DNA of 64,000 nucleotides from Oscillospiraceae bacterium (GTDB taxonomy: Bacteria > Bacillota > Clostridia > Oscillospirales > Oscillospiraceae): contig JAFQGT010000019.1 of assembly GCA_017415425.1 (NCBI GenBank), positions 112,392-176,391 on the forward strand, written 5' to 3'. The position numbers and the translations under genes are program-made. The notes below the pieces were generated by a model, which made no database searches, was not told the DNA's origin, and saw nothing but the letters and a program-made list of their open reading frames with translations. Numbering within the stretch: position 1 is the stretch's first letter; every line of letters starts with the position of its first letter. Positions 1 through 64,000 of the stretch are shown here, piece by piece.

Positions 1-1065
1 TATTCTGATGGCCCGTTTAATATCAATTCCACCAAGCAACTGGGAGAATTGCTCTTTGACACACTTGGATTGCCTCCAGTGAAGAAAACCAAAACCGGTT
101 ACTCCACCAATGCGGATGTGTTAGAGAAACTGAAAGACAAGCATCCCATTATCCCTGCTATTATGGATTACCGGATGCTGACGAAACTGAAATCCACTTA
201 TGCGGACGGATTGATGAAAGCAATTGATTCCGATGGTCGGATCCGTACGACCTTCCAGAATCTGGTGACCGCAACCGGACGTCTGTCTTCCACAGAACCC
301 AATTTGCAGAACATTCCCGTGCGTACTGATTTGGGTGCTGAAATTCGGAAGATGTTCATTCCGAAGGACGGATATGTTTTGGTAGATGCGGACTATAGTC
401 AGATTGAGCTGCGGGTGCTGGCCCACATTGCAAAGGATGAGGAAATGCTTCGTGCTTTCCGTACCGGAATGGATATTCACACCTCAACAGCGTCTCAGGT
501 ATTTGATGTACCCGCTGATCTGGTGACACCGTTACAAAGACGTCACGCTAAGGCTGTCAATTTTGGCATTGTTTATGGCATTTCGGAATTTTCATTGGCA
601 GAAGATATCGGTGTCAGCCGATACGAAGCAAAGGCATATATTGACAGCTACCTTGCCAATTATCGTGGAGTCAAGGCCTATATGCACCAGATAGTGGAGG
701 ATGCTCGCTCTTGTGGCTATACCCAAACTCTGTATGGCAGACGCCGCTGGATTCCGGAACTGAAAAGCAGTAATTTTAATATCCGACAAGGCGCAGAGCG
801 GATCGCACTGAACACTCCCATACAGGGTACAGCTGCAGATCTGATTAAGTTGGCTATGATCCACGTGGATAAGGCTCTATCTGAAAATTATCCTGAGGCA
901 AAACTTATTTTACAGGTACACGACGAACTGATCGTTGAATGTCCGGAAACGATTGCGTCCCAGGTGGCAGAACTGATCGGTTCTCAAATGGAAAAGGTTG
1001 CCCAGCTGGAGGTTCCACTGCTGGCGGAAGCAAAGTGGGGCAAAAGTTGGTATGAGGCAAAATGA
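1..1065 (+). CDS. polA: DNA polymerase I, C-terminal part (5' end outside window)
   Basis: This is the polymerase domain of DNA polymerase I, which fills gaps and removes RNA primers during replication and repair. The frame is open from base 1, so the gene begins before the window; the visible 354 codons are roughly the last 40% of a family protein. Motif A (DYSQIELR, near base 390), motif B (RRHAKAVNFGIVYG, near 540) and motif C (VHDEL, near 920) are all intact, so the catalytic metal-binding aspartates are present. The stop overlaps the start of rimI (ATGA), which suggests a polA-rimI-tsaD transcription unit. Whether the N-terminal exonuclease domains are active cannot be judged. Confidence 0.97.
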   Translation, partial: YSDGPFNINSTKQLGELLFDTLGLPPVKKTKTGYSTNADVLEKLKDKHPIIPAIMDYRMLTKLKSTYADGLMKAIDSDGRIRTTFQNLVTATGRLSSTEPNLQNIPVRTDLGAEIRKMFIPKDGYVLVDADYSQIELRVLAHIAKDEEMLRAFRTGMDIHTSTASQVFDVPADLVTPLQRRHAKAVNFGIVYGISEFSLAEDIGVSRYEAKAYIDSYLANYRGVKAYMHQIVEDARSCGYTQTLYGRRRWIPELKSSNFNIRQGAERIALNTPIQGTAADLIKLAMIHVDKALSENYPEAKLILQVHDELIVECPETIASQVAELIGSQMEKVAQLEVPLLAEAKWGKSWYEAK

Positions 1066-1502
1066 TGATCATACGAGAAATGACGGCAGGGGATGTGCCT
1101 GCTATTGCGGAACTGGAGCGGATCTGCTTTGGTGACCCGTGGAGCGAGAACAGCATCGCTAAGGAACTAAATAACCGCCTTTCCTACTGGCTGGTTGCGG
1201 AGATAGACAGCCGTATCGCAGGCTATGTGGGAACGCAATCTGTACTGGATATGACAGATATGATGAACATTGCGGTGTCACCGGATTTTCGCAGACAGGG
1301 TGTCGCGGAGGCGCTGATGACGTCCCTTATCAATGAACTGTCCTGTAGAGGTATGATTGGTCTTATGCTGGAGGTGCGGGTCAGCAATACTCCGGCCATC
1401 GGATTATATGAAAAACTTGGATTTACCGTAGCTGGTAGAAGACCGAACTATTATCGCAATCCCCGGGAAGATGCGTTGATTATGAGAAAGGAGTTGACCT
1501 GA
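1062..1502 (+). CDS. rimI: Ribosomal-protein-alanine N-acetyltransferase RimI
   Basis: A 146-residue GNAT-family acetyltransferase. RimI acetylates the N-terminal alanine of ribosomal protein S18 and perhaps other proteins, using acetyl-CoA. The acetyl-CoA binding signature appears as a beta-strand (MNIAVSPDF) followed by RRQGVAEAL near residues 67-85, and the C-terminal half has the typical NTPAIGLYEKLGF motif. The start overlaps the polA stop, and the stop shares a base with the tsaD start. Placement next to tsaD is common in Firmicutes and supports the RimI assignment over a generic GNAT enzyme. Substrate is inferred from family and context only. Confidence 0.9.
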   Translation: MMIIREMTAGDVPAIAELERICFGDPWSENSIAKELNNRLSYWLVAEIDSRIAGYVGTQSVLDMTDMMNIAVSPDFRRQGVAEALMTSLINELSCRGMIGLMLEVRVSNTPAIGLYEKLGFTVAGRRPNYYRNPREDALIMRKELT

Positions 1503-2518
1503 TGAATATATTGGCAGTGGAATCCTCCTGCGATGAAACAGCGGTTGCGATCGTGAAGGATGGCAGGGAAGTGCTTACTGATTGTATTGCATCTCAGGTC
1601 GACCTGCACCGCATATACGGCGGTGTGGTTCCGGAGATCGCCTCCCGGATGCACATTGAAGCGATCTACGGACTTGCTGATCAAGCATTGGAAAAAACGG
1701 GATTATCCCGGGAGGATATTGATGCTGTGGCGGTGACCTATGCGCCGGGACTGATCGGCGCGGTATTGGTAGGTGTGAATTTTGCCAAGTCTGTGGCACT
1801 GGCGCTGGACAAACCGTTGATTCCTGTGCATCATATTCGTGGGCATATCGCAGCCAATTATATAGCATATCCGGACTTGAAGCCTCCTTTCCTGTGCCTG
1901 GTTGTATCCGGCGGTCATACAGTGATCGTAGATGTGCAGGACTACACCAAAATGGAAATTCTGGGCACAACCCTTGATGACGCAGCAGGTGAGTGCTTCG
2001 ATAAGGTTGGTCGCGTATTGGGTATGCCGTATCCCGGGGGTGCAGCTCTGGACAAGGCTGCATCGCAGGGCGATGATACTAAATATCAACTGCCCCGTTC
2101 AAAGCCCGGTCAGAACCCATATGATATGAGCTTTTCGGGTTTGAAAACCGCTGCCATCAATTTGATTCACCACGCCCAGCAGGTGGGTGAGGAATTGGAT
2201 ATTAATAGTCTTTGCGCGTCATTCTGTGGCGCGGTATCTGATACATTGGTACCCCGCGTGGTAATGGCTATGGAACAGACCGGATACAGAAAGTTGGCTG
2301 TGGCCGGCGGCGTTGCTGCTAACTCGCGCATTCGCAGAGATATTCAGGCGGCAGCGGCAAGATTGGGCGCTGAGGTCTATTTGCCACCCTTATCTTTATG
2401 CGGTGATAATGCAGCAATGATAGGTTCGCAGGGATACTTTGAACTTCTGGCAGGAAATACTTCAGATATGACCCTGAATGCCTACGCAACAAAATCAATA
2501 TTAGGTGAAACTTTGTGA
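1502..2518 (+). CDS. tsaD: tRNA N6-adenosine threonylcarbamoyltransferase TsaD
   Basis: This enzyme transfers the threonylcarbamoyl group to A37 of ANN-decoding tRNAs, acting with TsaB and TsaE. The 338-residue protein has the family length and starts with the ASKHA phosphate-binding motif ESSCDETAVAIV. The metal-binding histidines lie in HHIRGHIAAN near residue 110, and the substrate-binding TTLDDAAGECFDKVGR and VAGGVAANSR motifs follow. It is the canonical copy: a second, shorter and more divergent TsaD-like protein is encoded at 60150-61073. The gene ends shortly before a strong terminator and closes the polA-rimI-tsaD unit. Confidence 0.97.
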   Translation: MNILAVESSCDETAVAIVKDGREVLTDCIASQVDLHRIYGGVVPEIASRMHIEAIYGLADQALEKTGLSREDIDAVAVTYAPGLIGAVLVGVNFAKSVALALDKPLIPVHHIRGHIAANYIAYPDLKPPFLCLVVSGGHTVIVDVQDYTKMEILGTTLDDAAGECFDKVGRVLGMPYPGGAALDKAASQGDDTKYQLPRSKPGQNPYDMSFSGLKTAAINLIHHAQQVGEELDINSLCASFCGAVSDTLVPRVVMAMEQTGYRKLAVAGGVAANSRIRRDIQAAAARLGAEVYLPPLSLCGDNAAMIGSQGYFELLAGNTSDMTLNAYATKSILGETL

Positions 2519-2521
2519 TTT

Positions 2522-2549
2522 ATGCAGGGAGCGATACCGCTCCCTGCAT
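2522..2549 (+). terminator. Terminator after tsaD
   Basis: A perfect 12-bp inverted repeat (ATGCAGGGAGCG / CGCTCCCTGCAT) with a four-base loop begins three bases after the tsaD stop. The following tract (CTTTATATAT) is only moderately T-rich, so this may be a leaky intrinsic terminator. Confidence 0.8.
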
Positions 2550-2640
2550 CTTTATATATAGGGTTTACACTGTATAATATTCGTGTGATATTCTTTGGCT
2601 CGGTAAAATATTTTACCATTGGTTATAAAAAGTTTGTTTT

Positions 2641-2670
2641 TTGACAAAAAATTATAAAAAACACCATTAT
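2641..2670 (+). promoter_or_regulatory. Putative sigma-A promoter in gene-free region
   Basis: A perfect -35 hexamer TTGACA (2641-2646) is followed after 18 bases by CATTAT (2665-2670). There is no gene downstream on this strand until well past the convergent aroQ, so the transcript, if made, would be non-coding or very short. Confidence 0.4.
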
Positions 2671-2688
2671 ATTAAGGTGAAAATGAGG

Positions 2689-2715
2689 TTATCCTGTGGA
2701 AAAACCTGTGGATTA
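2689..2715. repeat. DnaA-box-like direct repeats
   Basis: CCTGTGGA occurs at 2693-2700 and 2705-2712, 12 bases apart. TGTGGAAAA and TGTGGATTA each differ at one position from the DnaA-box complement TGTGGATAA. TTATCC directly precedes the first repeat. The surrounding DNA is very AT-rich. No dnaA or dnaN gene is near, so this is not a canonical oriC. Confidence 0.4.
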
Positions 2716-2926
2716 TGTGTATAAGTTATGTATAATTATGAATACAACAGATGTTTAACATAAATCTATTTGGAAAATTTGCGATAATTTTAAGTTATTT
2801 GAGAAAATATATGAAAAATAAGCAAGAAATCCTTCGCAAATTTGATAGCATACCTGTATCGATTAACAATGTCATAAATATTATGAAATTATATTCAATA
2901 TCATAATGCCCCTATGATAACGGAAA

Positions 2927-2954
2927 AAATCGCACTGCAACAGCAGTGCGATTT
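2927..2954 (-). terminator. Terminator of the aromatic amino acid operon
   Basis: A perfect 12-bp stem AAATCGCACTGC / GCAGTGCGATTT with a four-base loop lies immediately after the aroQ stop. Read on the minus strand it is followed by a run of T, so it should end the long aro operon. It could also stop plus-strand transcripts. Confidence 0.85.
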
Positions 2955-2956
2955 GC

Positions 2957-3391
2957 TTATTTTCCGTATTTCTCGTTCAAATATTCCATTGCCTGCCGAT
3001 AGCCGTCAATGCCTTGTCCCTTGATGCAGTGTTCGCAATACATTCCCACATAGGAGATCTGGCGAAAAGACTCCCGTGCGTCTACATCCGAGATGTGAAC
3101 CTCCACTGCCGGGATACATACTGCCTTCAAGGCATCTAAAATTGCAACAGAGGTATGGGTATAAGCGGCAGGATTGATGACAATTCCGTCAATCTTTCCG
3201 TAAGCGGCCTGGATTTGATCTACAATGTCGCCTTCGTGATTGGATTGATAATGCTCGGCCTTTACACCAAGGGTATCAGCAGTTTGGGCGATAAGATCAA
3301 GCAGATTCTGAAATGTCTGATTGCCGTATATTTCCGGCTCTCTTAAGCCAAGCATATTGATGTTGGGGCCGTTGAGGATGAGAATTTTCAT
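2957..3391 (-). CDS. aroQ: Type II 3-dehydroquinate dehydratase
   Basis: Third step of the shikimate pathway: dehydration of 3-dehydroquinate to 3-dehydroshikimate. The 144-residue length fits the dodecameric type II enzyme. The N-terminal motif ILNGPNINMLGLREPEIYG contains the active-site arginine and lid tyrosine. INPAAYTHTSVAI and VEVHISDVDARESFR supply the substrate-binding Asn, His and Arg. Its ATG overlaps the stop of the aroE-aroK fusion and a GGAGGAG ribosome site lies inside the upstream gene, so translation is probably coupled. It is the last gene of the aromatic operon. Confidence 0.97.
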   Translation of the reverse strand: MKILILNGPNINMLGLREPEIYGNQTFQNLLDLIAQTADTLGVKAEHYQSNHEGDIVDQIQAAYGKIDGIVINPAAYTHTSVAILDALKAVCIPAVEVHISDVDARESFRQISYVGMYCEHCIKGQGIDGYRQAMEYLNEKYGK

Positions 3392-4611
3392 AGAAGCTCC
3401 TCCAGATTAAAGATTGCAGACAGAGTTCTGGCCAGGGTGTTATCGTTATTTACAATGAAATCTGCAAATCTTTTGTAGTATGGTTTGCGCTGTGCATACA
3501 TTAAGGCCAAATCCTGGGACTGTGACAGAGGTCGTCCCTCTGTGGGCAGCTGTTCCAGGCTGCGTTGAATCCAGATGATCCTGCCGTTCTGGTGGAGGAT
3601 TGGATAGTTTTCCTCCCGTGTTACACAACCGCCTCCGGTTGCGATCACAAGGCCGGATTGGATACCTAGTTGTGAAAGGACCTCAGTCTCTCTTTTCCGA
3701 AATCCCGCTTCGCCTTCTGCGGCAAAGATTTCGGGAATTTCCATTCCTGCCATTATTTTAATTTCCTCATCTGCATCCCGGAATGTTCTTCCGGTAGCGT
3801 CCGCAAGCATCCTGCCGATGGTGGATTTGCCGCAGCCTGGCATACCAATCAAAATCAGATTTTCCATCTGACAGAGAAGGTTATTGTAGATTTGGCCGAT
3901 TACATTATCGGAAATGATATTGCCTGTAAACCATTCTGCACTTTCTTTTGCCTGGGCTATCAACATCCAAAGACCGTTTATAGCAACAAGGCCACGGCGC
4001 TCTGCATCCATAAGCAGTTGCGTTCTTGCAGGGTTGTAAACCACGTCCAGCACGCCCTTCAGTTGGGGAAACAGTGACAGATCTACGGGGGAGACGCCGG
4101 TATTCGGGTACATACCAACCGGGGTCGTATTGACAATAATGGAGGTATCCGGATGTAGATGCAGCGTTCCGTAGTGATTTTCTCCAGCGCGGGAGATAAC
4201 GATCACATTCGCGCCCAGTTCTTTCAGAACAACCGCGGCCGTTGCAGAGGCTCCGCCGCTGCCAAGCACCAAAACCTTCTTTCCGTCCACCTGTAGTCCG
4301 GATCGGGTGACCATAGACAGAAAACCGAAATAATCGGTATTGTGTCCAATCAGACGGCCGTCTTGCCGGCGCACAATCGTATTAACTGCTCCGATCTTTT
4401 TTGCCCGATCGGTCAGGTCATCCAGATAGGGGATAACTGCTTTTTTATATGGGATTGTCACATTTATGCCGGTAAAATCATCTGCACACAGAAAGTCTGA
4501 CAATTGGTCTGGTTCTTTCTCAAACAGGTGATATTCGTACTCTCCCAGTTGACTATGGATCTGGGGCGAGTAGCTGTGAGCGAGTTTCCGGCCGAGTAAG
4601 CCGCAAATCAT
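3388..4611 (-). CDS. Fused shikimate dehydrogenase-shikimate kinase (AroE-AroK)
   Basis: One 407-residue chain carries two consecutive pathway steps. Residues 1 to about 245 are AroE (NADPH-dependent reduction of dehydroshikimate), with substrate motif HSYSPQIHS near residue 12, the IPYKKAV lysine, and nucleotide loop VLGSGGASATA. From about residue 249 a complete AroK starts: P-loop GMPGCGKS, a DADEEI metal/substrate motif, and IATGGGCV. No frameshift or internal stop separates the halves. The second domain begins with a methionine at about base 3867, so internal initiation cannot be excluded. Neighbouring genes overlap on both sides, so it sits mid-operon. The fusion removes the need for separate aroE and aroK, neither of which appears elsewhere in the window. 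Confidence 0.95.
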   Translation of the reverse strand: MICGLLGRKLAHSYSPQIHSQLGEYEYHLFEKEPDQLSDFLCADDFTGINVTIPYKKAVIPYLDDLTDRAKKIGAVNTIVRRQDGRLIGHNTDYFGFLSMVTRSGLQVDGKKVLVLGSGGASATAAVVLKELGANVIVISRAGENHYGTLHLHPDTSIIVNTTPVGMYPNTGVSPVDLSLFPQLKGVLDVVYNPARTQLLMDAERRGLVAINGLWMLIAQAKESAEWFTGNIISDNVIGQIYNNLLCQMENLILIGMPGCGKSTIGRMLADATGRTFRDADEEIKIMAGMEIPEIFAAEGEAGFRKRETEVLSQLGIQSGLVIATGGGCVTREENYPILHQNGRIIWIQRSLEQLPTEGRPLSQSQDLALMYAQRKPYYKRFADFIVNNDNTLARTLSAIFNLEELL

Positions 4612-5753
4612 TAGACCACCTCAGTATAGCTTCCCAAGTATTTAAAATCGTCACACAGATCGTCCAGCTCACACATTAACTGGACAAACTCGTCGGAGTA
4701 TATGGAGGTTTCCAGATCAAAGTAGAACATAAATTCAAAGTCCCGATCGGGAATGGGTCTGGACTCCAATTTAATCACATTGATGCCCAGTACATACAGT
4801 CGGGCAAGGACTTTATAAAGCGCGCCAGGCTTATGAGAGAGCACCATCATAATGCTGGTCTTGTCCGAACCGGGATAAATCTCAAGATTTTTACTAATGC
4901 AGATAAACCGCGTGCGGTTGTTACCCTTGTCTTGAATGGAATCGCTGAGACTTTTCAGACCATATAATTCCTCGCAGGTATGACTGGAAATGGCTGCAAT
5001 ATCCAATCGTCCGGATTTTGCTACCATACTGGCAGCAACTGCGGTGTTTTCTACAGGAATAACTTTAATACCGGGTAGTGTCTTCAAAAATTCACTGCAC
5101 TGATTGATTGCTTGCTCGTGGGAATAAATCTCGGTGATCTGAGAGAGCTTTGCGCCGGGATTTGCAATCAAATTGTGATCGATCTTCATACGGAAGGACC
5201 GGACGATGGAGAAGTTATGGTGGATCATCAAATCATAGACTTTCTTCACCGAGCCGGCAGTTGAATTTTCAATCGGCAAGATTCCATACTGGCAAAGACC
5301 TTGCTCAATGGCATTGAATACCCCGTCGAAATTCTTGAAATACATAATAAAAGGATTTCGAATCATCCGCTCACAAGCGATTTGAGAATAAGCACCCTCC
5401 ACACCCTGGCAAGCAACCATAGGCGCCTGAGGAAAAAGATTATCGGTACTCTCAATAGATTTAGTAATATCCTTATACAACTGAGTTACCGCGCTGTTGC
5501 GCTTGCTTTGATAGCTGCGGCTCAATTCAAATAGCATCGAATACAAAACCCGTGTATAATTTGCCATATCTGGTCCAGCCTTTTTTGCCACTTCTTGTAG
5601 GATCTCCCGTTCCCGGGCAGGAACGTGAATGGGCATATTATGCGCTTTCTTGTAATCGGCAATTTGTGCCGATGCTTCCATTCGCTTTATAAACAACTTA
5701 ACCAAAGCATTATCGATATCATCAATTTGGTTTCGCAGATCCTTGAGTTCCAT
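4611..5753 (-). CDS. pheA: Chorismate mutase-prephenate dehydratase (P-protein)
   Basis: Bifunctional enzyme converting chorismate to prephenate and on to phenylpyruvate, the precursor of phenylalanine. The first ~90 residues are an AroQ-type chorismate mutase (LRNQIDDIDNALVKLFIKRM). The middle is prephenate dehydratase (GVEGAYSQIACERM, and ENSTAGSVKKVYD). A C-terminal ACT domain (from about residue 299, with ESRPIPDRDFEFMFY) binds phenylalanine in this family, so allosteric feedback inhibition is expected. The frame extends 13 codons further upstream, but ATG 5753 is chosen because AGGAGG precedes it by 7 bases and the protein then begins at the conserved mutase helix. The stop shares one base with the next ATG. 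Confidence 0.95.
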   Translation of the reverse strand: MELKDLRNQIDDIDNALVKLFIKRMEASAQIADYKKAHNMPIHVPAREREILQEVAKKAGPDMANYTRVLYSMLFELSRSYQSKRNSAVTQLYKDITKSIESTDNLFPQAPMVACQGVEGAYSQIACERMIRNPFIMYFKNFDGVFNAIEQGLCQYGILPIENSTAGSVKKVYDLMIHHNFSIVRSFRMKIDHNLIANPGAKLSQITEIYSHEQAINQCSEFLKTLPGIKVIPVENTAVAASMVAKSGRLDIAAISSHTCEELYGLKSLSDSIQDKGNNRTRFICISKNLEIYPGSDKTSIMMVLSHKPGALYKVLARLYVLGINVIKLESRPIPDRDFEFMFYFDLETSIYSDEFVQLMCELDDLCDDFKYLGSYTEVV

Positions 5754-5763
5754 TATAAACCTC

Positions 5764-6846
5764 CTAGAAAATTCCGGCAGACAAACAAGCATCCATCACG
5801 GCAATTGCTGCGGCTGCTTCCACAACGGGAACCGCCCGGGGAACGATACACGGATCGTGACGACCTTGCACGGTAAGAATTGTATTTTCTTTTTCGTCAA
5901 GATTTATCGTGTTTTGTTCCATTGCGATTGAGGCAGTGGGTTTGATCGCAGTTTGGAACACAAGCGGCATACCTGTGGTGATTCCACCGAGAATACCACC
6001 TGCATTGTTGCTAAGTGTCTGAACCTTCCCATCTGTGATTGTATACGGATCATTGTTCTGGCTTCCACGAAGATAGCTTCCACTGAATCCGGAACCGAAG
6101 TCCAGACCTTTTACAGCCGGAATCCCATATACGATCTGCGCGATCCGGCTTTCCATACCGCCAAACATAGGATCACCGATTCCGGCAGGCAGACCAGTGA
6201 TGATACACTCAATAATACCGCCAACACTGTCGCCGGCAGCTTTTGCTTTGGCGATTTCCTCCTGCATTCTCTGACCGGCGGCAGGATTGGTAACCGGGAA
6301 ATCTGTACCGATGGAACAAAAGTCCGGATTGACCCAATCCAGATAGATGGGGTCATCTGCAACGCCTGCAATTACGCTGATATGGGCGCAGATCAGAATT
6401 CCCTTTTGCTCCAGCCATTGCTTGCAAAGACCGCCGGCAATGCACAAAGGAGCGGTGAGACGCCCGGAGAAATGTCCGCCGCCTGCTACATCCTGATAAC
6501 CACCGTATTTGACCTGGGCAGGATAATCTGCGTGTCCCGGGCGGGGGCAAACCTTCAAATTGTCGTAATCGATGGAACGGGTATTGTTGTTATGGATCAC
6601 TGCGGCAATGGGAGCGCCGCAAGTGAAATCGTTAAGTATACCGGCAAGAAATTCGGGACGATCTTCTTCTTTACGTGTGGTGGAGTATGCATTTTGACCC
6701 GGAGCACGACGGTTCAAAAACTGCTGTAGCTTTTCGGTATCCACCGATAATCCGGCTGGTATACCGTCCAGAGTCATACCGATAGCCGGCCCGTGAGATT
6801 GGCCAAAAATAGAAAGTTTTAAGTTTTCACCGTATGTACTGCTCAT
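5764..6846 (-). CDS. aroC: Chorismate synthase
   Basis: Converts EPSP to chorismate, the branch point for Phe, Tyr, Trp and folate; it needs reduced FMN. The 360-residue protein starts with the family signature SSTYGENLKLSIFGQSHGPA and has RRAPGQNAYSTTRKE, RPGHADYPAQVKYG and GGGHFSGRLTAP, which hold the conserved histidines and arginines. GGAGG lies 7 bases before the start. It overlaps the end of aroA by about 20 bases. No separate flavin reductase is seen in the operon, so FMN reduction must be supplied elsewhere. Confidence 0.97.
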   Translation of the reverse strand: MSSTYGENLKLSIFGQSHGPAIGMTLDGIPAGLSVDTEKLQQFLNRRAPGQNAYSTTRKEEDRPEFLAGILNDFTCGAPIAAVIHNNNTRSIDYDNLKVCPRPGHADYPAQVKYGGYQDVAGGGHFSGRLTAPLCIAGGLCKQWLEQKGILICAHISVIAGVADDPIYLDWVNPDFCSIGTDFPVTNPAAGQRMQEEIAKAKAAGDSVGGIIECIITGLPAGIGDPMFGGMESRIAQIVYGIPAVKGLDFGSGFSGSYLRGSQNNDPYTITDGKVQTLSNNAGGILGGITTGMPLVFQTAIKPTASIAMEQNTINLDEKENTILTVQGRHDPCIVPRAVPVVEAAAAIAVMDACLSAGIF

Positions 6847-8023
6847 AATTACCTCCCAATTGTTTGTAGTCCTGCCAGAATTTAGGGTAGGATTTTGCTA
6901 CACATTCTGCGCCCAGGATGGTTACCGGTCCATCTGCGATTGTAGCGCCGATTGCGGCAGCCATAGCAATGCGGTGATCGCCGGCGGCATCGATGGTGCA
7001 GCTGCGGAACTTGCCGGGCGACATCTGTAGTGTGTTTTCTGTGGCTTCAATTTGAATTCCGAAAGCTTCCATCATACGGCTGACAGAATCCACCCGGTCC
7101 GATTCCTTCAGCCGCAAGCGGGAAATGTCCGTAATCAATGCGCCGCTCGTTGCACCGAAAAAAATAGCCAAAATCGGCACAAGGTCCGGAATGTCTCCTG
7201 CAGAGACTGTTTGAAATTCTTCAGATTGCTCAAGCATTGAAACAATTGCACGATCTCCCTGTACGGAGTCAGGATTCAGGTGTGTCACATTCACGCAGCT
7301 ACCCAGTTTATGAGCAACCAGAAAAAACGCTGCGTTGCTCCAGTCGCCCTCTACCCATACCAGACCGGGCGTGTGAAAGGGGCGGCATCCTGTGATGATA
7401 TTATCATCATTGTGGATGCCGAAGACAGACATAACCTGTTTCGTAATGTCGACGTATGGTTTGGATTGTAGCTTTCCTGTAATCGTAATATGGCTTTGTC
7501 CCGGAATCAGAGCGGTAGCCAGCAGCAGGCCGGTGATAAACTGACTGGATACAGAGCCGCTGACGGTATAATCGCCGGGCAGAAGCTGACCGTTGATACA
7601 AATGGTTGCTTCTGTGGGTCTTGAAAGCTTAGCGCCCATTCGCTCCAACTCTTCCCAAAGGGGAGACAGTGGGCGATAGGGAAGTCGGCCGGACATATAT
7701 ATGGTTGCGTTAACACCCAATGCACATACAACCGGAAGCAGAAAACGCAATGTGGATCCGCTTTCTCTGCAGTCAAGTACCGCCTGTTCCGGTAGATTTG
7801 TTACGGGAATTATCCGATAACCGCTGTCAGTGCGGACAATCTCTGCGCCCAGAGCTTGCAGACATCCAACAGTTGCCTCAATGTCCTGGTTGGTGTCTGT
7901 ACATTCCAGTTCAGTGGGACCATCGGAGAACGCAGCACAGATCAACATCCTATGAGCCACGGATTTTGATGAGACCGCACGGACTGTACCGCTTAGTTTT
8001 TTGGGATATATGGTAATATCCAT
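6827..8023 (-). CDS. aroA: 3-phosphoshikimate 1-carboxyvinyltransferase (EPSP synthase)
   Basis: Joins shikimate 3-phosphate and phosphoenolpyruvate to give EPSP. The ~398-residue protein carries KSVAHRMLICAA near the N-terminus, the PEP-binding DCRESGSTLRFLLPV motif, and RLKESDRV with DHRIAMAAA near the C-terminus. A methionine four codons further upstream (8035) lies inside aroB with no room for a ribosome site; ATG 8023 is preferred because it follows the aroB stop after one base (TGATATG), typical of translational coupling. Whether it is glyphosate-tolerant (class II) cannot be stated from sequence reading alone. Confidence 0.96.
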   Translation of the reverse strand: MDITIYPKKLSGTVRAVSSKSVAHRMLICAAFSDGPTELECTDTNQDIEATVGCLQALGAEIVRTDSGYRIIPVTNLPEQAVLDCRESGSTLRFLLPVVCALGVNATIYMSGRLPYRPLSPLWEELERMGAKLSRPTEATICINGQLLPGDYTVSGSVSSQFITGLLLATALIPGQSHITITGKLQSKPYVDITKQVMSVFGIHNDDNIITGCRPFHTPGLVWVEGDWSNAAFFLVAHKLGSCVNVTHLNPDSVQGDRAIVSMLEQSEEFQTVSAGDIPDLVPILAIFFGATSGALITDISRLRLKESDRVDSVSRMMEAFGIQIEATENTLQMSPGKFRSCTIDAAGDHRIAMAAAIGATIADGPVTILGAECVAKSYPKFWQDYKQLGGNYEQYIR

Positions 8024-8024
8024 A

Positions 8025-9080
8025 TCAAAGACCATCCTGAATGAAAGATTTCAGCATATCCACCGGTGTGGGAATAATTTCACAGTATCCGATTGCCCGG
8101 GGGACGATCAAATTCAAGCTGCTGCCTGCGCGTTTTTTGTCAGACAGCGCGCAGGTAAATAGTTGCTGGTCAGAATATTCCGTTACAGTGGGCAGCTTAA
8201 ATTTATCCAATACGGTCAACAGGTCAGAAAGGACAGCTCGTTCGCACAAATTTCTTGCGGCAGCCGCTTTTGTGACGATAGCCATACCTGTGGATACCGC
8301 CTGACCGTGAGAGATCATATAATTACTCAGTGTTTCGATGCTGTGACCAATGGTATGACCCAGATTTAATTTTTGACGCAAGCCGGTATCAAACTCGTCT
8401 GCACATACTGTGTCCCGTTTCAACTCAATGCATCTTATAATTACTTTTTCGCGATCAAAAGCAGAACCATTGTTCATCAGATGGTCAAATAATGCTGCAT
8501 CATACAGCATACCGTATTTGATCACCTCTGCACATCCGTCGGTAAAGATGTCGTGGGGAAGCGTTGTCAAAACCTCCGGGTCGCAGAGAACCAAATCGGG
8601 CTGGTAAAAAGCACCCACAAGGTTTTTTCCAACAGGCAGATCAATGGCGGTTTTTCCGCCAATAGAAGAATCCACCATTGCCAAAAGGGTGGTAGGGATT
8701 TGAACATAGGCAATTCCGCGAAGATAAGTTGCTGCGGAAAAACCGGCAATATCTCCAACCACACCGCCACCGAGAGCAACGATTGCATCCGAGCGTGTAA
8801 TTTGGTTCTGGGCGAGAAAGTTCAGAATCTCCAAATAGTTTGTTGCGTTCTTACTGGTTTCTCCCGCCGGAAATACATAGTTTACTACTTGAAATCCTGT
8901 CAATTCCAAACTATTTTGTACCTTGTCACCATAAAGAGGCCAGACGTGACTGTCGCTGATAATGGCGATCTTACAGGACGGTGTAAGTACTTGTTGCAGG
9001 TGGAGTCCGGCATCATTAAGGACGTTATTGCATACAATCACATAATATTGCTTGGATGCGGGGACGTTGATACGTGTCAT
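8025..9080 (-). CDS. aroB: 3-dehydroquinate synthase
   Basis: NAD- and zinc-dependent cyclisation of DAHP to 3-dehydroquinate. The 351-residue protein has the NAD-binding GGGVVGDIAGFSAATYLRG motif near residue 105, the VDSSIGGKTAIDLPVGKN active-site segment, and histidines for zinc in LNLGHTIGHSIE. Its ATG overlaps the tyrA stop (ATGA). It lies between tyrA and aroA, so early and terminal pathway genes are interleaved in this operon. Confidence 0.97.
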   Translation of the reverse strand: MTRINVPASKQYYVIVCNNVLNDAGLHLQQVLTPSCKIAIISDSHVWPLYGDKVQNSLELTGFQVVNYVFPAGETSKNATNYLEILNFLAQNQITRSDAIVALGGGVVGDIAGFSAATYLRGIAYVQIPTTLLAMVDSSIGGKTAIDLPVGKNLVGAFYQPDLVLCDPEVLTTLPHDIFTDGCAEVIKYGMLYDAALFDHLMNNGSAFDREKVIIRCIELKRDTVCADEFDTGLRQKLNLGHTIGHSIETLSNYMISHGQAVSTGMAIVTKAAAARNLCERAVLSDLLTVLDKFKLPTVTEYSDQQLFTCALSDKKRAGSSLNLIVPRAIGYCEIIPTPVDMLKSFIQDGL

Positions 9081-9907
9081 CCGTCTACTTCCTCCTTACA
9101 GCGCTTGCCTTCATCCAAAAGGGCAATCAGCGCATCGGTATCATTTGCCTGCAGGGCGTCCTGGTATGCTTCGAGACTTTTCATATATGTTTCCAGTTCG
9201 AAAAGTACATTTTCTTTATTTGAAAGCATCAGTTCCGTCCACATAATTGGGTTTAGCCAGGCAACACGGGTGAGATCTTTGTAACTGCCTGCGGAAAAAC
9301 CTTTGTGCTTCCGGGCAGTTGGGGATTTGATGAATGCATTGCTGAGCAAATGAGGCATTTGTGATGTAAATGCGATCATAGCATCGTGTTCGCCTGCGGT
9401 AGTAACAGAGAAGGAACCAAATTTACAGGGCGAAAGTGCATCCACAGTACGCTGTAGCAACTGCGGATCGTCAAATCTTGGTGGTACTAGCACCATTGGT
9501 GCACCCTGGAAAAGATTGGATCGGCTGTACTTAAATCCGGAGTGATGAGAACCTGCCATAGGGTGACCGCCGACGAAGGTGAAACCAAACTTCTCCGCAA
9601 GAGGGAAACAGTGGCTGCAGATCTGTTCCTTGACACCGCAGCAATCGATAACCAGGGTGTTAGGAGCAATCTGCTCAGCGTGGTCTTCTAACCACGAAAT
9701 GCAACCGCTTGCGTGAACGGATAAAAGAATACAATCACAGTTACCTACCGTTTCATCATTTAAGACGCCGTGGACTGCACCGGCAAGATGTGCAAACTCC
9801 AGAATATTCTGGTCCAGATCATAGGCAAGAACAGTATGTCCAGCTTTGGAATATGCCCGAGCCATAGATCCGCCGATCAAGCCAAGGCCCAGAATTCCCA
9901 CATTCAT
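9077..9907 (-). CDS. tyrA: Prephenate dehydrogenase
   Basis: Oxidative decarboxylation of prephenate to 4-hydroxyphenylpyruvate, the tyrosine precursor. The 277-residue protein opens with a Rossmann motif GLGLIGGSMARAY and has GGHPMAGSHHSGF with the catalytic histidine region. It has only the dehydrogenase core, without a fused ACT or mutase domain. The frame continues 12 codons upstream, but ATG 9907 is preceded by GGGAGGTGATCAG and overlaps the aroF stop. NAD versus NADP preference is not certain, although the acidic residue after the second beta strand (AYDLD) favours NAD. Confidence 0.94.
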   Translation of the reverse strand: MNVGILGLGLIGGSMARAYSKAGHTVLAYDLDQNILEFAHLAGAVHGVLNDETVGNCDCILLSVHASGCISWLEDHAEQIAPNTLVIDCCGVKEQICSHCFPLAEKFGFTFVGGHPMAGSHHSGFKYSRSNLFQGAPMVLVPPRFDDPQLLQRTVDALSPCKFGSFSVTTAGEHDAMIAFTSQMPHLLSNAFIKSPTARKHKGFSAGSYKDLTRVAWLNPIMWTELMLSNKENVLFELETYMKSLEAYQDALQANDTDALIALLDEGKRCKEEVDG

Positions 9908-10905
9908 CTGATCACCTCCCGGACTTGCTGCACTTGCTTGCACAGGGAATCGAATTGAACCGGTGTCAGAGACTGACCTCCGTCACACAGGGCGCAGGCG
10001 GGATTGTTGTGTACTTCCACCATAATTCCGTCTGCCCCGGCCGCAGTAGCAGCCAGAGCCATAGAAGGCACTAAGGATGCTCGGCCGGTAGCGTGACTGG
10101 GATCGATCACCACGGGTAGGTGAGATAGTTCGTGCAGAACGGGAATCGCAGAAAGATCCAGTGTGTTCCTGGTGTAGGTCTCGTAGGTGCGAATGCCACG
10201 TTCGCAGAGAATAATATGTTCGTTGCCCTCGCTCATAATATATTCGGCGCTCATCAGCAGTTCTTGCAGTGTGTTGGCAAGACCCCGTTTCAAGAGAATG
10301 GGTTTATTGGTTTTACCCAGCTCCTGTAGCAGATCAAAATTCTGCATATTTCGGGCTCCGACTTGAATAACATCCACCTCTTGAAACAGATCCAGAGAAC
10401 GAACATTCATTATCTCCGTAATGATCGGCATACCAGTGACTTTTTTAGCCTCCAGCAGAAGTCGAATGCCTTCGTCCTTTAGACCTTGAAACGCGTAAGG
10501 GGATGTACGGGGTTTGAATGCGCCACCCCGAAGGATCTGCGCGCCTGAGGCTTTTACTGCAGTGGCCACTTCAATGATTTGCTCTTCGCTTTCAACGGAG
10601 CAAGGACCTGCAATCATAGCAAAATGACCGCCACCGATCTTTGTGTTTCCGCAGGAAATGATGCTGTCGGTGGGATGGAATTTCCGATTGGCCTGCTTAA
10701 AAGGTTCCGATACACGGCGTACGCTTTCTACGATCTCAAGACTACTTAAGAGTTCTATATCCACTCTGCTGGTATCACCGATCAGTCCCAAAATTGTAAA
10801 TTCTTTGCCTTCGGATACGTGGACATCCAGATTCATATGTTTCAACCAGGTTAACAGATGCGCGGTCTGCTGAGCGGTTGTACCGGGTTTCAAAATAGCA
10901 ATCAT
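9904..10905 (-). CDS. aroF: DAHP synthase (3-deoxy-7-phosphoheptulonate synthase), AroF/AroG-like
   Basis: First committed step of aromatic biosynthesis: condensation of erythrose 4-phosphate with phosphoenolpyruvate. The 333-residue protein has an N-terminal ferredoxin-like regulatory domain of about 70 residues (as in the Thermotoga maritima type), then the barrel with AGPCSVES, LRGGAFKPRTSPYAFQG, GARNMQNFDLL, LLKRGL and DPSHATGR motifs, which hold metal and substrate ligands. The regulatory domain in this family binds Tyr or Phe, so feedback inhibition is likely. It is the first large gene of the operon, behind a Tyr/Phe-rich leader peptide, and AGGAGA precedes its start. Confidence 0.96.
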   Translation of the reverse strand: MIAILKPGTTAQQTAHLLTWLKHMNLDVHVSEGKEFTILGLIGDTSRVDIELLSSLEIVESVRRVSEPFKQANRKFHPTDSIISCGNTKIGGGHFAMIAGPCSVESEEQIIEVATAVKASGAQILRGGAFKPRTSPYAFQGLKDEGIRLLLEAKKVTGMPIITEIMNVRSLDLFQEVDVIQVGARNMQNFDLLQELGKTNKPILLKRGLANTLQELLMSAEYIMSEGNEHIILCERGIRTYETYTRNTLDLSAIPVLHELSHLPVVIDPSHATGRASLVPSMALAATAAGADGIMVEVHNNPACALCDGGQSLTPVQFDSLCKQVQQVREVIR

Positions 10906-10920
10906 TTTCAGTCATCTCCT

Positions 10921-10958
10921 AAAGAATAAACACCGCACAGTTACGATCCTGTGCGGCG
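10921..10958 (-). terminator. Attenuator hairpin before aroF
   Basis: An 8-bp GC-rich stem (CCGCACAG / CTGTGCGG) with an eight-base loop ends 15 bases upstream of the aroF start. On the minus strand it is followed by TGTTTATTCTTT, a T-rich tail. It sits between a Tyr/Phe-rich leader peptide and the first structural gene, exactly where a transcription attenuator is expected. Confidence 0.75.
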
Positions 10959-11003
10959 TCTGTAAATACAAGAACACGATTGCAAATGCAGCACAAATCG
11001 CTA

Positions 11004-11066
11004 TTACTTTTTACTGAAGAAAAAGTAATAGTAGGTAAAGTATGCAGCGTTTGCAAATACGACCAT
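11004..11066 (-). CDS. Tyr/Phe-rich leader peptide of the aromatic operon
   Basis: A 20-codon frame starts with ATG behind a strong AGGAGG (6 bases upstream) and ends in TAA-TAG. Nine of its 20 residues are aromatic, clustered as AYFTYYYFFF. The Tyr/Phe codon run forms one side of a hairpin (11001-11031, CTATTACTTTTT against AAAAGTAATAG), and the terminator-like hairpin 10921-10958 follows. A second pairing is possible between the early leader (TTGCAAACGC) and GCATTTGCAA downstream of the stop. Together these match classical ribosome-mediated attenuation: scarcity of Tyr-tRNA or Phe-tRNA would stall the ribosome and favour read-through into aroF. The regulatory logic is inference; the frame, ribosome site and hairpins are visible. 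Confidence 0.85.
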   Translation of the reverse strand: MVVFANAAYFTYYYFFFSKK

Positions 11067-11096
11067 AGCGGCCTCCTAAAACTAAAATCTAAGATA

Positions 11097-11125
11097 ACTA
11101 TAGCACGGCAGAATTGGTTTTGCAA
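11097..11125 (-). promoter_or_regulatory. Promoter of the aromatic operon leader
   Basis: On the minus strand TTGCAA (11120-11125) and TATAGT (11097-11102) are separated by 17 bases. Transcription would begin near 11090, about 24 bases before the leader peptide start. Confidence 0.75.
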
Positions 11126-11138
11126 GTATTATTTGATA

Positions 11139-11168
11139 AAAAAAGACAACCCGGAGGGCTGTCTTTTT
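11139..11168 (-). terminator. Terminator after the Ser/Thr kinase gene
   Basis: Imperfect stem AAAAAGACAGCCC / GGGTTGTCTTTTT directly after the kinase stop, with flanking A and T runs. It separates the kinase transcript from the aromatic operon promoter just downstream. Confidence 0.75.
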
Positions 11169-11169
11169 C

Positions 11170-14118
11170 TTATGAAATTACAGAGAATGTCTGGGTTGCA
11201 GCCAATGCACCGTTAAAGTAAATGTGCATTGTGTATTCACCCGGTTCTGCAGGCATCGTAGGAACGTCCAGCTCGCAGTAATTCCGATACCACATAGATG
11301 TCCAGGTGTCTGTGCAGTGGCTGTAGTTTATTAACTTTCCGGAGTCATCAGTAATGACAAACAAGGTAGTAATTTTCTCATCAGAAGTGCCGTAAGCTCT
11401 GTTAAGATATACAAGGAAGGATGCCTTTTCTCCCACCTGGAAGCTGGTTGTGTAGTCGCTGCTGCTCAGATTAAAGCGATCCCAGTTGCTCACATCAGGT
11501 GTTTTACACATATAAAAAGCCAGATTGTTTGAGGTAACGATGTAGTTTTGATAATTACAGGAGAAAGGCAGCGCGTCAGGTACAGAAAAGGTACCGGCAG
11601 AACCCAGCAATTCTCTTCCCTCAGCATCTTCCAAAAGGTAATGATAGGTAGCGCCGGGGATAACAGGGGAAAGCCTGACTTCGTTTTCATAGCACAGCTC
11701 GGTCAGGGTATTATCATCTCCGTCCAGCCAATAGCGGAATACCCAACCGGTATCGGGAACTGCGTAGCTGGCTTCCCACGACAGGAAAACCTCTGCAGAA
11801 GAAGGGGTATACGCTGTAATATTATATGCGTTCACCGTATCCTTTTCAACGCTGGTATGTTGTCCGATGCTCATTCCCTGCGCAATAACTTCAATCAGAT
11901 AAGTCTGACTGTGATCGATGCCTTCGAAAATTGCCTCAGTATTGGGTGTAATGACGGTTTCGCTATAGCTGTCATTGTAGCAACGCACTGTCCACATTTC
12001 AACTTCAGCGTCGTCCTTTGCTGCCCAACTGACGGAAAGTTTTTCATCCATAAAACTGACAACTGCCAGATTCTGTGCAGTAATGACCTTACTGGCGGTG
12101 AAGTTAAGGGTATCCGTACCACTGATATACAGGGATTCTTTGGGCTCAATACGGAATGTATACTCCTTACCAATTGTTAAACCGGTAAGGGTTACGGTAT
12201 GGGCGGGGAAGGTTACGGTTTGCTCTGCTTCGCCTTCGGCAGAATAGTGAACCATCCACTCATCGCAGCTCGGGCCGTCTATGGTAAAACTCAGAATAAC
12301 ACTGCCGTCGGTACTGCCAGTTGCAGCATTATATTGAACAATGCTGGTTTGAACCGGGGTGGAGTACGCGGTGGAGGTTTTACCGATCAGACGATGGAAT
12401 CCGTTCGTTACAACCTGAATGTTGTAGGCGGTATCCGGGATAAGACCGGTAAAGGAGGCCTGTCCATTGACCACAGGGGCGGGTATCTGGTTGCCGTAAG
12501 TATCGGAGCAGATCACAAGCAATGTAGATTCGTCAATATTCGTGTCAACCAGAACAGTGAGGGAATCCTCGTTGCCGTCCAGCACAATGGAATTAATCGG
12601 AATCAGGTAGTAGTGTTGGTAGTAGTAGATGCCGCAGGAAATGAGTGCCAACAGAATCAAAATCAGAATGCTGTTACGCACCCAGTTGGATTTCTTTTTC
12701 GTAGTGTGCCTGGTGGTAGACCGTCTTCTGGGAGGGGCGGATTCGACGATATCCTCAACTTCCTGGGGACTCTGCTCGGAATCCGCTGGAATCACCTCTG
12801 CTGCAGCTTCCTCTTGAAGAATATCCATCATCTCCGGAATGGAGATTTCTACATAATCTGGCACGACGACCGGCTCGGGTATCTCCATTGCAACCAATTC
12901 ATCAGCCTGGGTCAACATTTCTGAAACTTCGTCAGAAATTTCAGCATAATCGATCAGAGCGGAATGGTATTCCGGATCTGTTTCATCGATAGAAGGATTT
13001 TCCAGGAAGAAAAAGTTACCGAGGCTGTCTTCTGCGTAAACAGGTTCTTCAGTGTCATCGGCAGAAACGTCATCCGAGTCCTCTACAACCGGGGAATTTT
13101 CAACGGTTTCGGCAACGGATTCGTCCCGTGAGGAAACATCCTCTTCGGAACTGACAATTGCTGCTTCTTCCTGGGAGGATTCGGTATCTGTGGTCTCGTC
13201 AGAATCGTCTTCCACAGGAACCGGTCCGATGGGCAAATCGCTGGCACCGTTGCGTTGCATATAGCTGATAATAGCCTGTCCCATTTGCATAGGATCCTGC
13301 CAGCGGTCTTCTGGGTTGGGGGCGCAGGCCTTGAGAATGATCTCACTCATCTCATAATCAGCGTACATAGGTGCGGAAAACGGTTCGTTCTCACCGGAAT
13401 TCTGCTTAGGCAGTTCTCCGTTGTTATAGGCCTGATAAAGAACTAAGCCTGCGGCATAAATATCAATGGTAGTATTCAGCGTCGAAAAAGCGTCTGTTAC
13501 CTCGGGGGCGGTATATGCACTCAGATACCGATCTGGCAACGAAGAATACTTTAAGGAGTTAAGACGTACAAAACCTAAATCACCGATTCGATATGTGTGG
13601 TCACCGGTTACAAAGATATTTTCGGGTTTCAGATCAACATACAGATATCCGGACTTTCTGCAGACGGAAAGGGATGCACAAAGATCTAAACCAAGATTCA
13701 GTACATCTAGGTGGGTCATAATATGGCGAGTGAAGTGCTTTGTCAGGGAGCGCTTATACTGACCCAATAGGTATACATCATACCCGTTGCCATCCTCCAT
13801 TGGTACTAACTGAAAATCACGATAAGGGACAAATCCGTCAATGGTGGACAGTTCGTTCAGAATCTTAGCTTCACTTGCAATGCTATCAGCCAGCTCCTTA
13901 AAATAAACAAGAGCGGATTCTTTATCTGCATAAGCACCCGAAAGCAGCATGGCCTCCATTTGGCTCTGAGTTGCAGGAACAGAAATAACCTTAACGATAT
14001 ATTTGTCGTTGGATTCGTTTTCCATAGCAGGGCAGCAGCGAACTCCGTGGTGCTCACTGATGGGAGCGCCCATAACAAAATTGTCAAGCAATGGAGAAAT
14101 CAGTTTCGGCTCAGACAC
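11170..14118 (-). CDS. Receptor-like Ser/Thr protein kinase with extracellular Fn3-like repeats
   Basis: A 982-residue protein. Residues ~20-290 form a Hanks-type kinase domain: a VAVK-like lysine (KYIVKVIS), catalytic-loop YVDLKPENIF near residue 160 (HRD altered to YVD but the catalytic Asp kept), DLG instead of DFG, and YTAPE. An acidic, Ser/Glu-rich linker (~300-465) follows, then a basic stretch and one membrane helix near 480-500 (SILILILLALISCGIYYY). The remaining ~470 residues lie outside the membrane and repeat a beta-sandwich pattern (for example LTGLTIGKEYTFRIEP, FEGIDHSQTYLIEVIAQG), resembling fibronectin type III domains. Start is GTG with AGGAGG upstream. It lacks PASTA domains, so it is not a standard PrkC. 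Ligand and substrates are unknown. The altered HRD/DFG residues leave some doubt about activity. Confidence 0.8.
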   Translation of the reverse strand: MSEPKLISPLLDNFVMGAPISEHHGVRCCPAMENESNDKYIVKVISVPATQSQMEAMLLSGAYADKESALVYFKELADSIASEAKILNELSTIDGFVPYRDFQLVPMEDGNGYDVYLLGQYKRSLTKHFTRHIMTHLDVLNLGLDLCASLSVCRKSGYLYVDLKPENIFVTGDHTYRIGDLGFVRLNSLKYSSLPDRYLSAYTAPEVTDAFSTLNTTIDIYAAGLVLYQAYNNGELPKQNSGENEPFSAPMYADYEMSEIILKACAPNPEDRWQDPMQMGQAIISYMQRNGASDLPIGPVPVEDDSDETTDTESSQEEAAIVSSEEDVSSRDESVAETVENSPVVEDSDDVSADDTEEPVYAEDSLGNFFFLENPSIDETDPEYHSALIDYAEISDEVSEMLTQADELVAMEIPEPVVVPDYVEISIPEMMDILQEEAAAEVIPADSEQSPQEVEDIVESAPPRRRSTTRHTTKKKSNWVRNSILILILLALISCGIYYYQHYYLIPINSIVLDGNEDSLTVLVDTNIDESTLLVICSDTYGNQIPAPVVNGQASFTGLIPDTAYNIQVVTNGFHRLIGKTSTAYSTPVQTSIVQYNAATGSTDGSVILSFTIDGPSCDEWMVHYSAEGEAEQTVTFPAHTVTLTGLTIGKEYTFRIEPKESLYISGTDTLNFTASKVITAQNLAVVSFMDEKLSVSWAAKDDAEVEMWTVRCYNDSYSETVITPNTEAIFEGIDHSQTYLIEVIAQGMSIGQHTSVEKDTVNAYNITAYTPSSAEVFLSWEASYAVPDTGWVFRYWLDGDDNTLTELCYENEVRLSPVIPGATYHYLLEDAEGRELLGSAGTFSVPDALPFSCNYQNYIVTSNNLAFYMCKTPDVSNWDRFNLSSSDYTTSFQVGEKASFLVYLNRAYGTSDEKITTLFVITDDSGKLINYSHCTDTWTSMWYRNYCELDVPTMPAEPGEYTMHIYFNGALAATQTFSVIS

Positions 14119-14148
14119 GTCAATCGCCTCCTATATATACTCCACTAT

Positions 14149-14177
14149 ATCATAAAATAAATTTAATAAAAAAGCAA
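14149..14177 (-). promoter_or_regulatory. Promoter of the Ser/Thr kinase gene
   Basis: Minus strand TTGCTT (14172-14177), 17-base spacer, TATGAT (14149-14154), about 30 bases before the GTG start. Confidence 0.6.
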
Positions 14178-14188
14178 CAGGTTTATAG

Positions 14189-14217
14189 TTGTTTTATTTC
14201 CCAGGAAATGATATAAT
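14189..14217 (+). promoter_or_regulatory. Promoter of the zinc-ribbon Ig-like protein gene
   Basis: TTGTTT (14189-14194), 17-base spacer, perfect TATAAT (14212-14217). It stands back to back with the kinase promoter within about 70 bases, so the two genes may be co-regulated. Confidence 0.65.
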
Positions 14218-14263
14218 CATTCCATAACGAGTGAAGACCCTTCACAGCTTAGGAGGTTATGAT

Positions 14264-15328
14264 ATGAGTAAAGTGATTTGCGACATTTGTGGAACGACGT
14301 ATCCGGATACTGCAGAGCAGTGTCCGATATGCGGCTGTGTTCGGCCCGGAGATGTACAGAGCACCAACAGAGGAACTGGTAATAACAGTGCCAGTGCATC
14401 CCGGTACACCTATGTTAAGGGTGGCCGTTTCTCTAAGAGTAATGTTAAAAAGCGTAATAAGGCGCAGGTGACAGCCAACGGGATAAAGCCTGTTGTGTCT
14501 GGGAATGTCACCCGCGGAGATACCAGTACCTCTACACAAAGCAAGCCGAAAAACAGCGCAGTTCTTGTGATCATAGCGATTATTCTGACACTGGCAATTA
14601 TTGCGGTGATTCTGAACTTTACACTTCGTTTCTTCCTGCCTATTATGGGACCCGATGTTACGGATCCGACTGACAGTACATCCGGCACTCAGCCCAGCAC
14701 TCAGGAACAGGACCTGAGTTGTACCAAAATTACACTGGACACCAATTTGATTGTTTTTGATACACTGAATGCTGCAAGAGTGCTGAATGTAGTTACTGAA
14801 CCCCTTAACACCACGGATGTGATTACCTTTGAGTCCAGTGATGACTCTGTTGCGACGGTTAATTCCGACGGAAAGATTACGTCTGTGGGTAATGGCTCGG
14901 CTGTGATTACTGTGACCTGTGGTGATATAGCCGCGACCTGCAATATTTCGTGCAAAATCCCTGAGGAAACAACTGAACCTACTCAGGATGTCACGGAAGA
15001 ACCCACGGTGGAACCCACCGAGGAATCCACAATTCCCTATGAGCCCCTCCACCTCAATCGCAAAGATATTACCTTTAGCTACGAGGGTGAGACCTGGATG
15101 CTCTACGACGGAACGATCGCCAAGAATCTGATCACCTGGTCTTCTGATAATGAAGCTGTAGTTACCATCGCAGAAGGAAGAGCGGTTGCGGTCGGCCCTG
15201 GCACAACATATGTTTACGCTGAATACAACGGTGAGAAGGTAAGCTGTATTATCCGTTGCTCTTTTAGCAGCAGTTCCGGGGATTCCGGTGTGCCGGGTAA
15301 CGGCGGCGGAATCGGTGAAGATGGTTAA
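14264..15328 (+). CDS. Zinc-ribbon, membrane-anchored protein with Ig-like (BIG2) domains
   Basis: A 354-residue protein. The N-terminus is a zinc ribbon with two CxxC pairs (ICDICG and CPICGC). A Ser/Thr/Lys-rich stretch leads to one membrane helix near residues 105-128 (VLVIIAIILTLAIIAVIL). The outer part has a BIG2-like Ig fold around residues 160-230 (VATVNSDGKITSVGNGSAVITVTC), an acidic Thr/Glu/Pro-rich linker, a second such domain (ITWSSDNEAVVTIAEGRAVAV), and a Ser/Gly tail. ATG 14264 is preferred over an earlier frame start because TTAGGAGGTTATGAT precedes it. It is transcribed divergently from the receptor kinase, so a functional link is plausible, but no biochemical role can be assigned. 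Confidence 0.75.
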   Translation: MSKVICDICGTTYPDTAEQCPICGCVRPGDVQSTNRGTGNNSASASRYTYVKGGRFSKSNVKKRNKAQVTANGIKPVVSGNVTRGDTSTSTQSKPKNSAVLVIIAIILTLAIIAVILNFTLRFFLPIMGPDVTDPTDSTSGTQPSTQEQDLSCTKITLDTNLIVFDTLNAARVLNVVTEPLNTTDVITFESSDDSVATVNSDGKITSVGNGSAVITVTCGDIAATCNISCKIPEETTEPTQDVTEEPTVEPTEESTIPYEPLHLNRKDITFSYEGETWMLYDGTIAKNLITWSSDNEAVVTIAEGRAVAVGPGTTYVYAEYNGEKVSCIIRCSFSSSSGDSGVPGNGGGIGEDG

Positions 15329-15339
15329 GTTGAATTGAG

Positions 15340-15369
15340 AAACCGCCCTGCAAATATGCAGGGCGGTTT
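15340..15369. terminator. Bidirectional terminator between convergent genes
   Basis: Perfect 12-bp stem AAACCGCCCTGC / GCAGGGCGGTTT with a six-base loop, between the zinc-ribbon gene and proC. A/T runs flank both sides, so it can serve both strands. Confidence 0.85.
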
Positions 15370-15375
15370 TATGTT

Positions 15376-16164
15376 TTATTTCATTCCCAGTTCCAGGTTG
15401 CGGCGATATGCAGCGGCTACACAGTTGCCGATTATCTCTGCAAATCCGGCCTCCTCCAGAACGTTGACACCCTCTCGGGTGCTGCCGCCGGGGGAGCAGA
15501 CCGCATTTTTCAGATCGTCGGGATTTTTTCTTGTGGTTTGCACCATTTTTGCAGCGCCGATCATTGTGGCAGCAGCGTAGGAAATTGCTTTATCCTCCGG
15601 TACACCGCACTTCACAGCACCTTTTGCCAATGCATCCAGAAACATATACATATAGGCTGGACCACAGCCGGAGACTACGCCGGCGGCATCAATGAAAGAT
15701 TCTTCCAGCAGATCCCACTGACCGCAGTAGGATGCATCCTGCAGAAAATCCTTAAGATGGGAATCCTCCACCAATGGGTTGTGACAGTAAAGGGTTATTC
15801 CGGATCCCACTGCCACCGGTGTGTTGGGCATAATGCGAATGACCGGCAGGGAACAGCCTGCCATTGCCTCGATTCTTTTGATCTGCAGACCGGCAGCCAT
15901 AGAAATCAAAAGCGGCTTTTTCTCTGCCAGAGTAGGTTGCAGCGGCTGCAAGACCTCTGCCATATTTTGCGGTTTCACAGCCAGAAAGATGCGTTCGCAT
16001 TCCCGGCAGATGGTAACAGCATCTGTGTAGACGCATCCCAGTTCTGCCGCAAGTGCTTTCGCCTTTCCGGAGCGATCGGTGAGCATAATATCTTTGGTGT
16101 TTTTTGCTATAGCCACAGCAATCGCGCCACCCATATTACCGCATCCGATAAATCCATATTTCAT
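15376..16164 (-). CDS. proC: Pyrroline-5-carboxylate reductase
   Basis: Last step of proline synthesis: NAD(P)H reduction of 1-pyrroline-5-carboxylate. The 262-residue protein starts with the Rossmann motif YGFIGCGNMGGAIA. It has AVKPQ (AVKPQNMAEVL), IRIMPNTPVAVGSGIT and the C-terminal family signature (DDLKNAVCSPGGSTREGVNVLEE). It lies 10 bases after proA in a proB-proA-proC unit, so the three-enzyme route from glutamate is complete here. Confidence 0.97.
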   Translation of the reverse strand: MKYGFIGCGNMGGAIAVAIAKNTKDIMLTDRSGKAKALAAELGCVYTDAVTICRECERIFLAVKPQNMAEVLQPLQPTLAEKKPLLISMAAGLQIKRIEAMAGCSLPVIRIMPNTPVAVGSGITLYCHNPLVEDSHLKDFLQDASYCGQWDLLEESFIDAAGVVSGCGPAYMYMFLDALAKGAVKCGVPEDKAISYAAATMIGAAKMVQTTRKNPDDLKNAVCSPGGSTREGVNVLEEAGFAEIIGNCVAAAYRRNLELGMK

Positions 16165-16174
16165 ATTGCACCTC

Positions 16175-17419
16175 TTACCGGATATGACCTGTACCGGTGA
16201 TGATATATTTGTAGCTTGTCAGTTCCCGAAGACCCATAGGTCCTCTGGCGTGGAGCTTCTGGGTGGAAATCCCCATTTCACAGCCAAGACCGAACTCGCC
16301 TCCGTCGGTGAAGCGGGTGGAAGCGTTTACATATACGGCAGCGCTGTCAACGCAGGAGGTAAAAATGTTTTTTGACTCCGGCGATTCTGTAATGATGGCT
16401 TCACTGTGTCCGGTAGAGTGGGACACAATATGGCTGACAGCCTCTTGAACACCGCTGACACATTTGACTGCCAGAATATAATCCAGAAATTCTGTATCAA
16501 AATCCTGGGGGCCTGCGGCAGTACCGGCGATAATCGCTGCAGCAGTTTTGTCCAGACGCAATTCTACGGGCGTCGACATTTTTCGGTTTTCCACAAGCCG
16601 TGTATAAAGCTTCGGCAGAAATTCACCGGCGATTTCATTGTCAACCAGCAGTACTTCTTCTGCGTTGCAAACGCTGGGACGGCTGGTTTTGGCGTTCTCA
16701 ATGATATTGAGTGCCATTTCTTGGTTTGCGGTTTTTTCCACATAGATGTGACAAATACCGGTTCCGGTAGCAATGCAGGGAACGGTGGCGTTCTGAACAC
16801 AGGCGTTGATCAGTCCGGCTCCGCCCCGGGGTATCAGCAGATCAACATAACCCTGAGCCTTCATCAGCGCTGTGGCGCTCTCACGGGAGGTATCAGAAAC
16901 CAAGTTCACGGCATTTTCTGTGATGCCAACCTTGCGCAGACCGGCACGCAGCGCGTTCACGATGGCATTGGCGGAACGATATGCCTCTTTGCCGCCCCGT
17001 AGGATGCACACATTGCCGCTTTTTAGAGTTAACGCGGCAGCATCGCTGGTTACATTCGGCCTGCTTTCATAAATAATGGCAACCACGCCGATAGGGGAGG
17101 ATATCTTCTGAATATGCAACCCGTCCGGTCGAACATACTCGTCCAGTTGCAGGCCAACCGGGTCCGGCAGCTGGGCAACGTCGCGAATTCCCTTAGCCAT
17201 ACCGGCAATCCGATCCGATGTCAGACACAGACGATCCAGCATAACCTGGGAAATGGTGCTGCCTGCTGATTTCATATCTGCTGCGTTTGCAGCAAGGATC
17301 GCATCTTGATTTTCCATCAGAGCATCTGCCATAGACAATAGCGCCTGATTTTTCTGCACTGTGGTCAGTTGAGCCACTTCAGTTTTTGCGGCCTTAGCGG
17401 CCAATAACATATCATTCAT
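16175..17419 (-). CDS. proA: Glutamate-5-semialdehyde dehydrogenase (gamma-glutamyl phosphate reductase)
   Basis: Second step of proline synthesis: NADPH reduction of gamma-glutamyl phosphate. The 414-residue length is standard. [23 protein letters not shown] and the catalytic-cysteine region [14 protein letters not shown] are clear, as is the C-terminal [20 protein letters not shown] motif. A longer frame opens 25 codons upstream inside proB, but ATG 17419 with GGAG nearby gives the conserved N-terminus. It overlaps proB by 8 bases, pointing to coupled translation of the two interacting enzymes. Confidence 0.96.
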
Positions 17420-18185
17420 AAGTCTGCTCCGTGAAGGTTGTACCGATGGGCTTTCCATCCATAATGTCATACAGATTGTCCGGGTTATTACCATTGGTAA
17501 TGATCATATCGCAGCCGCATTCCAGACAGATTCTGGCAGCCTCCAGTTTGGTTATCATACCTCCGGTTCCAAGGTTGCCGGCACTGCTGCCCGCCAAGTT
17601 ATACAAAGCTTCATCTACCTTATGTACCCGGCTGATTAGCTGCGCGTTGGGATCTTTGTGGGGATCTGCTGTGTATAGTCCGTCAATATCGGATAGTAAA
17701 ATCAGCTTATCTGCTTGAACGCTCTGTGCTACAATCGCAGCCAGTGTGTCATTATCACCGATCACGATCTCTTTCGTGGCAACGGTGTCATTTTCGTTGA
17801 TAACGGGAATGACACCAAGGTTCAAAAGACGGTGCAAGGTGGTGCTGAAATTACTGTGTCGGGTATCGTCCTCAATGTCCTCACCTGTAATCAGCAGTTG
17901 CGCGACGGTGTGATTGTATTTACTGAAGAGTTTATCATAAATGTACATCAGTTCGCACTGTCCAACCGCAGCGGCTGCCTGCTTAGTGGGGATATCCGTG
18001 GGCCGTTCCTGTAGACCCAATTTGCCCACACCCATTCCGATTGCGCCGGAGGATACCAGGATCAGTTCGTTGCCGGCGTTTTTGATATCACTCATAATTT
18101 TACAAAGAGCTTCCACCCGGCGAATATTCAAATGCCCTGTGGAGTAGGCCAGGGTACTGGTTCCAATTTTTATTACGATTCTCAA
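17412..18185 (-). CDS. proB: Glutamate 5-kinase (no PUA domain)
   Basis: First step of proline synthesis: ATP phosphorylation of glutamate. The 257-residue chain comprises only the amino-acid-kinase domain; the C-terminal PUA domain found in E. coli ProB is missing, as in many Firmicutes. Motifs include [31 protein letters not shown] and [12 protein letters not shown]. The best start is a TTG at 18185 preceded by GGGAGAG, because the conserved RIVIKIGTS begins directly there; no ATG fits. A frame open further upstream has no ribosome site. Proline feedback inhibition is expected from the family. Confidence 0.92.
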
Positions 18186-18215
18186 GCAGATCTCTCCCTT
18201 CTTTGCACTGATGAC

Positions 18216-18244
18216 ATTATATATCCGATTAAGCGGTAAATAAA
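18216..18244 (-). promoter_or_regulatory. Putative promoter of proBAC
   Basis: Minus-strand TATAAT (18216-18221) with a weak -35 TTTATT (18239-18244) at 17 bases. It lies about 30 bases before the proB TTG start. Confidence 0.5.
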
Positions 18245-18278
18245 GAGGGAAAATTAAAATATTTATCAAATTTGGGAC

Positions 18279-18306
18279 TTGTGCATCAAAAAAAGAATTT
18301 TATAGA
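18279..18306 (+). promoter_or_regulatory. Putative promoter of the fumarase-Hdr-fumarate reductase operon
   Basis: TTGTGC (18279-18284), 16-base spacer and TATAGA (18301-18306) precede fumC by about 145 bases. The intervening leader is AT-rich and shows no obvious riboswitch or leader peptide. Confidence 0.4.
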
Positions 18307-18452
18307 ATAGAGATAGAAGATTTGGTTGAAATTTTTAGCGATTTATTATATGATATTGTGTGGAACAGAATACACTTAGTTTGTTGATTAAGTCTATCTG
18401 TTTTCTTGAAATTATATTTACACACAGTTCAGTGTTGAAAGGGAGGATATAT

Positions 18453-19829
18453 ATGGAATATCGGATCGAACACGATTCTATGGGTGAGGTTAAAGTTCCC
18501 TGTGATAAATATTGGGGTGCGCAAACCCAGAGAAGCCACCAGAATTTTCCCATTGGAGTCGGTATTGAAACGATGCCTAGGGAGATTACCCACGCATTTG
18601 GTATTTTAAAAAAAGCTGCTGCGATGGCAAACCATCAACTGCGTCCGGAAAAGATGACCGAGCAGAAACTGCAGGCAATTTCTGCGGCCTGTGATGAAAT
18701 AATCTCCGGAAGCTTGAATGATCATTTTCCGCTGGTTGTTTGGCAAACCGGTTCCGGCACACAGTCCAATATGAATGCCAACGAGGTGATTGCCAATCGG
18801 GGCAATGAGATCGCCGGCAGCAAGCTCCTACATCCCAATGATGATATCAATATGAGTCAGTCTTCCAACGATACCTTTCCCACAGCAATGCACATTGCTG
18901 CTGTTGCTGCCATTGAAGACAAGGTCTTTCCGGCGATCGATCAGTTGGTTGCAACGCTCCGCCGATTGGAGGAAGAAAATCAGGGGATTGTTAAGTCTGG
19001 AAGAACCCATTTACAGGATGCAACCCCCATCTCATTCAGCCAGGAAATTTCCGGTTGGAGAAGCAGTTTAGAAAAGGATAAGGCACTGCTGGAGCTGTCC
19101 CTGCCGGAGCTGAAGAAGCTGGCTCTGGGCGGCACAGCGGTAGGCACCGGTCTGAATGCACCCAAGGGCTTTGATGTTGCGGTTGCAGATGCTGTTTCTC
19201 AGCTGACCGGCAAGCGCTTCTACACCGAAGAAAACAAGTTCCATTCCTTGACCTCCAAGGACGAGTTGGTCTTTGCCCACGGCGGTCTGAAAGCGCTGGC
19301 GGCCGATCTGATGAAGATCGCAAACGATGTTCGCTGGCTGGCATCCGGTCCTCGGGACGGTCTGGGTGAGATATTCATTCCGGAGAATGAGCCAGGTTCT
19401 TCCATTATGCCCGGCAAGGTCAACCCCACTCAGTGTGAGGCAGTGACGATGGTTGCCGTGCAGGTTATGGGTAACGATGTGGCAGTTGGAATTGCCGCTT
19501 CTCAAGGCAATTTCGAATTGAACGTGTTTATGCCGGTGTGTATTTATAATTTCCTGCAGTCTGCTCGACTTCTGGCAGACGCAATGAATTCCTTCCACGG
19601 CAACTGCGTGGTTGGTATCAAGGCAAATAAAGAGAAGATGGCACACAATCTGCACAACTCTTTGATGCTGGTTACGGCGCTCAATCCCTACATCGGTTAC
19701 GAAAATGCCGCTAAGACTGCAAAGCTGGCATATAAAGAAAATATCAGCCTGAAGGAGGCCTGTGTGAAGCTGGGCTTCCTGACGGCCGAACGATTTGACG
19801 AGGTGTTCCATCCGGAACAGATGATTTGA
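18453..19829 (+). CDS. fumC: Class II fumarate hydratase
   Basis: Interconverts malate and fumarate without an iron-sulfur cluster. The 458-residue protein has the superfamily signature [11 protein letters not shown] near residue 315, substrate motifs [14 protein letters not shown] and [11 protein letters not shown], and the [10 protein letters not shown] segment. ATG 18453 follows GGGAGGATATAT; an earlier in-frame start lacks a ribosome site. It is the first gene of an operon leading through Hdr-type subunits to fumarate-reductase subunits, so its likely role is to make fumarate from malate as an internal electron acceptor rather than to run an oxidative TCA cycle. Confidence 0.97.
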
Positions 19830-19846
19830 ATTAAAGGTGAATGGAT

Positions 19847-20638
19847 ATGACATATTCTTATTTTCCGGGTTGTACCCTAAGAACCAAGGGCAAAGAACTG
19901 GATCAGTGGGGCAGAGCTGCAGCGGAAGTGCTGGGCTTTGCACTGGAAGAGCCTGAGAACTGGCAGTGCTGCGGTGCGGTTTATCCTATGGCTAAGGATG
20001 AGATCGCTACCCGTTTGTCCTCTGTGCGTGTATTGGCAGATGCCAAGGCGCAGGGCAGGGAATTGGTGACTCTGTGTTCTGCCTGCCACCACGTGATCAA
20101 GCGTGTTAACGGTGATATGCAGCGGGATGCAGATATCTGCGATAAGGTAAACCGGTACTTAAAGTTAGATACTCCCTATGCAGGCGAGACCAATGTGCTG
20201 CATTATCTGGAGGTGCTCCGTGACCGGATCGGTTTTGATGCTTTAAAAGAAAAGGTGGTTCACCCCTTAACCGGTGTGAAGATCGGCGCGTACTACGGCT
20301 GTCTTCTGCTTCGTCCCGGCAAGGAGATGGGCTTTGATAATCCCGAGAACCCCAGAATTCTGGAGGACTTCATTCGCGCGATTGGCGCAGAGCCTGTGAT
20401 CTATGCCCGTAGAAATGAGTGCTGCGGCGGTTATTGCACCCTTGAAAACAAATCTTATGCTACCAAGCAGGTGGACAAGATTATGGACAATGCAAAAGCA
20501 CAGGGCGCACAGATGCTGATTACGGCCTGTCCCTTGTGTATGTATAATCTGAAAGAGAATGCCACCAATGGCCTGGATGTGAAGTATTTCACAGAGCTGT
20601 TGGCACAGGCACTGGGTGTAAAGGAGGAAGCAAAATGA
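19847..20638 (+). CDS. hdrB: Heterodisulfide reductase-like subunit HdrB
   Basis: A 263-residue protein with two CCG domains, which in HdrB bind noncubane iron-sulfur clusters at the disulfide-reducing site. The first domain uses an early Cys (YFPGCT), CCGAVYP near residue 40 and CSACHH near 76. The second uses CLLLRPG, CCGGYC near 191 and CPLC near 228. The frame has an ATG two codons earlier, but the second ATG is better spaced from AAAGGTG. The hdrC start overlaps its stop. In methanogens the substrate is CoM-S-S-CoB; here no such cofactor is expected, so the disulfide or acceptor served is unknown. Confidence 0.9.
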   Translation: MTYSYFPGCTLRTKGKELDQWGRAAAEVLGFALEEPENWQCCGAVYPMAKDEIATRLSSVRVLADAKAQGRELVTLCSACHHVIKRVNGDMQRDADICDKVNRYLKLDTPYAGETNVLHYLEVLRDRIGFDALKEKVVHPLTGVKIGAYYGCLLLRPGKEMGFDNPENPRILEDFIRAIGAEPVIYARRNECCGGYCTLENKSYATKQVDKIMDNAKAQGAQMLITACPLCMYNLKENATNGLDVKYFTELLAQALGVKEEAK

Positions 20639-21006
20639 TGGAAACCATTCGGCGGATCTCCGGTGTAAATCCCAGAAAATGTATGAAGTGCGGCAAATGT
20701 ACCGCGTCTTGTCCCGCCTATGATGAGATGGAATTCCATCCCCATCAGTTTGTGGATATGGTAGAAACCGGTCGTATTGAGGAACTGATGCAATCTAAGG
20801 GTATTTATACCTGTTTGAGTTGCTTTGCCTGCGTAGAGCGATGCCCCAGAAGTGTAGAACCTGCCAAGTTGATCGAAGCTGTTCGTCTGGCTGTGCTTCG
20901 CCAGCAAAACGAGAATCATTTGACTGCCAATGACATTGCGGAAAAGCTGGATCCGGAGCTGCCTCAGCAGGCGATCACCAGCGCATTCCGTAAATACAGA
21001 AAGTAA
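20635..21006 (+). CDS. hdrC: Heterodisulfide reductase-like subunit HdrC
   Basis: A 123-residue iron-sulfur protein with two [4Fe-4S] motifs (CMKCGKCTASCPAYDE and CLSCFACVERCPRSVEP). In Hdr complexes this subunit carries electrons between HdrA and the HdrB active site. Overlap with hdrB and the 14-base gap to hdrA indicate co-translation. Length and motif spacing fit the family well. There is no membrane helix, so this is the soluble Hdr type and not the HdrDE type. Confidence 0.9.
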   Translation: MMETIRRISGVNPRKCMKCGKCTASCPAYDEMEFHPHQFVDMVETGRIEELMQSKGIYTCLSCFACVERCPRSVEPAKLIEAVRLAVLRQQNENHLTANDIAEKLDPELPQQAITSAFRKYRK

Positions 21007-21020
21007 GGAGGGAAGACTCT

Positions 21021-23009
21021 ATGCAGAGAATCGGCGTATTTGTCTGCTGGTGTGGCAGTAACATTGCCGCGACAGTAGATGTTGAGAAGGTTTCTCAGGT
21101 TCTTGCACAGGAACCCGGAGTCGTCTTCTCTACCAACTATCAATATATGTGCTCTCAGGCTGGTCAGGAGATGATCCAGGAGAGCATTCATAAGTATCAA
21201 CTCACCGGCGTGGTCATCTGCTCCTGCTCTCCCAGAATGCACGAGGCAACATTCCGTAAGACCTGTGAAAAAGCCGGTTTGAACGCGCATATGGTGGAGA
21301 TCGCCAATATCCGCGAGCAGTGCTCTTGGATCCATAAGGATATGGCTACCGGCACGGAGAAGGCTGTGATCCTGGGTCGTGCTGCCATTGCAAAAGTGCA
21401 CTTGAATGCACCTCTGACTGCCGGACAGTCTCCGGTTAAAAAGCGTGCGCTGGTGATTGGAGGCGGTATCGCCGGTATCCAGACTGCTTTGGATATTGCA
21501 GATGCGGGTTTTGATGTAGATATTGTGGAAAAGCAGCCTACCATCGGCGGCAAGATGACACAGATCGATAAGACATTCCCCACTCTCGACTGTGCGGCTT
21601 GTATTTTGACCCCCAAGATGGTGGATGCCGCCCAGCACGAGAAGATCCACATCTACTCTTATGCAGAGGTAGAGAAGGTTAAGGGTTTTGTTGGCAACTT
21701 CCAGGTTACCATTAAGAAAAAGGCTCGTTATGTGGACGAGACAAAGTGTACTGGTTGCGGATTGTGTACAGAGAAGTGTCCCCAGAAGAAAGTACCCAAT
21801 GCATTCAATCTTGGTCTTGATAACCGCCGTGCCATTTACATCCCCTTTGCCCAGGCTGTACCCAAGATCGCAACAATCGATGCCGATTACTGCACGATGC
21901 TCAAATCCGGTAAGTGCGGTGTTTGCTCTAAGGTTTGTACTGCAGGCGCTATTGATTACAAGCAGACCGATACATATATCGAAGAAGAATATGGCGCCAT
22001 CGTGGTTGCTACCGGCTTTAATCCCATTAAGCTGGACAAGTACGATGAATTTGCCTACTCCCAGAGTCCCGATGTGGTGACCAGTCTGGAGTTTGAGCGC
22101 TTGATGAATGCTGCAGGCCCTACCGGCGGTACACTGCTGCGCCCCTCTGACGGAGCACATCCGCACACCATCGTCTTTGTCCAGTGTGTGGGATCCCGCT
22201 GTGATGATGAGAAGGGCAAGCCCTATTGTTCTAAGATCTGCTGTATGTACACCGCAAAGCACGCTATGCTCTGTCGCGAAAAATATCCCGATACGGACGT
22301 ATATGTGTTCTACATCGATGTGCGTACCCCTGGTAAGAACTTTGATGAGTTCTACCGCCGCGCGGTGGAGGAATACGGCGTCCACTATATCAAGGGTATG
22401 GTTGGCAAAGTTGTGCCCCAGGATGGCAAGCTGAAGGTCCAGGCATCGGATCTGTTGGGCGGCAGTCAGCTGCATATCGAAGCAGATATGGTGGTTCTGG
22501 CTGCTGCTATTGAGCCGGACGAAACCGCCCGGCCTCTGGCAACGATGCTGACCGCATCGATGGATACCAATGACTTTTTCACAGAGGCACACCCCAAACT
22601 GCGTCCTGTGGAGAGCCCCACAGCCGGTATTTTCCTGTCCGGCGCTTGCCAGGGTCCCAAGGACATTCCCGAGACGGTAGCACAAGCCAGTGCCGCCGCG
22701 GCAAAGGTGATCGGCCTGCTTTGCAAAGACAGCCTGACCTGCAACCCCTGCACTGCCCAGCCGGATGAACTGATGTGTAACGGATGCAGCAGCTGCGAAA
22801 AGGTGTGTCCTTACGGTGCAATTACTTATGCAGATAAAGAGTTCCGTGGACCAAACCGGACGACTCTGCTGCGGAGAGTGGCACAGGTTAATCCTGCGGT
22901 TTGTCAAGGTTGCGGCGCTTGTACTGTGGCTTGTCCCAGCGGTGCTATGGACCTGAAGGGCTTCTCTAATCAACAAATTATGGCGGAGGTGGATGCAATA
23001 TGTCGGTAA
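21021..23009 (+). CDS. hdrA: Heterodisulfide reductase-like subunit HdrA (FAD, iron-sulfur)
   Basis: A 662-residue flavoprotein. An N-terminal region (CWCGSN near residue 10, CSCSPRMHE near 70) precedes the FAD-binding Rossmann motif VIGGGIAGIQTALDIA near residue 147 and the family segment GGKMTQIDKTFPTLDCAACILTPKMV. Two ferredoxin-like motifs lie mid-protein (CTGCGLCTEKCPQ near 243; CGVCSKVC near 300) and two at the C-terminus (CNGCSSCEKVCPYG, CQGCGACTVACPSG). HdrA FAD is the electron-bifurcating centre in characterised Hdr complexes. No extra domain is fused. Neighbouring MvhD and Flx-like genes overlap, so it is probably the hub of this complex. Bifurcation here is inference. A long open frame on the opposite strand is a shadow. 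Confidence 0.92.
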   Translation: MQRIGVFVCWCGSNIAATVDVEKVSQVLAQEPGVVFSTNYQYMCSQAGQEMIQESIHKYQLTGVVICSCSPRMHEATFRKTCEKAGLNAHMVEIANIREQCSWIHKDMATGTEKAVILGRAAIAKVHLNAPLTAGQSPVKKRALVIGGGIAGIQTALDIADAGFDVDIVEKQPTIGGKMTQIDKTFPTLDCAACILTPKMVDAAQHEKIHIYSYAEVEKVKGFVGNFQVTIKKKARYVDETKCTGCGLCTEKCPQKKVPNAFNLGLDNRRAIYIPFAQAVPKIATIDADYCTMLKSGKCGVCSKVCTAGAIDYKQTDTYIEEEYGAIVVATGFNPIKLDKYDEFAYSQSPDVVTSLEFERLMNAAGPTGGTLLRPSDGAHPHTIVFVQCVGSRCDDEKGKPYCSKICCMYTAKHAMLCREKYPDTDVYVFYIDVRTPGKNFDEFYRRAVEEYGVHYIKGMVGKVVPQDGKLKVQASDLLGGSQLHIEADMVVLAAAIEPDETARPLATMLTASMDTNDFFTEAHPKLRPVESPTAGIFLSGACQGPKDIPETVAQASAAAAKVIGLLCKDSLTCNPCTAQPDELMCNGCSSCEKVCPYGAITYADKEFRGPNRTTLLRRVAQVNPAVCQGCGACTVACPSGAMDLKGFSNQQIMAEVDAICR

Positions 23010-23440
23010 CGGAAAATTTTAAGCCTACTATTGTTGCTTTTTGCTGCAACTGGTGCTCCTATGCTGGTGCTGACCTGTCCGGCACTAACCGGCTGCAGTA
23101 TCCTGCCAATGTAAAGATCATCCGTATCCCTTGCTCCTGCCGCTTGAACCCTATGTTCGTCCTCAGAGCATTCCAGAAGGGTGCAGACGGAGTGATCCTC
23201 TGCGGATGTCACCCCGGTGACTGTCACTACACCACCGGTAACTACTATGCCCGCCGCCGGATGACCCTGCTGTTCTCTTTGCTGGACTTTATGGGTATTG
23301 AGCGGGGTCGCACCCGTGTGGAATGGGTATCTGCGGCTGAGGGCGCCAAGTTTGCCGCTACGATGAATGAATTCACGGAAACCATTATGAAGCTGGGACC
23401 CAACCGGAGATTGGAGGATTTGCGATGCAGAAAAGATTAA
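23000..23440 (+). CDS. mvhD: MvhD/FlxD-like iron-sulfur subunit
   Basis: A 146-residue protein of the MvhD family, which passes electrons from a hydrogenase or an Flx module into HdrA through a [2Fe-2S] cluster. Conserved cysteines are in FCCNWCSYAGAD, PCSCRLN and CGCHPGDCHYTTGN. It overlaps hdrA upstream and the next iron-sulfur gene downstream. As no hydrogenase large or small subunit gene lies in the operon, it more likely works as FlxD, connecting an NADH-oxidising module to HdrA. Confidence 0.9.
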   Translation: MSVTENFKPTIVAFCCNWCSYAGADLSGTNRLQYPANVKIIRIPCSCRLNPMFVLRAFQKGADGVILCGCHPGDCHYTTGNYYARRRMTLLFSLLDFMGIERGRTRVEWVSAAEGAKFAATMNEFTETIMKLGPNRRLEDLRCRKD

Positions 23441-24402
23441 AAGAAAAAGCATTGGAACTTCTCTCCAATTGCACTGTCACAAGAGTTCTGGGTTGGAAAA
23501 CAGGCGAATTTTTCTATGATCTGACTCCTGCTGTGTTTGAAACAGCAGAGGAAGTGGAGAAGGAATTTGTCTATTCCGGATTCTCCGGTGCCAACCTTTC
23601 CAAGTACTTAATTCAGGAATCTCGCAAGCAAGGAAAAGTGGCTGTATTTCTGAAGCCCTGCGATTCCTACTCCTTCCAACAGCTGCTGAAAGAACACAGA
23701 ATCCTCCGGGAGAATGTGTATGTTGTGGGCATTTCCTGCAACGGTTTGTTGGATATGGAGAAAATCCGCGCACAGGGCTGCGAAGGTGTCACTGCCGTAA
23801 CAGAAGACGGCGATACACTGACCGTAGACACCCTGTATGGCACAACGAAACTGTCCCGGAACGATTGCCTGCTGGAGCGTTGTGCGGTCTGTAAGAGCAA
23901 GAAGATCGTTGCCTTTGACGAATTGATCGGTGAGCAAGGTGAGGAATTGGAGTCCAACCGTTTCGACCGTGTTGCAGAACTGGAAGCTATGACCCCGGAA
24001 GAGCGGTTTGCATTCTGGAGAGAAGAACTGTCCCGCTGTATTCGCTGCAACGCCTGCCGGAATGTATGTCCCGCCTGCAGCTGCGAAAAGTGTGTGTTCG
24101 ATAATGAGAAATCCGGTGTTCGCAACAAAGCAATTGCGGACTCTTTTGAAGAAAATCTGTTCCATATTATCCGTGCCTTCCACGTTGCTGGTCGATGCAC
24201 TGATTGCGGTGAATGCAGCCGTGTATGCCCTCAGAACATACCGCTGCACCTGCTGAACCGGAAGTTCATCAAGGACATCAATGAGTTCTACGGCGTTTAT
24301 CAGGCCGGTGCGGATATGGATACCAAGTCTCCATTGACGGACTTTACCCTGGATGACTGTGAACCCTCTATTGTTCACGAAAGAGGAGGTGTGCAGGGAT
24401 GA
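23425..24402 (+). CDS. FlxC-like 4Fe-4S electron-transfer subunit
   Basis: A 325-residue protein. The N-terminal ~190 residues resemble the FrhB/FdhB-like fold (AVFLKPCDSYSFQQLL; CNGLLDMEK), with cysteines LLERCAVCKSKK. The C-terminal part has two [4Fe-4S] motifs: CIRCNACRNVCPACSC near residue 205 and CTDCGECSRVCPQN near 258. In Desulfovibrio-type Flx-Hdr systems an equivalent subunit carries electrons between the NADH-oxidising flavoprotein and FlxD. Whether the FrhB-like part binds a flavin cannot be told here. The order flxD-C-B-A, with overlapping genes, supports the assignment. Confidence 0.75.
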   Translation: MQKRLKEKALELLSNCTVTRVLGWKTGEFFYDLTPAVFETAEEVEKEFVYSGFSGANLSKYLIQESRKQGKVAVFLKPCDSYSFQQLLKEHRILRENVYVVGISCNGLLDMEKIRAQGCEGVTAVTEDGDTLTVDTLYGTTKLSRNDCLLERCAVCKSKKIVAFDELIGEQGEELESNRFDRVAELEAMTPEERFAFWREELSRCIRCNACRNVCPACSCEKCVFDNEKSGVRNKAIADSFEENLFHIIRAFHVAGRCTDCGECSRVCPQNIPLHLLNRKFIKDINEFYGVYQAGADMDTKSPLTDFTLDDCEPSIVHERGGVQG

Positions 24403-25421
24403 AAAGAATTGCAGTAGAGAACCTACAAAGCCTGTTTGCAGCCGTTTCTGCTAAGAAGCAGCTGTACATACCCGCAGATGATAGCGCCGGGCAGGCTAAG
24501 TTTACCCTTTGGTCTGAGGGCACGGTTTTGACAGAAAAGCTCAATACTGTCCGAAGTGCAAAGGATCTGTTCTTCCCACAGGTGGAGAATTTGGTTAACT
24601 TCAAAGTCTCCAGTAAAAAAATCGAAATTTTGGAAAACCGAGATTCGTCAGAGCCTTTTGTGGTCTTCGGTGTCCGCGCCTGTGATTGCCGCAGCTTTGA
24701 TATTCTGGACACTGTTTTTTTGAGTGATCCGGTGGATACCTACTATCAGTCCCGCCGAGAGAACGGCCTTGTGATCACCCTTGCCTGCAATCGCCCTGCA
24801 GAGACTTGCTTCTGCGGTGTGTTCGGCATCGATGCATCTGATCCTGCCGGTGACGTTACCTGCTGGATGGATAAAGCGTATCTGTACTGGCGTGCTAATA
24901 CGGAAAGGGGACAGGAACTGACAAAAAGCCTCAGTGTTCTGGAAGATTGCGATGAAAGTAGTGTGGATGCGATCCGGGAAGCTAGCAAGCAGATTCTGCA
25001 GAAACTGCCTCTAAATGATTTGGATCTTACCGACTTCCGTGAAAACAAACTGCTGGATGTGTTTAATGACAGCGCTTGGGGTGAGCTTTCTGAGAGCTGT
25101 CTTGGCTGCGGCACTTGTACCTTTGTTTGTCCCACCTGCCAGTGTTATGATGTGCAGGATTTTGACAACGGCAGGGAAGTGCGCCGCTTCCGCTGTTGGG
25201 ATAGCTGTATGTACTCAGACTTCACAATGATGGCCCACGGAACAAACCGTCCCACACAGAAGGAACGGTTCCGTCAGCGCTTTATGCATAAGCTGGTGTA
25301 CTACCCCAATAACAATAATGGCGTGTTCGGCTGCGTAGGCTGCGGACGCTGCCTGCAAAAATGCCCCATCCATATGAATATTGTGAAAGTAACCAAGAAA
25401 CTGAAGGAGGGAATGGTATGA
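24399..25421 (+). CDS. FlxB-like 4Fe-4S dicluster subunit (hydrogenase beta-subunit family)
   Basis: A 340-residue protein related to the beta subunits of sulfhydrogenase and Flx systems. The first ~200 residues contain FGVRACDCRSFDILD and CNRPAETCFCGVFG, typical of the 4Fe-4S dicluster family N-terminus. The C-terminal third has CLGCGTCTFVCPTCQC near residue 234 and CVGCGRCLQKCPIH near 311. Its ATG overlaps the preceding stop and its own stop overlaps the next start. Expected role: electron relay between the FlxA-like flavoprotein and the remaining iron-sulfur chain. Confidence 0.8.
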   Translation: MKRIAVENLQSLFAAVSAKKQLYIPADDSAGQAKFTLWSEGTVLTEKLNTVRSAKDLFFPQVENLVNFKVSSKKIEILENRDSSEPFVVFGVRACDCRSFDILDTVFLSDPVDTYYQSRRENGLVITLACNRPAETCFCGVFGIDASDPAGDVTCWMDKAYLYWRANTERGQELTKSLSVLEDCDESSVDAIREASKQILQKLPLNDLDLTDFRENKLLDVFNDSAWGELSESCLGCGTCTFVCPTCQCYDVQDFDNGREVRRFRCWDSCMYSDFTMMAHGTNRPTQKERFRQRFMHKLVYYPNNNNGVFGCVGCGRCLQKCPIHMNIVKVTKKLKEGMV

Positions 25422-26242
25422 GACAAGATCCTTTGATCCCTATGCTGGGTGAAGTGACCGCGATCCGCACCGACACTCCCGATGTAAAGACCTTTCGTGT
25501 GATGGGTGTGGACGGAGAAAAGCCCTTTGTTCACATTCCCGGACAGTGCGCAATGCTGTCTATGCCCGGCGTGGGCGAGGCGCTGTTTTCCATCACTTCG
25601 TCTCCAACAGAACCGTATCTGGATTTCTCTATCAAAAAGTGCGGCTGCGTGACCTCCTGGCTCCACGCAATGGAGGTGGGTCAGCAAATCACGATCCGTG
25701 GCCCTTACGGCAACGGCTTCCCGGTGGATACGGAGCTGGCAGGGAGGGATTTGCTGTTCATTGCCGGCGGTATTGGTTTGGCACCGCTGCATTCGGTTAT
25801 CAACTATTGCCGTCATTACCGCGACCGCTACGGCAAGATCGATATTGTTTATGGCTCCCGCTCCAAGGACGATCTGGTGGATTTCCCTGAAATTGAAAAC
25901 GAGTGGTGCAAAGAAGCAGGCATCAATGTGCATTTGACCATTGATAATCCTCAGGAGGGCTGGGATGGCCACGTAGGCTTTGTTCCCAACTTTGTAAAGG
26001 AATTGGCCTTTGACACCAATAAGACTGTTTTGATGTGCGGACCTCCCATTATGATCAAATTTACACTGGCCGGTCTACTGGAACTGGGCTTCTCTCGGGA
26101 ACAAGTGTATACCACTATGGAACTGCGGATGAAGTGCGCGTTGGGTAAGTGTGGACGGTGCAATATTGGTGATAAGTATGTCTGCAAGGATGGCCCTGTC
26201 TTCCGGCTGGATCAGTTGGATGAGCTGCCGGATGAATACTAA
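25418..26242 (+). CDS. FlxA-like FAD/NAD(P)-binding subunit
   Basis: A 274-residue oxidoreductase of the ferredoxin-NADP reductase/PyrK/HydG/AsrB family. It has an FAD-binding barrel (GQCAMLSMPGVGE, then FSITSSP), an NAD(P)-binding domain with FIAGGIGLAPLHSV near residue 113, and a C-terminal cysteine cluster (CALGKCGRCNIGDKYVC) that holds a [2Fe-2S] centre in relatives. ATG 25418 is chosen because GGAGG lies 7 bases before it and the start overlaps the upstream stop; an earlier frame start has no ribosome site. It is the probable NADH entry point of the complex. NADH versus NADPH cannot be decided. Confidence 0.85.
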   Translation: MRQDPLIPMLGEVTAIRTDTPDVKTFRVMGVDGEKPFVHIPGQCAMLSMPGVGEALFSITSSPTEPYLDFSIKKCGCVTSWLHAMEVGQQITIRGPYGNGFPVDTELAGRDLLFIAGGIGLAPLHSVINYCRHYRDRYGKIDIVYGSRSKDDLVDFPEIENEWCKEAGINVHLTIDNPQEGWDGHVGFVPNFVKELAFDTNKTVLMCGPPIMIKFTLAGLLELGFSREQVYTTMELRMKCALGKCGRCNIGDKYVCKDGPVFRLDQLDELPDEY

Positions 26243-26254
26243 GGAGAGTTTGGA

Positions 26255-26929
26255 ATGGAAAATTTAGTGACTGTTTACTTCTTTGGTAAGAAGTACCAGG
26301 TTCCCGAGAGCCTGACAATTATGGAGGCTATGGAGTATGCCGGCTATCAGCTGGTTCGTGGCTGCGGCTGCCGCAACGGCTTCTGCGGCGCTTGCGCAAC
26401 CATCTATCGTATCGCCGGTGACCGTACCCTGAAGACCTGCCTGGCCTGCTCCACCAAGGTGGAGGACAATATGTATGTGGCGACTTTGCCGTTCTTCCCG
26501 CTGGTAAAGGCTGTATATGATATTGAAAAGGTAAAGCCCACCGAGCAGATCATGATGCAGCTGTACCCGGAGATATACGCCTGCATTGGCTGCAACGCCT
26601 GCACAAATGCCTGCACACAAGGTCTGAATGTTATGCAGTATATCGCCTACGCACAGCGTGGTGAGTATGAAAAGTGCGCTGAAGAGTCCTTTGACTGCGT
26701 GATGTGCGGTGTATGTTCTGCCCGTTGTCCTGCAGAGATCTCCCATCCTCAGGTTGCAATGCTGGCACGTCGACTGAATGGTAAATATCTTGCGCCCCAC
26801 TGCGATCATCTGGATGAGCGGATCGCAGAGATCAACGGCGGTAAGTATGAGTTGCTGCTGGAGGATTTGATGGGTAAGCCCATCTCCGAAATGCAAGAGC
26901 TTTACAACAACCGTGAAATCGAGAAATAA
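26255..26929 (+). CDS. frdB: Fumarate reductase-type iron-sulfur subunit (2Fe-2S + two 4Fe-4S)
   Basis: A 224-residue soluble protein. Residues 1-90 form a ferredoxin-type domain with the [2Fe-2S] pattern CRNGFCGAC plus CLAC near 65. The second half has two motifs: CIGCNACTNACTQGL near 109 and CVMCGVCSARCPAEIS near 148. Both read as full CxxCxxCxxxC [4Fe-4S] sites, whereas classical FrdB/SdhB has one [3Fe-4S] cluster facing the quinone. No membrane-anchor subunits lie in the operon, which fits a non-quinone partner such as the Hdr/Flx proteins encoded just upstream. It probably feeds electrons to the flavoprotein encoded 13 bases downstream. Confidence 0.8.
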   Translation: MENLVTVYFFGKKYQVPESLTIMEAMEYAGYQLVRGCGCRNGFCGACATIYRIAGDRTLKTCLACSTKVEDNMYVATLPFFPLVKAVYDIEKVKPTEQIMMQLYPEIYACIGCNACTNACTQGLNVMQYIAYAQRGEYEKCAEESFDCVMCGVCSARCPAEISHPQVAMLARRLNGKYLAPHCDHLDERIAEINGGKYELLLEDLMGKPISEMQELYNNREIEK

Positions 26930-26942
26930 GGAGGTCTGTGCT

Positions 26943-28550
26943 ATGTATTTTGATCCGATTATGCAGGAATCCATTAAAAAAGTGGAAGCTGCCAGAGAAG
27001 CCAATATTCGCATGGACCCCAGAAGAATGACCGCAGAGGAAAAGGACGTTTTGCTGAAGACCTACCACCCTGACTATAAGACCGCGGAGTTCACTGAACT
27101 GAAAATGGGTCCCAATAAGGGCGGTAAGGTTCCTGTTGAGCTGGCGGAACTGCTGCAGGGCAACCCTCGCATCACGCCGGAGCAGGTGGATTTGACTAAG
27201 CCCGACTACGATGTGGATGTTCTGATCATCGGCGGCGGCGGCGCAGGTGCATCTGCGGCTATCGAGGCCCACCAAAATGGCGCCAATGTAATGATCGTTA
27301 CCAAGCTGAGAATTGGCGATGCCAACACAATGATGGCAGAGGGCGGCATTCAGGCAGCTGACAAGCCCGGTGACAGCCCTGCACAGCATTATCTAGATGC
27401 ATTTGGCGGCGGTCATTTCGCCGCACAGAAGGATCTGCTGTATAAGTTGGTCAACGATGCCCCCGAGGCGATTCGTTGGCTGTCTGAGCTGGGTGTGGAA
27501 TTTGACAAAGCACCTGACGGTACGATGATCACCACCCACGGCGGCGGTACATCCCGGAAGAGAATGCACGCAGCCAAGGACTATTCCGGCGCTGAGATCA
27601 TGCGTACTCTTCGTGACGAGGTGTTGAATCGCCAGATTCCTGTTGTGGATTTTACATCTGTGATCGAACTGATCAAGGATGAAAGCGGATGTTGTGCAGG
27701 CGCTGTTCTGCAAAATATGGAAACCAAGGAACTGCTAGTTGCAAAGGCAAAGACTGTCATTATGGCTACCGGCGGTGCAGGACGTTTGCATTATCAAGGT
27801 TTCCCCACATCTAACCACTATGGTGCTACTGCTGACGGCCTGGTGCTGGCTTATCGCGCAGGCGCACGGCTGTTGTATCCCGAGACGCTGCAGTATCATC
27901 CTACTGGTGCAGCATTTCCTGCACAGATTTACGGCGCACTGGTAACCGAAAAGGTGCGCTCTGTTGGTGCTATGCTGGTTAACGCCAACGGTGAAGTGTT
28001 TATGAATCCCCTGGAGACTCGTGACGTGTCCGCAGCATCCATCATTCGGGAGTGTACCGACCGCGGTAACGGCGTTCCCACTCCGGAAGGCTTCGGCATT
28101 TGGCTGGATACACCTATGATTGAGATCAAGAACGGCACCGGCACAATCGAAAAGAGAATTCCTGCAATGATGCGTATGTTTGCAAAGCACGGAATCGATA
28201 TTCGCAAAGAGCCGATTCTGATCTATCCCACTCTGCACTACCAGAATGGTGGTCTGAAGATTACAGATGACGGCCAGACCGATATTGAAAACCTCTATGC
28301 AGCCGGTGAGGTTGTCGGCGGCATCCACGGCCGTAACAGATTGATGGGCAATAGCCTGTTGGATATTATTGTTTTCGGCAGAAACGCCGGCCGTCACGCA
28401 TCCCAAAAGGCAAAAGAGGTTTCAGTCGGTCAACTGACACTGGACCATCTGAATGCGTTCAATCAAGAGCGAGCTAATGCCGGAATCACCACCGATACAT
28501 TGTCCCCTCGTTTGCTGCCTGACTATACCAGACGTCGTAACACTCTTTAA
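26943..28550 (+). CDS. frdA: Soluble fumarate reductase/succinate dehydrogenase-type flavoprotein
   Basis: A 535-residue flavoprotein with an N-terminal ~90-residue extension before the FAD-binding motif LIIGGGGAGASAA. Catalytic features are conserved: THGGGTSRKR, LQYHPTG near residue 319, LETRDVSAASI, the HYQNGG histidine near 432, and HGRNRLMGNSL near 463. At the position where membrane fumarate reductases carry the FAD-linking histidine (SHT), this protein reads ANT, so FAD is probably bound noncovalently, as in L-aspartate oxidase and several soluble fumarate reductases. ATG 26943 follows AAGGAGGTCTGTGCT. Operon context (fumarase first, Hdr/Flx next) argues for fumarate reduction over succinate or aspartate oxidation; no nadA or nadC is nearby. 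Confidence 0.87.
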   Translation: MYFDPIMQESIKKVEAAREANIRMDPRRMTAEEKDVLLKTYHPDYKTAEFTELKMGPNKGGKVPVELAELLQGNPRITPEQVDLTKPDYDVDVLIIGGGGAGASAAIEAHQNGANVMIVTKLRIGDANTMMAEGGIQAADKPGDSPAQHYLDAFGGGHFAAQKDLLYKLVNDAPEAIRWLSELGVEFDKAPDGTMITTHGGGTSRKRMHAAKDYSGAEIMRTLRDEVLNRQIPVVDFTSVIELIKDESGCCAGAVLQNMETKELLVAKAKTVIMATGGAGRLHYQGFPTSNHYGATADGLVLAYRAGARLLYPETLQYHPTGAAFPAQIYGALVTEKVRSVGAMLVNANGEVFMNPLETRDVSAASIIRECTDRGNGVPTPEGFGIWLDTPMIEIKNGTGTIEKRIPAMMRMFAKHGIDIRKEPILIYPTLHYQNGGLKITDDGQTDIENLYAAGEVVGGIHGRNRLMGNSLLDIIVFGRNAGRHASQKAKEVSVGQLTLDHLNAFNQERANAGITTDTLSPRLLPDYTRRRNTL

Positions 28551-28563
28551 TGGGGGATGAACG

Positions 28564-29826
28564 ATGGAATTGTTTGATGGCGTTATTCGCGTTATGGGCG
28601 TCCCTTTTATGATGCTCTTTTTGATGGTGATTGTCTGCCTGGGTTACCTTCTGGGCCGAATTACCATTAAGGGCATTTCCTTGGGTACTGCCGGTGTATT
28701 TGTTGTGGCATTGCTTTTTGGTGCACTGTTCTATGAGGATTTCAAGGAGATTTTAGGTTCCGCAGCTACTGCCAAAAATGGCTTGAAAATCGCAGAGAAT
28801 ATGGGTCTTGTTTTCTTTGTTACATCGGTGGGTTTTATTGCCGGTCCGAAGTTCTTCAATAACCTTAAGAAAAATTTTAAGTCCTATATACTTTTGGGTG
28901 CTTCGATCATTCTGGCAGGTGGCCTGTCCTGTGTGCTTTGCTACTTTGTGGGTAGAGGTTTTGAAGACGATCACAAGGAATTTATTGCGATTCTGGATGG
29001 TCTACTGTCCGGCGCGCTGACTACTACACCCGGCTTTACCGCCGCGAAGGATACTGTTGTAAACTTCTATGCAGCCAATCCGGAACTAGCAGCCCGCTAT
29101 GAGTCCGCGGTAACGGTAGGTTACGGCATCGCGTATCTGTTTGGCGTTATTGGTGTGGTGCTGTTTGTCCAGCTTATCCCCAAGCTCGCCAAGGCCAATA
29201 TGGAAGAAGAACGCAAGAAAATCACCAGTGTTGATCTGGGTACAGCCAAGGTTCACTCAGGCAAGCTTTTGGAAATTGACGATATGGGATTGTGCGCATT
29301 TGCAGCAGCTGCTGCGGTGGGCTTGATTATCGGAAATATCCGCGTCCCTCTGTCCGGTAAGGGTTTAGATGGCATCTGCTTCTCTTTGACTACCACAGGT
29401 GGTGCTCTGGTTTCCTCTTTGGTATTTGGTCATTTCTCCAGAATTGGTCGCATCAGTATTATGCCCCCTACAAAAACCTTGAAGAATCTGCGGGAATTGG
29501 GTCTGATGCTGTTCCTGGCCGGTGCTGGTATCTCCGGCGGTGCCGATTTCGTCAAATTCTTTAAGCCGATCTATTTCCTGTATGGCGCAGTAATGACGAT
29601 TTTGCCGCTAATTGTAGGTTTCTTGATTGCAAAGTATCTGCTGAAATTGCCTCTGCTGAATAGCCTGGGCTCTATTACCGGCGGTATGACCTCCACGCCT
29701 GCGTTGGGTACACTGATTAATGTATGCCGTACTGAGGATGTGGCAGCTGCCTACGCAGCAACATATCCCATTGCTCTGCTGGCTGTGGTGCTGGTTTCCC
29801 AGTTCTTGATCATACTGTTTGGATAA
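28564..29826 (+). CDS. AspT/YidE-family membrane transporter (likely dicarboxylate or amino acid exchanger)
   Basis: A 420-residue integral membrane protein with about ten hydrophobic segments arranged in two related halves. GALTTTPGFTAA in the first half and GGMTSTPALGTL in the second are the paired signatures of the aspartate:alanine exchanger family (Asp-Al_Ex). The RCK-like domain found in many family members is absent; only a short charged loop (near residues 215-235) lies between the halves. It is the last gene of the fumarase-fumarate reductase operon, so import of aspartate or malate and/or export of succinate is a reasonable inference. Substrate is not shown by the sequence. Confidence 0.75.
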   Translation: MELFDGVIRVMGVPFMMLFLMVIVCLGYLLGRITIKGISLGTAGVFVVALLFGALFYEDFKEILGSAATAKNGLKIAENMGLVFFVTSVGFIAGPKFFNNLKKNFKSYILLGASIILAGGLSCVLCYFVGRGFEDDHKEFIAILDGLLSGALTTTPGFTAAKDTVVNFYAANPELAARYESAVTVGYGIAYLFGVIGVVLFVQLIPKLAKANMEEERKKITSVDLGTAKVHSGKLLEIDDMGLCAFAAAAAVGLIIGNIRVPLSGKGLDGICFSLTTTGGALVSSLVFGHFSRIGRISIMPPTKTLKNLRELGLMLFLAGAGISGGADFVKFFKPIYFLYGAVMTILPLIVGFLIAKYLLKLPLLNSLGSITGGMTSTPALGTLINVCRTEDVAAAYAATYPIALLAVVLVSQFLIILFG

Positions 29827-29837
29827 CACAATAATAA

Positions 29838-29868
29838 AGCAAGCGCTGCAAAATTTGCAGCGCTTGCT
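29838..29868. terminator. Bidirectional terminator between the fumarate operon and putP
   Basis: Perfect 12-bp stem AGCAAGCGCTGC / GCAGCGCTTGCT with an AAAATTT loop, flanked by CATTTTTG on one strand and TTTATTATTG on the other. It lies between convergent genes. Confidence 0.88.
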
Positions 29869-29896
29869 CATTTTTGTAGATAAATAAATTGGTTGG

Positions 29897-31465
29897 TTAC
29901 TGTACTGCGGACTTTTTCTTTCCTGCTACAAGATCAAATTCATTTTGAATTTCTGCAGAAGGAGGCGGGGTAATCAAGGAAATTACAATGATGAACAGGC
30001 AGGATATTATGAATGCAGGAAGCAGCTCGTAGATATTCCAAATACCGCCAAGAGGACGGATTAGCAGTTTCCAGACAAAGACCATAATTCCGCCTGATAA
30101 CATACCGGCAATGGCACCTGCGCGGTTGATGCGTTTCCAGAAAAGGCTCATCAGCATCAGAGGTCCAAAAACAGCGCCAAAGCCAGCCCAGGCAAAGCTG
30201 ACAATGGTAAAAATAACGCTATTCTCGTCAGCGGCAATCAGCATAGCAACGATGGAAATAACCAAGAGGGTAATTCTTGTCATACGCATAACTTGCTTTT
30301 CGCTGGCTTTTTTGTAGCAAATGCCTTGATAGATATTCTTAGCCAGTGCAGATGCGGCGATCAGCAGATAAGAATCAGAAGAGCTGATGGTTGCGGCAAG
30401 AATACCTGCCATAATAAAGCCTGCAAGAATGGGAGGCAGCAGATTGCTGGACATAACAATGAAGATGTTCTCAGAGGCAGAAGAGGTAGTCAGTGCGGTG
30501 GGGAACAATGCACGCCCTGCAATGCCAATAAAGACTGCTACAGCAAGGGAGATAACAACCCAAATGCTGGCAATGCGGCGGGAGCGGGGCAGTTCTCCCT
30601 CAGACCGGATTGCCATAAATCGCAGGAGCACCTGGGGCATACCGAAGTAACCGAGACCCCAAGCCATACACGATGCGATAGAAAGTGCGCCATAGGAGCC
30701 TGCAGCACCAAAGAGTGGTTTTCCGTCAGCTACTTGTTGTACGCCGTCAACGGTTACAGGTGCTGCAATGCCAAAGAAATCAAAGAATCCGGGAATGGAC
30801 CTGGCGTTAGATACAACCGCATCCAAACCGCCTGCAGAGATCGTACCAACAACGACGACAACAGTAAGAGCAACGATCATTACGATTGCCTGCATAAAGT
30901 CTGATACACTTTCTGCCAGGAAGCCGCCCAGAATGGTATACAGAAGTACGAACACTGCCCCCAGAATCATCATAGGTACGTATGGCATATCAAAGAGTGT
31001 GGTGAACAGCTTGCCGCAGGTAACAAAGCAGCTGGATGCGTATACGGTAAAGAAAATGAGAATGAATACGGCGGCAATGCTCATAATCAACTTGCGCTTC
31101 TCCTGGAATCGGTTGGAGAAGAATTCCGGAAGCGTAATGGCTTCACCGGCCTGCTCGCTATACCTGCGCAGGCGCTTGGATACGATCAGCCAGTTGAGAT
31201 ATGTTCCTACCGCAAGACCGATGGCTGTCCAGACGGCGTCGGATACACCGCACCAGTAAGCAACACCGGGCAGGCCCATCAACAGCCAACCGGACATATC
31301 GGACGCCTCGGCGCTCATTGCAGTAACCCAAGGTCCAAGCTTACGTCCACCAAGGAAATACTCCTTGGAATTCTGATTCGCACGCTTTGTAAACCATAAA
31401 CCGATTGCAATTACTACACTCATATACAGAACCATAGCAATCAGTATTTGCAATGTACTATCCAT
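29897..31465 (-). CDS. putP: Sodium:solute symporter, proline type (PutP)
   Basis: A 522-residue membrane protein of the SSS family with about 13 hydrophobic segments. EYFLGGRKLGPWVTAMSAEASDMSGWLL is the Na+/substrate-site region of PutP-type symporters, and GFIMAGILAATISSSDSYLL in helix 8 carries the second Na+ site. Overall it matches Na+/proline symporters in length and order of segments. ATG 31465 is preceded by GGAGGGATAAAA; the frame opens 13 codons earlier without a ribosome site. Proline as substrate is inferred from similarity; proBAC lies about 12 kb away, so there is no operon link. Confidence 0.88.
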   Translation of the reverse strand: MDSTLQILIAMVLYMSVVIAIGLWFTKRANQNSKEYFLGGRKLGPWVTAMSAEASDMSGWLLMGLPGVAYWCGVSDAVWTAIGLAVGTYLNWLIVSKRLRRYSEQAGEAITLPEFFSNRFQEKRKLIMSIAAVFILIFFTVYASSCFVTCGKLFTTLFDMPYVPMMILGAVFVLLYTILGGFLAESVSDFMQAIVMIVALTVVVVVGTISAGGLDAVVSNARSIPGFFDFFGIAAPVTVDGVQQVADGKPLFGAAGSYGALSIASCMAWGLGYFGMPQVLLRFMAIRSEGELPRSRRIASIWVVISLAVAVFIGIAGRALFPTALTTSSASENIFIVMSSNLLPPILAGFIMAGILAATISSSDSYLLIAASALAKNIYQGICYKKASEKQVMRMTRITLLVISIVAMLIAADENSVIFTIVSFAWAGFGAVFGPLMLMSLFWKRINRAGAIAGMLSGGIMVFVWKLLIRPLGGIWNIYELLPAFIISCLFIIVISLITPPPSAEIQNEFDLVAGKKKSAVQ

Positions 31466-31505
31466 TTTTATCCCTCCGTGCATTGTAATATTTGTGTACT
31501 TCATA

Positions 31506-31534
31506 AGTTTAACGCACTAAAGCGCCAAAGTCAA
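31506..31534 (-). promoter_or_regulatory. Promoter of putP
   Basis: Minus strand TTGACT (31529-31534), 17-base spacer, TAAACT (31506-31511), about 40 bases upstream of the start. Confidence 0.55.
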
Positions 31535-31577
31535 GAATTATATAAAATATTTATAATAATTTTCATCTGGCTATTTT

Positions 31578-32381
31578 CTAGGACAACATAACATCTAAAA
31601 GCATCATAGTGGCAAATCCGGAGATAATTCCCATTGTGGCAGTGTATGGTTGCGCATTTTGTGATCGCTGACATTCTGGGATCAATTCGTGCACAACAAC
31701 CAGAATCATCGCTCCAGCAGCAAAAGAAAGCGCATAAGGGAGAATTGCTTCAATATAGACAACAAGTAATGCACCAAGTACACCGGCTACAGGCTCCACC
31801 ATTGCGGATGCCTGGCCGAATATAAAGCTCTTTCTTCTTGAGAAACCCTCACGCCGTAACGGAACGGAAACAGCGGCGCCTTCCGGGAAGTTCTGAAGAC
31901 CAATACCTATTGCTACTGAAATTGCGCCTAACAGGGCTTCCGCAGAACTGCTGTTGCGGGACAATGAGCCGAATGCTACGCCAACCGCCAGACCCTCAGG
32001 AATGTTGTGTAATGTAATGGATAATGTAAGCATAATGATCCGGTTGATTCGCTGGTTATTTTTCCTACCTACGGCATCCGTGCGTTTCCGTGCTCTGGTG
32101 ACAATTTTGTCGGAACACCATATAAACATTGCACCTATAAGAAAGCCAGCTGTGGCAACAACATAGTCAGGAACGGAGGAATCTTCACCAATGCGTTCAA
32201 TGGCTGGCTGCAACAGAGACCAAAAGCTTGCGGCAATCATAACACCGGAAGCAAATCCCAGCATAAAATTCAGTACTTTTGGGCTGGGAGAGTGAAAGAA
32301 GATAACAACTGCAGCACCAAGCGCGGTGATGAACCAAGTGCCCAGTGTTGCAATCAATGCAAGTATGACCACATTATTCAT
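31578..32381 (-). CDS. ZIP-family divalent metal transporter
   Basis: A 267-residue membrane protein with about eight helices. The two metal-binding helices carry HNIPEGLAVGVAFG and GLQNFPEGAAVSVPL, the signatures of the ZIP (GufA-like/ZupT) family that import zinc or other divalent cations. In helix 5 the usual first His is Gln-Asn (LQNFPEG), a common variation in the GufA branch. A short basic cytoplasmic loop lies near residue 95. AGGGAGCATATT precedes the start. No metal-responsive operator was recognised upstream. Confidence 0.88.
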   Translation of the reverse strand: MNNVVILALIATLGTWFITALGAAVVIFFHSPSPKVLNFMLGFASGVMIAASFWSLLQPAIERIGEDSSVPDYVVATAGFLIGAMFIWCSDKIVTRARKRTDAVGRKNNQRINRIIMLTLSITLHNIPEGLAVGVAFGSLSRNSSSAEALLGAISVAIGIGLQNFPEGAAVSVPLRREGFSRRKSFIFGQASAMVEPVAGVLGALLVVYIEAILPYALSFAAGAMILVVVHELIPECQRSQNAQPYTATMGIISGFATMMLLDVMLS

Positions 32382-32514
32382 AATATGCTCCCTTTCAGGG
32401 CGTCTTGTTTTTGAATAACTTCTATGTTGTATGTAGCAACACCCGTACGCCTATTATATGGCTGATAAATGAATATGTGCTTGCAACAGGATAAATAATG
32501 TCGAAAATGAAAGC

Positions 32515-32554
32515 AAAAAAGGAAGACTACCTATTTAGGCAGTCTTCCTTTTTT
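32515..32554 (-). terminator. Terminator of tRNA-Pro(CGG)
   Basis: A long stem (AAAAAAGGAAGACT / AGTCTTCCTTTTTT) with an inner CCT/AGG pairing abuts the CCA end of the tRNA. On the minus strand it ends in a run of T. Confidence 0.85.
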
Positions 32555-32630
32555 GGTCGGAGTATCGGGATTCGAACCCGAGGCCTCTTGGACCCGAACC
32601 AAGCGCGATACCAAACTTCGCCATACCCCG
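32554..32630 (-). tRNA. tRNA-Pro, anticodon CGG
   Basis: Minus-strand cloverleaf: acceptor CGGGGTA/TACTCCG, D-arm containing TTTGGTATCGC, anticodon stem CTTGG/CCAAG with loop TTCGGGT giving anticodon CGG, T-arm with GGTTCGAATCC, discriminator A and an encoded CCA. It has its own consensus promoter and terminator. The D-arm is identical to that of tRNA-Pro(GGG) at 36432. Confidence 0.96.
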
Positions 32631-32642
32631 ATAACGAGAAAC

Positions 32643-32671
32643 ATTATAGTGAAAAAAGGAATGCTTGTCAA
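32643..32671 (-). promoter_or_regulatory. Consensus promoter of tRNA-Pro(CGG)
   Basis: Minus strand TTGACA (32666-32671), 17-base spacer, TATAAT (32643-32648): a perfect sigma-A promoter, as expected for a strongly expressed tRNA gene. Confidence 0.9.
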
Positions 32672-32745
32672 GAGTCAGTCCGGACGATTCTTGCATTGCA
32701 TTGACCGTTTGATTTTCGCATAGTATTTCGTTGGGAGGGATTATA

Positions 32746-33027
32746 ATGAGCTACTATGTGGAGTATAATCCGGAGGTGTCAAGGCAGTATCCTGTACGGC
32801 GATTGAACAAAAATAAAGGATTCGGAAATAAATTAATCATTTTAACACTGATCTTAGGGTTAATTGCCTGCATGACAAGCAGCGATGTACGGGATTTTTT
32901 GATACCTGGTGACGCAGCGACGACCGTTTACGCCGCCACAGAGCTGCTGGATAATATGAAAGACGGTGCACCATTACTGGACGCATTTGCCGTGTTTTGT
33001 GAGATGGTAGCGGGCAATGGGAGCTGA
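32746..33027 (+). CDS. Small single-pass membrane protein of unknown function upstream of the SpoIVFB-like protease
   Basis: A 93-residue protein not recognised as a known family. It has a Tyr/Arg/Lys-rich N-terminus, one hydrophobic helix (KLIILTLILGLIACM, about residues 30-45) and a C-terminal segment predicted outside or in the intermembrane space, ending in DAFAVFCEMVAGNGS. ATG 32746 has a good GGGAGGGATTATA ribosome site. It overlaps the protease gene by 11 bases, so the two are co-translated. By position it could be a partner or regulator, in the way SpoIVFA is for SpoIVFB, but no sequence evidence proves that. Confidence 0.6.
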   Translation: MSYYVEYNPEVSRQYPVRRLNKNKGFGNKLIILTLILGLIACMTSSDVRDFLIPGDAATTVYAATELLDNMKDGAPLLDAFAVFCEMVAGNGS

Positions 33028-33580
33028 TAGTAAAAGCAGGATTGTTTCCTTCATATATATTTATTTTGCTTGTCTTGCGTTGGTGCTCCCGCTGAGGTGG
33101 CTTTTGGGATGGGGACTGGCTGTTCTGGCTCATGAGTCAGGGCACTGGATCGCGGTCAGGATTTGCGGCGGTAAGATCTTGTCGGTGTCTGCTGTGTTTG
33201 GCGGTCTGGATATGTCAGCAACACCACTCACACGGGGGAAAATGATAGTATGCTTATTCTGCGGACCATTATTTGGGGTGTTGCCGGTCATCTTTTGTCA
33301 AAAGTTCCCGGCTTTGGCAGTGTGCTGTTTTCTGTTGACAATTTATAATTTAATACCCATTCGGCCATTGGATGGTGGGCGAATATTGGAATTGTTGCTA
33401 TGTAGACATAAATGCTTGCTTCAGATATTGGAATCCGCTGTAATGATTGCTGGGATTACGGTCTGTATTTACTTGAGTGTGCAGTATAATGCTGGTTATA
33501 TCCTTGCGCTCATTATGGCACAGCTGATTGTAAAAAATCGAAAATTGACTTGCAAAAGGGGGTATGACAGGGTACAATAA
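33017..33580 (+). CDS. M50 (site-2) intramembrane metalloprotease, SpoIVFB-like
   Basis: A 187-residue multi-pass membrane protein. HESGH (residues ~39-43) is the HExxH zinc site inside a hydrophobic helix, and NLIPIRPLDGGRI (~112-124) supplies the third zinc ligand (aspartate) of S2P proteases. Its small size and lack of PDZ or CBS domains resemble compact SpoIVFB proteins, which cleave pro-sigma-K during sporulation. Identity as the actual pro-sigma-K protease is inference; other small S2P enzymes exist. It overlaps the preceding small membrane protein gene. Confidence 0.82.
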   Translation: MGADSKSRIVSFIYIYFACLALVLPLRWLLGWGLAVLAHESGHWIAVRICGGKILSVSAVFGGLDMSATPLTRGKMIVCLFCGPLFGVLPVIFCQKFPALAVCCFLLTIYNLIPIRPLDGGRILELLLCRHKCLLQILESAVMIAGITVCIYLSVQYNAGYILALIMAQLIVKNRKLTCKRGYDRVQ

Positions 33581-33608
33581 GGCTACTTATTACAAAAGAG
33601 GTATCGCT

Positions 33609-35444
33609 ATGACCGACTTGTTGCAAAGACTTCTGCCTACCGTGCAAAAACCTGCGCGATACACAGGTGGAGAATTTAATGAGACCCAAAAGAATAAGGC
33701 AGATGTTCGTGTGCGTGTGGCGTTTTGTTTCCCGGATACTTACGAAATCGGTATGTCCAATGTGGGTATGCGGATCCTTTATGGTGTGATGAACCAAATG
33801 AATGGTGTTTGGTGCGAGCGAGTTTTTACCCCGTGGGCGGATATGGAGCAGGCGATGGCAGAGCACAAGCTGCCCTTATGGGCGCTGGAGAGCCAAGACC
33901 CTGTCAAGGATTTTGATATGATCGCCTTTACCATCGGCTATGAGATGTGTTACACCAATATTTTGAATATGCTGAGGCTGGCTGGTATTCCCTTGCACGC
34001 ATCAGAGCGGAAGGGGTTAAAGAATATCGTCTTTGCCGGCGGCGTTTGCGCATTCAACCCGGAGCCTATGGCAGATTTTATCGACTTTTTTGCATTAGGT
34101 GAAGGTGAAGAAATTACTGTGGAGATCGTCAGTTTGTATGACAAGGCCAAAGCTGAGGACTGGTCAAAGGAGCAGTTTTTGCAGGAGGTCTCCCATATTC
34201 CCGGTGTGTATGTGCCATCTTTTTATCATCATACATATCATAATGATGGAACCATAGCAGAAATTAAACCCAGGGATGGTGCGCCTGTTAAGGTTACGAA
34301 GCGTATTGTTGAGAATCTGGATGAAGCATATTTTCCTACTAAGATGATCGTTTCCTCTACGGAGATCGTCCACGACAGGGCGAATCTGGAGGTCTTCAGA
34401 GGCTGCATCCGTGGCTGCCGTTTCTGCCAGGCTGGTTTTTCCTGTCGGCCGGTTCGTAAGAAGAGTCCGGAAGTCCTATTTCGACAGGCAGTTGATACTT
34501 TGGAAGATTCCGGTCATAATGAAATTACCCTGTCCAGCTTGTCTACCTCCGATTATCGTCATCTGAAGGAACTGACCGATGCAATAATACCTTATTGCGC
34601 TAATCACAAGGTGAATCTGTCTGTTCCGTCTCTTCGTGCGGATAATTTCTCCCGTGATCTGATGCAAAAACTGCAAACGCTGAGAAAGAGCGGTCTGACC
34701 TTTGCGCCGGAGGCAGGTACGCAGCGGCTGCGGGATGTAATCAACAAAAATCTGACGGAGGATGAAATTATCTCTAGCTGTGCCAAAGCGTTTGAAGGCG
34801 GCTGGAACAATGTAAAGCTGTATTTTATGCTGGGTTTGCCTACAGAAACCGACGAAGACGTGTTGGGCATAGCGGATCTGGTATACAAGGTCATTCAAAC
34901 TTGGAAGGAGCACGCCTCCAATAAGAAACGCGGTCTGCGGGTACATGTTGCAACGGCGTACTTTGTGCCGAAGCCACATACGCCGTTTCAGTGGGAAAAG
35001 CAAATCACACCGGAGGAATACTTGCGTCGGTGTCGTTTGCTGAAGGATCATTTTTACTCCAAGTCTATTGAGTACAACTATCATACTCCCGATATTAGCC
35101 GTCTGGAGGCCGTAACTGCCCGTGGTGACCGCCGTTTGGGTGCTGTGATCGAAGCGGCTGCCAGAAATGGCGCTAAGCTGGACGGCTGGGATGAATATTT
35201 TTCCTACCAAGCTTGGTTGGATGCCTTTGCTGAGTGCGGAATTGACCCGGATTTTTATACCGTCCGTGGTTTCAGAGAGGATGAGATCCTGCCCTGGGAT
35301 ACTGTTGATGTGGGCGTCAGCAAGTCGTTCCTGATGAGGGAACGGAAACAAGCATACGCCGGTATGGTGACACCCGATTGCAGACACAGCTGCAGCGGAT
35401 GCGGCGCCAATGCATTACTGCAGGAGGTGGAGTGCGATGCCTAG
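33609..35444 (+). CDS. B12-binding-domain radical SAM protein (TIGR03960 type)
   Basis: A 611-residue protein. The N-terminal part resembles a cobalamin-binding/Rossmann-type domain, and a radical SAM core follows with the cluster motif CIRGCRFCQAGF (CxxxCxxC) near residue 270. The C-terminus ends with a Cys-rich tail (CRHSCSGCGAN). The start is set at ATG 33609 behind AGAGGTATCGCT, removing 15 upstream codons. It overlaps the DUF2344 partner gene, a pairing widely conserved in Clostridia. Its biochemical reaction is not known to me; a role in tRNA or ribosome modification has been supposed from its usual neighbourhood with rng/rplU/rpmA, which are not present here. Confidence 0.85.
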   Translation: MTDLLQRLLPTVQKPARYTGGEFNETQKNKADVRVRVAFCFPDTYEIGMSNVGMRILYGVMNQMNGVWCERVFTPWADMEQAMAEHKLPLWALESQDPVKDFDMIAFTIGYEMCYTNILNMLRLAGIPLHASERKGLKNIVFAGGVCAFNPEPMADFIDFFALGEGEEITVEIVSLYDKAKAEDWSKEQFLQEVSHIPGVYVPSFYHHTYHNDGTIAEIKPRDGAPVKVTKRIVENLDEAYFPTKMIVSSTEIVHDRANLEVFRGCIRGCRFCQAGFSCRPVRKKSPEVLFRQAVDTLEDSGHNEITLSSLSTSDYRHLKELTDAIIPYCANHKVNLSVPSLRADNFSRDLMQKLQTLRKSGLTFAPEAGTQRLRDVINKNLTEDEIISSCAKAFEGGWNNVKLYFMLGLPTETDEDVLGIADLVYKVIQTWKEHASNKKRGLRVHVATAYFVPKPHTPFQWEKQITPEEYLRRCRLLKDHFYSKSIEYNYHTPDISRLEAVTARGDRRLGAVIEAAARNGAKLDGWDEYFSYQAWLDAFAECGIDPDFYTVRGFREDEILPWDTVDVGVSKSFLMRERKQAYAGMVTPDCRHSCSGCGANALLQEVECDA

Positions 35445-36099
35445 ATTGCTGTTTGAAAAGAAGGGGAATGCGGTCTGGATCTCTCATCTGGATTTGATGC
35501 GGGTGTTCCAGCGCAGCTTTAAGCGTGCCGGATTATCGCTGACACACACACAGGGGTTTAACCCCAGACCCTCTGTGTCCATTGCCTTGCCGCTGTCTGT
35601 GGGCGTGGAGAGCTGCTGTGAGATTCTGGACTTTGATCTGGAAGGAGAACCGGTTCCCTATGAGGAAATCCAAGCCCGGCTCAATGAAGCGCTGATAGCG
35701 GGCGTAAGAGTTTTACAGGTATATGACAATGGTGCTAAGTTGAAAAATCTTGCGTACCTGCATTGCAACGTTATTCTTGAATACGACCAGAGTGTACCGA
35801 ACGGAACATTGACAGCTATTCGTGCTCTGTTTGCCAGCGAAACTGTGATCGTTCCCAAAAAGACAAAAACCAATGGAATCCAGGATCAAAACATTATTCC
35901 GATGATTCGATCCTTGGACGTTCGGCAAGCAGGGGAGAAGGAACTGATTCTGGACTCTGTTGTTTGCTGTCAAAATCCCACGCTGAATCCTATGCAGCTG
36001 TATTTAGCAATCGAACGGTATCTTCCGGAATGCAAGGCTGATTTTGTTCGGTGCTGCCGTTTGGAAATTTTTGATTTGAATTCTGAAGTATTTCGTTAA
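35437..36099 (+). CDS. Radical-SAM-associated DUF2344 protein (TIGR03936 type)
   Basis: A 220-residue protein that begins with LLFEKKGNAVWISHLDLMRVFQR and contains THTQGFNPRPSVSIALPLSVG, hallmarks of the DUF2344 family that accompanies TIGR03960 radical SAM proteins, as a separate gene or as a fusion. ATG 35437 follows GGAGGTGGAGTGCG and overlaps the partner gene by 8 bases. Function unknown; complex formation with the radical SAM protein is likely from the constant pairing and occasional fusion. Confidence 0.85.
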   Translation: MPRLLFEKKGNAVWISHLDLMRVFQRSFKRAGLSLTHTQGFNPRPSVSIALPLSVGVESCCEILDFDLEGEPVPYEEIQARLNEALIAGVRVLQVYDNGAKLKNLAYLHCNVILEYDQSVPNGTLTAIRALFASETVIVPKKTKTNGIQDQNIIPMIRSLDVRQAGEKELILDSVVCCQNPTLNPMQLYLAIERYLPECKADFVRCCRLEIFDLNSEVFR

Positions 36100-36111
36100 G
36101 GAGTAATATTT

Positions 36112-36336
36112 ATGGAACTGAATCCCAACTATATTCTGGAAGATTGCCCGATGTGCCGCGGCAGCGGTATGGTAATGCACGAGGGTGGCTGGAATGTGCA
36201 GGTGGAATGTGCTGATTGCAGTGCACATACCGTCTATGTGGAATATAACAATGAGGAAGAGAAGAAACAGGCAGAAGAGCAGGTTGTTCGCTTGTGGAAT
36301 TTAGGAAAGGTTGTCCGCACTGAGATCGGTGAATGA
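36112..36336 (+). CDS. Lar-like small zinc-binding protein
   Basis: A 74-residue protein with two CxxC pairs (CPMCRG near residue 12 and CADC near 33) followed by an acidic, Lys/Gln-rich helix ending VRLWNLGKVV. This pattern (zinc knuckle, then A..WN) is that of Lar-type restriction-alleviation proteins, often carried by phages and integrated elements. Here it sits 12 bases after the DUF2344 gene and just upstream of a tRNA gene. Role in this genome is unknown; the family match is by pattern only. Confidence 0.6.
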   Translation: MELNPNYILEDCPMCRGSGMVMHEGGWNVQVECADCSAHTVYVEYNNEEEKKQAEEQVVRLWNLGKVVRTEIGE

Positions 36337-36372
36337 CCCTCTGAAATATTTTCAAAATTTCAAAAAAAGTGC

Positions 36373-36401
36373 TTGCATTTTCAGACAGAGTGTGATATTA
36401 T
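36373..36401 (+). promoter_or_regulatory. Promoter of tRNA-Pro(GGG)
   Basis: TTGCAT (36373-36378), 17-base spacer, TATTAT (36396-36401), 30 bases before the tRNA. The same TTGCATTTT start recurs in the rplS promoter 250 bases downstream. Confidence 0.8.
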
Positions 36402-36431
36402 ACTGTGGCTGTCGAAAGATGTAAGCAAGAT

Positions 36432-36508
36432 CCGGGTTTGGCGAAGTTTGGTATCGCGCTTGAATGGGGTTCAAGAGGCCGCTGGTTCGAATCCAGTAAC
36501 TCGGACCA
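36432..36508 (+). tRNA. tRNA-Pro, anticodon GGG
   Basis: Cloverleaf: acceptor CCGGGTT/AACTCGG, D-arm with TTTGGTATCGC, anticodon stem CTTGA/TCAAG with loop ATGGGGT giving anticodon GGG, T-arm with GGTTCGAATCC, discriminator A and encoded CCA. Its D-arm is identical to tRNA-Pro(CGG) at 32554, which implies shared ancestry. Confidence 0.96.
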
Positions 36509-36545
36509 AGAAAGAGGAAGTAACTTCTGTTACTTCCTCTTTCTT
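36509..36545 (+). terminator. Terminator of tRNA-Pro(GGG)
   Basis: Long stem AAGAAAGAGGAAGTAAC / GTTACTTCCTCTTTCTT directly after the CCA end, loop TTCT, with a pyrimidine-rich downstream arm. Confidence 0.85.
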
Positions 36546-36629
36546 ATCTATAATTTACTTAAAAAAGGATTGCTAATTCACAAAACAGGCTGAAATTATT
36601 AAAAAACTGGATTTTTCTTCGAAATAATA

Positions 36630-36658
36630 CTTGCATTTTGAAGAATAGTGTGTTATAA
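36630..36658 (+). promoter_or_regulatory. Promoter of rplS
   Basis: TTGCAT (36630-36635), 17-base spacer, perfect TATAAT (36653-36658). Transcription would start near 36665, leaving a leader of about 95 bases. Confidence 0.8.
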
Positions 36659-36664
36659 TCCACC

Positions 36665-36759
36665 GGTCTGAAAAAACAAGGTGAGTCCTCTACAGCGCCG
36701 GGAACCATATCACCGGATAGATCGCTGCAAGAACGCCCAATATTAAGGAGGACAAAGAT
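36665..36759 (+). promoter_or_regulatory. Structured rplS leader (possible ribosomal protein L19 leader)
   Basis: The 5' leader folds with nested pairing: CAGCG (36693-36697) with CGCTG (36723-36727), enclosing CCGG (36698-36701) with CCGG (36713-36716). Autoregulatory L19 leaders are known in Firmicutes, so this could be one; match to that family was not tested. Ribosome site AAGGAGG lies downstream of the fold. Confidence 0.45.
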
Positions 36760-37101
36760 ATGGATTTGGTAAAGGCTCTGTCTAGCCAGTATATGAAGGA
36801 AGAGCTGCCCGAGATGCGGGTTGGCGACACCGTTCGTGTACACGTTCGGATCAAGGAAGGCTCCCGTGAGCGTATCCAGGTGTTTGAAGGCACCATCATT
36901 GCTCGCAAGCACGGCGGCATCGGTGAGACCATCACTGTTCGTCGAATCAGCTATGGTGTTGGCTGTGAGAAGGTTTTCCCTGTTCACTCCCCCCGTATTG
37001 CCAGTGTTGAGACCGTCCGCAAGGGTAAGGTACGTCGCGCAAAGCTGTACTACCTGCGTGATCGCTTTGGTAAGGCTGCAAAGGTTAAGGAAAAGATTTA
37101 A
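36760..37101 (+). CDS. rplS: 50S ribosomal protein L19
   Basis: A 113-residue basic ribosomal protein located at the 30S-50S interface. Family motifs are [28 protein letters not shown] and [12 protein letters not shown]-like segment ([16 protein letters not shown]). Length is standard. It is preceded by its own promoter and a structured leader and followed by a strong terminator, so it is likely a single-gene transcript. It lies apart from rpsP-rimM-trmD, which often adjoin it in other bacteria. Confidence 0.98.
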
Positions 37102-37123
37102 TTTAAAATTCCGTAAAAAAAGA

Positions 37124-37151
37124 GGGGTACCCCTCTTTTTTTATTTGTCAA
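37124..37151. terminator. Terminator after rplS
   Basis: A perfect palindrome centred on AGAGGGGTACCCCTCT with A and T runs on either side, starting about 23 bases after the rplS stop. Confidence 0.85.
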
Positions 37152-37199
37152 AATGGTTTATAATGACAAAAGATTGAAGTATATACCGGAGGAATATAG

Positions 37200-37883
37200 A
37201 TGGAAAATATGGATTTTTTGGCGTCTGAGAATGAGAAGATGGCGAATGATCAACAGCTGCTATTGAATCAGGAAGTACGCCAGACATCGACAACCCAGCC
37301 TGATATCGCTTCGAAGGAAACATCAAATAAGAAGGTGATTCTGGAATATCTTCGTGATTTTGTGTTTTGGCTGGTTGGAATCCTTTTGGTTTTTGTGCTT
37401 ATTTTTCGCGTGGTTGTGGTCTCCGGTCCTTCTATGCGGGATACATTGCAGGACGGCGATTATGTTATGCTAATCAGCAATGTCTTTTATCGCGAACCTA
37501 GGTATGGTGATGTCATTGTTGCAAGTAAGGACTCTTTTAAGGATGGCGAACCCATCATCAAGCGCGTGATCGCAACCGAAGGCCAGGTGGTCGATATTGA
37601 CTTTGAGGCAGGAAAGGTTTTTGTGGATGGCGTTGAATTGTATGAGCCGTATATAAGGACGCTTACCAATCGGTATGAAGGTATGAATTTTCCGTTGACT
37701 GTGGACGATGGCTGTATTTTTGTTATGGGGGATAACCGAAACGACTCAAAAGACAGCCGCAGCACAGAGATTGGTCTGATCGACAAGCGGGAGATTCTTG
37801 GCAGAGCCATATTTGTTTTACTCCCTGCGGTCGATGAGACCACAGGTACGCGTCAGTTTGACAGAATTGGAGCAATATCATAA
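37200..37883 (+). CDS. lepB: Type I signal peptidase
   Basis: Removes signal peptides from exported proteins at the outer face of the membrane. The 227-residue protein has a cytoplasmic N-terminus of ~50 residues, one membrane helix (residues ~53-73), the catalytic serine in SGPSMRDTL near 76, the catalytic lysine in IIKRVIATEG near 120, and the box-E motif MGDNRNDSKDSR. It ends with a stop overlapping the rbgA start (TAATG). CGGAGG precedes the start. Linked rplS-lepB-rbgA-rnhB order is typical of Firmicutes. Confidence 0.96.
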   Translation: MENMDFLASENEKMANDQQLLLNQEVRQTSTTQPDIASKETSNKKVILEYLRDFVFWLVGILLVFVLIFRVVVVSGPSMRDTLQDGDYVMLISNVFYREPRYGDVIVASKDSFKDGEPIIKRVIATEGQVVDIDFEAGKVFVDGVELYEPYIRTLTNRYEGMNFPLTVDDGCIFVMGDNRNDSKDSRSTEIGLIDKREILGRAIFVLLPAVDETTGTRQFDRIGAIS

Positions 37884-38752
37884 TGGAACTCGAACGGATG
37901 AACATACAGTGGTATCCCGGCCATATGACCAAAACACGGCGTCAGATCGAGGCGGATTTAAAGCTGGTGGATGCGGTATGTGAGATCGTGGATGCCAGAA
38001 TCCCTGTTTCCAGCCGAAACCCGGATATCGACGCAATTTGTGGCAATAAACCCAGAATCATTGTTCTGAATCGAATGGATCTTGCCGATCTGGAGGCGAC
38101 ACGGAAATGGATGGCTTATTATCACAGTAAAGGCATAGCATCCATTGCCACGGATTGCAAGACCAAAAAGGGTATTTCCGGATTCCAGCCTGCGGTGCGG
38201 TCTGTACTGAAGGAGAAGTTGGAACGCAATGCGGCAAAGGGTATGAACAAACCCCTTAAAGTAATGGTTGTTGGTATCCCTAATGTTGGAAAATCCACGC
38301 TGATCAATCAAATTTCCGGTCGAAAGGGCGCCAAGGCAGAGAACCGTCCCGGCGTTACTCGGGGCAAACAGTGGGTAACTGTTGACAGTGGTTTACTGCT
38401 TTTAGACACACCCGGTATCCTTTGGCCTAAGTTTGAAGATCCGGAAGTGGGAATGATGTTGGCCTACACCGGGGCGGTGAAAGAAGGCGTGATTGATATT
38501 GAAGAATTGGCAGCTCGACTGATGGAGCTGCTGCTGAGATTCTATCCCGCCACACTAAAGGAACGTTATAAGGTGGAAGCAGAACCGGGAACACCTGGCT
38601 ATATACTGCTGGAAGAGGCAGGACGCAAGCGCGGTTATTTGCTCTCACGGGGAGAGATCCATACAGAACGGATGGCAAAGGTTTTACTGGACGAGTACCG
38701 GTCCGGAAAGCTGGGTCACTTTACCCTAGAATCTCCGGAGGATATGCAATGA
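37883..38752 (+). CDS. rbgA: Ribosome biogenesis GTPase YlqF/RbgA
   Basis: A circularly permuted GTPase needed for late 50S assembly. The 289-residue protein starts with IQWYPGHMTKTRRQI, the family signature. The G motifs occur in permuted order: NRMDL (G4) near residue 57, then GIPNVGKST (G1) near 132, and DTPGIL (G3) near 175. The C-terminal helical domain binds rRNA in relatives. It shares its first base with the lepB stop and overlaps rnhB at its end. A start 5 codons later is also possible. Confidence 0.96.
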   Translation: MELERMNIQWYPGHMTKTRRQIEADLKLVDAVCEIVDARIPVSSRNPDIDAICGNKPRIIVLNRMDLADLEATRKWMAYYHSKGIASIATDCKTKKGISGFQPAVRSVLKEKLERNAAKGMNKPLKVMVVGIPNVGKSTLINQISGRKGAKAENRPGVTRGKQWVTVDSGLLLLDTPGILWPKFEDPEVGMMLAYTGAVKEGVIDIEELAARLMELLLRFYPATLKERYKVEAEPGTPGYILLEEAGRKRGYLLSRGEIHTERMAKVLLDEYRSGKLGHFTLESPEDMQ

Positions 38753-39363
38753 GCGAAGTCAATATGTGGGAATTTGAAAATAAGTATTTTGAGCAAGGTA
38801 TTGAGTGGGTCTGCGGAGTGGATGAGGCCGGACGGGGGTGCTTGGCAGGACCTGTCTGCGCAGCTGCGGTTATTTTGCCCGCCAATATTGTCATTCCGGG
38901 TCTCAATGACAGCAAAAAAATCTCCGACAAAAAGCGTCGGGAGCTATATCCCGTGATCAAAGAGCAAGCCCTGGCCTATTCCATTGCCTTTGCAAGTCAC
39001 CGGGAGATTGACTCGGTGAATATCCTGCAAGCCACATTTCTGGCTATGGAGCGGGCCATTAACGGTCTGAAGATCAAGCCGGAGATTGCGTTGATCGATG
39101 GCAATCGCGCTAAGGATTTTGGCGTTCCGGTGGAAACGATTATTGGTGGAGACGGATGCAGCGCCAGTATTGCTGCAGCATCCGTTTTGGCAAAGGTTAC
39201 CCGAGATGATGTTATGCTGGAGATGGCAAAGACATATCCGGGTTATGCGTTTGAAATACATAAGGGCTATGGCACAAAGGCCCATTATGCCGCCTTAACA
39301 CAGATGGGACCCTGTGAAATCCACAGAATGACATTCCTGAAGAAATTCTATGGGGAAAAGTAA
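38749..39363 (+). CDS. rnhB: Ribonuclease HII
   Basis: Cleaves the RNA strand of RNA-DNA hybrids and removes single ribonucleotides from DNA. The 204-residue protein has the active-site motif GVDEAGRGCLAGPV near residue 23, the third carboxylate in LIDGN, and AAASVLAKVTRD. The start overlaps the rbgA stop (ATGA) with CGGAGG upstream. The stop overlaps the next gene by 14 bases. Confidence 0.96.
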   Translation: MSEVNMWEFENKYFEQGIEWVCGVDEAGRGCLAGPVCAAAVILPANIVIPGLNDSKKISDKKRRELYPVIKEQALAYSIAFASHREIDSVNILQATFLAMERAINGLKIKPEIALIDGNRAKDFGVPVETIIGGDGCSASIAAASVLAKVTRDDVMLEMAKTYPGYAFEIHKGYGTKAHYAALTQMGPCEIHRMTFLKKFYGEK

Positions 39364-39715
39364 TATTCTTGGCGCCTGGGGTGAGGCGCTGGCTGCAGAA
39401 TACCTGCGCAGGAAGCGCTATAAGGTGCTGGCTACCGGCTATCGAAGCAGGTTTGGAGAAATAGATCTGATTGTTTCTGATCGGAAGTATCTGGTATTTG
39501 TAGAGGTTAAGCTGAGAAAGAACGACCATTTTGCAGATGCCGGAGAATTTGTACACAACCGGAAACAGAATCGGTTACGGGCGACTGCGGAGTATTATCT
39601 GTCGGAAACACCTACTGAGCTGCAGCCCAGATTTGATGTGATTGAGATCTATGCTCCATATGGCACTGCTACAGTGAAACCGAAAATTATCCATCTGGAG
39701 GATGCTTTTCAATGA
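39350..39715 (+). CDS. YraN (UPF0102) family nuclease-like protein
   Basis: A 121-residue protein with the restriction-endonuclease-like fold: GAWGEALAAEYLRRKRYKVL at the N-terminus, then GEIDLIVSDRKYLVFVEVKLR, which holds the D-x(n)-E-x-K catalytic pattern. The true substrate is not established for the family; DNA uptake or Holliday-junction-related roles have been proposed. It is almost always next to rnhB, as here, overlapping it by 14 bases. Confidence 0.9.
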   Translation: MGKSNILGAWGEALAAEYLRRKRYKVLATGYRSRFGEIDLIVSDRKYLVFVEVKLRKNDHFADAGEFVHNRKQNRLRATAEYYLSETPTELQPRFDVIEIYAPYGTATVKPKIIHLEDAFQ

Positions 39716-40665
39716 GATTTCCTGTCTTTGACCTGCATTGTGATACGGCACTTGCCCTTTGGGACCGGTCATTTACTGTATGTGATAGCTTACGCAGTAA
39801 TCAGCTGCATATTGATTTGGAACGGGCAGGGCAGCTTGCAGGCTATGCCCAATGTTTCGCCTGTTTTACCACGACTTTTGCGTCTATGCCGGAGGAAATC
39901 ACACCAGAAATGGTCTTTGAAAAAGAACTCTCCGGGATATTGAGCCAGATAAACATCAATGTGGATATGATACAGCTGGCTACCGGAGCAGATGATATAC
40001 TGACGAATACCAGCAATGGACAAATGTCGGCAATATTGACCATTGAAGGACCGGCGGGATTTGGTTACTGCCCGGAAAAACTGGAAGAACTGTATCGTAT
40101 GGGTTTCAGGATCACCACCCTTGGATGGAATGAAAGGAATATTCTCTGCGGTTCCTGCGTCACAGGCGGGGGACTGACGGATTTGGGAAGGGAATATGTC
40201 CGACAAGCGCAACGGCTTGGTATGCTGGTGGATGTGAGTCATATCAGCGATGAAGCATTTTGGGATATTATGGATATTACCCAAAGGCCTGTGATCGCGT
40301 CCCATTCCAACAGCAGAGCGATTTGGAATGTACCGCGGAATCTGACCGATGATATGTATCGGGCAATTTGCGACACCGGGGGAACGGTTGGGATCAACTT
40401 GTATACTGCGTTTCTGGGTGATTCTGCGGATTTGAATACGGTATGTGACCACATACTGCATTTTTTGGAGCTGGTTCCGGAAGAGGGACATATCAGTCTT
40501 GGCGGCGATTTGGACGGCTGTGATGATCTGCCAATCGGCTTTAGCGGAGTCCAGGACTATGATAAGCTGGCGGATCAATTACTGTTACGGGGAATAGATC
40601 CGAAAACCGTTAGTAATATTTTCTGGAATAATGCGATTGAGGTGATGCGTAAATGCTCTATGTAA
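39712..40665 (+). CDS. Membrane dipeptidase (peptidase M19) family protein
   Basis: A 317-residue zinc hydrolase related to renal dipeptidase. The first metal motif FDLHCDTALALW lies at residues 4-15, the bridging glutamate is in TIEGPAGFG, further ligands are in VDVSHISDEAFWDI and IASHSNSRAIWNVPRNLTD, and the C-terminal aspartate is in LGGDLDGCDDLP. There is no signal peptide, so it probably acts in the cytoplasm on dipeptides, possibly containing D-amino acids. Overlaps with genes on both sides indicate operon membership. Confidence 0.88.
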   Translation: MRFPVFDLHCDTALALWDRSFTVCDSLRSNQLHIDLERAGQLAGYAQCFACFTTTFASMPEEITPEMVFEKELSGILSQININVDMIQLATGADDILTNTSNGQMSAILTIEGPAGFGYCPEKLEELYRMGFRITTLGWNERNILCGSCVTGGGLTDLGREYVRQAQRLGMLVDVSHISDEAFWDIMDITQRPVIASHSNSRAIWNVPRNLTDDMYRAICDTGGTVGINLYTAFLGDSADLNTVCDHILHFLELVPEEGHISLGGDLDGCDDLPIGFSGVQDYDKLADQLLLRGIDPKTVSNIFWNNAIEVMRKCSM

Positions 40666-41693
40666 GCACAAAAAGCAAAACAGATTTCTACACCGCACAT
40701 CGGGCGCTCCATAACAGGTTTGCCGGTGATGGAGGTATGTTTGTGCCTTTTCACCTAGTAACCATTGAACCGGAACAGCTTGCAGCCTGGAAGGGTAAGT
40801 CAGCAGGGGAGGCCATCGCGCTGATTTTGAATGGTTTCTTCGGACTTTCTTTAACCGGCTGGGATGTAGAGTACGCCATTGGCAGAACGCCTTTTCGAGC
40901 AGTCGCGATGAATCGTCGTATCACGGTTGCGGAATGCTGGCGCAGCATAAGCGGTTCGTGGGATAAAATCGTCAGAAATCTACATATTTGTATGGGCTGC
41001 AGGGATACAGTTGCTGCGGATATCCAGGGCTGGGTTCGTATTGCGATCGAGATTGCAATACTGTTTGGCATTTACGCTCAAATTGACGATGATGGAACAG
41101 GCACCTTCGATATTTGCGTGGCAGGCGGAAACTTTGCCACGGTGGCAGCCGCCCTTTATGCAAAGGATATGGGTCTTCCTGTTGGGAAGATTCTGTGCGT
41201 TTGCAATGAAAACAGCGGATTCTGGGATTTGATTCACAGGGGAGAGTTTAATACAGGTCTTGCTGTGATCAAAACAGCCCTATCGGAGTTGGATATTACC
41301 AGACCAAGGTATTTGGAATACCTGATCCATAGAGCCTTTGGTATTGAGGGTGTGAAGCAATATCTGGATGCTTGTGATAAAAATGGGGTCTTTTATCTGG
41401 ATGAAGATATGGAAGTGCGGTTAACCGATGAACTGTTGACCGCTGTTTCCAGTTCAAGCCGGGTAGATGCAGTCATATCAAGTCTGTACCGTACCAATGG
41501 GTACATCGCAGATCCTGTAACAGCACTGATCTACGGCGGTCTGCAGGACTATCGGGCATCCTCCGGTGTCAGCAACCACACCTTGCTGTTGGCAAAAGAC
41601 AGCCCGCTTGATTCGTCCAGTACTGTGGCACAGGCACTGGGAATTACCAGGAACGAACTGATCAAACAGATCAATTCTCCAAGGAGTAAGTAA
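40653..41693 (+). CDS. Degenerate threonine synthase-like protein
   Basis: A 346-residue protein. Its start (MLYVSTKSKTDFYTAHRAL, then AGDGGMFVPF) and its second half (WVRIAIEIAILFGIYAQI, then GGNFATVAAALYAKDMGLPVGKILCVCNEN) match threonine synthase ThrC. The segment that should hold the PLP-binding lysine (FHGPTxAFKD-like) is absent: after TPFRAVAMNRR the protein has CWRSISGSWDKIVRNLHICMGC instead. It is about 100-150 residues shorter than ordinary ThrC. It is therefore probably not a functional threonine synthase, though the frame is intact and well translated. Role unknown. Confidence 0.7.
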   Translation: MLYVSTKSKTDFYTAHRALHNRFAGDGGMFVPFHLVTIEPEQLAAWKGKSAGEAIALILNGFFGLSLTGWDVEYAIGRTPFRAVAMNRRITVAECWRSISGSWDKIVRNLHICMGCRDTVAADIQGWVRIAIEIAILFGIYAQIDDDGTGTFDICVAGGNFATVAAALYAKDMGLPVGKILCVCNENSGFWDLIHRGEFNTGLAVIKTALSELDITRPRYLEYLIHRAFGIEGVKQYLDACDKNGVFYLDEDMEVRLTDELLTAVSSSSRVDAVISSLYRTNGYIADPVTALIYGGLQDYRASSGVSNHTLLLAKDSPLDSSSTVAQALGITRNELIKQINSPRSK

Positions 41694-41694
41694 A

Positions 41695-42384
41695 ATGGCA
41701 TTATACGCAATCGGAGATCTGCACCTATGTCTGGGTGCGCCAAAACCTATGGATGTATTTGGCGGCGCGTGGCTCGGATATATGGAAAAGTTAAAAAAGG
41801 GGATTCAAATCATCACCCCGGAGGATACCACAGTGCTGCTTGGCGATCTCTCCTGGGCGTTGGATCTGCAGAGTGCCGATGCAGATTTTGCCTGGATCGA
41901 TCAGATACCCGGCAGAAAAATTATTTTGAAGGGCAATCACGATTACTGGTGGAGCACCGCTTCCAAGTTCTACAATTATTGTGCAGAACACGGTTTCTCG
42001 GACCAATGGATTCTGAATAACAACTGCTATGAGTACGATGGTTATGCAATCTGTGGAACAAGAGGCTGGTTTTATGAAGAACAGCGCAGTGATGCACACG
42101 ATGAGAAGATCTTTCGGCGGGAACTGATGCGCCTTGAAGCATCACTGAAAGCTGCTGGAGATCTGCCGAAGATGGTGTTTTTACACTATCCGCCGCTGTA
42201 TAAGGGGTATGCCTGCAACGAGATTTTGGAGATCCTCCACAGGTACGGCGTACGACGTTGTTTTTATGGGCATCTGCACGGCGCCAGTCACGGATTGGCA
42301 ATGGAAGGACTGTGGGACGGGATTGAATACAAATTGCTGTCTGCAGATAAATTGAATTTTCAGCCATACCGGATTATTTCATAA
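41695..42384 (+). CDS. Calcineurin-like metallophosphoesterase
   Basis: A 229-residue dinuclear metal phosphoesterase. Motifs in order: IGDLHLC (GDxH), LGDLSWA (GDxxx), LKGNHDYWW (GNHD), FLHYPPLY and FYGHLHGASH (GHxH). It starts one base after the ThrC-like stop with AAGGAGTAAGTAAA upstream. Clostridial relatives occur near this position, but the substrate is not known. Confidence 0.88.
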   Translation: MALYAIGDLHLCLGAPKPMDVFGGAWLGYMEKLKKGIQIITPEDTTVLLGDLSWALDLQSADADFAWIDQIPGRKIILKGNHDYWWSTASKFYNYCAEHGFSDQWILNNNCYEYDGYAICGTRGWFYEEQRSDAHDEKIFRRELMRLEASLKAAGDLPKMVFLHYPPLYKGYACNEILEILHRYGVRRCFYGHLHGASHGLAMEGLWDGIEYKLLSADKLNFQPYRIIS

Positions 42385-42400
42385 AATTTCAAGAAAAGAG

Positions 42401-42429
42401 TGGACATTTGGCATATAATTTGCTAGAAT
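42401..42429 (+). promoter_or_regulatory. Promoter of the tig-clpP-clpX operon
   Basis: TGGACA (42401-42406), 17-base spacer, TAGAAT (42424-42429). No CtsR or CIRCE-type repeat was seen near it. Confidence 0.65.
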
Positions 42430-42497
42430 AATTCGGATGCAAAAAACGAACATTGAATGGCTGTAAAAACAGCCTGAAATTTGGGAGGATACAAACA

Positions 42498-43802
42498 ATG
42501 AACATCAAGAGTATTGAAAAAAACGGTAATCAGGCTACCATTGTTGTTGAGATCGACAAGGAACTGATGGAGTCCGGTGTCCAGAAGGCTTATCTGAAGG
42601 CTCGTAAGAATATTATGATCCCCGGCTTCCGTAAGGGCAAGGCTCCTCGGAAGATGATCGAGTCTATGTATGGCGCTCACGTATTCTATGAAGACGGCCT
42701 GGAAGAGATTTTCCCCGAGGTCTATGAGTTTGCTGTTGTGAAGCAGGATGTGAAGGCAGTTGGCCGTCCCAGCCTGACCGATATGGACATTAACGAAGAA
42801 AATATTGTCACCATCACTTTGACCACCGATATTTACCCCGAGGTGACTTTGGGCGATTACAAGGGTCTGGAAGTGGAAAAGGCAGAAGCTACTGTTTCCG
42901 ATGAGCAGGTTGACAGCGAACTGAACCGGATGGCTCAGAATGTTTCTTCCACCGAAACAGTTGAGCGTGCTGCTGAAATGGGCGATACCGCCAATATCGA
43001 CTTTGAAGGCTTTGACAACGGTGTTGCTTTCGCAGGCGGCAAGGGCGAGAACTTTGACTTGAAGCTGGGTTCCGGTTCTTTTGTTCCCGGTTTTGAGGAG
43101 CAGGTTGTGGGTATGAACGTCGGTGAGGAAAAGGATATTGATATCACTTTCCCTGAGGACTACCACGCTGAGCTGGCCGGTAAGGCAGTTGTGTTCCACG
43201 TGAAGCTGAATAAAGTCACAGTTACAAACATCCCCGCTTTGGATGACGAGTTTGCAAAGGACGTTTCTGAGTTTGAAACTCTGGAAGAACTGAAGGCTGA
43301 CATTCGCGCCAAGGCTCTGGAGAAGGCACAGAAGCAGATCGATTCCGCTTTTGAGCAGGCTTGCGTAGACAAGGCTGCCGAAAATACCACCGTGGATATG
43401 CCCAAGTCTCTGGTTGAGCTGGAGCTGGACAGCCAGATGGAGCGCTTCGGCTATCAGCTGCAGATGAGCGGCTATTCTATGGATCAGTATGCCAAGATGA
43501 TGGGTGGCGACCTGTCCACTATGCGTAATGCATTCCGTCCCGCTGCTGAGAAGCAGGCTAAGGCAAATGTTACGCTGGCTAAGATCGTTGAAGTCGAAGG
43601 CATCACCGTCACCGACGAAGACATCAACGCTGAATATGAAGCAATGGCAAAGCAGTACGAGATGGAAGTTGACAAGATCAAGTCTATGGTTGCTGCAGAA
43701 GAGTTGAAGACCAATCTGGAGACCCGCAAGGCTGTGAAGGTGATTGTGGATTCTGCTGTTGCAGTTGCACCTAAGGCTGAAGAGGCTGCTTCTGAGGAAT
43801 AA
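42498..43802 (+). CDS. tig: Trigger factor
   Basis: Ribosome-bound chaperone and peptidyl-prolyl isomerase that receives nascent chains. The 434-residue protein has the ribosome-binding signature GFRKGKAPRKMIE near residue 40, an FKBP-type domain (~150-240, GDTANIDFEGF to VFHVKLNKV), and a long helical C-terminal substrate-binding domain. ATG 42498 follows TTGGGAGGATACAAAC; an upstream in-frame start lacks a ribosome site. Codon choice is strongly biased, as in highly expressed genes. An open frame on the opposite strand is a shadow. Confidence 0.97.
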   Translation: MNIKSIEKNGNQATIVVEIDKELMESGVQKAYLKARKNIMIPGFRKGKAPRKMIESMYGAHVFYEDGLEEIFPEVYEFAVVKQDVKAVGRPSLTDMDINEENIVTITLTTDIYPEVTLGDYKGLEVEKAEATVSDEQVDSELNRMAQNVSSTETVERAAEMGDTANIDFEGFDNGVAFAGGKGENFDLKLGSGSFVPGFEEQVVGMNVGEEKDIDITFPEDYHAELAGKAVVFHVKLNKVTVTNIPALDDEFAKDVSEFETLEELKADIRAKALEKAQKQIDSAFEQACVDKAAENTTVDMPKSLVELELDSQMERFGYQLQMSGYSMDQYAKMMGGDLSTMRNAFRPAAEKQAKANVTLAKIVEVEGITVTDEDINAEYEAMAKQYEMEVDKIKSMVAAEELKTNLETRKAVKVIVDSAVAVAPKAEEAASEE

Positions 43803-43853
43803 ATTTACCAATAGATGGTTAGAATGTTTCAAACCCTGAAAGGAGACATAACC

Positions 43854-44435
43854 ATGAGTTTAGTACCCTATGTTGTTGAACAGACCAGTCGCGGAGAGCG
43901 TAGTTATGATATTTTTTCCCGACTGTTGAATGACCGAATTATTTTCCTGTCGGAAGAGGTCAATGATACGACTGCAAGTCTTATTGTGGCACAATTGCTG
44001 TATCTAGAGGCACAGGATCCGGATAAGGATATCCAGTTCTATATCAACAGCCCCGGTGGCAGTGTTACCGCCGGTATGGCGATTTACGATACGATGCAGT
44101 ATATCAAGTGCGATGTGGCAACCATTTGTGTGGGTATGGCTGCATCTATGGGCGCATTCCTGCTGTCTGCAGGCACAAAGGGAAAACGGATGGCTCTGCC
44201 CAATTCAGAGATTATGATACATCAACCCTCTGCAGGAACCCAAGGTCAAATTACGGATATGGCGATCCATATGAAGCGTTTGGAAACCATTAAGGCCAGA
44301 ATGAACCGTATTTTGGCTGAAAATACCGGAAAGAGCGTTGAAGAAGTTACCGCTGCTTGCGAGCGCGATAACTTTATGACCTCCGAAGAGGCCAAGGAAT
44401 TTGGTTTGATTGATCGGGTTCTTGAGCGTCATTGA
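43854..44435 (+). CDS. clpP: ATP-dependent Clp protease proteolytic subunit
   Basis: Serine peptidase that forms double heptameric rings and works with ClpX. The 193-residue protein has the catalytic serine in GMAASMGAF near residue 97, the histidine in MIHQPSAG near 122, and the aspartate in the segment that follows. ATG 43854 is preceded by AAAGGAGACATAACC; the frame opens 13 codons earlier without a ribosome site. Order tig-clpP-clpX-lon is the usual one for Clostridia. Confidence 0.98.
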
Positions 44436-44462
44436 TTGTACTAGAAAGGCGGTATCCGGTTT

Positions 44463-45707
44463 ATGTCCAAAACGGATGAACAGCTGATCAGTTGTTCCTT
44501 CTGCGGTAAGCGGGAATCACAGGCACGACTGATTGCAGGCCCCGGCGTTTATATCTGCAGCGACTGTGTACAGGCTTGCTGCGATTTGCTGCGGGAAGAT
44601 GAAAGCAATACCGAAATGCCGGAATATCTGCCTACTCCCGCGGAGATCAAGGCATATATGGATGGCTACATTATTGGCCAGGAAGATGCGAAAATAGCAC
44701 TTTCCGTGGCGGTATATAACCATTACAAGCGAATCTATATGGCAACCAACACAGATGTGGAACTGCAAAAAAGCAATATTTTGCTGATTGGCCCTACCGG
44801 TTCCGGCAAGACGCTGTTCGCACAGACCCTTGCCAGAATTTTGGATGTTCCCTTCGCTATTGCCGATGCCACCACATTGACGGAGGCCGGCTATGTGGGC
44901 GATGACGTTGAGAATATTCTGGTTCGTTTGTTGCAAGCTGCTGACTTTGATCTGGAGCGAGCAGAACGGGGAATTATCTATATCGATGAAATGGATAAGA
45001 TCGCCCGCAAGAGCGAGAACACATCCATTACCAGAGATGTTTCCGGTGAAGGCGTGCAGCAGGCGCTGCTGAAGATCCTGGAAGGCACGGTGGCCAATGT
45101 TCCGCCTCAGGGTGGAAGAAAACATCCCCAGCAGGAAACGATCCCTGTAGATACCTCCAAGATACTGTTTATTTGTGGTGGTGCTTTTGACGGTCTTGAT
45201 AAGATCATTGAAACCAGAACAGATAAGTCCGCCATTGGATTTGACGCTCCGGTTGAGAGCAAAAAGAATCGGGATGTGGGTAAACTGCTGTCACAGGTGC
45301 AGCCCCACGATTTGATCAAGTTTGGCATTATTCCGGAGCTTGTTGGACGTATGCCGGTGATTACCAGCTTGCAGAGTCTGAAGCAGGAAGATCTGATTCG
45401 AATCCTGACTGAGCCGAAAAATGCTCTTACCAAGCAGTATGAGGCTCTTCTGGCGATGGATCACGTGGAACTTCAGTTCCAGCCGAAGGCATTAGAGCTC
45501 ATCGCCCAGAGGGCGGTAGAGCGTCAAATTGGAGCCCGTGGCCTGCGGGCGGTTATGGAAGAAACTATGACCAAAATTATGTACGTAATTCCATCCGACC
45601 TAACCATCAAGAAAGTAATGATTACTCCCGACTGCATTGATGGAAAGGAACCGAAGATCGTCCGTGATAAGGCTAATCCTCGTGAAAAATTGAACACGAG
45701 AATCTAA
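44463..45707 (+). CDS. clpX: ATP-dependent Clp protease ATPase subunit ClpX
   Basis: AAA+ unfoldase delivering substrates to ClpP. The 414-residue protein begins with the zinc-binding domain (CSFCGKRES, then CSDC), has Walker A GPTGSGKT near residue 113, Walker [12 protein letters not shown] near 177, and the RKHPQQE (RKH-loop) motif, then the ClpP-binding region. AAAGGCGG precedes the start. A terminator follows before lon. Confidence 0.98.
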
Positions 45708-45715
45708 ATGGAGAA

Positions 45716-45741
45716 GGGGGTAGGAAGCTACCCCCATTTTT
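45716..45741 (+). terminator. Terminator between clpX and lon
   Basis: Stem GGGGGTAG / CTACCCCC, loop GAAG, followed by ATTTTTG. It lies just 27 bases before the lon start, so lon may be read by partial read-through or from a promoter inside clpX. Confidence 0.75.
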
Positions 45742-45767
45742 GTTACTTTCCTGGAAGGAGGAACGCC

Positions 45768-48170
<2,403 letters not shown>

Positions 48171-48179
48171 GGTAGACAG

Positions 48180-48764
48180 ATGAATTTTAACAACGTTGAA
48201 TTTCTGATTTCTGCGGCATCGCCTAAGGACTTTCCCCAAAACCGTATGCCGGAGATTGCCTTTGCCGGCAAGTCAAATGTTGGAAAATCCTCTGTGATTA
48301 ACCGTATCTTACAGAGAAAGAATTTTGCACGCGTTGGAGAAAAACCCGGCAAGACGGTCCACGTCAATTACTTTAAGATCGATCAGAAGTGTTATTTTGT
48401 GGATTTGCCCGGCTATGGCTATGCCAAGGTCTCACAACAGGAGAAGGATCGCTGGGGAAGGCTGATGGAGGATTATTTTGCGGCGGATCGTATTGACTTG
48501 GGTGTGATGATCGTAGACGCCCGTCACGCGCCTACCAATAATGATATCACGATGGCGAATTGGTTTTTGCAGAGCCAATGTCCTTTTGTTGTTGTGGCAA
48601 ACAAACTGGACAAGCTTAAAAAAAGTGAACTGATCCCCAATATGCAGCGTATTCGGGATGATTTAGAATTGCCTGAAGAATGTCCTGTTATTCCTTTTTC
48701 CGCTGAAAAGGGTACCGGTCGCGAGGAATTGGTGCGGTTGATTCTTGCCGCAGCAGGAGAATAA
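48180..48764 (+). CDS. engB: Ribosome biogenesis GTP-binding protein EngB/YsxC
   Basis: Essential GTPase for 50S subunit assembly. The 194-residue protein carries G1 GKSNVGKSS near residue 32, GKTVHVNYF (G2), DLPGYGYAKV (G3), ANKLDKLKKSE (G4) and FSAEKGTG (G5). The start follows lon after 9 bases with GTGAGGTAG. The lon-engB pair is conserved in Firmicutes. A strong terminator follows. Confidence 0.97.
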   Translation: MNFNNVEFLISAASPKDFPQNRMPEIAFAGKSNVGKSSVINRILQRKNFARVGEKPGKTVHVNYFKIDQKCYFVDLPGYGYAKVSQQEKDRWGRLMEDYFAADRIDLGVMIVDARHAPTNNDITMANWFLQSQCPFVVVANKLDKLKKSELIPNMQRIRDDLELPEECPVIPFSAEKGTGREELVRLILAAAGE

Positions 48765-48786
48765 ACAGATAACTATCTGTAGTTAA

Positions 48787-48820
48787 AAAGATCCCACAGC
48801 CTGAAAGCTGTGGGATCTTT
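48787..48820. terminator. Bidirectional terminator after engB
   Basis: Perfect 14-bp stem AAAGATCCCACAGC / GCTGTGGGATCTTT, loop CTGAAA, between convergent genes. Confidence 0.88.
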
Positions 48821-48827
48821 GCGTTTA

Positions 48828-49079
48828 TTAGAGCTTCTTCTTGGCTTGTTTCAACGCGGTTGCTAACTGATCGGGACAGGAAGTGGGTTTTACACCGCAG
48901 TGGATACTCTCCAAGCGACAAATGACTTCATCCACATCCATTCCTTCTACCAGTTTACTAACACCCTGAAGATTGCCGTTGCAACCCCCCATAAACTGTA
49001 CATTATGCACCTTTCCATCCTCAATGTCGAAGAGAATCATCTGGGAGCAGGTGCCTTTGGTCTTGTATTCAAATTGCAT
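48828..49079 (-). CDS. TSCPD-domain protein (TIGR03905 type)
   Basis: An 83-residue protein with the TSCPD signature in VKPTSCPDQLATAL and earlier cysteines in KGTCSQMI, MGGCNGN and HCGVK. Free-standing TSCPD proteins are common in Clostridia; the same domain occurs in some ribonucleotide reductases, where it binds zinc. Function of the free protein is unknown. ATG 49079 (AAAGGAAAAACGC upstream) gives the conserved FEYKTKGTCS start. It follows ybaK by 16 bases and may be co-transcribed with it. Confidence 0.85.
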   Translation of the reverse strand: MQFEYKTKGTCSQMILFDIEDGKVHNVQFMGGCNGNLQGVSKLVEGMDVDEVICRLESIHCGVKPTSCPDQLATALKQAKKKL

Positions 49080-49095
49080 TGCGTTTTTCCTTTCT

Positions 49096-49569
49096 TTACA
49101 CAATAATATCTACAAGTGTTGCCTCTATAAATTCAGCCAGCGCAAGAGGAGGTAGGATCATTTGATGTCCCCGTTCTCCGGCAGAAACAGCAATTTCGTC
49201 GAATAGTTGGCAGGTTTCGTCCATATAGGCTGGATATTTTTTCTTCATAGCCACAGGACTGCACCCGCCCCGTATATAACCGGTTAAATTTAATAGTTCT
49301 TTGACAGGAATCAACATCATATCCTTATCGCCAGCTGCTTTGGCGGCTTTTTTTAAGTCCAACTCAAAACATACCGGAATGCAGAACACATTGATACCCG
49401 TCCTGGAACCCCTGGCTACCAGTGTCTTGTATACCTGTTCCGGAGGAAATCCAATCGCCTCAGCTGCGTGAATACCGCTTAAATCCTGCTCGTCGAATTG
49501 ATAAAAAGCTTCACGACAGGGAATCTTTGCCTGTTGAATCAGCCGCACAGCATTGGTTTTTTGAGACAT
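49096..49569 (-). CDS. ybaK: Cys-tRNA(Pro)/aminoacyl-tRNA deacylase YbaK/EbsC type
   Basis: A 157-residue YbaK-family protein that hydrolyses mischarged tRNA, typically Cys-tRNA(Pro). It shows the family core KTNAVRLIQQ, EQVYKTLVARG (the lysine needed for activity lies here), VFCIPVCFELDLKKAAKAAG, TGYIRGGCSPVAMKKKYP and the C-terminal AGERGHQMIL segment. ATG 49569 is preceded by GGTGATTAAT. Two proline tRNA genes lie in this window, but distance shows no operon link. Confidence 0.92.
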   Translation of the reverse strand: MSQKTNAVRLIQQAKIPCREAFYQFDEQDLSGIHAAEAIGFPPEQVYKTLVARGSRTGINVFCIPVCFELDLKKAAKAAGDKDMMLIPVKELLNLTGYIRGGCSPVAMKKKYPAYMDETCQLFDEIAVSAGERGHQMILPPLALAEFIEATLVDIIV

Positions 49570-49667
49570 ATTAATCACCGGAGTTAATTATATGCTACAT
49601 AATGAGATATTTCAAGAGTGAATTGAATGTTGCATTCGGGTTACCCTAAAATTCGGAGGGATGCAAT

Positions 49668-50351
49668 ATGGATCAACAAGAAAAAAAGAACGATCAGCAG
49701 GATAATCTGATAGAGCTTGGGCTGGAAGTTAGTAAAAACGGGAAGGGCTGTATTTATACATTGACCATCATCGGACAAATTGAGGGTCATCAAGTCCTGC
49801 CTGAAACAGTAAAGACTACAAAATACGAGCATATTTTACCATTGCTGGCGGGAATAGAAGAAAGTGAAGACATCGATGGAATTTTATTGCTTCTTAATAC
49901 CGTTGGCGGTGATATCGAGGCAGGACTTGCCATTGCTGAGATGATATCCGGTATGAAAAAACCAACAGTTTCTCTTGTCCTGGGTGGAGGACATTCCATC
50001 GGAATTCCGTTGGCTGTGTGTGCAAAAAAATCATTTATTACCAGAACGGCCAGTATGACAGTGCATCCGGTACGAATGACCGGACTTGTGGTGGGCGCAC
50101 CCCAGACATTTCGGTATTTCCACCGCATTCAGGAACAGATTACAGACTTTGTGACGGCTAACTCAGGAATAACAAAAGAGAGATTTGAAGGTTATATGAT
50201 GGCAACCGGTGAAATGGCAACGGATGTTGGCACAATCTTGTACGGAAAAGATGCTGTTGCGTCCGGCTTGATCGATGAGTTGGGTGATCTGAATGATGCA
50301 CTTACAGAACTTCACAGAATGATAGAGGAACAAAAAGAGAAGAAAGAATAA
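49668..50351 (+). CDS. ClpP-like translocation-enhancing protein TepA
   Basis: A 227-residue ClpP/crotonase-fold serine protease of the TepA family, found in spore-formers. The nucleophile lies in GGGHSIGIPLAV and the histidine in TVHPVRMTGLVVGAPQTF. The N-terminus is highly charged (Lys, Gln, Asp) and lacks a signal peptide. TCGGAGGGATGCAAT precedes the start. Relatives in Bacillus affect processing of signal peptides; placement near ftsK/spoIIIE is frequent in Clostridia. Confidence 0.87.
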   Translation: MDQQEKKNDQQDNLIELGLEVSKNGKGCIYTLTIIGQIEGHQVLPETVKTTKYEHILPLLAGIEESEDIDGILLLLNTVGGDIEAGLAIAEMISGMKKPTVSLVLGGGHSIGIPLAVCAKKSFITRTASMTVHPVRMTGLVVGAPQTFRYFHRIQEQITDFVTANSGITKERFEGYMMATGEMATDVGTILYGKDAVASGLIDELGDLNDALTELHRMIEEQKEKKE

Positions 50352-50366
50352 ATTTTTACTTCGGGG

Positions 50367-50395
50367 TGGAAATTTAATTATTGATATGGTACAAT
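50367..50395 (+). promoter_or_regulatory. Putative promoter upstream of the UppP-like gene
   Basis: TGGAAA (50367-50372), 17-base spacer, TACAAT (50390-50395), about 45 bases before the start. Confidence 0.45.
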
Positions 50396-50438
50396 AAAAT
50401 GAATTTATTTAGTTGTATGAAAGGAGAAGGCGGTTCCT

Positions 50439-51266
50439 ATGTCGATTATTACTTGTATTTTTTATGGCTTTTTGTCCGGAATTGCCGAATTCCTTCCGGT
50501 TTCCTCCCGCGCACACCAATCGCTTTTACTATATCTGAGCGGGAAAATGACCAGAGATCCTTTTTTGGATCTACTGGTACATATCGCAGTTTTGTTTGCA
50601 ATTCTATTTTTCAATAAAGCAACACTTTCCCGGCTTCGGGTAGGGGAACGCCGCAGATCAGGACACAGGCAGGGGAGACTGCGAATGCAAAAGATCGCCT
50701 ATGATTCCCGACTGATCCGTACGGCATCCGTACCACTGATCATCGGCTCTATGACATATGGTGCGCTTATGCGTTATGAGAGGAATCTGGTTGTTTTGGC
50801 GGTATTTCTTATACTAAACGGAATCATATTGCTGATAGCTGAACACGTCCGTCACGGCAACGCAGACGCCTCCACAATGTCCGGTCTGGATGGGATCGTT
50901 ATGGGCATCTGCGGCTCGATGGCATCCTTTCCCGGAATATCCCGTACCGGTATGATCACATCGTACGCTGTGTTGCGCGGTGCGGCGTATCATCACGCAT
51001 CAAACTGGGCAGTAGTTTTGGCAATTCCTGCTATGGCTGTTGCAATCATTATGGATGTGGTTAGTATCATTTCTGTTGGTTTTGGTTTTGTTACGTTTTC
51101 CTTGATTGCGGGATATTTCCTGGGAGCTGTTGCTGCCTTTGGAGGAACATACATCGGAATTACGTTCCTGCGCACTATTTTGAACAGATCCGGACTTTCC
51201 GGTTTTGCTTATTATTCCTTGGGCGCTGCCCTGTTTACATTCATTTTGTATTTGATTGTCTGGTAA
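50439..51266 (+). CDS. Undecaprenyl-diphosphatase-like membrane protein (divergent UppP/BacA)
   Basis: A 275-residue membrane protein with about eight helices matching the BacA/UppP family, which recycles undecaprenyl diphosphate for cell-wall synthesis. The first motif reads SGIAEFLPVSSRAH: the second glutamate of (E/Q)xxxE is present but the first is serine. The second motif is PGISRTGMI, where PGxSRSxxT is usual. These changes suggest a specialised or altered paralog and not the main enzyme. It ends within 10 bases of ftsK, so the two may be co-expressed. AAAGGAGAAGG precedes the start. Confidence 0.78.
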   Translation: MSIITCIFYGFLSGIAEFLPVSSRAHQSLLLYLSGKMTRDPFLDLLVHIAVLFAILFFNKATLSRLRVGERRRSGHRQGRLRMQKIAYDSRLIRTASVPLIIGSMTYGALMRYERNLVVLAVFLILNGIILLIAEHVRHGNADASTMSGLDGIVMGICGSMASFPGISRTGMITSYAVLRGAAYHHASNWAVVLAIPAMAVAIIMDVVSIISVGFGFVTFSLIAGYFLGAVAAFGGTYIGITFLRTILNRSGLSGFAYYSLGAALFTFILYLIVW

Positions 51267-51276
51267 GGAGGCTTTT

Positions 51277-53904
51277 ATGGCTGACAAAAAGCATAAATCT
51301 CAGGCAGAAAAGGTTGCCTCTGCTACAAAGAGTAAAAAGAAATCCAAGGCCCCCGAAAAGAAAAAGAATAATGGGAAGGTATCTGTAAAGTCAGTACCGG
51401 ATACGCCGAAAATCCCTGTTCGTGTGATCTCTGCTACACTTCTGTTGGGGCTCTTTGTTCTTTTTTTGGTGTTTTTCTTCGAACCGGAGGGTGGAGAGCT
51501 TGTTAAGCTGATTGATGGCTTCCTACACGGTTTGGTTGGACGTGTTGGCTTCATTATATGCATTCCGGTACTTCTGTATCTGTTTATTATTCACGCCTTT
51601 AGCGGAACAAGACCGATTAAGATGCGCACGGTTTGTCTGTTGATCTTTGTCGCGTGCTGCGGTTGTATATCGCATTTGAGCCTAAACCCTCAGAATCTGA
51701 ACAGTGGATTTGCCGTTGTTACCGATCTATATAAAGGCGGCCTCGTGGGCACAACAGCCGGTGTAATTTGCGGCGGTTTGGCTATGCTGGTTCGCTGGCT
51801 GTGTGGAACGGCGATCAGTTACATTTTGTTTGTGCTGGGCGCAATCATTTCACTATTAGGCGGTATGCAGATCACGGTGGCCAGCATCATTCGCGCCATC
51901 CAGAATCGTCCCCGTCCTGACTGGGACAAGGAGGTTAAGGAACAACCTGAACCTGCTGCAATCGTTGTAAATCACATTGCTAATAAGCGTATTCAGCATA
52001 TGGAAGCTCGTCGGCAACAAGCGGCTGAACTGGCTCAACAGGAAGCGGAAGAGTCTGGATCTGTTCAAACCTACACAATTAAGAATGATAGATCTAAGAT
52101 TGCAGATATGATGCGTCAGATCGACGGCGACACACAGACTCCTGTAGCGGCTGCAGCAGGCAGTCACGGGGTAAGCAATGAAGTTGAGATCCTGCCTGCA
52201 GTGGAAGCGCAATCAGCCGTACCTGAACAAATGCCAGAATTTGTGAAAGATGAGATTCTGGCAGAACCGGAGCCTATTATCGAGAAAAAACCTATAAAAG
52301 TGACTCCGAAAGAAGCCAGGGAAACCGCTATAGAGGTTGCCAAGGAAATTGAGGATGTCAAACTGGAAGTAAAACCGGAATATTGCTTCCCGCCCATCGA
52401 TCTATTGAAGAACCCCGGCAGAAACGCAGCCGATGGCACGCTGGAAATGCGAGAGAACTCCAGGCGTCTTAGCGAGACACTGGCCAGTTTCAAGATTGAA
52501 GCACATATTGTAAATGTGACCCGCGGCCCCAGTGTGACTCGCTATGAAGTTGAACTGGAAAAGGGCGTGAGACTAAGTAAGCTGACAACCGCTGCAGATG
52601 ATATTGCACTAAGTTTGGGAGCAACAGGCGTGCGAATTGCTGCCATTCCCGGAAAAATCTCAGTGGTGGGTATCGAAGTGCCTAACCGGGCAGTCAATAT
52701 GGTCTCCCTGCGGGAGGTCATCGACTCCCAGGAATTTTCCAAGGCAAAGAGCAAGTCCTCCTTTGCTGTGGGTAAGGATATTGGCGGCAATTGTATTGTG
52801 GGCAATATCGCAAGACTTCCTCATATGCTGATTGCTGGTACCACCGGTTCCGGTAAATCCGTATGTATGAATTCTATCATTATTTCCTTGCTGTATAAGG
52901 CAAGTCCCGATGATGTAAAACTGATTATGGTGGACCCCAAAATGGTGGAGCTGGGTATCTATAATGGAATCCCGCATCTGCTGATTCCGGTGGTAACTGA
53001 CCCCAAGAAAGCTGCCGGATCTCTGCAGTGGGCAGTGACGGAAATGATGCGGCGATATAAGGCAATGTCTGATGCAGGAGTCCGCGATTTGGAATCCTAT
53101 AATAGCATTATTGAGAGCCAGGAGACAGAAGGCACAAAATTGCCGCAGGTTGTGGTGATTATTGACGAGCTGGCGGACTTGATGCTGGTCGCTGCAAAAG
53201 AAGTGGAAGAATCTATTTGCCGCATTGTCCAGATGGGTCGTGCAGCCGGTATCCACCTGATCATTGCTACCCAGCGTCCTTCTGCAGACGTGATCACCGG
53301 CCTTATGAAAGCCAATATTCCTTCCCGCATCGCTTTTGCGGTAGCATCTGCGATGGAATCCCGTATCATTCTAGATACTCAAGGTGCCGAAAAATTGGTG
53401 GGTAAGGGTGATATGCTTTATGCTCCTATTGGTAACGGAAAACCCAAGCGTGTGCAGGGCTGCTTTGTCAGCGATCCTGAGGTGGAGGCAGTTGCTTCCT
53501 ATGTTAAGGCCAATTATGTCACCAATTACGACCAGCAGGTAATGGAAGAAATCGAGCGGAAAGCGATTCAGACAGGCAACAAGCCTACCGCATCCGACCC
53601 GGAACCCAATAGCGATGAATTGTCTGGTGACGAAATGCTGCCGGCAGCTGTGGATGTGATTCTGGAAACCGGCCAGGCGTCTGTGTCTATGCTTCAGCGG
53701 CGCCTGAAGCTTGGATACGCAAGAGCTGCCAGAATTGTGGACGAGATGGAAGAAAAGGGTATTGTAGGTCCTTTCCAGGGCAGTAAGCCCCGTGACATTC
53801 TGATCAGCAAAGAACAGTGGGAAGTAATGCGTTCCGGCGGAAGTCAAATGGCATTTGATGATATGGAGCAATTTGAAGATACCGCTGTGTCCGAGGATTT
53901 CTAA
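51277..53904 (+). CDS. DNA translocase FtsK/SpoIIIE
   Basis: Hexameric ATPase that moves chromosomal DNA across the division or sporulation septum. The 875-residue protein has a basic N-terminus, four membrane helices (~50-210), an acidic linker, then the motor with Walker A GTTGSGKSVCMN near residue 521, Walker B VVVIIDELADLM, and RPSADVITGLMKANIPSRIAF. The C-terminal gamma winged-helix domain (SVSMLQRRLKLGYARAARIVDEME) reads orientation sequences. ATG 51277 follows AAGGAGGCTTTT; a slightly earlier frame start lacks signals. Whether it is the division or sporulation paralog cannot be told; only one copy lies in the window. Confidence 0.95.
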   Translation: MADKKHKSQAEKVASATKSKKKSKAPEKKKNNGKVSVKSVPDTPKIPVRVISATLLLGLFVLFLVFFFEPEGGELVKLIDGFLHGLVGRVGFIICIPVLLYLFIIHAFSGTRPIKMRTVCLLIFVACCGCISHLSLNPQNLNSGFAVVTDLYKGGLVGTTAGVICGGLAMLVRWLCGTAISYILFVLGAIISLLGGMQITVASIIRAIQNRPRPDWDKEVKEQPEPAAIVVNHIANKRIQHMEARRQQAAELAQQEAEESGSVQTYTIKNDRSKIADMMRQIDGDTQTPVAAAAGSHGVSNEVEILPAVEAQSAVPEQMPEFVKDEILAEPEPIIEKKPIKVTPKEARETAIEVAKEIEDVKLEVKPEYCFPPIDLLKNPGRNAADGTLEMRENSRRLSETLASFKIEAHIVNVTRGPSVTRYEVELEKGVRLSKLTTAADDIALSLGATGVRIAAIPGKISVVGIEVPNRAVNMVSLREVIDSQEFSKAKSKSSFAVGKDIGGNCIVGNIARLPHMLIAGTTGSGKSVCMNSIIISLLYKASPDDVKLIMVDPKMVELGIYNGIPHLLIPVVTDPKKAAGSLQWAVTEMMRRYKAMSDAGVRDLESYNSIIESQETEGTKLPQVVVIIDELADLMLVAAKEVEESICRIVQMGRAAGIHLIIATQRPSADVITGLMKANIPSRIAFAVASAMESRIILDTQGAEKLVGKGDMLYAPIGNGKPKRVQGCFVSDPEVEAVASYVKANYVTNYDQQVMEEIERKAIQTGNKPTASDPEPNSDELSGDEMLPAAVDVILETGQASVSMLQRRLKLGYARAARIVDEMEEKGIVGPFQGSKPRDILISKEQWEVMRSGGSQMAFDDMEQFEDTAVSEDF

Positions 53905-54005
53905 TTATCTATTCCGGGGCGTAGCCTCGTTTTAGAACCAGCTGAATATTCAGCAAATTATTTGCATCGCATCCGGATCGCCGGAGCGACAGCAAGGAGG
54001 AAAAT
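53905..54005 (+). promoter_or_regulatory. Multi-hairpin leader before the ECF S component gene
   Basis: Within 100 bases there are four possible hairpins: GGGGC/GCCTC, GCTGAAT/ATTCAGC (a perfect palindrome), GCAAA/TTTGC (sharing a GC with the previous one, so mutually exclusive), and CGC-TCCGG/CCGGA-GCG just before the AGGAGG ribosome site. Such an arrangement before a vitamin transporter gene suggests an RNA regulator, but no known riboswitch consensus was recognised. Confidence 0.4.
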
Positions 54006-54563
54006 ATGAAAACAGGTAAAATTAAACGTATGGTAGGCATCGCAATATTGATTGCGATCGTCGTCGTCCTGCAACTGCTGGGACAGTTTATCCATCTTGG
54101 TCCGGTATCCATCACGTTGGTACTGCTTCCTATCGTAGTAGGCGCTGCGTTCTATGGACCTTCCGCGGGTGCTATATTGGGCCTGGCATTTAGTGTTGTA
54201 GTACTGCTGCAACCGGATACTGCCTTCTTTTATGGCATGAATGTCTTTGGCACAGTTGTAACTGTTATCGTAAAGGGTACGATATCCGGTTGGCTGGCTG
54301 GCCTTACTTACCGTGCCTTGGCCAAGAAGAATTCATCTCTGGGTGTGCTATTGGCAGCGATTGTCTGTCCCATTGTGAATACGGGTTTGTTTTTCTTAGG
54401 CTGCCTTGTTTTCTTTGCAGGGCCTTTGGCGGAAACCGGAATTGAAAATGTTGTTATGCACGTAATTACCGTATTTATTGGCGTAAATTTCATTGCTGAA
54501 TTTTTAACAAACGTTCTGTGTTGTCCTGTGATTGCACGTTTGCTGCATACGATCAGAAAATAA
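54006..54563 (+). CDS. ECF transporter S component (substrate-binding membrane subunit)
   Basis: A 185-residue integral membrane protein with about six helices and the S-component pattern: LGPVSITLVLLPIVVGAAFYGPSAGAILGLAFSVVVLL near residues 30-70. S components bind a vitamin or metal and join a shared EcfA-A'-T energising module, which is not encoded here. The substrate cannot be named from the sequence. GCAAGGAGGAAAAT precedes the start. A hairpin-rich leader suggests regulation by the substrate. Confidence 0.82.
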   Translation: MKTGKIKRMVGIAILIAIVVVLQLLGQFIHLGPVSITLVLLPIVVGAAFYGPSAGAILGLAFSVVVLLQPDTAFFYGMNVFGTVVTVIVKGTISGWLAGLTYRALAKKNSSLGVLLAAIVCPIVNTGLFFLGCLVFFAGPLAETGIENVVMHVITVFIGVNFIAEFLTNVLCCPVIARLLHTIRK

Positions 54564-54579
54564 ATAGAGCTTTTGAAAT

Positions 54580-54606
54580 CCGGGTGGAGAAATCCACCCG
54601 GATTTT
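54580..54606 (+). terminator. Terminator after the ECF S component gene
   Basis: Stem CCGGGTGGA / TCCACCCGG with GAAA loop, followed by ATTTTG. It isolates the following spoIIIA operon. Confidence 0.85.
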
Positions 54607-54608
54607 GT

Positions 54609-54636
54609 GCATATTCAGCCTGTCCAATCATAGTCT
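54609..54636 (+). promoter_or_regulatory. Sigma-E-like promoter of the spoIIIA operon
   Basis: GCATATT (54609-54615), 13-base spacer, CATAGTCT (54629-54636). This fits the sigma-E consensus (-35 kmATATT, -10 CATACAnT) known from Bacillus, and the operon is under sigma-E there. No good sigma-A promoter is seen. Confidence 0.6.
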
Positions 54637-54654
54637 TAAGCAGGAGTGATGCAA

Positions 54655-55503
54655 ATGAAGTGTGCTTGGCAGCAACTGATCGCAATCCTTCCCCAATGGA
54701 TGCGACAGGATGTTGACAGACAGGGTAGAGAAACACTACAGGAATTAAGACTGCGACGAAATAGTCCCCCCAGACTGATACTCAAAGGTGGGGTGCGGGA
54801 TCTAAACAGATCGATTCTAGAAAATGATATTGTATTTATACTCAATGCTGCATCTGCCTATTCACCGTGGGCAGCGGCAACAATGTCACAGGGGTATTTA
54901 ACTGCCGCTGGTGGACACAGAATCGGAATCTGCGGCACAGCTGTGGTGAAGTTGGGACAAATATCGGGTTTTCAACGTCCGGAATCTCTTTGTATACGAG
55001 TGGCAAGGGATTTTCCCGGGGTTGCCGCACCGCTTGCGAATGTAACGGGATCCATTCTGATCCTGGGTCCTCCCGGAAGTGGAAAGACAACTATATTACG
55101 GGATCTGGTTCGTCAAATATCAGCGGTACAAAAGAAACAAATTTCTGTTGTGGATGAACGTAGCGAAATTTTTCCTAGTTACGTACAAGGGTTTTGCTTT
55201 GATACAGGATCGAACGTGGATATTTTGACCGGATGCGGCAAGGCGCAGGGGATTGAGGTTTTGCTGCGGAATATGTCTCCTTCTGTGATTGCTACGGATG
55301 AAATCACCGCAGAGGAGGATTGTAAAGCGCTGCTGCACGCCGGATGGTGCGGCGTAGACTTAATTGCTACAGCACATGGAGGCAGTTTGCAGGATTTGTA
55401 CTGCAGACCGGTTTATAAATTACTGACGGAAAACGATCTGTTTGATACGATCGTGGTGATGAGGTCTGATAAGACCTGGAAAGTGGAGAGGGTGAATCAA
55501 TGA
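54655..55503 (+). CDS. spoIIIAA: Stage III sporulation protein AA (ATPase)
   Basis: A 282-residue secretion-type ATPase that powers the SpoIIIA-SpoIIQ channel between mother cell and forespore. Walker A GPPGSGKTTILRD is near residue 138, with VVDERSEIF and the family segment GIEVLLRNMSPSVIATDEI following. ATG 54655 fits the AGGAG ribosome site better than the GTG and ATG just before it. It overlaps spoIIIAB. First gene of a full spoIIIAA-AH operon. Confidence 0.95.
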   Translation: MKCAWQQLIAILPQWMRQDVDRQGRETLQELRLRRNSPPRLILKGGVRDLNRSILENDIVFILNAASAYSPWAAATMSQGYLTAAGGHRIGICGTAVVKLGQISGFQRPESLCIRVARDFPGVAAPLANVTGSILILGPPGSGKTTILRDLVRQISAVQKKQISVVDERSEIFPSYVQGFCFDTGSNVDILTGCGKAQGIEVLLRNMSPSVIATDEITAEEDCKALLHAGWCGVDLIATAHGGSLQDLYCRPVYKLLTENDLFDTIVVMRSDKTWKVERVNQ

Positions 55504-56012
55504 TACTGAAGTGGATCGGAGCGGTACTTGTTATTTGCTGTTGCGGCGGTTTTGGATTTCGAATGGCTGCCGGATTCCGGATAGAGGAATCTGCACTGCA
55601 GGCTCTTGAAAGAGTACTGATGTTTATGCACAATGAGCTGCAGTATCGGCTGACACCTCTGCCAGTGTTGTGCAAGATGGCAGCGGGTCAATGTGATGGT
55701 GCTCTCAGGAAAGCATTTTACTCCTTTTCCGAGGAATTGGAGACGCAAATTGCCCCGGATGCGTCCCTTTGTATGACTGCGGCGCTAAGCCGTTATCCAC
55801 ATCTGCCACCTGCTACGAAGGAATTGATGCGGCAGTTTGGGAGTACGGCCGGTCAATTTGATCTGCAGGGACAGCTTAGTGAAATTGAGCATTTGCAAAA
55901 TCTGTGTAAGCATAACCTTCGGCAAATGTCTGTGAATCGCGATACTCGTTTGAGAAACTATCAGACATTGGGTCTTTGCGCCGGTGCAGCACTGATAATC
56001 CTATTTATTTAG
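55500..56012 (+). CDS. spoIIIAB: Stage III sporulation protein AB
   Basis: A 170-residue membrane protein with helices at both ends (IGAVLVICCCGGFGFRMA; LGLCAGAALIILFI) and a helical middle region resembling the GspF-like fold. The early motif LQALERVLMFMHNELQYRLTPL is typical of SpoIIIAB. It overlaps spoIIIAA by four bases and precedes spoIIIAC. Part of the channel apparatus that keeps forespore gene expression going after engulfment. Confidence 0.93.
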   Translation: MILKWIGAVLVICCCGGFGFRMAAGFRIEESALQALERVLMFMHNELQYRLTPLPVLCKMAAGQCDGALRKAFYSFSEELETQIAPDASLCMTAALSRYPHLPPATKELMRQFGSTAGQFDLQGQLSEIEHLQNLCKHNLRQMSVNRDTRLRNYQTLGLCAGAALIILFI

Positions 56013-56014
56013 CA

Positions 56015-56209
56015 ATGGAAATTGATCTGATCTTTAAAATAGCGGCCATAGGAATTATTGTTTCAATTCTCAATCAGGTTCTTTCCCGTGCCGGCAGGGA
56101 GGAGCAGGCTACAATGACTACTTTAACTGGGGTGGTGGTTGTGTTAATGATGGTTGCACAGAAAATTGCCGATTTGTTTGACTTGGTAAAATCACTTTTT
56201 GATCTGTAA
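56015..56209 (+). CDS. spoIIIAC: Stage III sporulation protein AC
   Basis: A 64-residue membrane protein with two helices (IFKIAAIGIIVSILNQVL and TTLTGVVVVLMMVAQKIADLF), the standard SpoIIIAC length. The frame could begin 13 codons earlier inside spoIIIAB, but ATG 56015 gives the conserved EIDLIFKIAA start. Its last base is shared with the spoIIIAD start (TAATG). Confidence 0.93.
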   Translation: MEIDLIFKIAAIGIIVSILNQVLSRAGREEQATMTTLTGVVVVLMMVAQKIADLFDLVKSLFDL

Positions 56210-56604
56210 TGGAATTATTTTTAAAGGCCTGTGGCGGAATCCTGATCGGTGTAATGCTTTGGATTTGTTTGGACAAGCAAGGGAAAGAGGTATCTTTGCT
56301 TTTAACAACAGCTGTCAGCTGTATGGTAATGATTGCTGTAACAACTTATCTGCGTCCTGTACTTGATTTTTTACAAAGATTGCAGAGCGTTGGAGATCTG
56401 GACCGAGAATTTGTGGATATCATACTGAAGGCTGTTGGAGTGGGGATTCTGTCAGAACTATGCGCACTGATCTGTAAGGATGCGGGGAATGCAGCTATAG
56501 GAAAAACGGTTGAAATTTTATCCACAGTTGTAATTCTATGGCTTTCGCTGCCGATTTTTGAAAAGTTGCTATCACTTATCGATACGATATTAGGAAATAT
56601 ATGA
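56209..56604 (+). CDS. spoIIIAD: Stage III sporulation protein AD
   Basis: A 131-residue membrane protein with four hydrophobic segments, related to SpoIIIAC by an extended repeat (KAVGVGILSELCALICKDAGNAAIGKTVEI). Overlaps with both neighbours (TAATG and ATGA) imply tight co-translation. It is part of the SpoIIIA membrane complex in the mother-cell membrane. Confidence 0.93.
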   Translation: MELFLKACGGILIGVMLWICLDKQGKEVSLLLTTAVSCMVMIAVTTYLRPVLDFLQRLQSVGDLDREFVDIILKAVGVGILSELCALICKDAGNAAIGKTVEILSTVVILWLSLPIFEKLLSLIDTILGNI

Positions 56605-57641
56605 AGTTTATTCTGGTTCTGATCGTAATAATTCTGTCTCTTTCTTTACCGGTATCAGCTATGGAGTTTATCGCACCAGCTGCACCGGAGGACGCACAGA
56701 AATTTATGCCTGAGGATACAGAGTCCTTTGGAGAGGGCCTTTGGTATATCATTAAAAAAGCAATGGAGGAAGTTGGTCCGGAGCTGGTTGATGCATCAAA
56801 GGTATGTCTATCATTGATTGCGGTGGTTATACTGCTGAATATAGCAGATACGATGTCAGAAAAGGCCGGTCGGGCGGTTCGAATGACAGGCGCTGTTTTG
56901 ATCGGTCTGATCCTTTTGGAGCCGACCAATACTTTGGTGCATTTGGGTAATCAGGCTGTAACACAGACCAGTGAGTACGGCAAGCTTGTTGTTCCGGTAA
57001 TGACCGCTGCTCTTGCAGCGCAGGGAGGAAGCACCTCGTCGGCGGTACTGTGTACAGCCACGGTTTTTTTTAACACGCTGCTCACATCGGCCATCACAAA
57101 ATTGCTTTTACCGATGGTCAATATTTATCTATGCCTGTCCGTAGCAAATCAAGCTGTTGGCCAGCAGATGCTAAAATCTGTACAAAAATCCGTAAAGTCT
57201 CTGATAACCTGGATGCTGAAATGTATTTTGTATGTTTTTACCGGATATATCAGCATTACCGGCGTTGTCAGCGGTGCAGTAGACGCATCTGCCATAAAGG
57301 CAGCGAAGCTGGCAATTTCCGGCGTAGTTCCGGTGGTTGGCGGAATTCTCTCGGATGCGTCGGAAGCCGTGTTGGTCGGCGCAGGCGTTATGAAAAGTGC
57401 AGCCGGTATCTATGGAATACTGGCAGTGATAGCAGTTTGTATTGGACCTTTTTTGCAGATCGGAAGTCGGTATTTGATGATGAAACTGACGGCAGGGATC
57501 TGTGGAATTATTGGAAACAAGCAGTTTAGTGATTTGATTGAGGATATCTCCTCGGGAATGGGACTTGTGTTAGCTATGACCGGTACTGTCTGTCTGATGT
57601 TATTAATCAGTCTTGTGTGCTTTATGAGGGGAGTCGGGTGA
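56601..57641 (+). CDS. spoIIIAE: Stage III sporulation protein AE
   Basis: A 346-residue polytopic membrane protein with an N-terminal signal-like helix (FILVLIVIILSLSLPVSA) and about seven further helices. The family motif MVNIYLCLSVANQ and the VVPVVGGILSDASEAVLVGAGVMKSA segment are clear. It is the largest membrane subunit of the SpoIIIA apparatus. Start overlaps spoIIIAD and stop overlaps spoIIIAF by one base. Confidence 0.95.
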   Translation: MKFILVLIVIILSLSLPVSAMEFIAPAAPEDAQKFMPEDTESFGEGLWYIIKKAMEEVGPELVDASKVCLSLIAVVILLNIADTMSEKAGRAVRMTGAVLIGLILLEPTNTLVHLGNQAVTQTSEYGKLVVPVMTAALAAQGGSTSSAVLCTATVFFNTLLTSAITKLLLPMVNIYLCLSVANQAVGQQMLKSVQKSVKSLITWMLKCILYVFTGYISITGVVSGAVDASAIKAAKLAISGVVPVVGGILSDASEAVLVGAGVMKSAAGIYGILAVIAVCIGPFLQIGSRYLMMKLTAGICGIIGNKQFSDLIEDISSGMGLVLAMTGTVCLMLLISLVCFMRGVG

Positions 57642-58120
57642 TGGACAGTATACGACAGTATGTGTTGCGAATCGTAGCCGTTGCGATTTTGTGCGGAATT
57701 TGTCAATCCTTTTTTGAGGAGAAAAAGGCAAATAAAGCTGTGATCCGTATGGTCACAGGGCTACTGTTATCTGTGACGATCCTCTCACCGATTATTCAAT
57801 TTAAGCTCAATGACATATCGGATTACTTAAGTGACTTGCGTGAAAATACCGCACAGATCGTTGCAGACGGGGAATCGGCCGGTATAGCGGAGCAGGAGCG
57901 TATCATAAAGGAGCGTTGTGAAGCATATATTCTGGACAAAGCGAATAGTTTGAATCTGGAACTGGGTGTGCAGGTTCATCTTGCGGATGACCAATCGTTG
58001 CATCCTGAGTGTGTTCGTTTGACGGGAGCGGTATCACCCTACGCCCAATCGGTTCTTAGGGCATATATTTCCGATACGCTTGGAATACCGGAGGAAAATC
58101 AACAATGGAGCATAAACTGA
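57641..58120 (+). CDS. spoIIIAF: Stage III sporulation protein AF
   Basis: A 159-residue protein with two N-terminal membrane helices (IVAVAILCGICQSF; MVTGLLLSVTILSPII) and a soluble C-terminal domain that has a ring-building-motif fold in relatives. ATG 57641 shares a base with the spoIIIAE stop. Its end overlaps spoIIIAG by 16 bases. Confidence 0.92.
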   Translation: MDSIRQYVLRIVAVAILCGICQSFFEEKKANKAVIRMVTGLLLSVTILSPIIQFKLNDISDYLSDLRENTAQIVADGESAGIAEQERIIKERCEAYILDKANSLNLELGVQVHLADDQSLHPECVRLTGAVSPYAQSVLRAYISDTLGIPEENQQWSIN

Positions 58121-58611
58121 ACCTGGATAAAGTAAAATCCTTTATATCGAAGTATCGGTATGCAGCGCTGATCCTGTTGATCGGAATTGTATTTATGCTT
58201 TTGCCGGAAAGAAAGCAGGAAGTGACCACGGAGTCGGCAGCCATATCTGAGCAAAGCACTGAGAATACTGAATCGAAGCAGCTAACCGCAATACTGGAGC
58301 AGATCCAGGGTGCCGGAAAAGTACAAGTTATGCTGTCTGTAGCGGCGGGGGAGGAACGGCTATATCAAACGGATTCCGAAACAGATCTTTCCGGGAGCGC
58401 TGACCATAGGCGTGTGGAGACCGTGATTGTTTCAGACAGTAACAGACAGGAAACAGGTCTTATACGGCAGGTGAATCCACCGGTGTATCTGGGTGCGGTT
58501 GTCGTATGCGAAGGTGCTGACAGGGCGTCTGTTCGTCTTGCAGTTACCGAAGCTGTTTCCAAGATAACAGGCCTTGGTGCTGATTGTATCGTCGTATTGA
58601 AAATGAAATGA
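58105..58611 (+). CDS. spoIIIAG: Stage III sporulation protein AG
   Basis: A 168-residue protein with one membrane helix (YAALILLIGIVFMLLP, residues ~15-30) and an outer domain (TAILEQIQGAGKVQVMLSVAAGEE ... VYLGAVVVCEGADRASVRLAVTEAVSKITG). SpoIIIAG forms the large ring of the channel in the intermembrane space. It overlaps spoIIIAF. Confidence 0.93.
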   Translation: MEHKLNLDKVKSFISKYRYAALILLIGIVFMLLPERKQEVTTESAAISEQSTENTESKQLTAILEQIQGAGKVQVMLSVAAGEERLYQTDSETDLSGSADHRRVETVIVSDSNRQETGLIRQVNPPVYLGAVVVCEGADRASVRLAVTEAVSKITGLGADCIVVLKMK

Positions 58612-58627
58612 ATGGAGGCATATAACA

Positions 58628-59179
58628 ATGAAAATTTGGAAGAAAAATTTGGTGGCCGTGGCAGTGCTGGTAACTGTTTGCGGTGGCATTTATGCTAACT
58701 GGGTATACAGTGGCGAGCAGGCGGCTGCGGATCTGACCGATACACTCAATGAGGATAAGATTCTGTCTTCGGATTCGCTGGTGATGGCGGACGGCAGCAG
58801 CCTGGACTCTGATAACGAAGTAAATACTATGACGGATTACTTTGCAGCAGTGCGGTTGTCCCGTCAGGAAGCCCGTGATAGCGCGGTAACGCTTCTGCAG
58901 GAGGCTATGGCATACAGTGATGAGGCGGACATTACTGCATCGAACGCACAACTTGAGCAGATCGTTGAAGTAGCGCTATGCGAGGCGCAGATCGAAAGTT
59001 TGGTTATCGCTAAGGGATATGCCGATTGCGTTGCATATATCTCGGACGACGCAATTTCCATTGCAGTGGCTGCACCGGAGGGCGGCCTGCAGCAGGCGGA
59101 TGTTGCTGTGATCACGGATATCGTATTAACCCAATCCCAATACACGATGGATCAAATTTATGTAGTAGAGGTATTATAA
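58628..59179 (+). CDS. spoIIIAH: Stage III sporulation protein AH
   Basis: A 183-residue protein with an N-terminal membrane helix (LVAVAVLVTVCGGIYANW) and an extracytoplasmic domain that in Bacillus binds SpoIIQ across the intermembrane space. The middle is acidic and variable; the C-terminal part (QLEQIVEVALCEAQIESLVIAKGYADCVAYISDD) is the conserved ring-building-motif region. AATGGAGGCATATAAC precedes the start. Last gene of the operon, followed by a terminator. Confidence 0.93.
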   Translation: MKIWKKNLVAVAVLVTVCGGIYANWVYSGEQAAADLTDTLNEDKILSSDSLVMADGSSLDSDNEVNTMTDYFAAVRLSRQEARDSAVTLLQEAMAYSDEADITASNAQLEQIVEVALCEAQIESLVIAKGYADCVAYISDDAISIAVAAPEGGLQQADVAVITDIVLTQSQYTMDQIYVVEVL

Positions 59180-59186
59180 TTGATTT

Positions 59187-59214
59187 CCCCCAGAGGAGTA
59201 ACTCTGGGGGTTTC
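59187..59214 (+). terminator. Terminator of the spoIIIA operon
   Basis: Stem CCCCCAGAG / CTCTGGGGG, six-base loop, then TTTCTGTTAT. Confidence 0.85.
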
Positions 59215-59239
59215 TGTTATTGGTTCGTAAAGAAAAGTA

Positions 59240-59267
59240 TTGTATTTTTCTGGATTTGTGGTACAAT
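59240..59267 (+). promoter_or_regulatory. Putative promoter of the Asp23-nusB-xse-ispA operon
   Basis: TTGTAT (59240-59245), 16-base spacer, TACAAT (59262-59267), about 50 bases before the start. Confidence 0.55.
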
Positions 59268-59316
59268 AAACAAAAGTATGTCATAATTTTATGATAACGC
59301 ATTGGGAGGTATTCTT

Positions 59317-59685
59317 ATGGCAGAGAATAAGCAGTATGTCAAACAGGTACAGGATAACGGTGCCGTAATGATTTCTGAGGATGTAATTGCAGCGATTGTT
59401 GCCCACGCTGCCGGCGATGTAGAAGGCGTTGTGGGACTGCCTGCAAAACCCGGCGCTGATATTGCAGAATTAATCGGCAAGAAGAACTGGGGCAAGAACA
59501 TTAAGATTGTGATTGCAGAGGATAATTCCATTTCTGTGGATTGTAATGTGACCATTTGCTACGGTCAAAGTGTTGTATCTGTTGCAAAGGCTGTGCAGGA
59601 GGCTGTTACAGGCGCGCTGGAATCTATGGCTGGTCTTGTGATCTCTGCTGTGAATGTGAACGTTTGTGGAATCGTTCGTCAGTGA
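59317..59685 (+). CDS. Asp23/Gls24 family envelope-stress-type protein
   Basis: A 122-residue Asp23/Gls24 protein (ISEDVIAAIVAHAAGDVEGVVGL; NISIDCNVTICYGQ-like segment; VQEAVTGALESMAGLVISAVNVNVCGI). Family members bind the membrane through partners and are linked to envelope stress. Position just before nusB is standard in Clostridia. ATG 59317 with GGGAGGTATTCTT upstream is preferred over a start five codons earlier. Exact function is not known. Confidence 0.88.
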   Translation: MAENKQYVKQVQDNGAVMISEDVIAAIVAHAAGDVEGVVGLPAKPGADIAELIGKKNWGKNIKIVIAEDNSISVDCNVTICYGQSVVSVAKAVQEAVTGALESMAGLVISAVNVNVCGIVRQ

Positions 59686-59694
59686 GGTAACACG

Positions 59695-60153
59695 ATGACT
59701 AGAGGTAACGCCAGAGAGCTGGCAGTACATTTAATCTATGCCTGGGAATTTTCCGGAGACGAGCCGGAACTGGTCATTGCTACCCGTCTGGAGAAGGAAT
59801 ACTATAACCAGCTTTCTGTGGAATGTCAGGTTTACGAGGAGCGTCCCAGCCGCCTTCAGCGGGCTTATATCGATACAGTAGTATCGGGTGTTGCCAACCG
59901 TGTGGATGAGATCAACGAAATCATTCAGAAATATTCCATCGATTGGGATATTACCCGAATCTCCAGGTTAACCCGCACAGTTATGCAGCTGGCGATTTTT
60001 GAAAGCCTGTATTTGGAAGATGTGCCTGTTGGCGTGGCGATCTCAGAGGCTGTCCGTATTGTGAAGCAGTACGACGGCAGTGAAGCAGCCGCATTTGTAA
60101 ACGGAATTCTGGGAACATTCGCAAGAAGTTTGGCTACTGAGGTAGAGGAATGA
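59695..60153 (+). CDS. nusB: Transcription antitermination protein NusB
   Basis: A 152-residue helical RNA-binding protein that acts with NusE (S10) at boxA sites in rRNA operons. RGNARELAVHLIYAWEF opens the protein and the C-terminal motif LTRTVMQLAIFESLYLEDVPVGVAISEAVRIVKQY with FVNGILG is diagnostic. The start follows GTGAGGTAAC. The stop overlaps the next gene's ATG. Confidence 0.95.
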   Translation: MTRGNARELAVHLIYAWEFSGDEPELVIATRLEKEYYNQLSVECQVYEERPSRLQRAYIDTVVSGVANRVDEINEIIQKYSIDWDITRISRLTRTVMQLAIFESLYLEDVPVGVAISEAVRIVKQYDGSEAAAFVNGILGTFARSLATEVEE

Positions 60154-61073
60154 GCGTCATTGGTTTTGATACCAGTAATTACACAACATCAATTGCATAT
60201 TTCGATGGCACTGACGGTGTAAACTATTCAAAACTCCTTCCTGTGAAGGAAGGAGAGTTGGGTTTGCGCCAAAGTGATGCTGTCTTTCACCACATAAAGA
60301 GCCTGCCGGAGCTATCCGGCAGGCTGTTTTCCCATATTCAGCCAGATAAAATTACTGCTGTTGGCGTTAGCACCCGACCCAGAGCGGTGGATGGCAGCTA
60401 TATGCCGTGTTTCTTGGTTGGGTATTCTCACGCAAAGTTTTTGGCCGATGCGCTTGGTGTGCCACTGGTTGAATGCTCGCATCAACAGGGGCATATAGCG
60501 GCGTCTCTTTGGAGTGCCGGTCGTCTGGACCTGATGAAACAACCACATCTTGCCTGGCATCTATCCGGTGGAACAACAGAGCTGCTTCTTGTGGAGCCGG
60601 AGGGCAGAAATGTGCGCTGCACAAAGATCGGTGGATCAACAGATATTTCCGCAGGTCAACTGATTGATCGCGCCGGCCAGCTTCTGGGACTTCCGTTCCC
60701 ATCGGGCAAACACCTGGATGGGATTTGGCAGCAGGCTGAAAACCGGGATGTGTTTAAGGTCAAGTGTCCGGAGTTTTCTTTTTCTCTTTCGGGCGTTCAA
60801 AATAAGGTAAACGCGTATTTTGAAACGTGCAACGATCCGGTAGAAACAGCAGCATATACATTGCGCTGCGTTTGCCACGGAGTCCTTACGGCGACCCGTA
60901 ACGCCCAGAAGGCATATCCGGGTTTGCCGGTGGTTTTCTCCGGCGGTGTTGCTTCCAATAGTATGCTACGGCAAGCGATTGCCCCTGTTGATCCAATTTT
61001 TGCGCAACCCCAGTATTCTACCGATAATGCTATGGGTGTTGCCGTGCTGACTTACTATTCTCAGGAGGCATAG
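60150..61073 (+). CDS. Second TsaD/Kae1-like protein (paralog of unknown role)
   Basis: A 307-residue ASKHA-fold protein related to TsaD. It keeps GFDTSNYTTS at the N-terminus, a metal-type motif SHQQGHIAASLW near residue 110, HLSGGTTELLLV, GQLIDRAGQLLGLPFPSGKHLD, FSLSGVQNK and VFSGGVASNSMLR. It is about 30 residues shorter than the canonical TsaD at 1502-2518 and differs widely in the region between the motifs. Overlap with nusB and closeness to xseA (2-base gap) place it in a housekeeping operon. It may modify another target or bind a regulator; no function is established here. Confidence 0.8.
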   Translation: MSVIGFDTSNYTTSIAYFDGTDGVNYSKLLPVKEGELGLRQSDAVFHHIKSLPELSGRLFSHIQPDKITAVGVSTRPRAVDGSYMPCFLVGYSHAKFLADALGVPLVECSHQQGHIAASLWSAGRLDLMKQPHLAWHLSGGTTELLLVEPEGRNVRCTKIGGSTDISAGQLIDRAGQLLGLPFPSGKHLDGIWQQAENRDVFKVKCPEFSFSLSGVQNKVNAYFETCNDPVETAAYTLRCVCHGVLTATRNAQKAYPGLPVVFSGGVASNSMLRQAIAPVDPIFAQPQYSTDNAMGVAVLTYYSQEA

Positions 61074-61074
61074 T

Positions 61075-62286
61075 ATGGAGCAAAAAATCCTGTCAGTTTT
61101 ACAGGTCAATGAGTATATTCGCTCTGTGATGGACGCAGATTCACTACTTACGGGTCTTGCCATTCGTGGCGAAATCAGCAATTATAAACTGTATCCCTCC
61201 GGTCATCACTATTTTACCTTGAAGGATGAAGGTTCTGCGCTACGCTGTGTGATGTTTAGGGGGAATGCAGCACGGCTAAGATTCCGGCTGGATAATGGTA
61301 TGAAAGTGGTCGCGGTTGGTAAAATCTCCGTATTTCCCAGAGACGGCGCATATCAACTATACTGCAGTAATTTGGCTGTGGACGGTATGGGCGATCTGCA
61401 CGCTGCCTTTGAACAGTTAAAGGCCAATCTTGCGGCAGAAGGCTTGTTTGATCCGGCTCACAAAAAATCAATTCCTGCCTTTCCAAAGACAATTGGCATT
61501 ATAACCAGCTCCGCAGGCGCAGCTGTTCACGATATGCTGCGGATTCTTAACAAACGATACCCGCTTGTGAAAGTCAGACTTCTTCCGGTTCGGGTACAGG
61601 GCGCAGAAGCACCGGGTGAGATCGTTGCTGCGATTCGCTATGCCAACCAATTTAAGCTGGCAGATCTGCTGATTGTGGGAAGAGGGGGCGGTTCTATTGA
61701 GGATCTGTGGGCGTTTAATGATGAACTGGTTGCACGCGCAATCTATGCATCCGACATACCTGTGATCTCTGCTGTTGGCCACGAGCCGGATGTGACAATT
61801 TCAGACTACGTTGCTGATTTGCGAGCGGCTACGCCCTCGAATGCCGCTGAGCTGGCTGTACCTGATCAGGATGCCCTGCGCCAGACGATGGATTCTATGG
61901 TTACTGCGATGGAAACGGCTCTTAGCCGCCAACTCAAGGCGTCCAGGAGGCAATTGGAGATGCTGGCCAGCAGCCCGGCGCTGATCAGCCCGGTTGAATA
62001 CCTGCATCAGCGAAGGAACATATTGGAATTGCTTGAAAATCGTCTGACGGCTGCCCAAAGCAGAAATGTGCACCTGCTGCGACAGCGCTATCTGACCGCT
62101 ACAGCAAAATTGGATGCGCTGAGTCCGCTGAAAGTTCTTTCCCGAGGTTATGCGATGGCGCAAACAGGGGAGGGGACAGTGGTGCGATCTATTGGACAGA
62201 TCAATGTGGGAGACGAGATATTATTGAAAGTCAGTGACGGTGAGATTTCCGCCAATGTATGTAATGTGAAGGAGGATGCCATATGA
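61075..62286 (+). CDS. xseA: Exodeoxyribonuclease VII large subunit
   Basis: Single-strand-specific nuclease subunit for DNA repair. The 403-residue protein has an N-terminal OB fold (LAIRGEISNYKLYPSGHHYFTLKDE), the catalytic core (GIITSSAGAAVHDMLRIL; VGRGGGSIEDLWAFNDE; SAVGHEPDVTISDYVADLRAATPSNAAELA), and a long coiled-coil C-terminal region where XseB binds. AGGAGGCATAGT precedes the start. It overlaps xseB. Confidence 0.96.
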   Translation: MEQKILSVLQVNEYIRSVMDADSLLTGLAIRGEISNYKLYPSGHHYFTLKDEGSALRCVMFRGNAARLRFRLDNGMKVVAVGKISVFPRDGAYQLYCSNLAVDGMGDLHAAFEQLKANLAAEGLFDPAHKKSIPAFPKTIGIITSSAGAAVHDMLRILNKRYPLVKVRLLPVRVQGAEAPGEIVAAIRYANQFKLADLLIVGRGGGSIEDLWAFNDELVARAIYASDIPVISAVGHEPDVTISDYVADLRAATPSNAAELAVPDQDALRQTMDSMVTAMETALSRQLKASRRQLEMLASSPALISPVEYLHQRRNILELLENRLTAAQSRNVHLLRQRYLTATAKLDALSPLKVLSRGYAMAQTGEGTVVRSIGQINVGDEILLKVSDGEISANVCNVKEDAI

Positions 62287-62513
62287 GCAACCCAAAAAGC
62301 TTTGAAGAAAATATGCAACGGCTGGAGCAAATCGTAAGAGCTATGGAGCGGGGTGATGTTGCGCTGGAAGAATCCCTGAAACTGTTTCAGGAAGGCACTG
62401 AACTGGTTCGTAGCTGCGGAAAACTTTTGGATGATGCCGAACTGCAGGTAAAAAAGATAACCACAGCAGCGGACGGAAGCCCTGTGGAGGATAATTTTGA
62501 TGTTGAACTATAA
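62283..62513 (+). CDS. xseB: Exodeoxyribonuclease VII small subunit
   Basis: A 76-residue helical protein (FEENMQRLEQIVRAMERGDVALEESLKLFQEGTELVRSC), the standard XseB form. Overlaps xseA by four bases and ispA by 14, ensuring co-expression with the large subunit it caps. Confidence 0.95.
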   Translation: MSNPKSFEENMQRLEQIVRAMERGDVALEESLKLFQEGTELVRSCGKLLDDAELQVKKITTAADGSPVEDNFDVEL

Positions 62514-63375
62514 AGAGCGGAACGACCAGTATCTGGAATTTATCGAACAATATTTGAACTCCCAATGTTTTGTCGACGACCGTGCGCCGCAACAAAAGTT
62601 GTTTTCCGCTATGCGCTACAGCCTTCTGGCAGGCGGCAAACGTCTGCGCCCGATTTTTGTATTTGATTTTTGCCGTATGTGCGGAGGAGACTGGCAAGCA
62701 GCAGCGCCATTTGCTGCAGCAGTAGAGATGATCCATACCTACAGCCTTATTCACGACGACCTTCCCTGTATGGATAATGATGACTACCGACGTGGCAGGC
62801 TGACCAATCACAAAGTATATGGTGAGGCAATCGCTGTTCTTGCAGGTGACGCACTGCTAACGGCTGCGTTTTCTTATCTGGCTGCAGCGCCATTTTCGGC
62901 ACAAACCCGTATCCGGGCAGTGGAGATCTTGTCCCATTGCGCAGGAGAGCTGGGTATGGTTGGCGGTCAAGTGTTGGATATGCAAAGCGAGGAGCGGCAA
63001 TGTACCGAGCAAGAGGTCTTGGATATTCAGAGTCGTAAGACAGGCGCACTGATCCGTGCCGCCTGTATGCTTGGCGTTCTGGCAGGTGAGGGAAGTGATG
63101 CGCAGCTTGCAGCCGCATCGAATTTTGCGGAACACCTGGGACTGGCATTCCAGATCCGTGATGACATCCTGGATGTGATCGGTAATTCTCAGGAGCTGGG
63201 AAAGGCAGTCGGCGTTGATCAGAACAAGAATACTTTTGTTCAGCTTTACGGATTGGATGCCTGCAACCATTTAGTACATCAGCACACCGAGCAGGCTCTT
63301 GAAAATCTGAAGGAATTTGAAAATGCGGAATTTATGAGTATGCTTGCAAAAAAACTTATAGATAGAACTGTTTGA
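62500..63375 (+). CDS. ispA: Geranylgeranyl/farnesyl diphosphate synthase
   Basis: Chain-elongating prenyltransferase making C15 (or C10) diphosphate for undecaprenyl and other isoprenoids. The 291-residue protein has GGKRLRPIF, the first aspartate-rich motif DDLPCMDNDD near residue 88 (with the CMD insertion typical of bacterial type II FPP synthases) and the second motif DDILDVIG near 221. ATG 62500 with GGAGG 9 bases upstream is chosen over an adjacent TTG. The gene often followed by dxs is here followed by a terminator. Confidence 0.94.
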   Translation: MLNYKERNDQYLEFIEQYLNSQCFVDDRAPQQKLFSAMRYSLLAGGKRLRPIFVFDFCRMCGGDWQAAAPFAAAVEMIHTYSLIHDDLPCMDNDDYRRGRLTNHKVYGEAIAVLAGDALLTAAFSYLAAAPFSAQTRIRAVEILSHCAGELGMVGGQVLDMQSEERQCTEQEVLDIQSRKTGALIRAACMLGVLAGEGSDAQLAAASNFAEHLGLAFQIRDDILDVIGNSQELGKAVGVDQNKNTFVQLYGLDACNHLVHQHTEQALENLKEFENAEFMSMLAKKLIDRTV

Positions 63376-63382
63376 CAGCATA

Positions 63383-63415
63383 ATGGGTCTGCTTAATCAA
63401 GCAGACCCATCTTTT
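63383..63415. terminator. Bidirectional terminator between ispA and cotJC
   Basis: Perfect 12-bp stem ATGGGTCTGCTT / AAGCAGACCCAT, loop AATC, followed by CTTTTTG on the plus strand; also suitable for the minus-strand coat gene. Confidence 0.85.
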
Positions 63416-63423
63416 TGCAAATT

Positions 63424-63879
63424 TTACATATCGAATGCAGGATTCATATAATAGACATTCTTTTTGTTTAACTTTTCACGTAGCAGTTGCATTGCTTCCC
63501 CGAACCTTTGGAAGTGCACAATTTCCCGCTCCCGGAGGAATTTGATCACATTGTTGACGTCCGGGTCATCACTGAGCCGCAGAATGTTATCATAGGTGAC
63601 TCTGGCTTTTTGTTCAGCGGCCAGGTCTTCCGTCAGATCTGCGATGGGATCGCCTTTGACTTGCATACTTGCAGCACTCCAGGGGAAGCCGGATGCAGCG
63701 GTCGGGTGGACGCCTGTGGTGTGGTCGACAAAATAAGGTGCAAATGCGGAATCTTGTATTTGAGAATCCTTCAGATTTCTGGTTAACTGATGGACAAGGG
63801 CACCGATCATTTCCAAGTGGCCAAGTTCTTCCGTTCCGATGTCTGTCAGCAGCCCCTTCAGCTCGCCGAATGGTACAGG
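63424..63879 (-). pseudogene. cotJC: 3' part of cotJC-type spore-coat manganese catalase, interrupted at its 5' end
   Basis: The minus-strand frame encodes about 151 residues of a CotJC/manganese-catalase-like protein. The segment ELKGLLTDIGTEELGHLEMIGALVHQLT carries metal-ligand Glu and His residues, and VKGDPIADLTEDLAAEQKARVTYDN with REREIVHFQRFGEA supplies the second ligand set. Homology begins abruptly at about VPFGELKG. Just upstream the frame has an in-frame TAA (63880-63882) and no start codon with a ribosome site. About 50 N-terminal residues expected in the family are missing. Three codons before the homology break, sequence changes to the end of a serine recombinase gene in another frame. 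The gene is thus split, either by an excisable element or by a permanent insertion. Internal starts such as the methionine at 63816 would give a protein lacking key ligands. Confidence 0.85.
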
Positions 63880-63893
63880 TTATAAACCAACAT
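63868..63893. other. Probable recombination junction (att-like site) between cotJC and the element
   Basis: This is the short stretch between the recombinase stop (63893-63895) and the last recognisable cotJC codons (about 63868-63876). It contains TAACCTGTACC, which on one side belongs to neither gene clearly. If the element is excisable, a short direct repeat of part of this sequence should occur at its far end, outside the window. The exact crossover dinucleotide cannot be fixed from one end alone. Confidence 0.5.
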
Positions 63894-64000
63894 CAGATAT
63901 TCCATTTGATGCTGATTTCGTGTTCTGACAACCTGATTTTGTCTATGAGAGCGTCAGCTACAATCATTTTATCTTCCAAGGTAAGCTCTGACCATTTGGA
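63893..64000 (-). CDS. Large serine recombinase, C-terminal end (partial)
   Basis: The final 35 codons of a minus-strand gene that continues beyond the window. The pattern DKMIVADALIDKI followed 5 residues later by ISIKWNI is the characteristic C-terminus of large serine recombinases of Clostridia (VAxxLIDKI ... I.I.W.I), the enzymes that integrate and excise phages and transposons. It ends 13-20 bases from the cotJC fragment and is read in the same direction. Only this short tail is visible, so the resolvase catalytic domain cannot be checked. Confidence 0.7.
   Translation of the reverse strand, partial: SKWSELTLEDKMIVADALIDKIRLSEHEISIKWNI

Follow-up and report, generated by a model that had tools for sequence, protein, structure and literature searches.

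The operon located at positions 18453–29826 of the window (the whole stretch of 64,000 nucleotides analysed here) would encode, with a probability of roughly 0.6 as judged from sequence and comparative data, a soluble electron-bifurcating NADH:ferredoxin/fumarate oxidoreductase, together with the proteins that handle its substrate and product. The first-pass annotation implied that this combination of genes was new; nevertheless, the same operon and the same hypothesis are already in print. In Pseudoclostridium thermosuccinogenes, a "succinate operon" (CDQ83_RS03315-03365) formed by a fumarase gene, seven Flx-Hdr genes, two fumarate reductase genes and a putative succinate transporter gene was described, and the coupling of fumarate reduction to ferredoxin was proposed (PMC7282089); the available part of another report contains a related proposal (PMC6315080). 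Matched by function and not by sequence, the two organisms share the same eleven functions in a single operon; hence, the operon described here adds one more member to a proposed enzyme type. No biochemical proof of a bifurcating fumarate reductase was found in the literature, and no such operon is reported in the available portions of PMC10579422, PMC6776011 and PMC8671834.

Organization of the operon and its products

The eleven open reading frames are all on the plus strand, and the spacing between neighbours ranges from -16 to +14 nt when the start of flxA is taken as the in-frame ATG at 25418; with the first listed start, at 25361, the overlap with flxB would amount to 61 nt. ORF coordinates and domain families agree with the initial description of eleven co-directional genes with overlaps or very short gaps, and also with the claim that hydrogenase and quinone-linked membrane anchor are missing, given that the operon has neither a hydrogenase nor a cytochrome b gene. 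A promoter-like site (18326–18354) is present upstream of fumC, and a terminator-like inverted repeat with a 15-pair stem and T-tails on both strands (29837–29869) follows the last gene; matches of both kinds are only mildly enriched over shuffled sequences (20 versus 12.8 expected for promoters, and 17 versus 11.3 for terminators).

The first gene, fumC (18453–19829), encodes a class II fumarase of 458 residues (Pfam Lyase_1 and FumaraseC_C) that converts malate to fumarate. It is followed by hdrB (19841–20638; 265 residues), whose product, referred to here as Frd-type HdrB, has two CCG domains and the full set of ten cluster cysteines, conserved in 95/95 sequences (94 of 94 loci retained, plus the window), and is the sole CCG protein detected in the genome (E 0.001). 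HdrC (20635–21006; 123 residues) is, by its domain matches, a wire subunit with two [4Fe-4S] clusters, and its eight cysteines are likewise conserved in 95/95. HdrA (21021–23009; 662 residues), the FAD subunit and presumed bifurcating centre, matches the NCBIfam HdrA2 model over residues 3–660 with 791 bits, under the model cut-off of 1100, and the cysteines of its C-terminal cluster (586–638) are conserved in 96/96. FlxD (MvhD/FlpD; 23000–23440; 146 residues; Pfam FlpD E=1.9e-55), which would join HdrA to the donor module, aligns to the tail of the HdrA2 model (644–774); it is the single FlpD match in the genome and, by this count, belongs to its only Flx-Hdr set. The next product (23425–24402; 325 residues) is a dicluster protein that shows Fe-S domains only, and was provisionally named FlxC from its position and its kinship to Flx loci. 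FlxB (24399–25421; 340 residues) is a HydB/AsrA-like Fe-S protein (NCBIfam HydB 183 bits, AsrA 138 bits, both under cut-off), and FlxA (25418–26242; 274 residues) is the FAD- and NAD(H)-binding electron-input subunit (Pfam NAD_binding_1 and DHODB_Fe-S_bind; NCBIfam AsrB/HydG).

Domain matches assign to FrdB (26255–26929; 224 residues) a [2Fe-2S] cluster and an RnfC-like region with two [4Fe-4S] clusters; Cys 39, 44, 47 and 65, as well as the eight 4Fe-4S cysteines, are conserved in 128/128 sequences (127 of 131 proteins were retained under a length or score limit). Its sequence shows no 3Fe-4S pattern, and domain searches along its 224 residues gave no CCG match. The structural model of FrdB (pLDDT 86) produced only partial Foldseek matches, to RnfC, complex I and HdrC, with a best TM of 0.41. 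FrdA (26943–28550; 535 residues, with an N-terminal extension of about 88) is a fumarate reductase flavoprotein of the TfrA/SdhA/NadB type. Its residues His319, Arg339, His432 and Arg466, which we take to be the catalytic His/Arg of fumarate reduction, are invariant in 134/134 sequences (133 of 140 proteins retained under a length or score limit), and position 128, presumably the site of the covalent-FAD histidine in quinone-linked Sdh/Frd, is Asn in 133/134 and His in one. The best PDB match of the FrdA model (pLDDT 82) is E. coli FrdA, and E. coli NadB fits equally well (TM 0.69 each); therefore, the fold alone cannot decide the identity of this protein. An L-aspartate oxidase is disfavoured by the scores, 348 bits for TfrA, which is the best NCBIfam match although its cut-off is 718, versus 285 bits for NadB. 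The last gene (28564–29826) encodes, according to family matches, an AspT/YidE-family (Asp-Al_Ex) transporter of 420 residues that likely exports dicarboxylate/succinate, its presumed substrate.

Conservation of the gene set

A scan of the 80 best-matching loci, which hence shows near kin, revealed the nine-gene core hdrBCA, flxDCBA and frdBA complete and in the same order in 62 loci; the remaining 18 end at contig edges, and none with room misses a core gene. Because the order of the core is conserved across loci, a chance grouping of these genes is ruled out. Among these 80 loci, that of Ruminococcus flavefaciens FD-1 has all eleven genes and that of Blautia glucerasea has the core. The flanking genes vary more: fumC precedes the module in 54 of the 80 loci (8 have room but no match; 18 are too short to judge), and an AspT-type transporter is present in 56 (14 have room but no match; 10 are too short). 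The core is also complete in 14 of 15 further close genomes, the other being cut by a contig end, and in four distant genomes the nine genes are all present but rearranged, with frdBA first; in genome G295, hdrC and hdrB have swapped positions. FlpD was found in 15 of 16 close genomes with FrdA, the window's own included (the exception is only 58% complete), and in none of 19 close genomes without FrdA, a subset of 44 such relatives chosen for completeness of at least 92%.

The proposal that FrdAB is always linked to Hdr/Flx is thus borne out in the close kin of the window and fails in the wider phylum. Of the 38 further genomes of the phylum that have this FrdA, frdBA adjoins hdr in 20, lacks hdr within the examined flanks in 15, and is cut in 3; the frdA locus of G310 is cut. 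One set of these flanks was called by a simple longest-ORF method that also yields spurious antisense ORFs. In at least four of the 38 (G126, G328, G401 and G122), no match to FlpD (E 0.001) or HdrB (E 1e-25) was detected, which indicates that FrdBA can take electrons from another donor; a quick tree places the four in the window's FrdA clade, with G122 on a long branch of unsure placement. Multihaem cytochromes are encoded next to FrdBA at two loci, and a cytochrome b561/Fe-S protein at two. In four genomes, HdrC-HdrB-FrdB-FrdA occurs with neither HdrA nor Flx in the examined flanks; these genomes have other Hdr clusters elsewhere.

A lineage of HdrB that accompanies FrdA

Frd-type HdrB (at least 208 bits) was detected in 28 of 398 phylum genomes, the window's own included, all of which have FrdA, and in 0 of 359 genomes without FrdA (Fisher p 2e-33, a value that ignores kinship); the 27 other genomes span ten family codes. 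In a tree with 12 other HdrBs, a subset of those existing, the Frd-type clade has a support of 100/99. Seven genomes in which HdrB and FrdA are unlinked still have their HdrB inside this clade, and a clade of linked HdrBs only was rejected (AU p 1e-10, for a group picked after viewing the tree). Locus L067 has two HdrBs, one of which groups with the Frd type; four FrdA-bearing genomes (G095, G403, G089 and G134) have other HdrBs only, and in G178, G426 and G292, without a scored Frd-type HdrB, the hdr genes reach the contig edge. That a dedicated lineage follows FrdA, also where the two are unlinked, strengthens the earlier reading of fumarate as the acceptor of the Hdr module, which we hold to be very probable on these sequence grounds; from the comparative data, the contact of interest is that between HdrB and FrdB.

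The possibility that Frd-type HdrB is recognisably SdhE was rejected: the window HdrB scores 155 bits against the SdhE NCBIfam equivalog (cut-off 500), and Frd-type HdrBs, with 147–155 bits, are no more SdhE-like than the other HdrBs, with 155–190 bits. With the methanogen HdrB model, three Frd-type proteins gave 129–146 bits versus 199–278 in five of six controls and 153 in the sixth.

Proposed mechanism and alternatives

Fumarase would supply fumarate, and NADH would deliver a hydride to FlxA, from which electrons would pass through FlxB, FlxC and FlxD to the FAD of HdrA, as family roles suggest. HdrA would then split the electron pair, sending the low-potential electron to ferredoxin and the high-potential one out through HdrC and HdrB; from the two non-cubane clusters of HdrB, the latter would reach the Fe-S chain of FrdB, the FAD of FrdA and fumarate directly, with no cleavage of a small disulfide. 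The net reaction would be 2 NADH + fumarate + 2 Fd(ox) -> 2 NAD+ + succinate + 2 Fd(red). About 33–49 kJ/mol would be released, given E0' values of -320 mV for NADH, +33 mV for fumarate and -420 mV for ferredoxin (or -500 mV in the cell). Bifurcation by the complex is considered probable.

The genome of the window, which is 97% complete, has no match to Sdh_cyt (PF01127) or to UbiA, the one family of quinone synthesis searched, and a quinol-linked fumarate reductase was rejected on these grounds. Rnf and Ech were considered as ferredoxin oxidants; there was no match in this genome to RnfC (E 1e-40), RnfD or Ech-type/PF00346 proteins, and its hydrogenase is of the [FeFe] type only, which probably reoxidises ferredoxin in this host. 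RnfC is present in 61 of 73 genomes searched, and the P. thermosuccinogenes host, in contrast to that of the window, has both Rnf and Ech (PMC7282089). Since the searches for Rnf, Ech-type and quinone-synthesis proteins gave no match, the energy-conserving fumarate respiration claimed by the first-pass annotation is, as a membrane-coupled process, unsupported in this organism. Succinate would leave through the AspT-type carrier.

Instead of a direct wire, a thiol could shuttle electrons between the Hdr module and FrdBA. The CCG cysteines are all intact, so HdrB may keep disulfide chemistry; in addition, the top model of FrdA is TfrA, and Flx-Hdr was proposed to give electrons to ferredoxin "(and thiols)" in PMC7282089. 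Nevertheless, TfrB includes an HdrB-like part (the window HdrB matches its residues 262–487) that FrdB does not have, and the domain search recognised no thiol carrier within the operon. Since FrdB lacks a CCG domain and the genome yielded no other CCG protein, there is no known site for thiol oxidation; therefore, the shuttle is disfavoured and seems unlikely, and the direct wire is the somewhat favoured of the two. More doubtful still is a plain NADH:fumarate reductase that disposes of NADH without bifurcation and uses HdrA as a wire. The absence of an Rnf or Ech match to profit from ferredoxin would fit it, and electron flow from NADH to fumarate requires no coupling; however, full HdrA and FlxD are retained in all uncut close loci, even though FrdBA loci without HdrA exist, and without bifurcation HdrA would be a costly ornament. 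The near abolition of succinate formation by 85% H2 in P. thermosuccinogenes, read as ferredoxin coupling, also speaks against it (PMC7282089), but weakly, because Na2S had the opposite effect in the same earlier study. It is very improbable that the two modules are mere neighbours, with Hdr-Flx serving another acceptor and sharing the operon for regulation while ferredoxin or another donor feeds FrdBA. The genomes in which FrdBA is present while FlpD and HdrB went unmatched, and the loci beside cytochromes, are what this view would expect; against it, Frd-type HdrB was detected only in genomes with FrdA, unlinked cases too, and by FlpD count the genome has no other Flx-Hdr set.

Comparison with known systems

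All seven subunits of the FlxABCD-HdrABC complex of the Desulfovibrio type, reportedly described by Ramos in 2015 and characterised by NADH-dependent disulfide reduction together with that of ferredoxin, are present here by domain family, including the NAD-binding FlxA and FlxD/FlpD; the difference is that the window set has an HdrB from a clade of its own that associates it with FrdBA, with fumarate as the putative acceptor. The methanogen TfrAB, an oxidant of CoM-SH and CoB-SH, shares the FrdA-like flavoprotein, and residues 19–94, 133–226 and 262–487 of the TfrB model are matched by FrdB, HdrC and HdrB, albeit weakly (33–39 bits) and with the dicluster of FrdB itself equally able to represent the middle part. 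In contrast to TfrAB, the window has separate genes, an added HdrA and NADH module, and its CCG domains in hdrB; the fused CCG domain of TfrB is absent from FrdB, and the scores stay below the cut-offs (TfrA 348 versus 718 bits; TfrB 38.5 versus 385). Compared with quinone-linked SdhABCD/FrdABCD, the membrane anchor and the covalent-FAD histidine are absent and the catalytic His/Arg are present.

According to the available part of its description, the characterised SdhABE enzyme (E-type SQR/MFR) combines an SdhAB pair with an HdrB-related ten-Cys subunit, as in the window, and its SdhB bears a second [4Fe-4S] cluster (PMC2680327); the window differs in its NADH/HdrA input and in a genome without a UbiA match. 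This enzyme, as far as that description goes, and the HdrC-HdrB-FrdB-FrdA loci without HdrA or Flx count for a wiring of HdrB to Frd. The accessible portions of two reports on tubeworm symbionts describe Flx-Hdr with tfrAB and korABCD and propose direct electron shuttling (PMC6315080, PMC11636981); by this description, Hdr-Flx adjoins a pair resembling thiol:fumarate reductase, as in the window, but as part of an autotrophic rTCA cluster in Gammaproteobacteria. In the part seen of the second report, tfrAB stands out as not being co-expressed with the Hdr-Flx cluster, an observation that counts against Hdr-Frd coupling (PMC11636981). MetFV-HdrABC-MvhD of Moorella thermoacetica is, in the excerpt available, another case in which HdrABC-MvhD is coupled to a flavoprotein with a non-disulfide acceptor, methylene-tetrahydrofolate, and the role of ferredoxin is marked as uncertain (PMC5861303).

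Implications

Tentatively, and at slightly less than even odds, a dedicated HdrB lineage may have converted its non-cubane clusters, originally a site of disulfide cleavage, to a wire leading from the bifurcating NADH module to a portable FrdBA core. If so, the partners of this core elsewhere would be HdrCB by itself, a doubled HdrA, cytochrome b561 or multihaem cytochromes, and gut Clostridia such as R. flavefaciens would form succinate by a soluble, ferredoxin-reducing fumarate reductase. Given that the operon is present in R. flavefaciens FD-1 and its core in B. glucerasea, the published proposal is testable in named organisms. If the bifurcating enzyme is real, succinate formation would be explained in anaerobes without a detected quinone-synthesis gene, and the reduction of every fumarate would bring reduced ferredoxin as well, shifting the balance of H2, acetate and ATP in gut and rumen fermentation.

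Composition and standing of the operon

Positions 18453–29826 of the window hold eleven ORFs, all on the + strand, and family searches bear out the labels given to them by the first-pass annotation: fumarase C, an HdrB with two cysteine-rich (CCG) domains, HdrC, HdrA, FlxD/FlpD, FlxC, a HydB/AsrA-like FlxB, an AsrB/HydG-like, NAD-binding FlxA (start likely at 25418), FrdB with 2Fe-2S and dicluster domains, FrdA of the TfrA/SdhA/NadB superfamily scoring highest on TfrA, and a transporter of the AspT/YidE type. At 29837–29869 there is a terminator-like repeat. The flanking genes, named by eye, are on the minus strand and comprise proC/proA/proB-like genes (15376–18269) and a PutP-like symporter (29897–31504).

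The system itself had already been described: under the name 'succinate operon', PMC7282089 presents these eleven functions in P. thermosuccinogenes. There, the operon is approximately 4-fold up under CO2 limitation, not significantly for every subunit, and its ferredoxin coupling is assumed from an earlier preprint. In tubeworm symbionts, a direct complex of Flx-Hdr with thiol:fumarate reductase was proposed (PMC6315080), and the cluster is reported to be co-expressed, tfrAB excepted (PMC11636981). No report of a purified complex or of an Frd-specific HdrB clade was recognised in the accessible portions of the open-access literature. The operon is real and conserved, and makes a good further member of the proposed bifurcating fumarate reductase type. 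As far as found, the new element lies in the comparisons across genomes, which give evidence that HdrB and FrdA are partners and that FrdBA is a portable core.

The reductase core

When FrdA is aligned to E. coli FrdA (1kf6), His319, Arg339, His432 and Arg466 occupy the places of its catalytic residues; all four are unchanged in 134/134 aligned members. Covalent FAD probably accompanies succinate oxidation, and the place of the covalent-FAD histidine is occupied by Asn128 in 133 of the 134. The structure model of FrdA (pLDDT 82) has E. coli FrdA as its top match by E-value, at a TM of 0.69 that NadB equals. The protein has an N-terminal extension of about 88 residues, and a Pfam search detected no C-terminal SdhA domain. 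In FrdB, the four cysteines of the 2Fe-2S cluster and the eight that would bind two [4Fe-4S] clusters are conserved in 128/128 members. The dicluster portion is similar to RnfC and HdrC, and FrdB is without the [3Fe-4S] pattern of quinone-linked enzymes.

Distribution of FrdA and its co-occurrence with HdrB

Among 60 relatives, 16 (own genome included) carry FrdA at at least 69% identity, the next-best matches reaching at most 35% along most of its length, apart from a few that exceed this on short segments. In the phylum, 39 of 398 genomes (own included) carry it almost full length at at least 52%, followed by matches of at most 42%. Within the best 80 matches to named loci, a sample skewed to near kin that includes Ruminococcus flavefaciens FD-1 (L185) and Blautia glucerasea (L178), HdrBCA-FlxDCBA-FrdBA is complete in 62, 18 end at a contig edge, and none with enough room misses a core gene. 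Constant linkage of FrdAB to Hdr/Flx, a question raised by the first-pass annotation, does not hold across the phylum: in the 38 other FrdA-carrying genomes, frdBA adjoins hdr genes in 20, is without them in the fetched stretch in 15, and is cut in three (G178, G426, G310).

The association is not limited to linked genes. Of the 16 close genomes with FrdA (own included), 15 contain FlpD, the single miss being a 58% complete genome, as against 0 of 19 close genomes without FrdA, chosen from 44 by completeness. A search of the 398 phylum genomes with the window HdrB gave 28 at at least 208 bits (own included), the next score being 192.5 bits in a genome lacking FrdA; all 28 carry FrdA (Fisher p 2e-33, 359 in the last cell, kinship ignored). 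FrdBA lies elsewhere in the genome than HdrB in seven of them (G069, G376, G228, G394, G276, G252, G144), and the tree groups these unlinked HdrBs within the 46-row Frd-type clade (support 100/99), with 12 other fetched HdrBs outside. Distances of FrdA are correlated with those of HdrB, with r 0.84 across 45 protein pairs and r 0.62 for comparisons involving unlinked HdrBs, shared ancestry inflating both values. A clade of linked HdrBs alone, a grouping named after the tree was seen, was rejected (AU p 1e-10).

Eleven phylum genomes with FrdA have no scored Frd-type HdrB. The hdr genes are cut at a contig edge in G178, G426 and G292; G126, G328, G401 and G122 gave no FlpD or HdrB match, G401 having a 723-aa CCG protein of a different kind; G095, G403, G089 and G134 have other HdrBs and cytochrome-type neighbours.

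Gene contexts of frdBA

Context names were taken from one scanned member per cluster. The arrangements with Hdr genes are HdrCB-HdrA-Flx-FrdBA (G295), FrdBA-HdrBCA-FlxDCBA (four genomes), HdrCB-FrdBA only (four genomes), and HdrCB, HdrA and a double-length HdrA by FrdBA (ten genomes, two cut within HdrA, with a related locus in G315). The double-length HdrA (L087:6466–9678, frdA orientation, and similar loci) has about 1070 aa, its two halves each being HdrA-like, and adjoins an HdrA of normal size; these loci contain FlxD and a FlxC-like gene, with FlxA/B unmatched. The FlxD genes of L203, L206, L208, L237, L238, L241, L242, L252 and L253 have a single in-frame TGA, aligned with Cys70 of the window FlxD in 9/9 relatives inspected, a probable selenocysteine.

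In five genomes with room, frdBA is accompanied by genes for fumarase and malic enzyme, and no Hdr genes are present; G276, grouped with these, carries a gene of the malate/lactate-dehydrogenase family, and its upstream flank is cut. Other neighbours are pyruvate carboxylase (G126, G328, G401), thiamine genes (G122), multihaem cytochromes (G095, G403), membrane Fe-S proteins (G144) and cytochrome b561 with an Fe-S domain (G089, G134). Two multihaem NapC/c7-type cytochromes with six CxxCH each precede frdBA at L082:7766–11203, a 139-aa ORF with four CxxCH precedes frdB in L078, and FMN-binding and membrane Fe-S proteins are common to L082 and L096 (L096:7607–11223, frdA orientation), which points to respiratory forms of this core. 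Immediately 3' of frdA, a fusion of cytochrome b561 with a dicluster ferredoxin (L079:2962–3951 and its counterpart in L080) is possibly another donor or anchor.

Proposed electron route and probable fate of ferredoxin

From knowledge of the families, NADH would enter at FlxA and bifurcation, which the first-pass annotation had placed between fumarate and ferredoxin, would occur at the FAD of HdrA. From HdrB, electrons could reach FrdB by a direct wire or through a thiol shuttle. We favour the direct wire because the operon HdrB is the only CCG protein found in the window's genome, leaving no other that could oxidise a thiol, because a dedicated HdrB lineage tracks FrdA, and because some loci hold HdrCB and FrdBA alone. 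SdhABE offers a precedent: according to PMC2680327, its SdhAB pair, which has a second [4Fe-4S] cluster, works with an HdrB-related subunit of ten cysteines. Against the direct wire, HdrB retains every disulfide-site cysteine. In control scoring, Frd-type HdrB has drifted away from methanogen HdrB, yet despite this drift it is not SdhE-like.

The window's genome is 97% complete with 4.5% contamination; RnfC (E 1e-40) and RnfD, PF00346, UbiA and Sdh_cyt (E 0.001) were unmatched in it, and an [FeFe] hydrogenase was found. The hydrogenase gene appears twice at identical scores (contigs C6 and C38), perhaps through a duplicated contig or contamination. With Rnf and PF00346 unmatched and the hydrogenase present, the electrons of reduced ferredoxin most likely go to H2 or into biosynthesis in this host. 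RnfC was found in 61 of the 73 genomes searched, and relatives that have it may gain an ion-pumping benefit.
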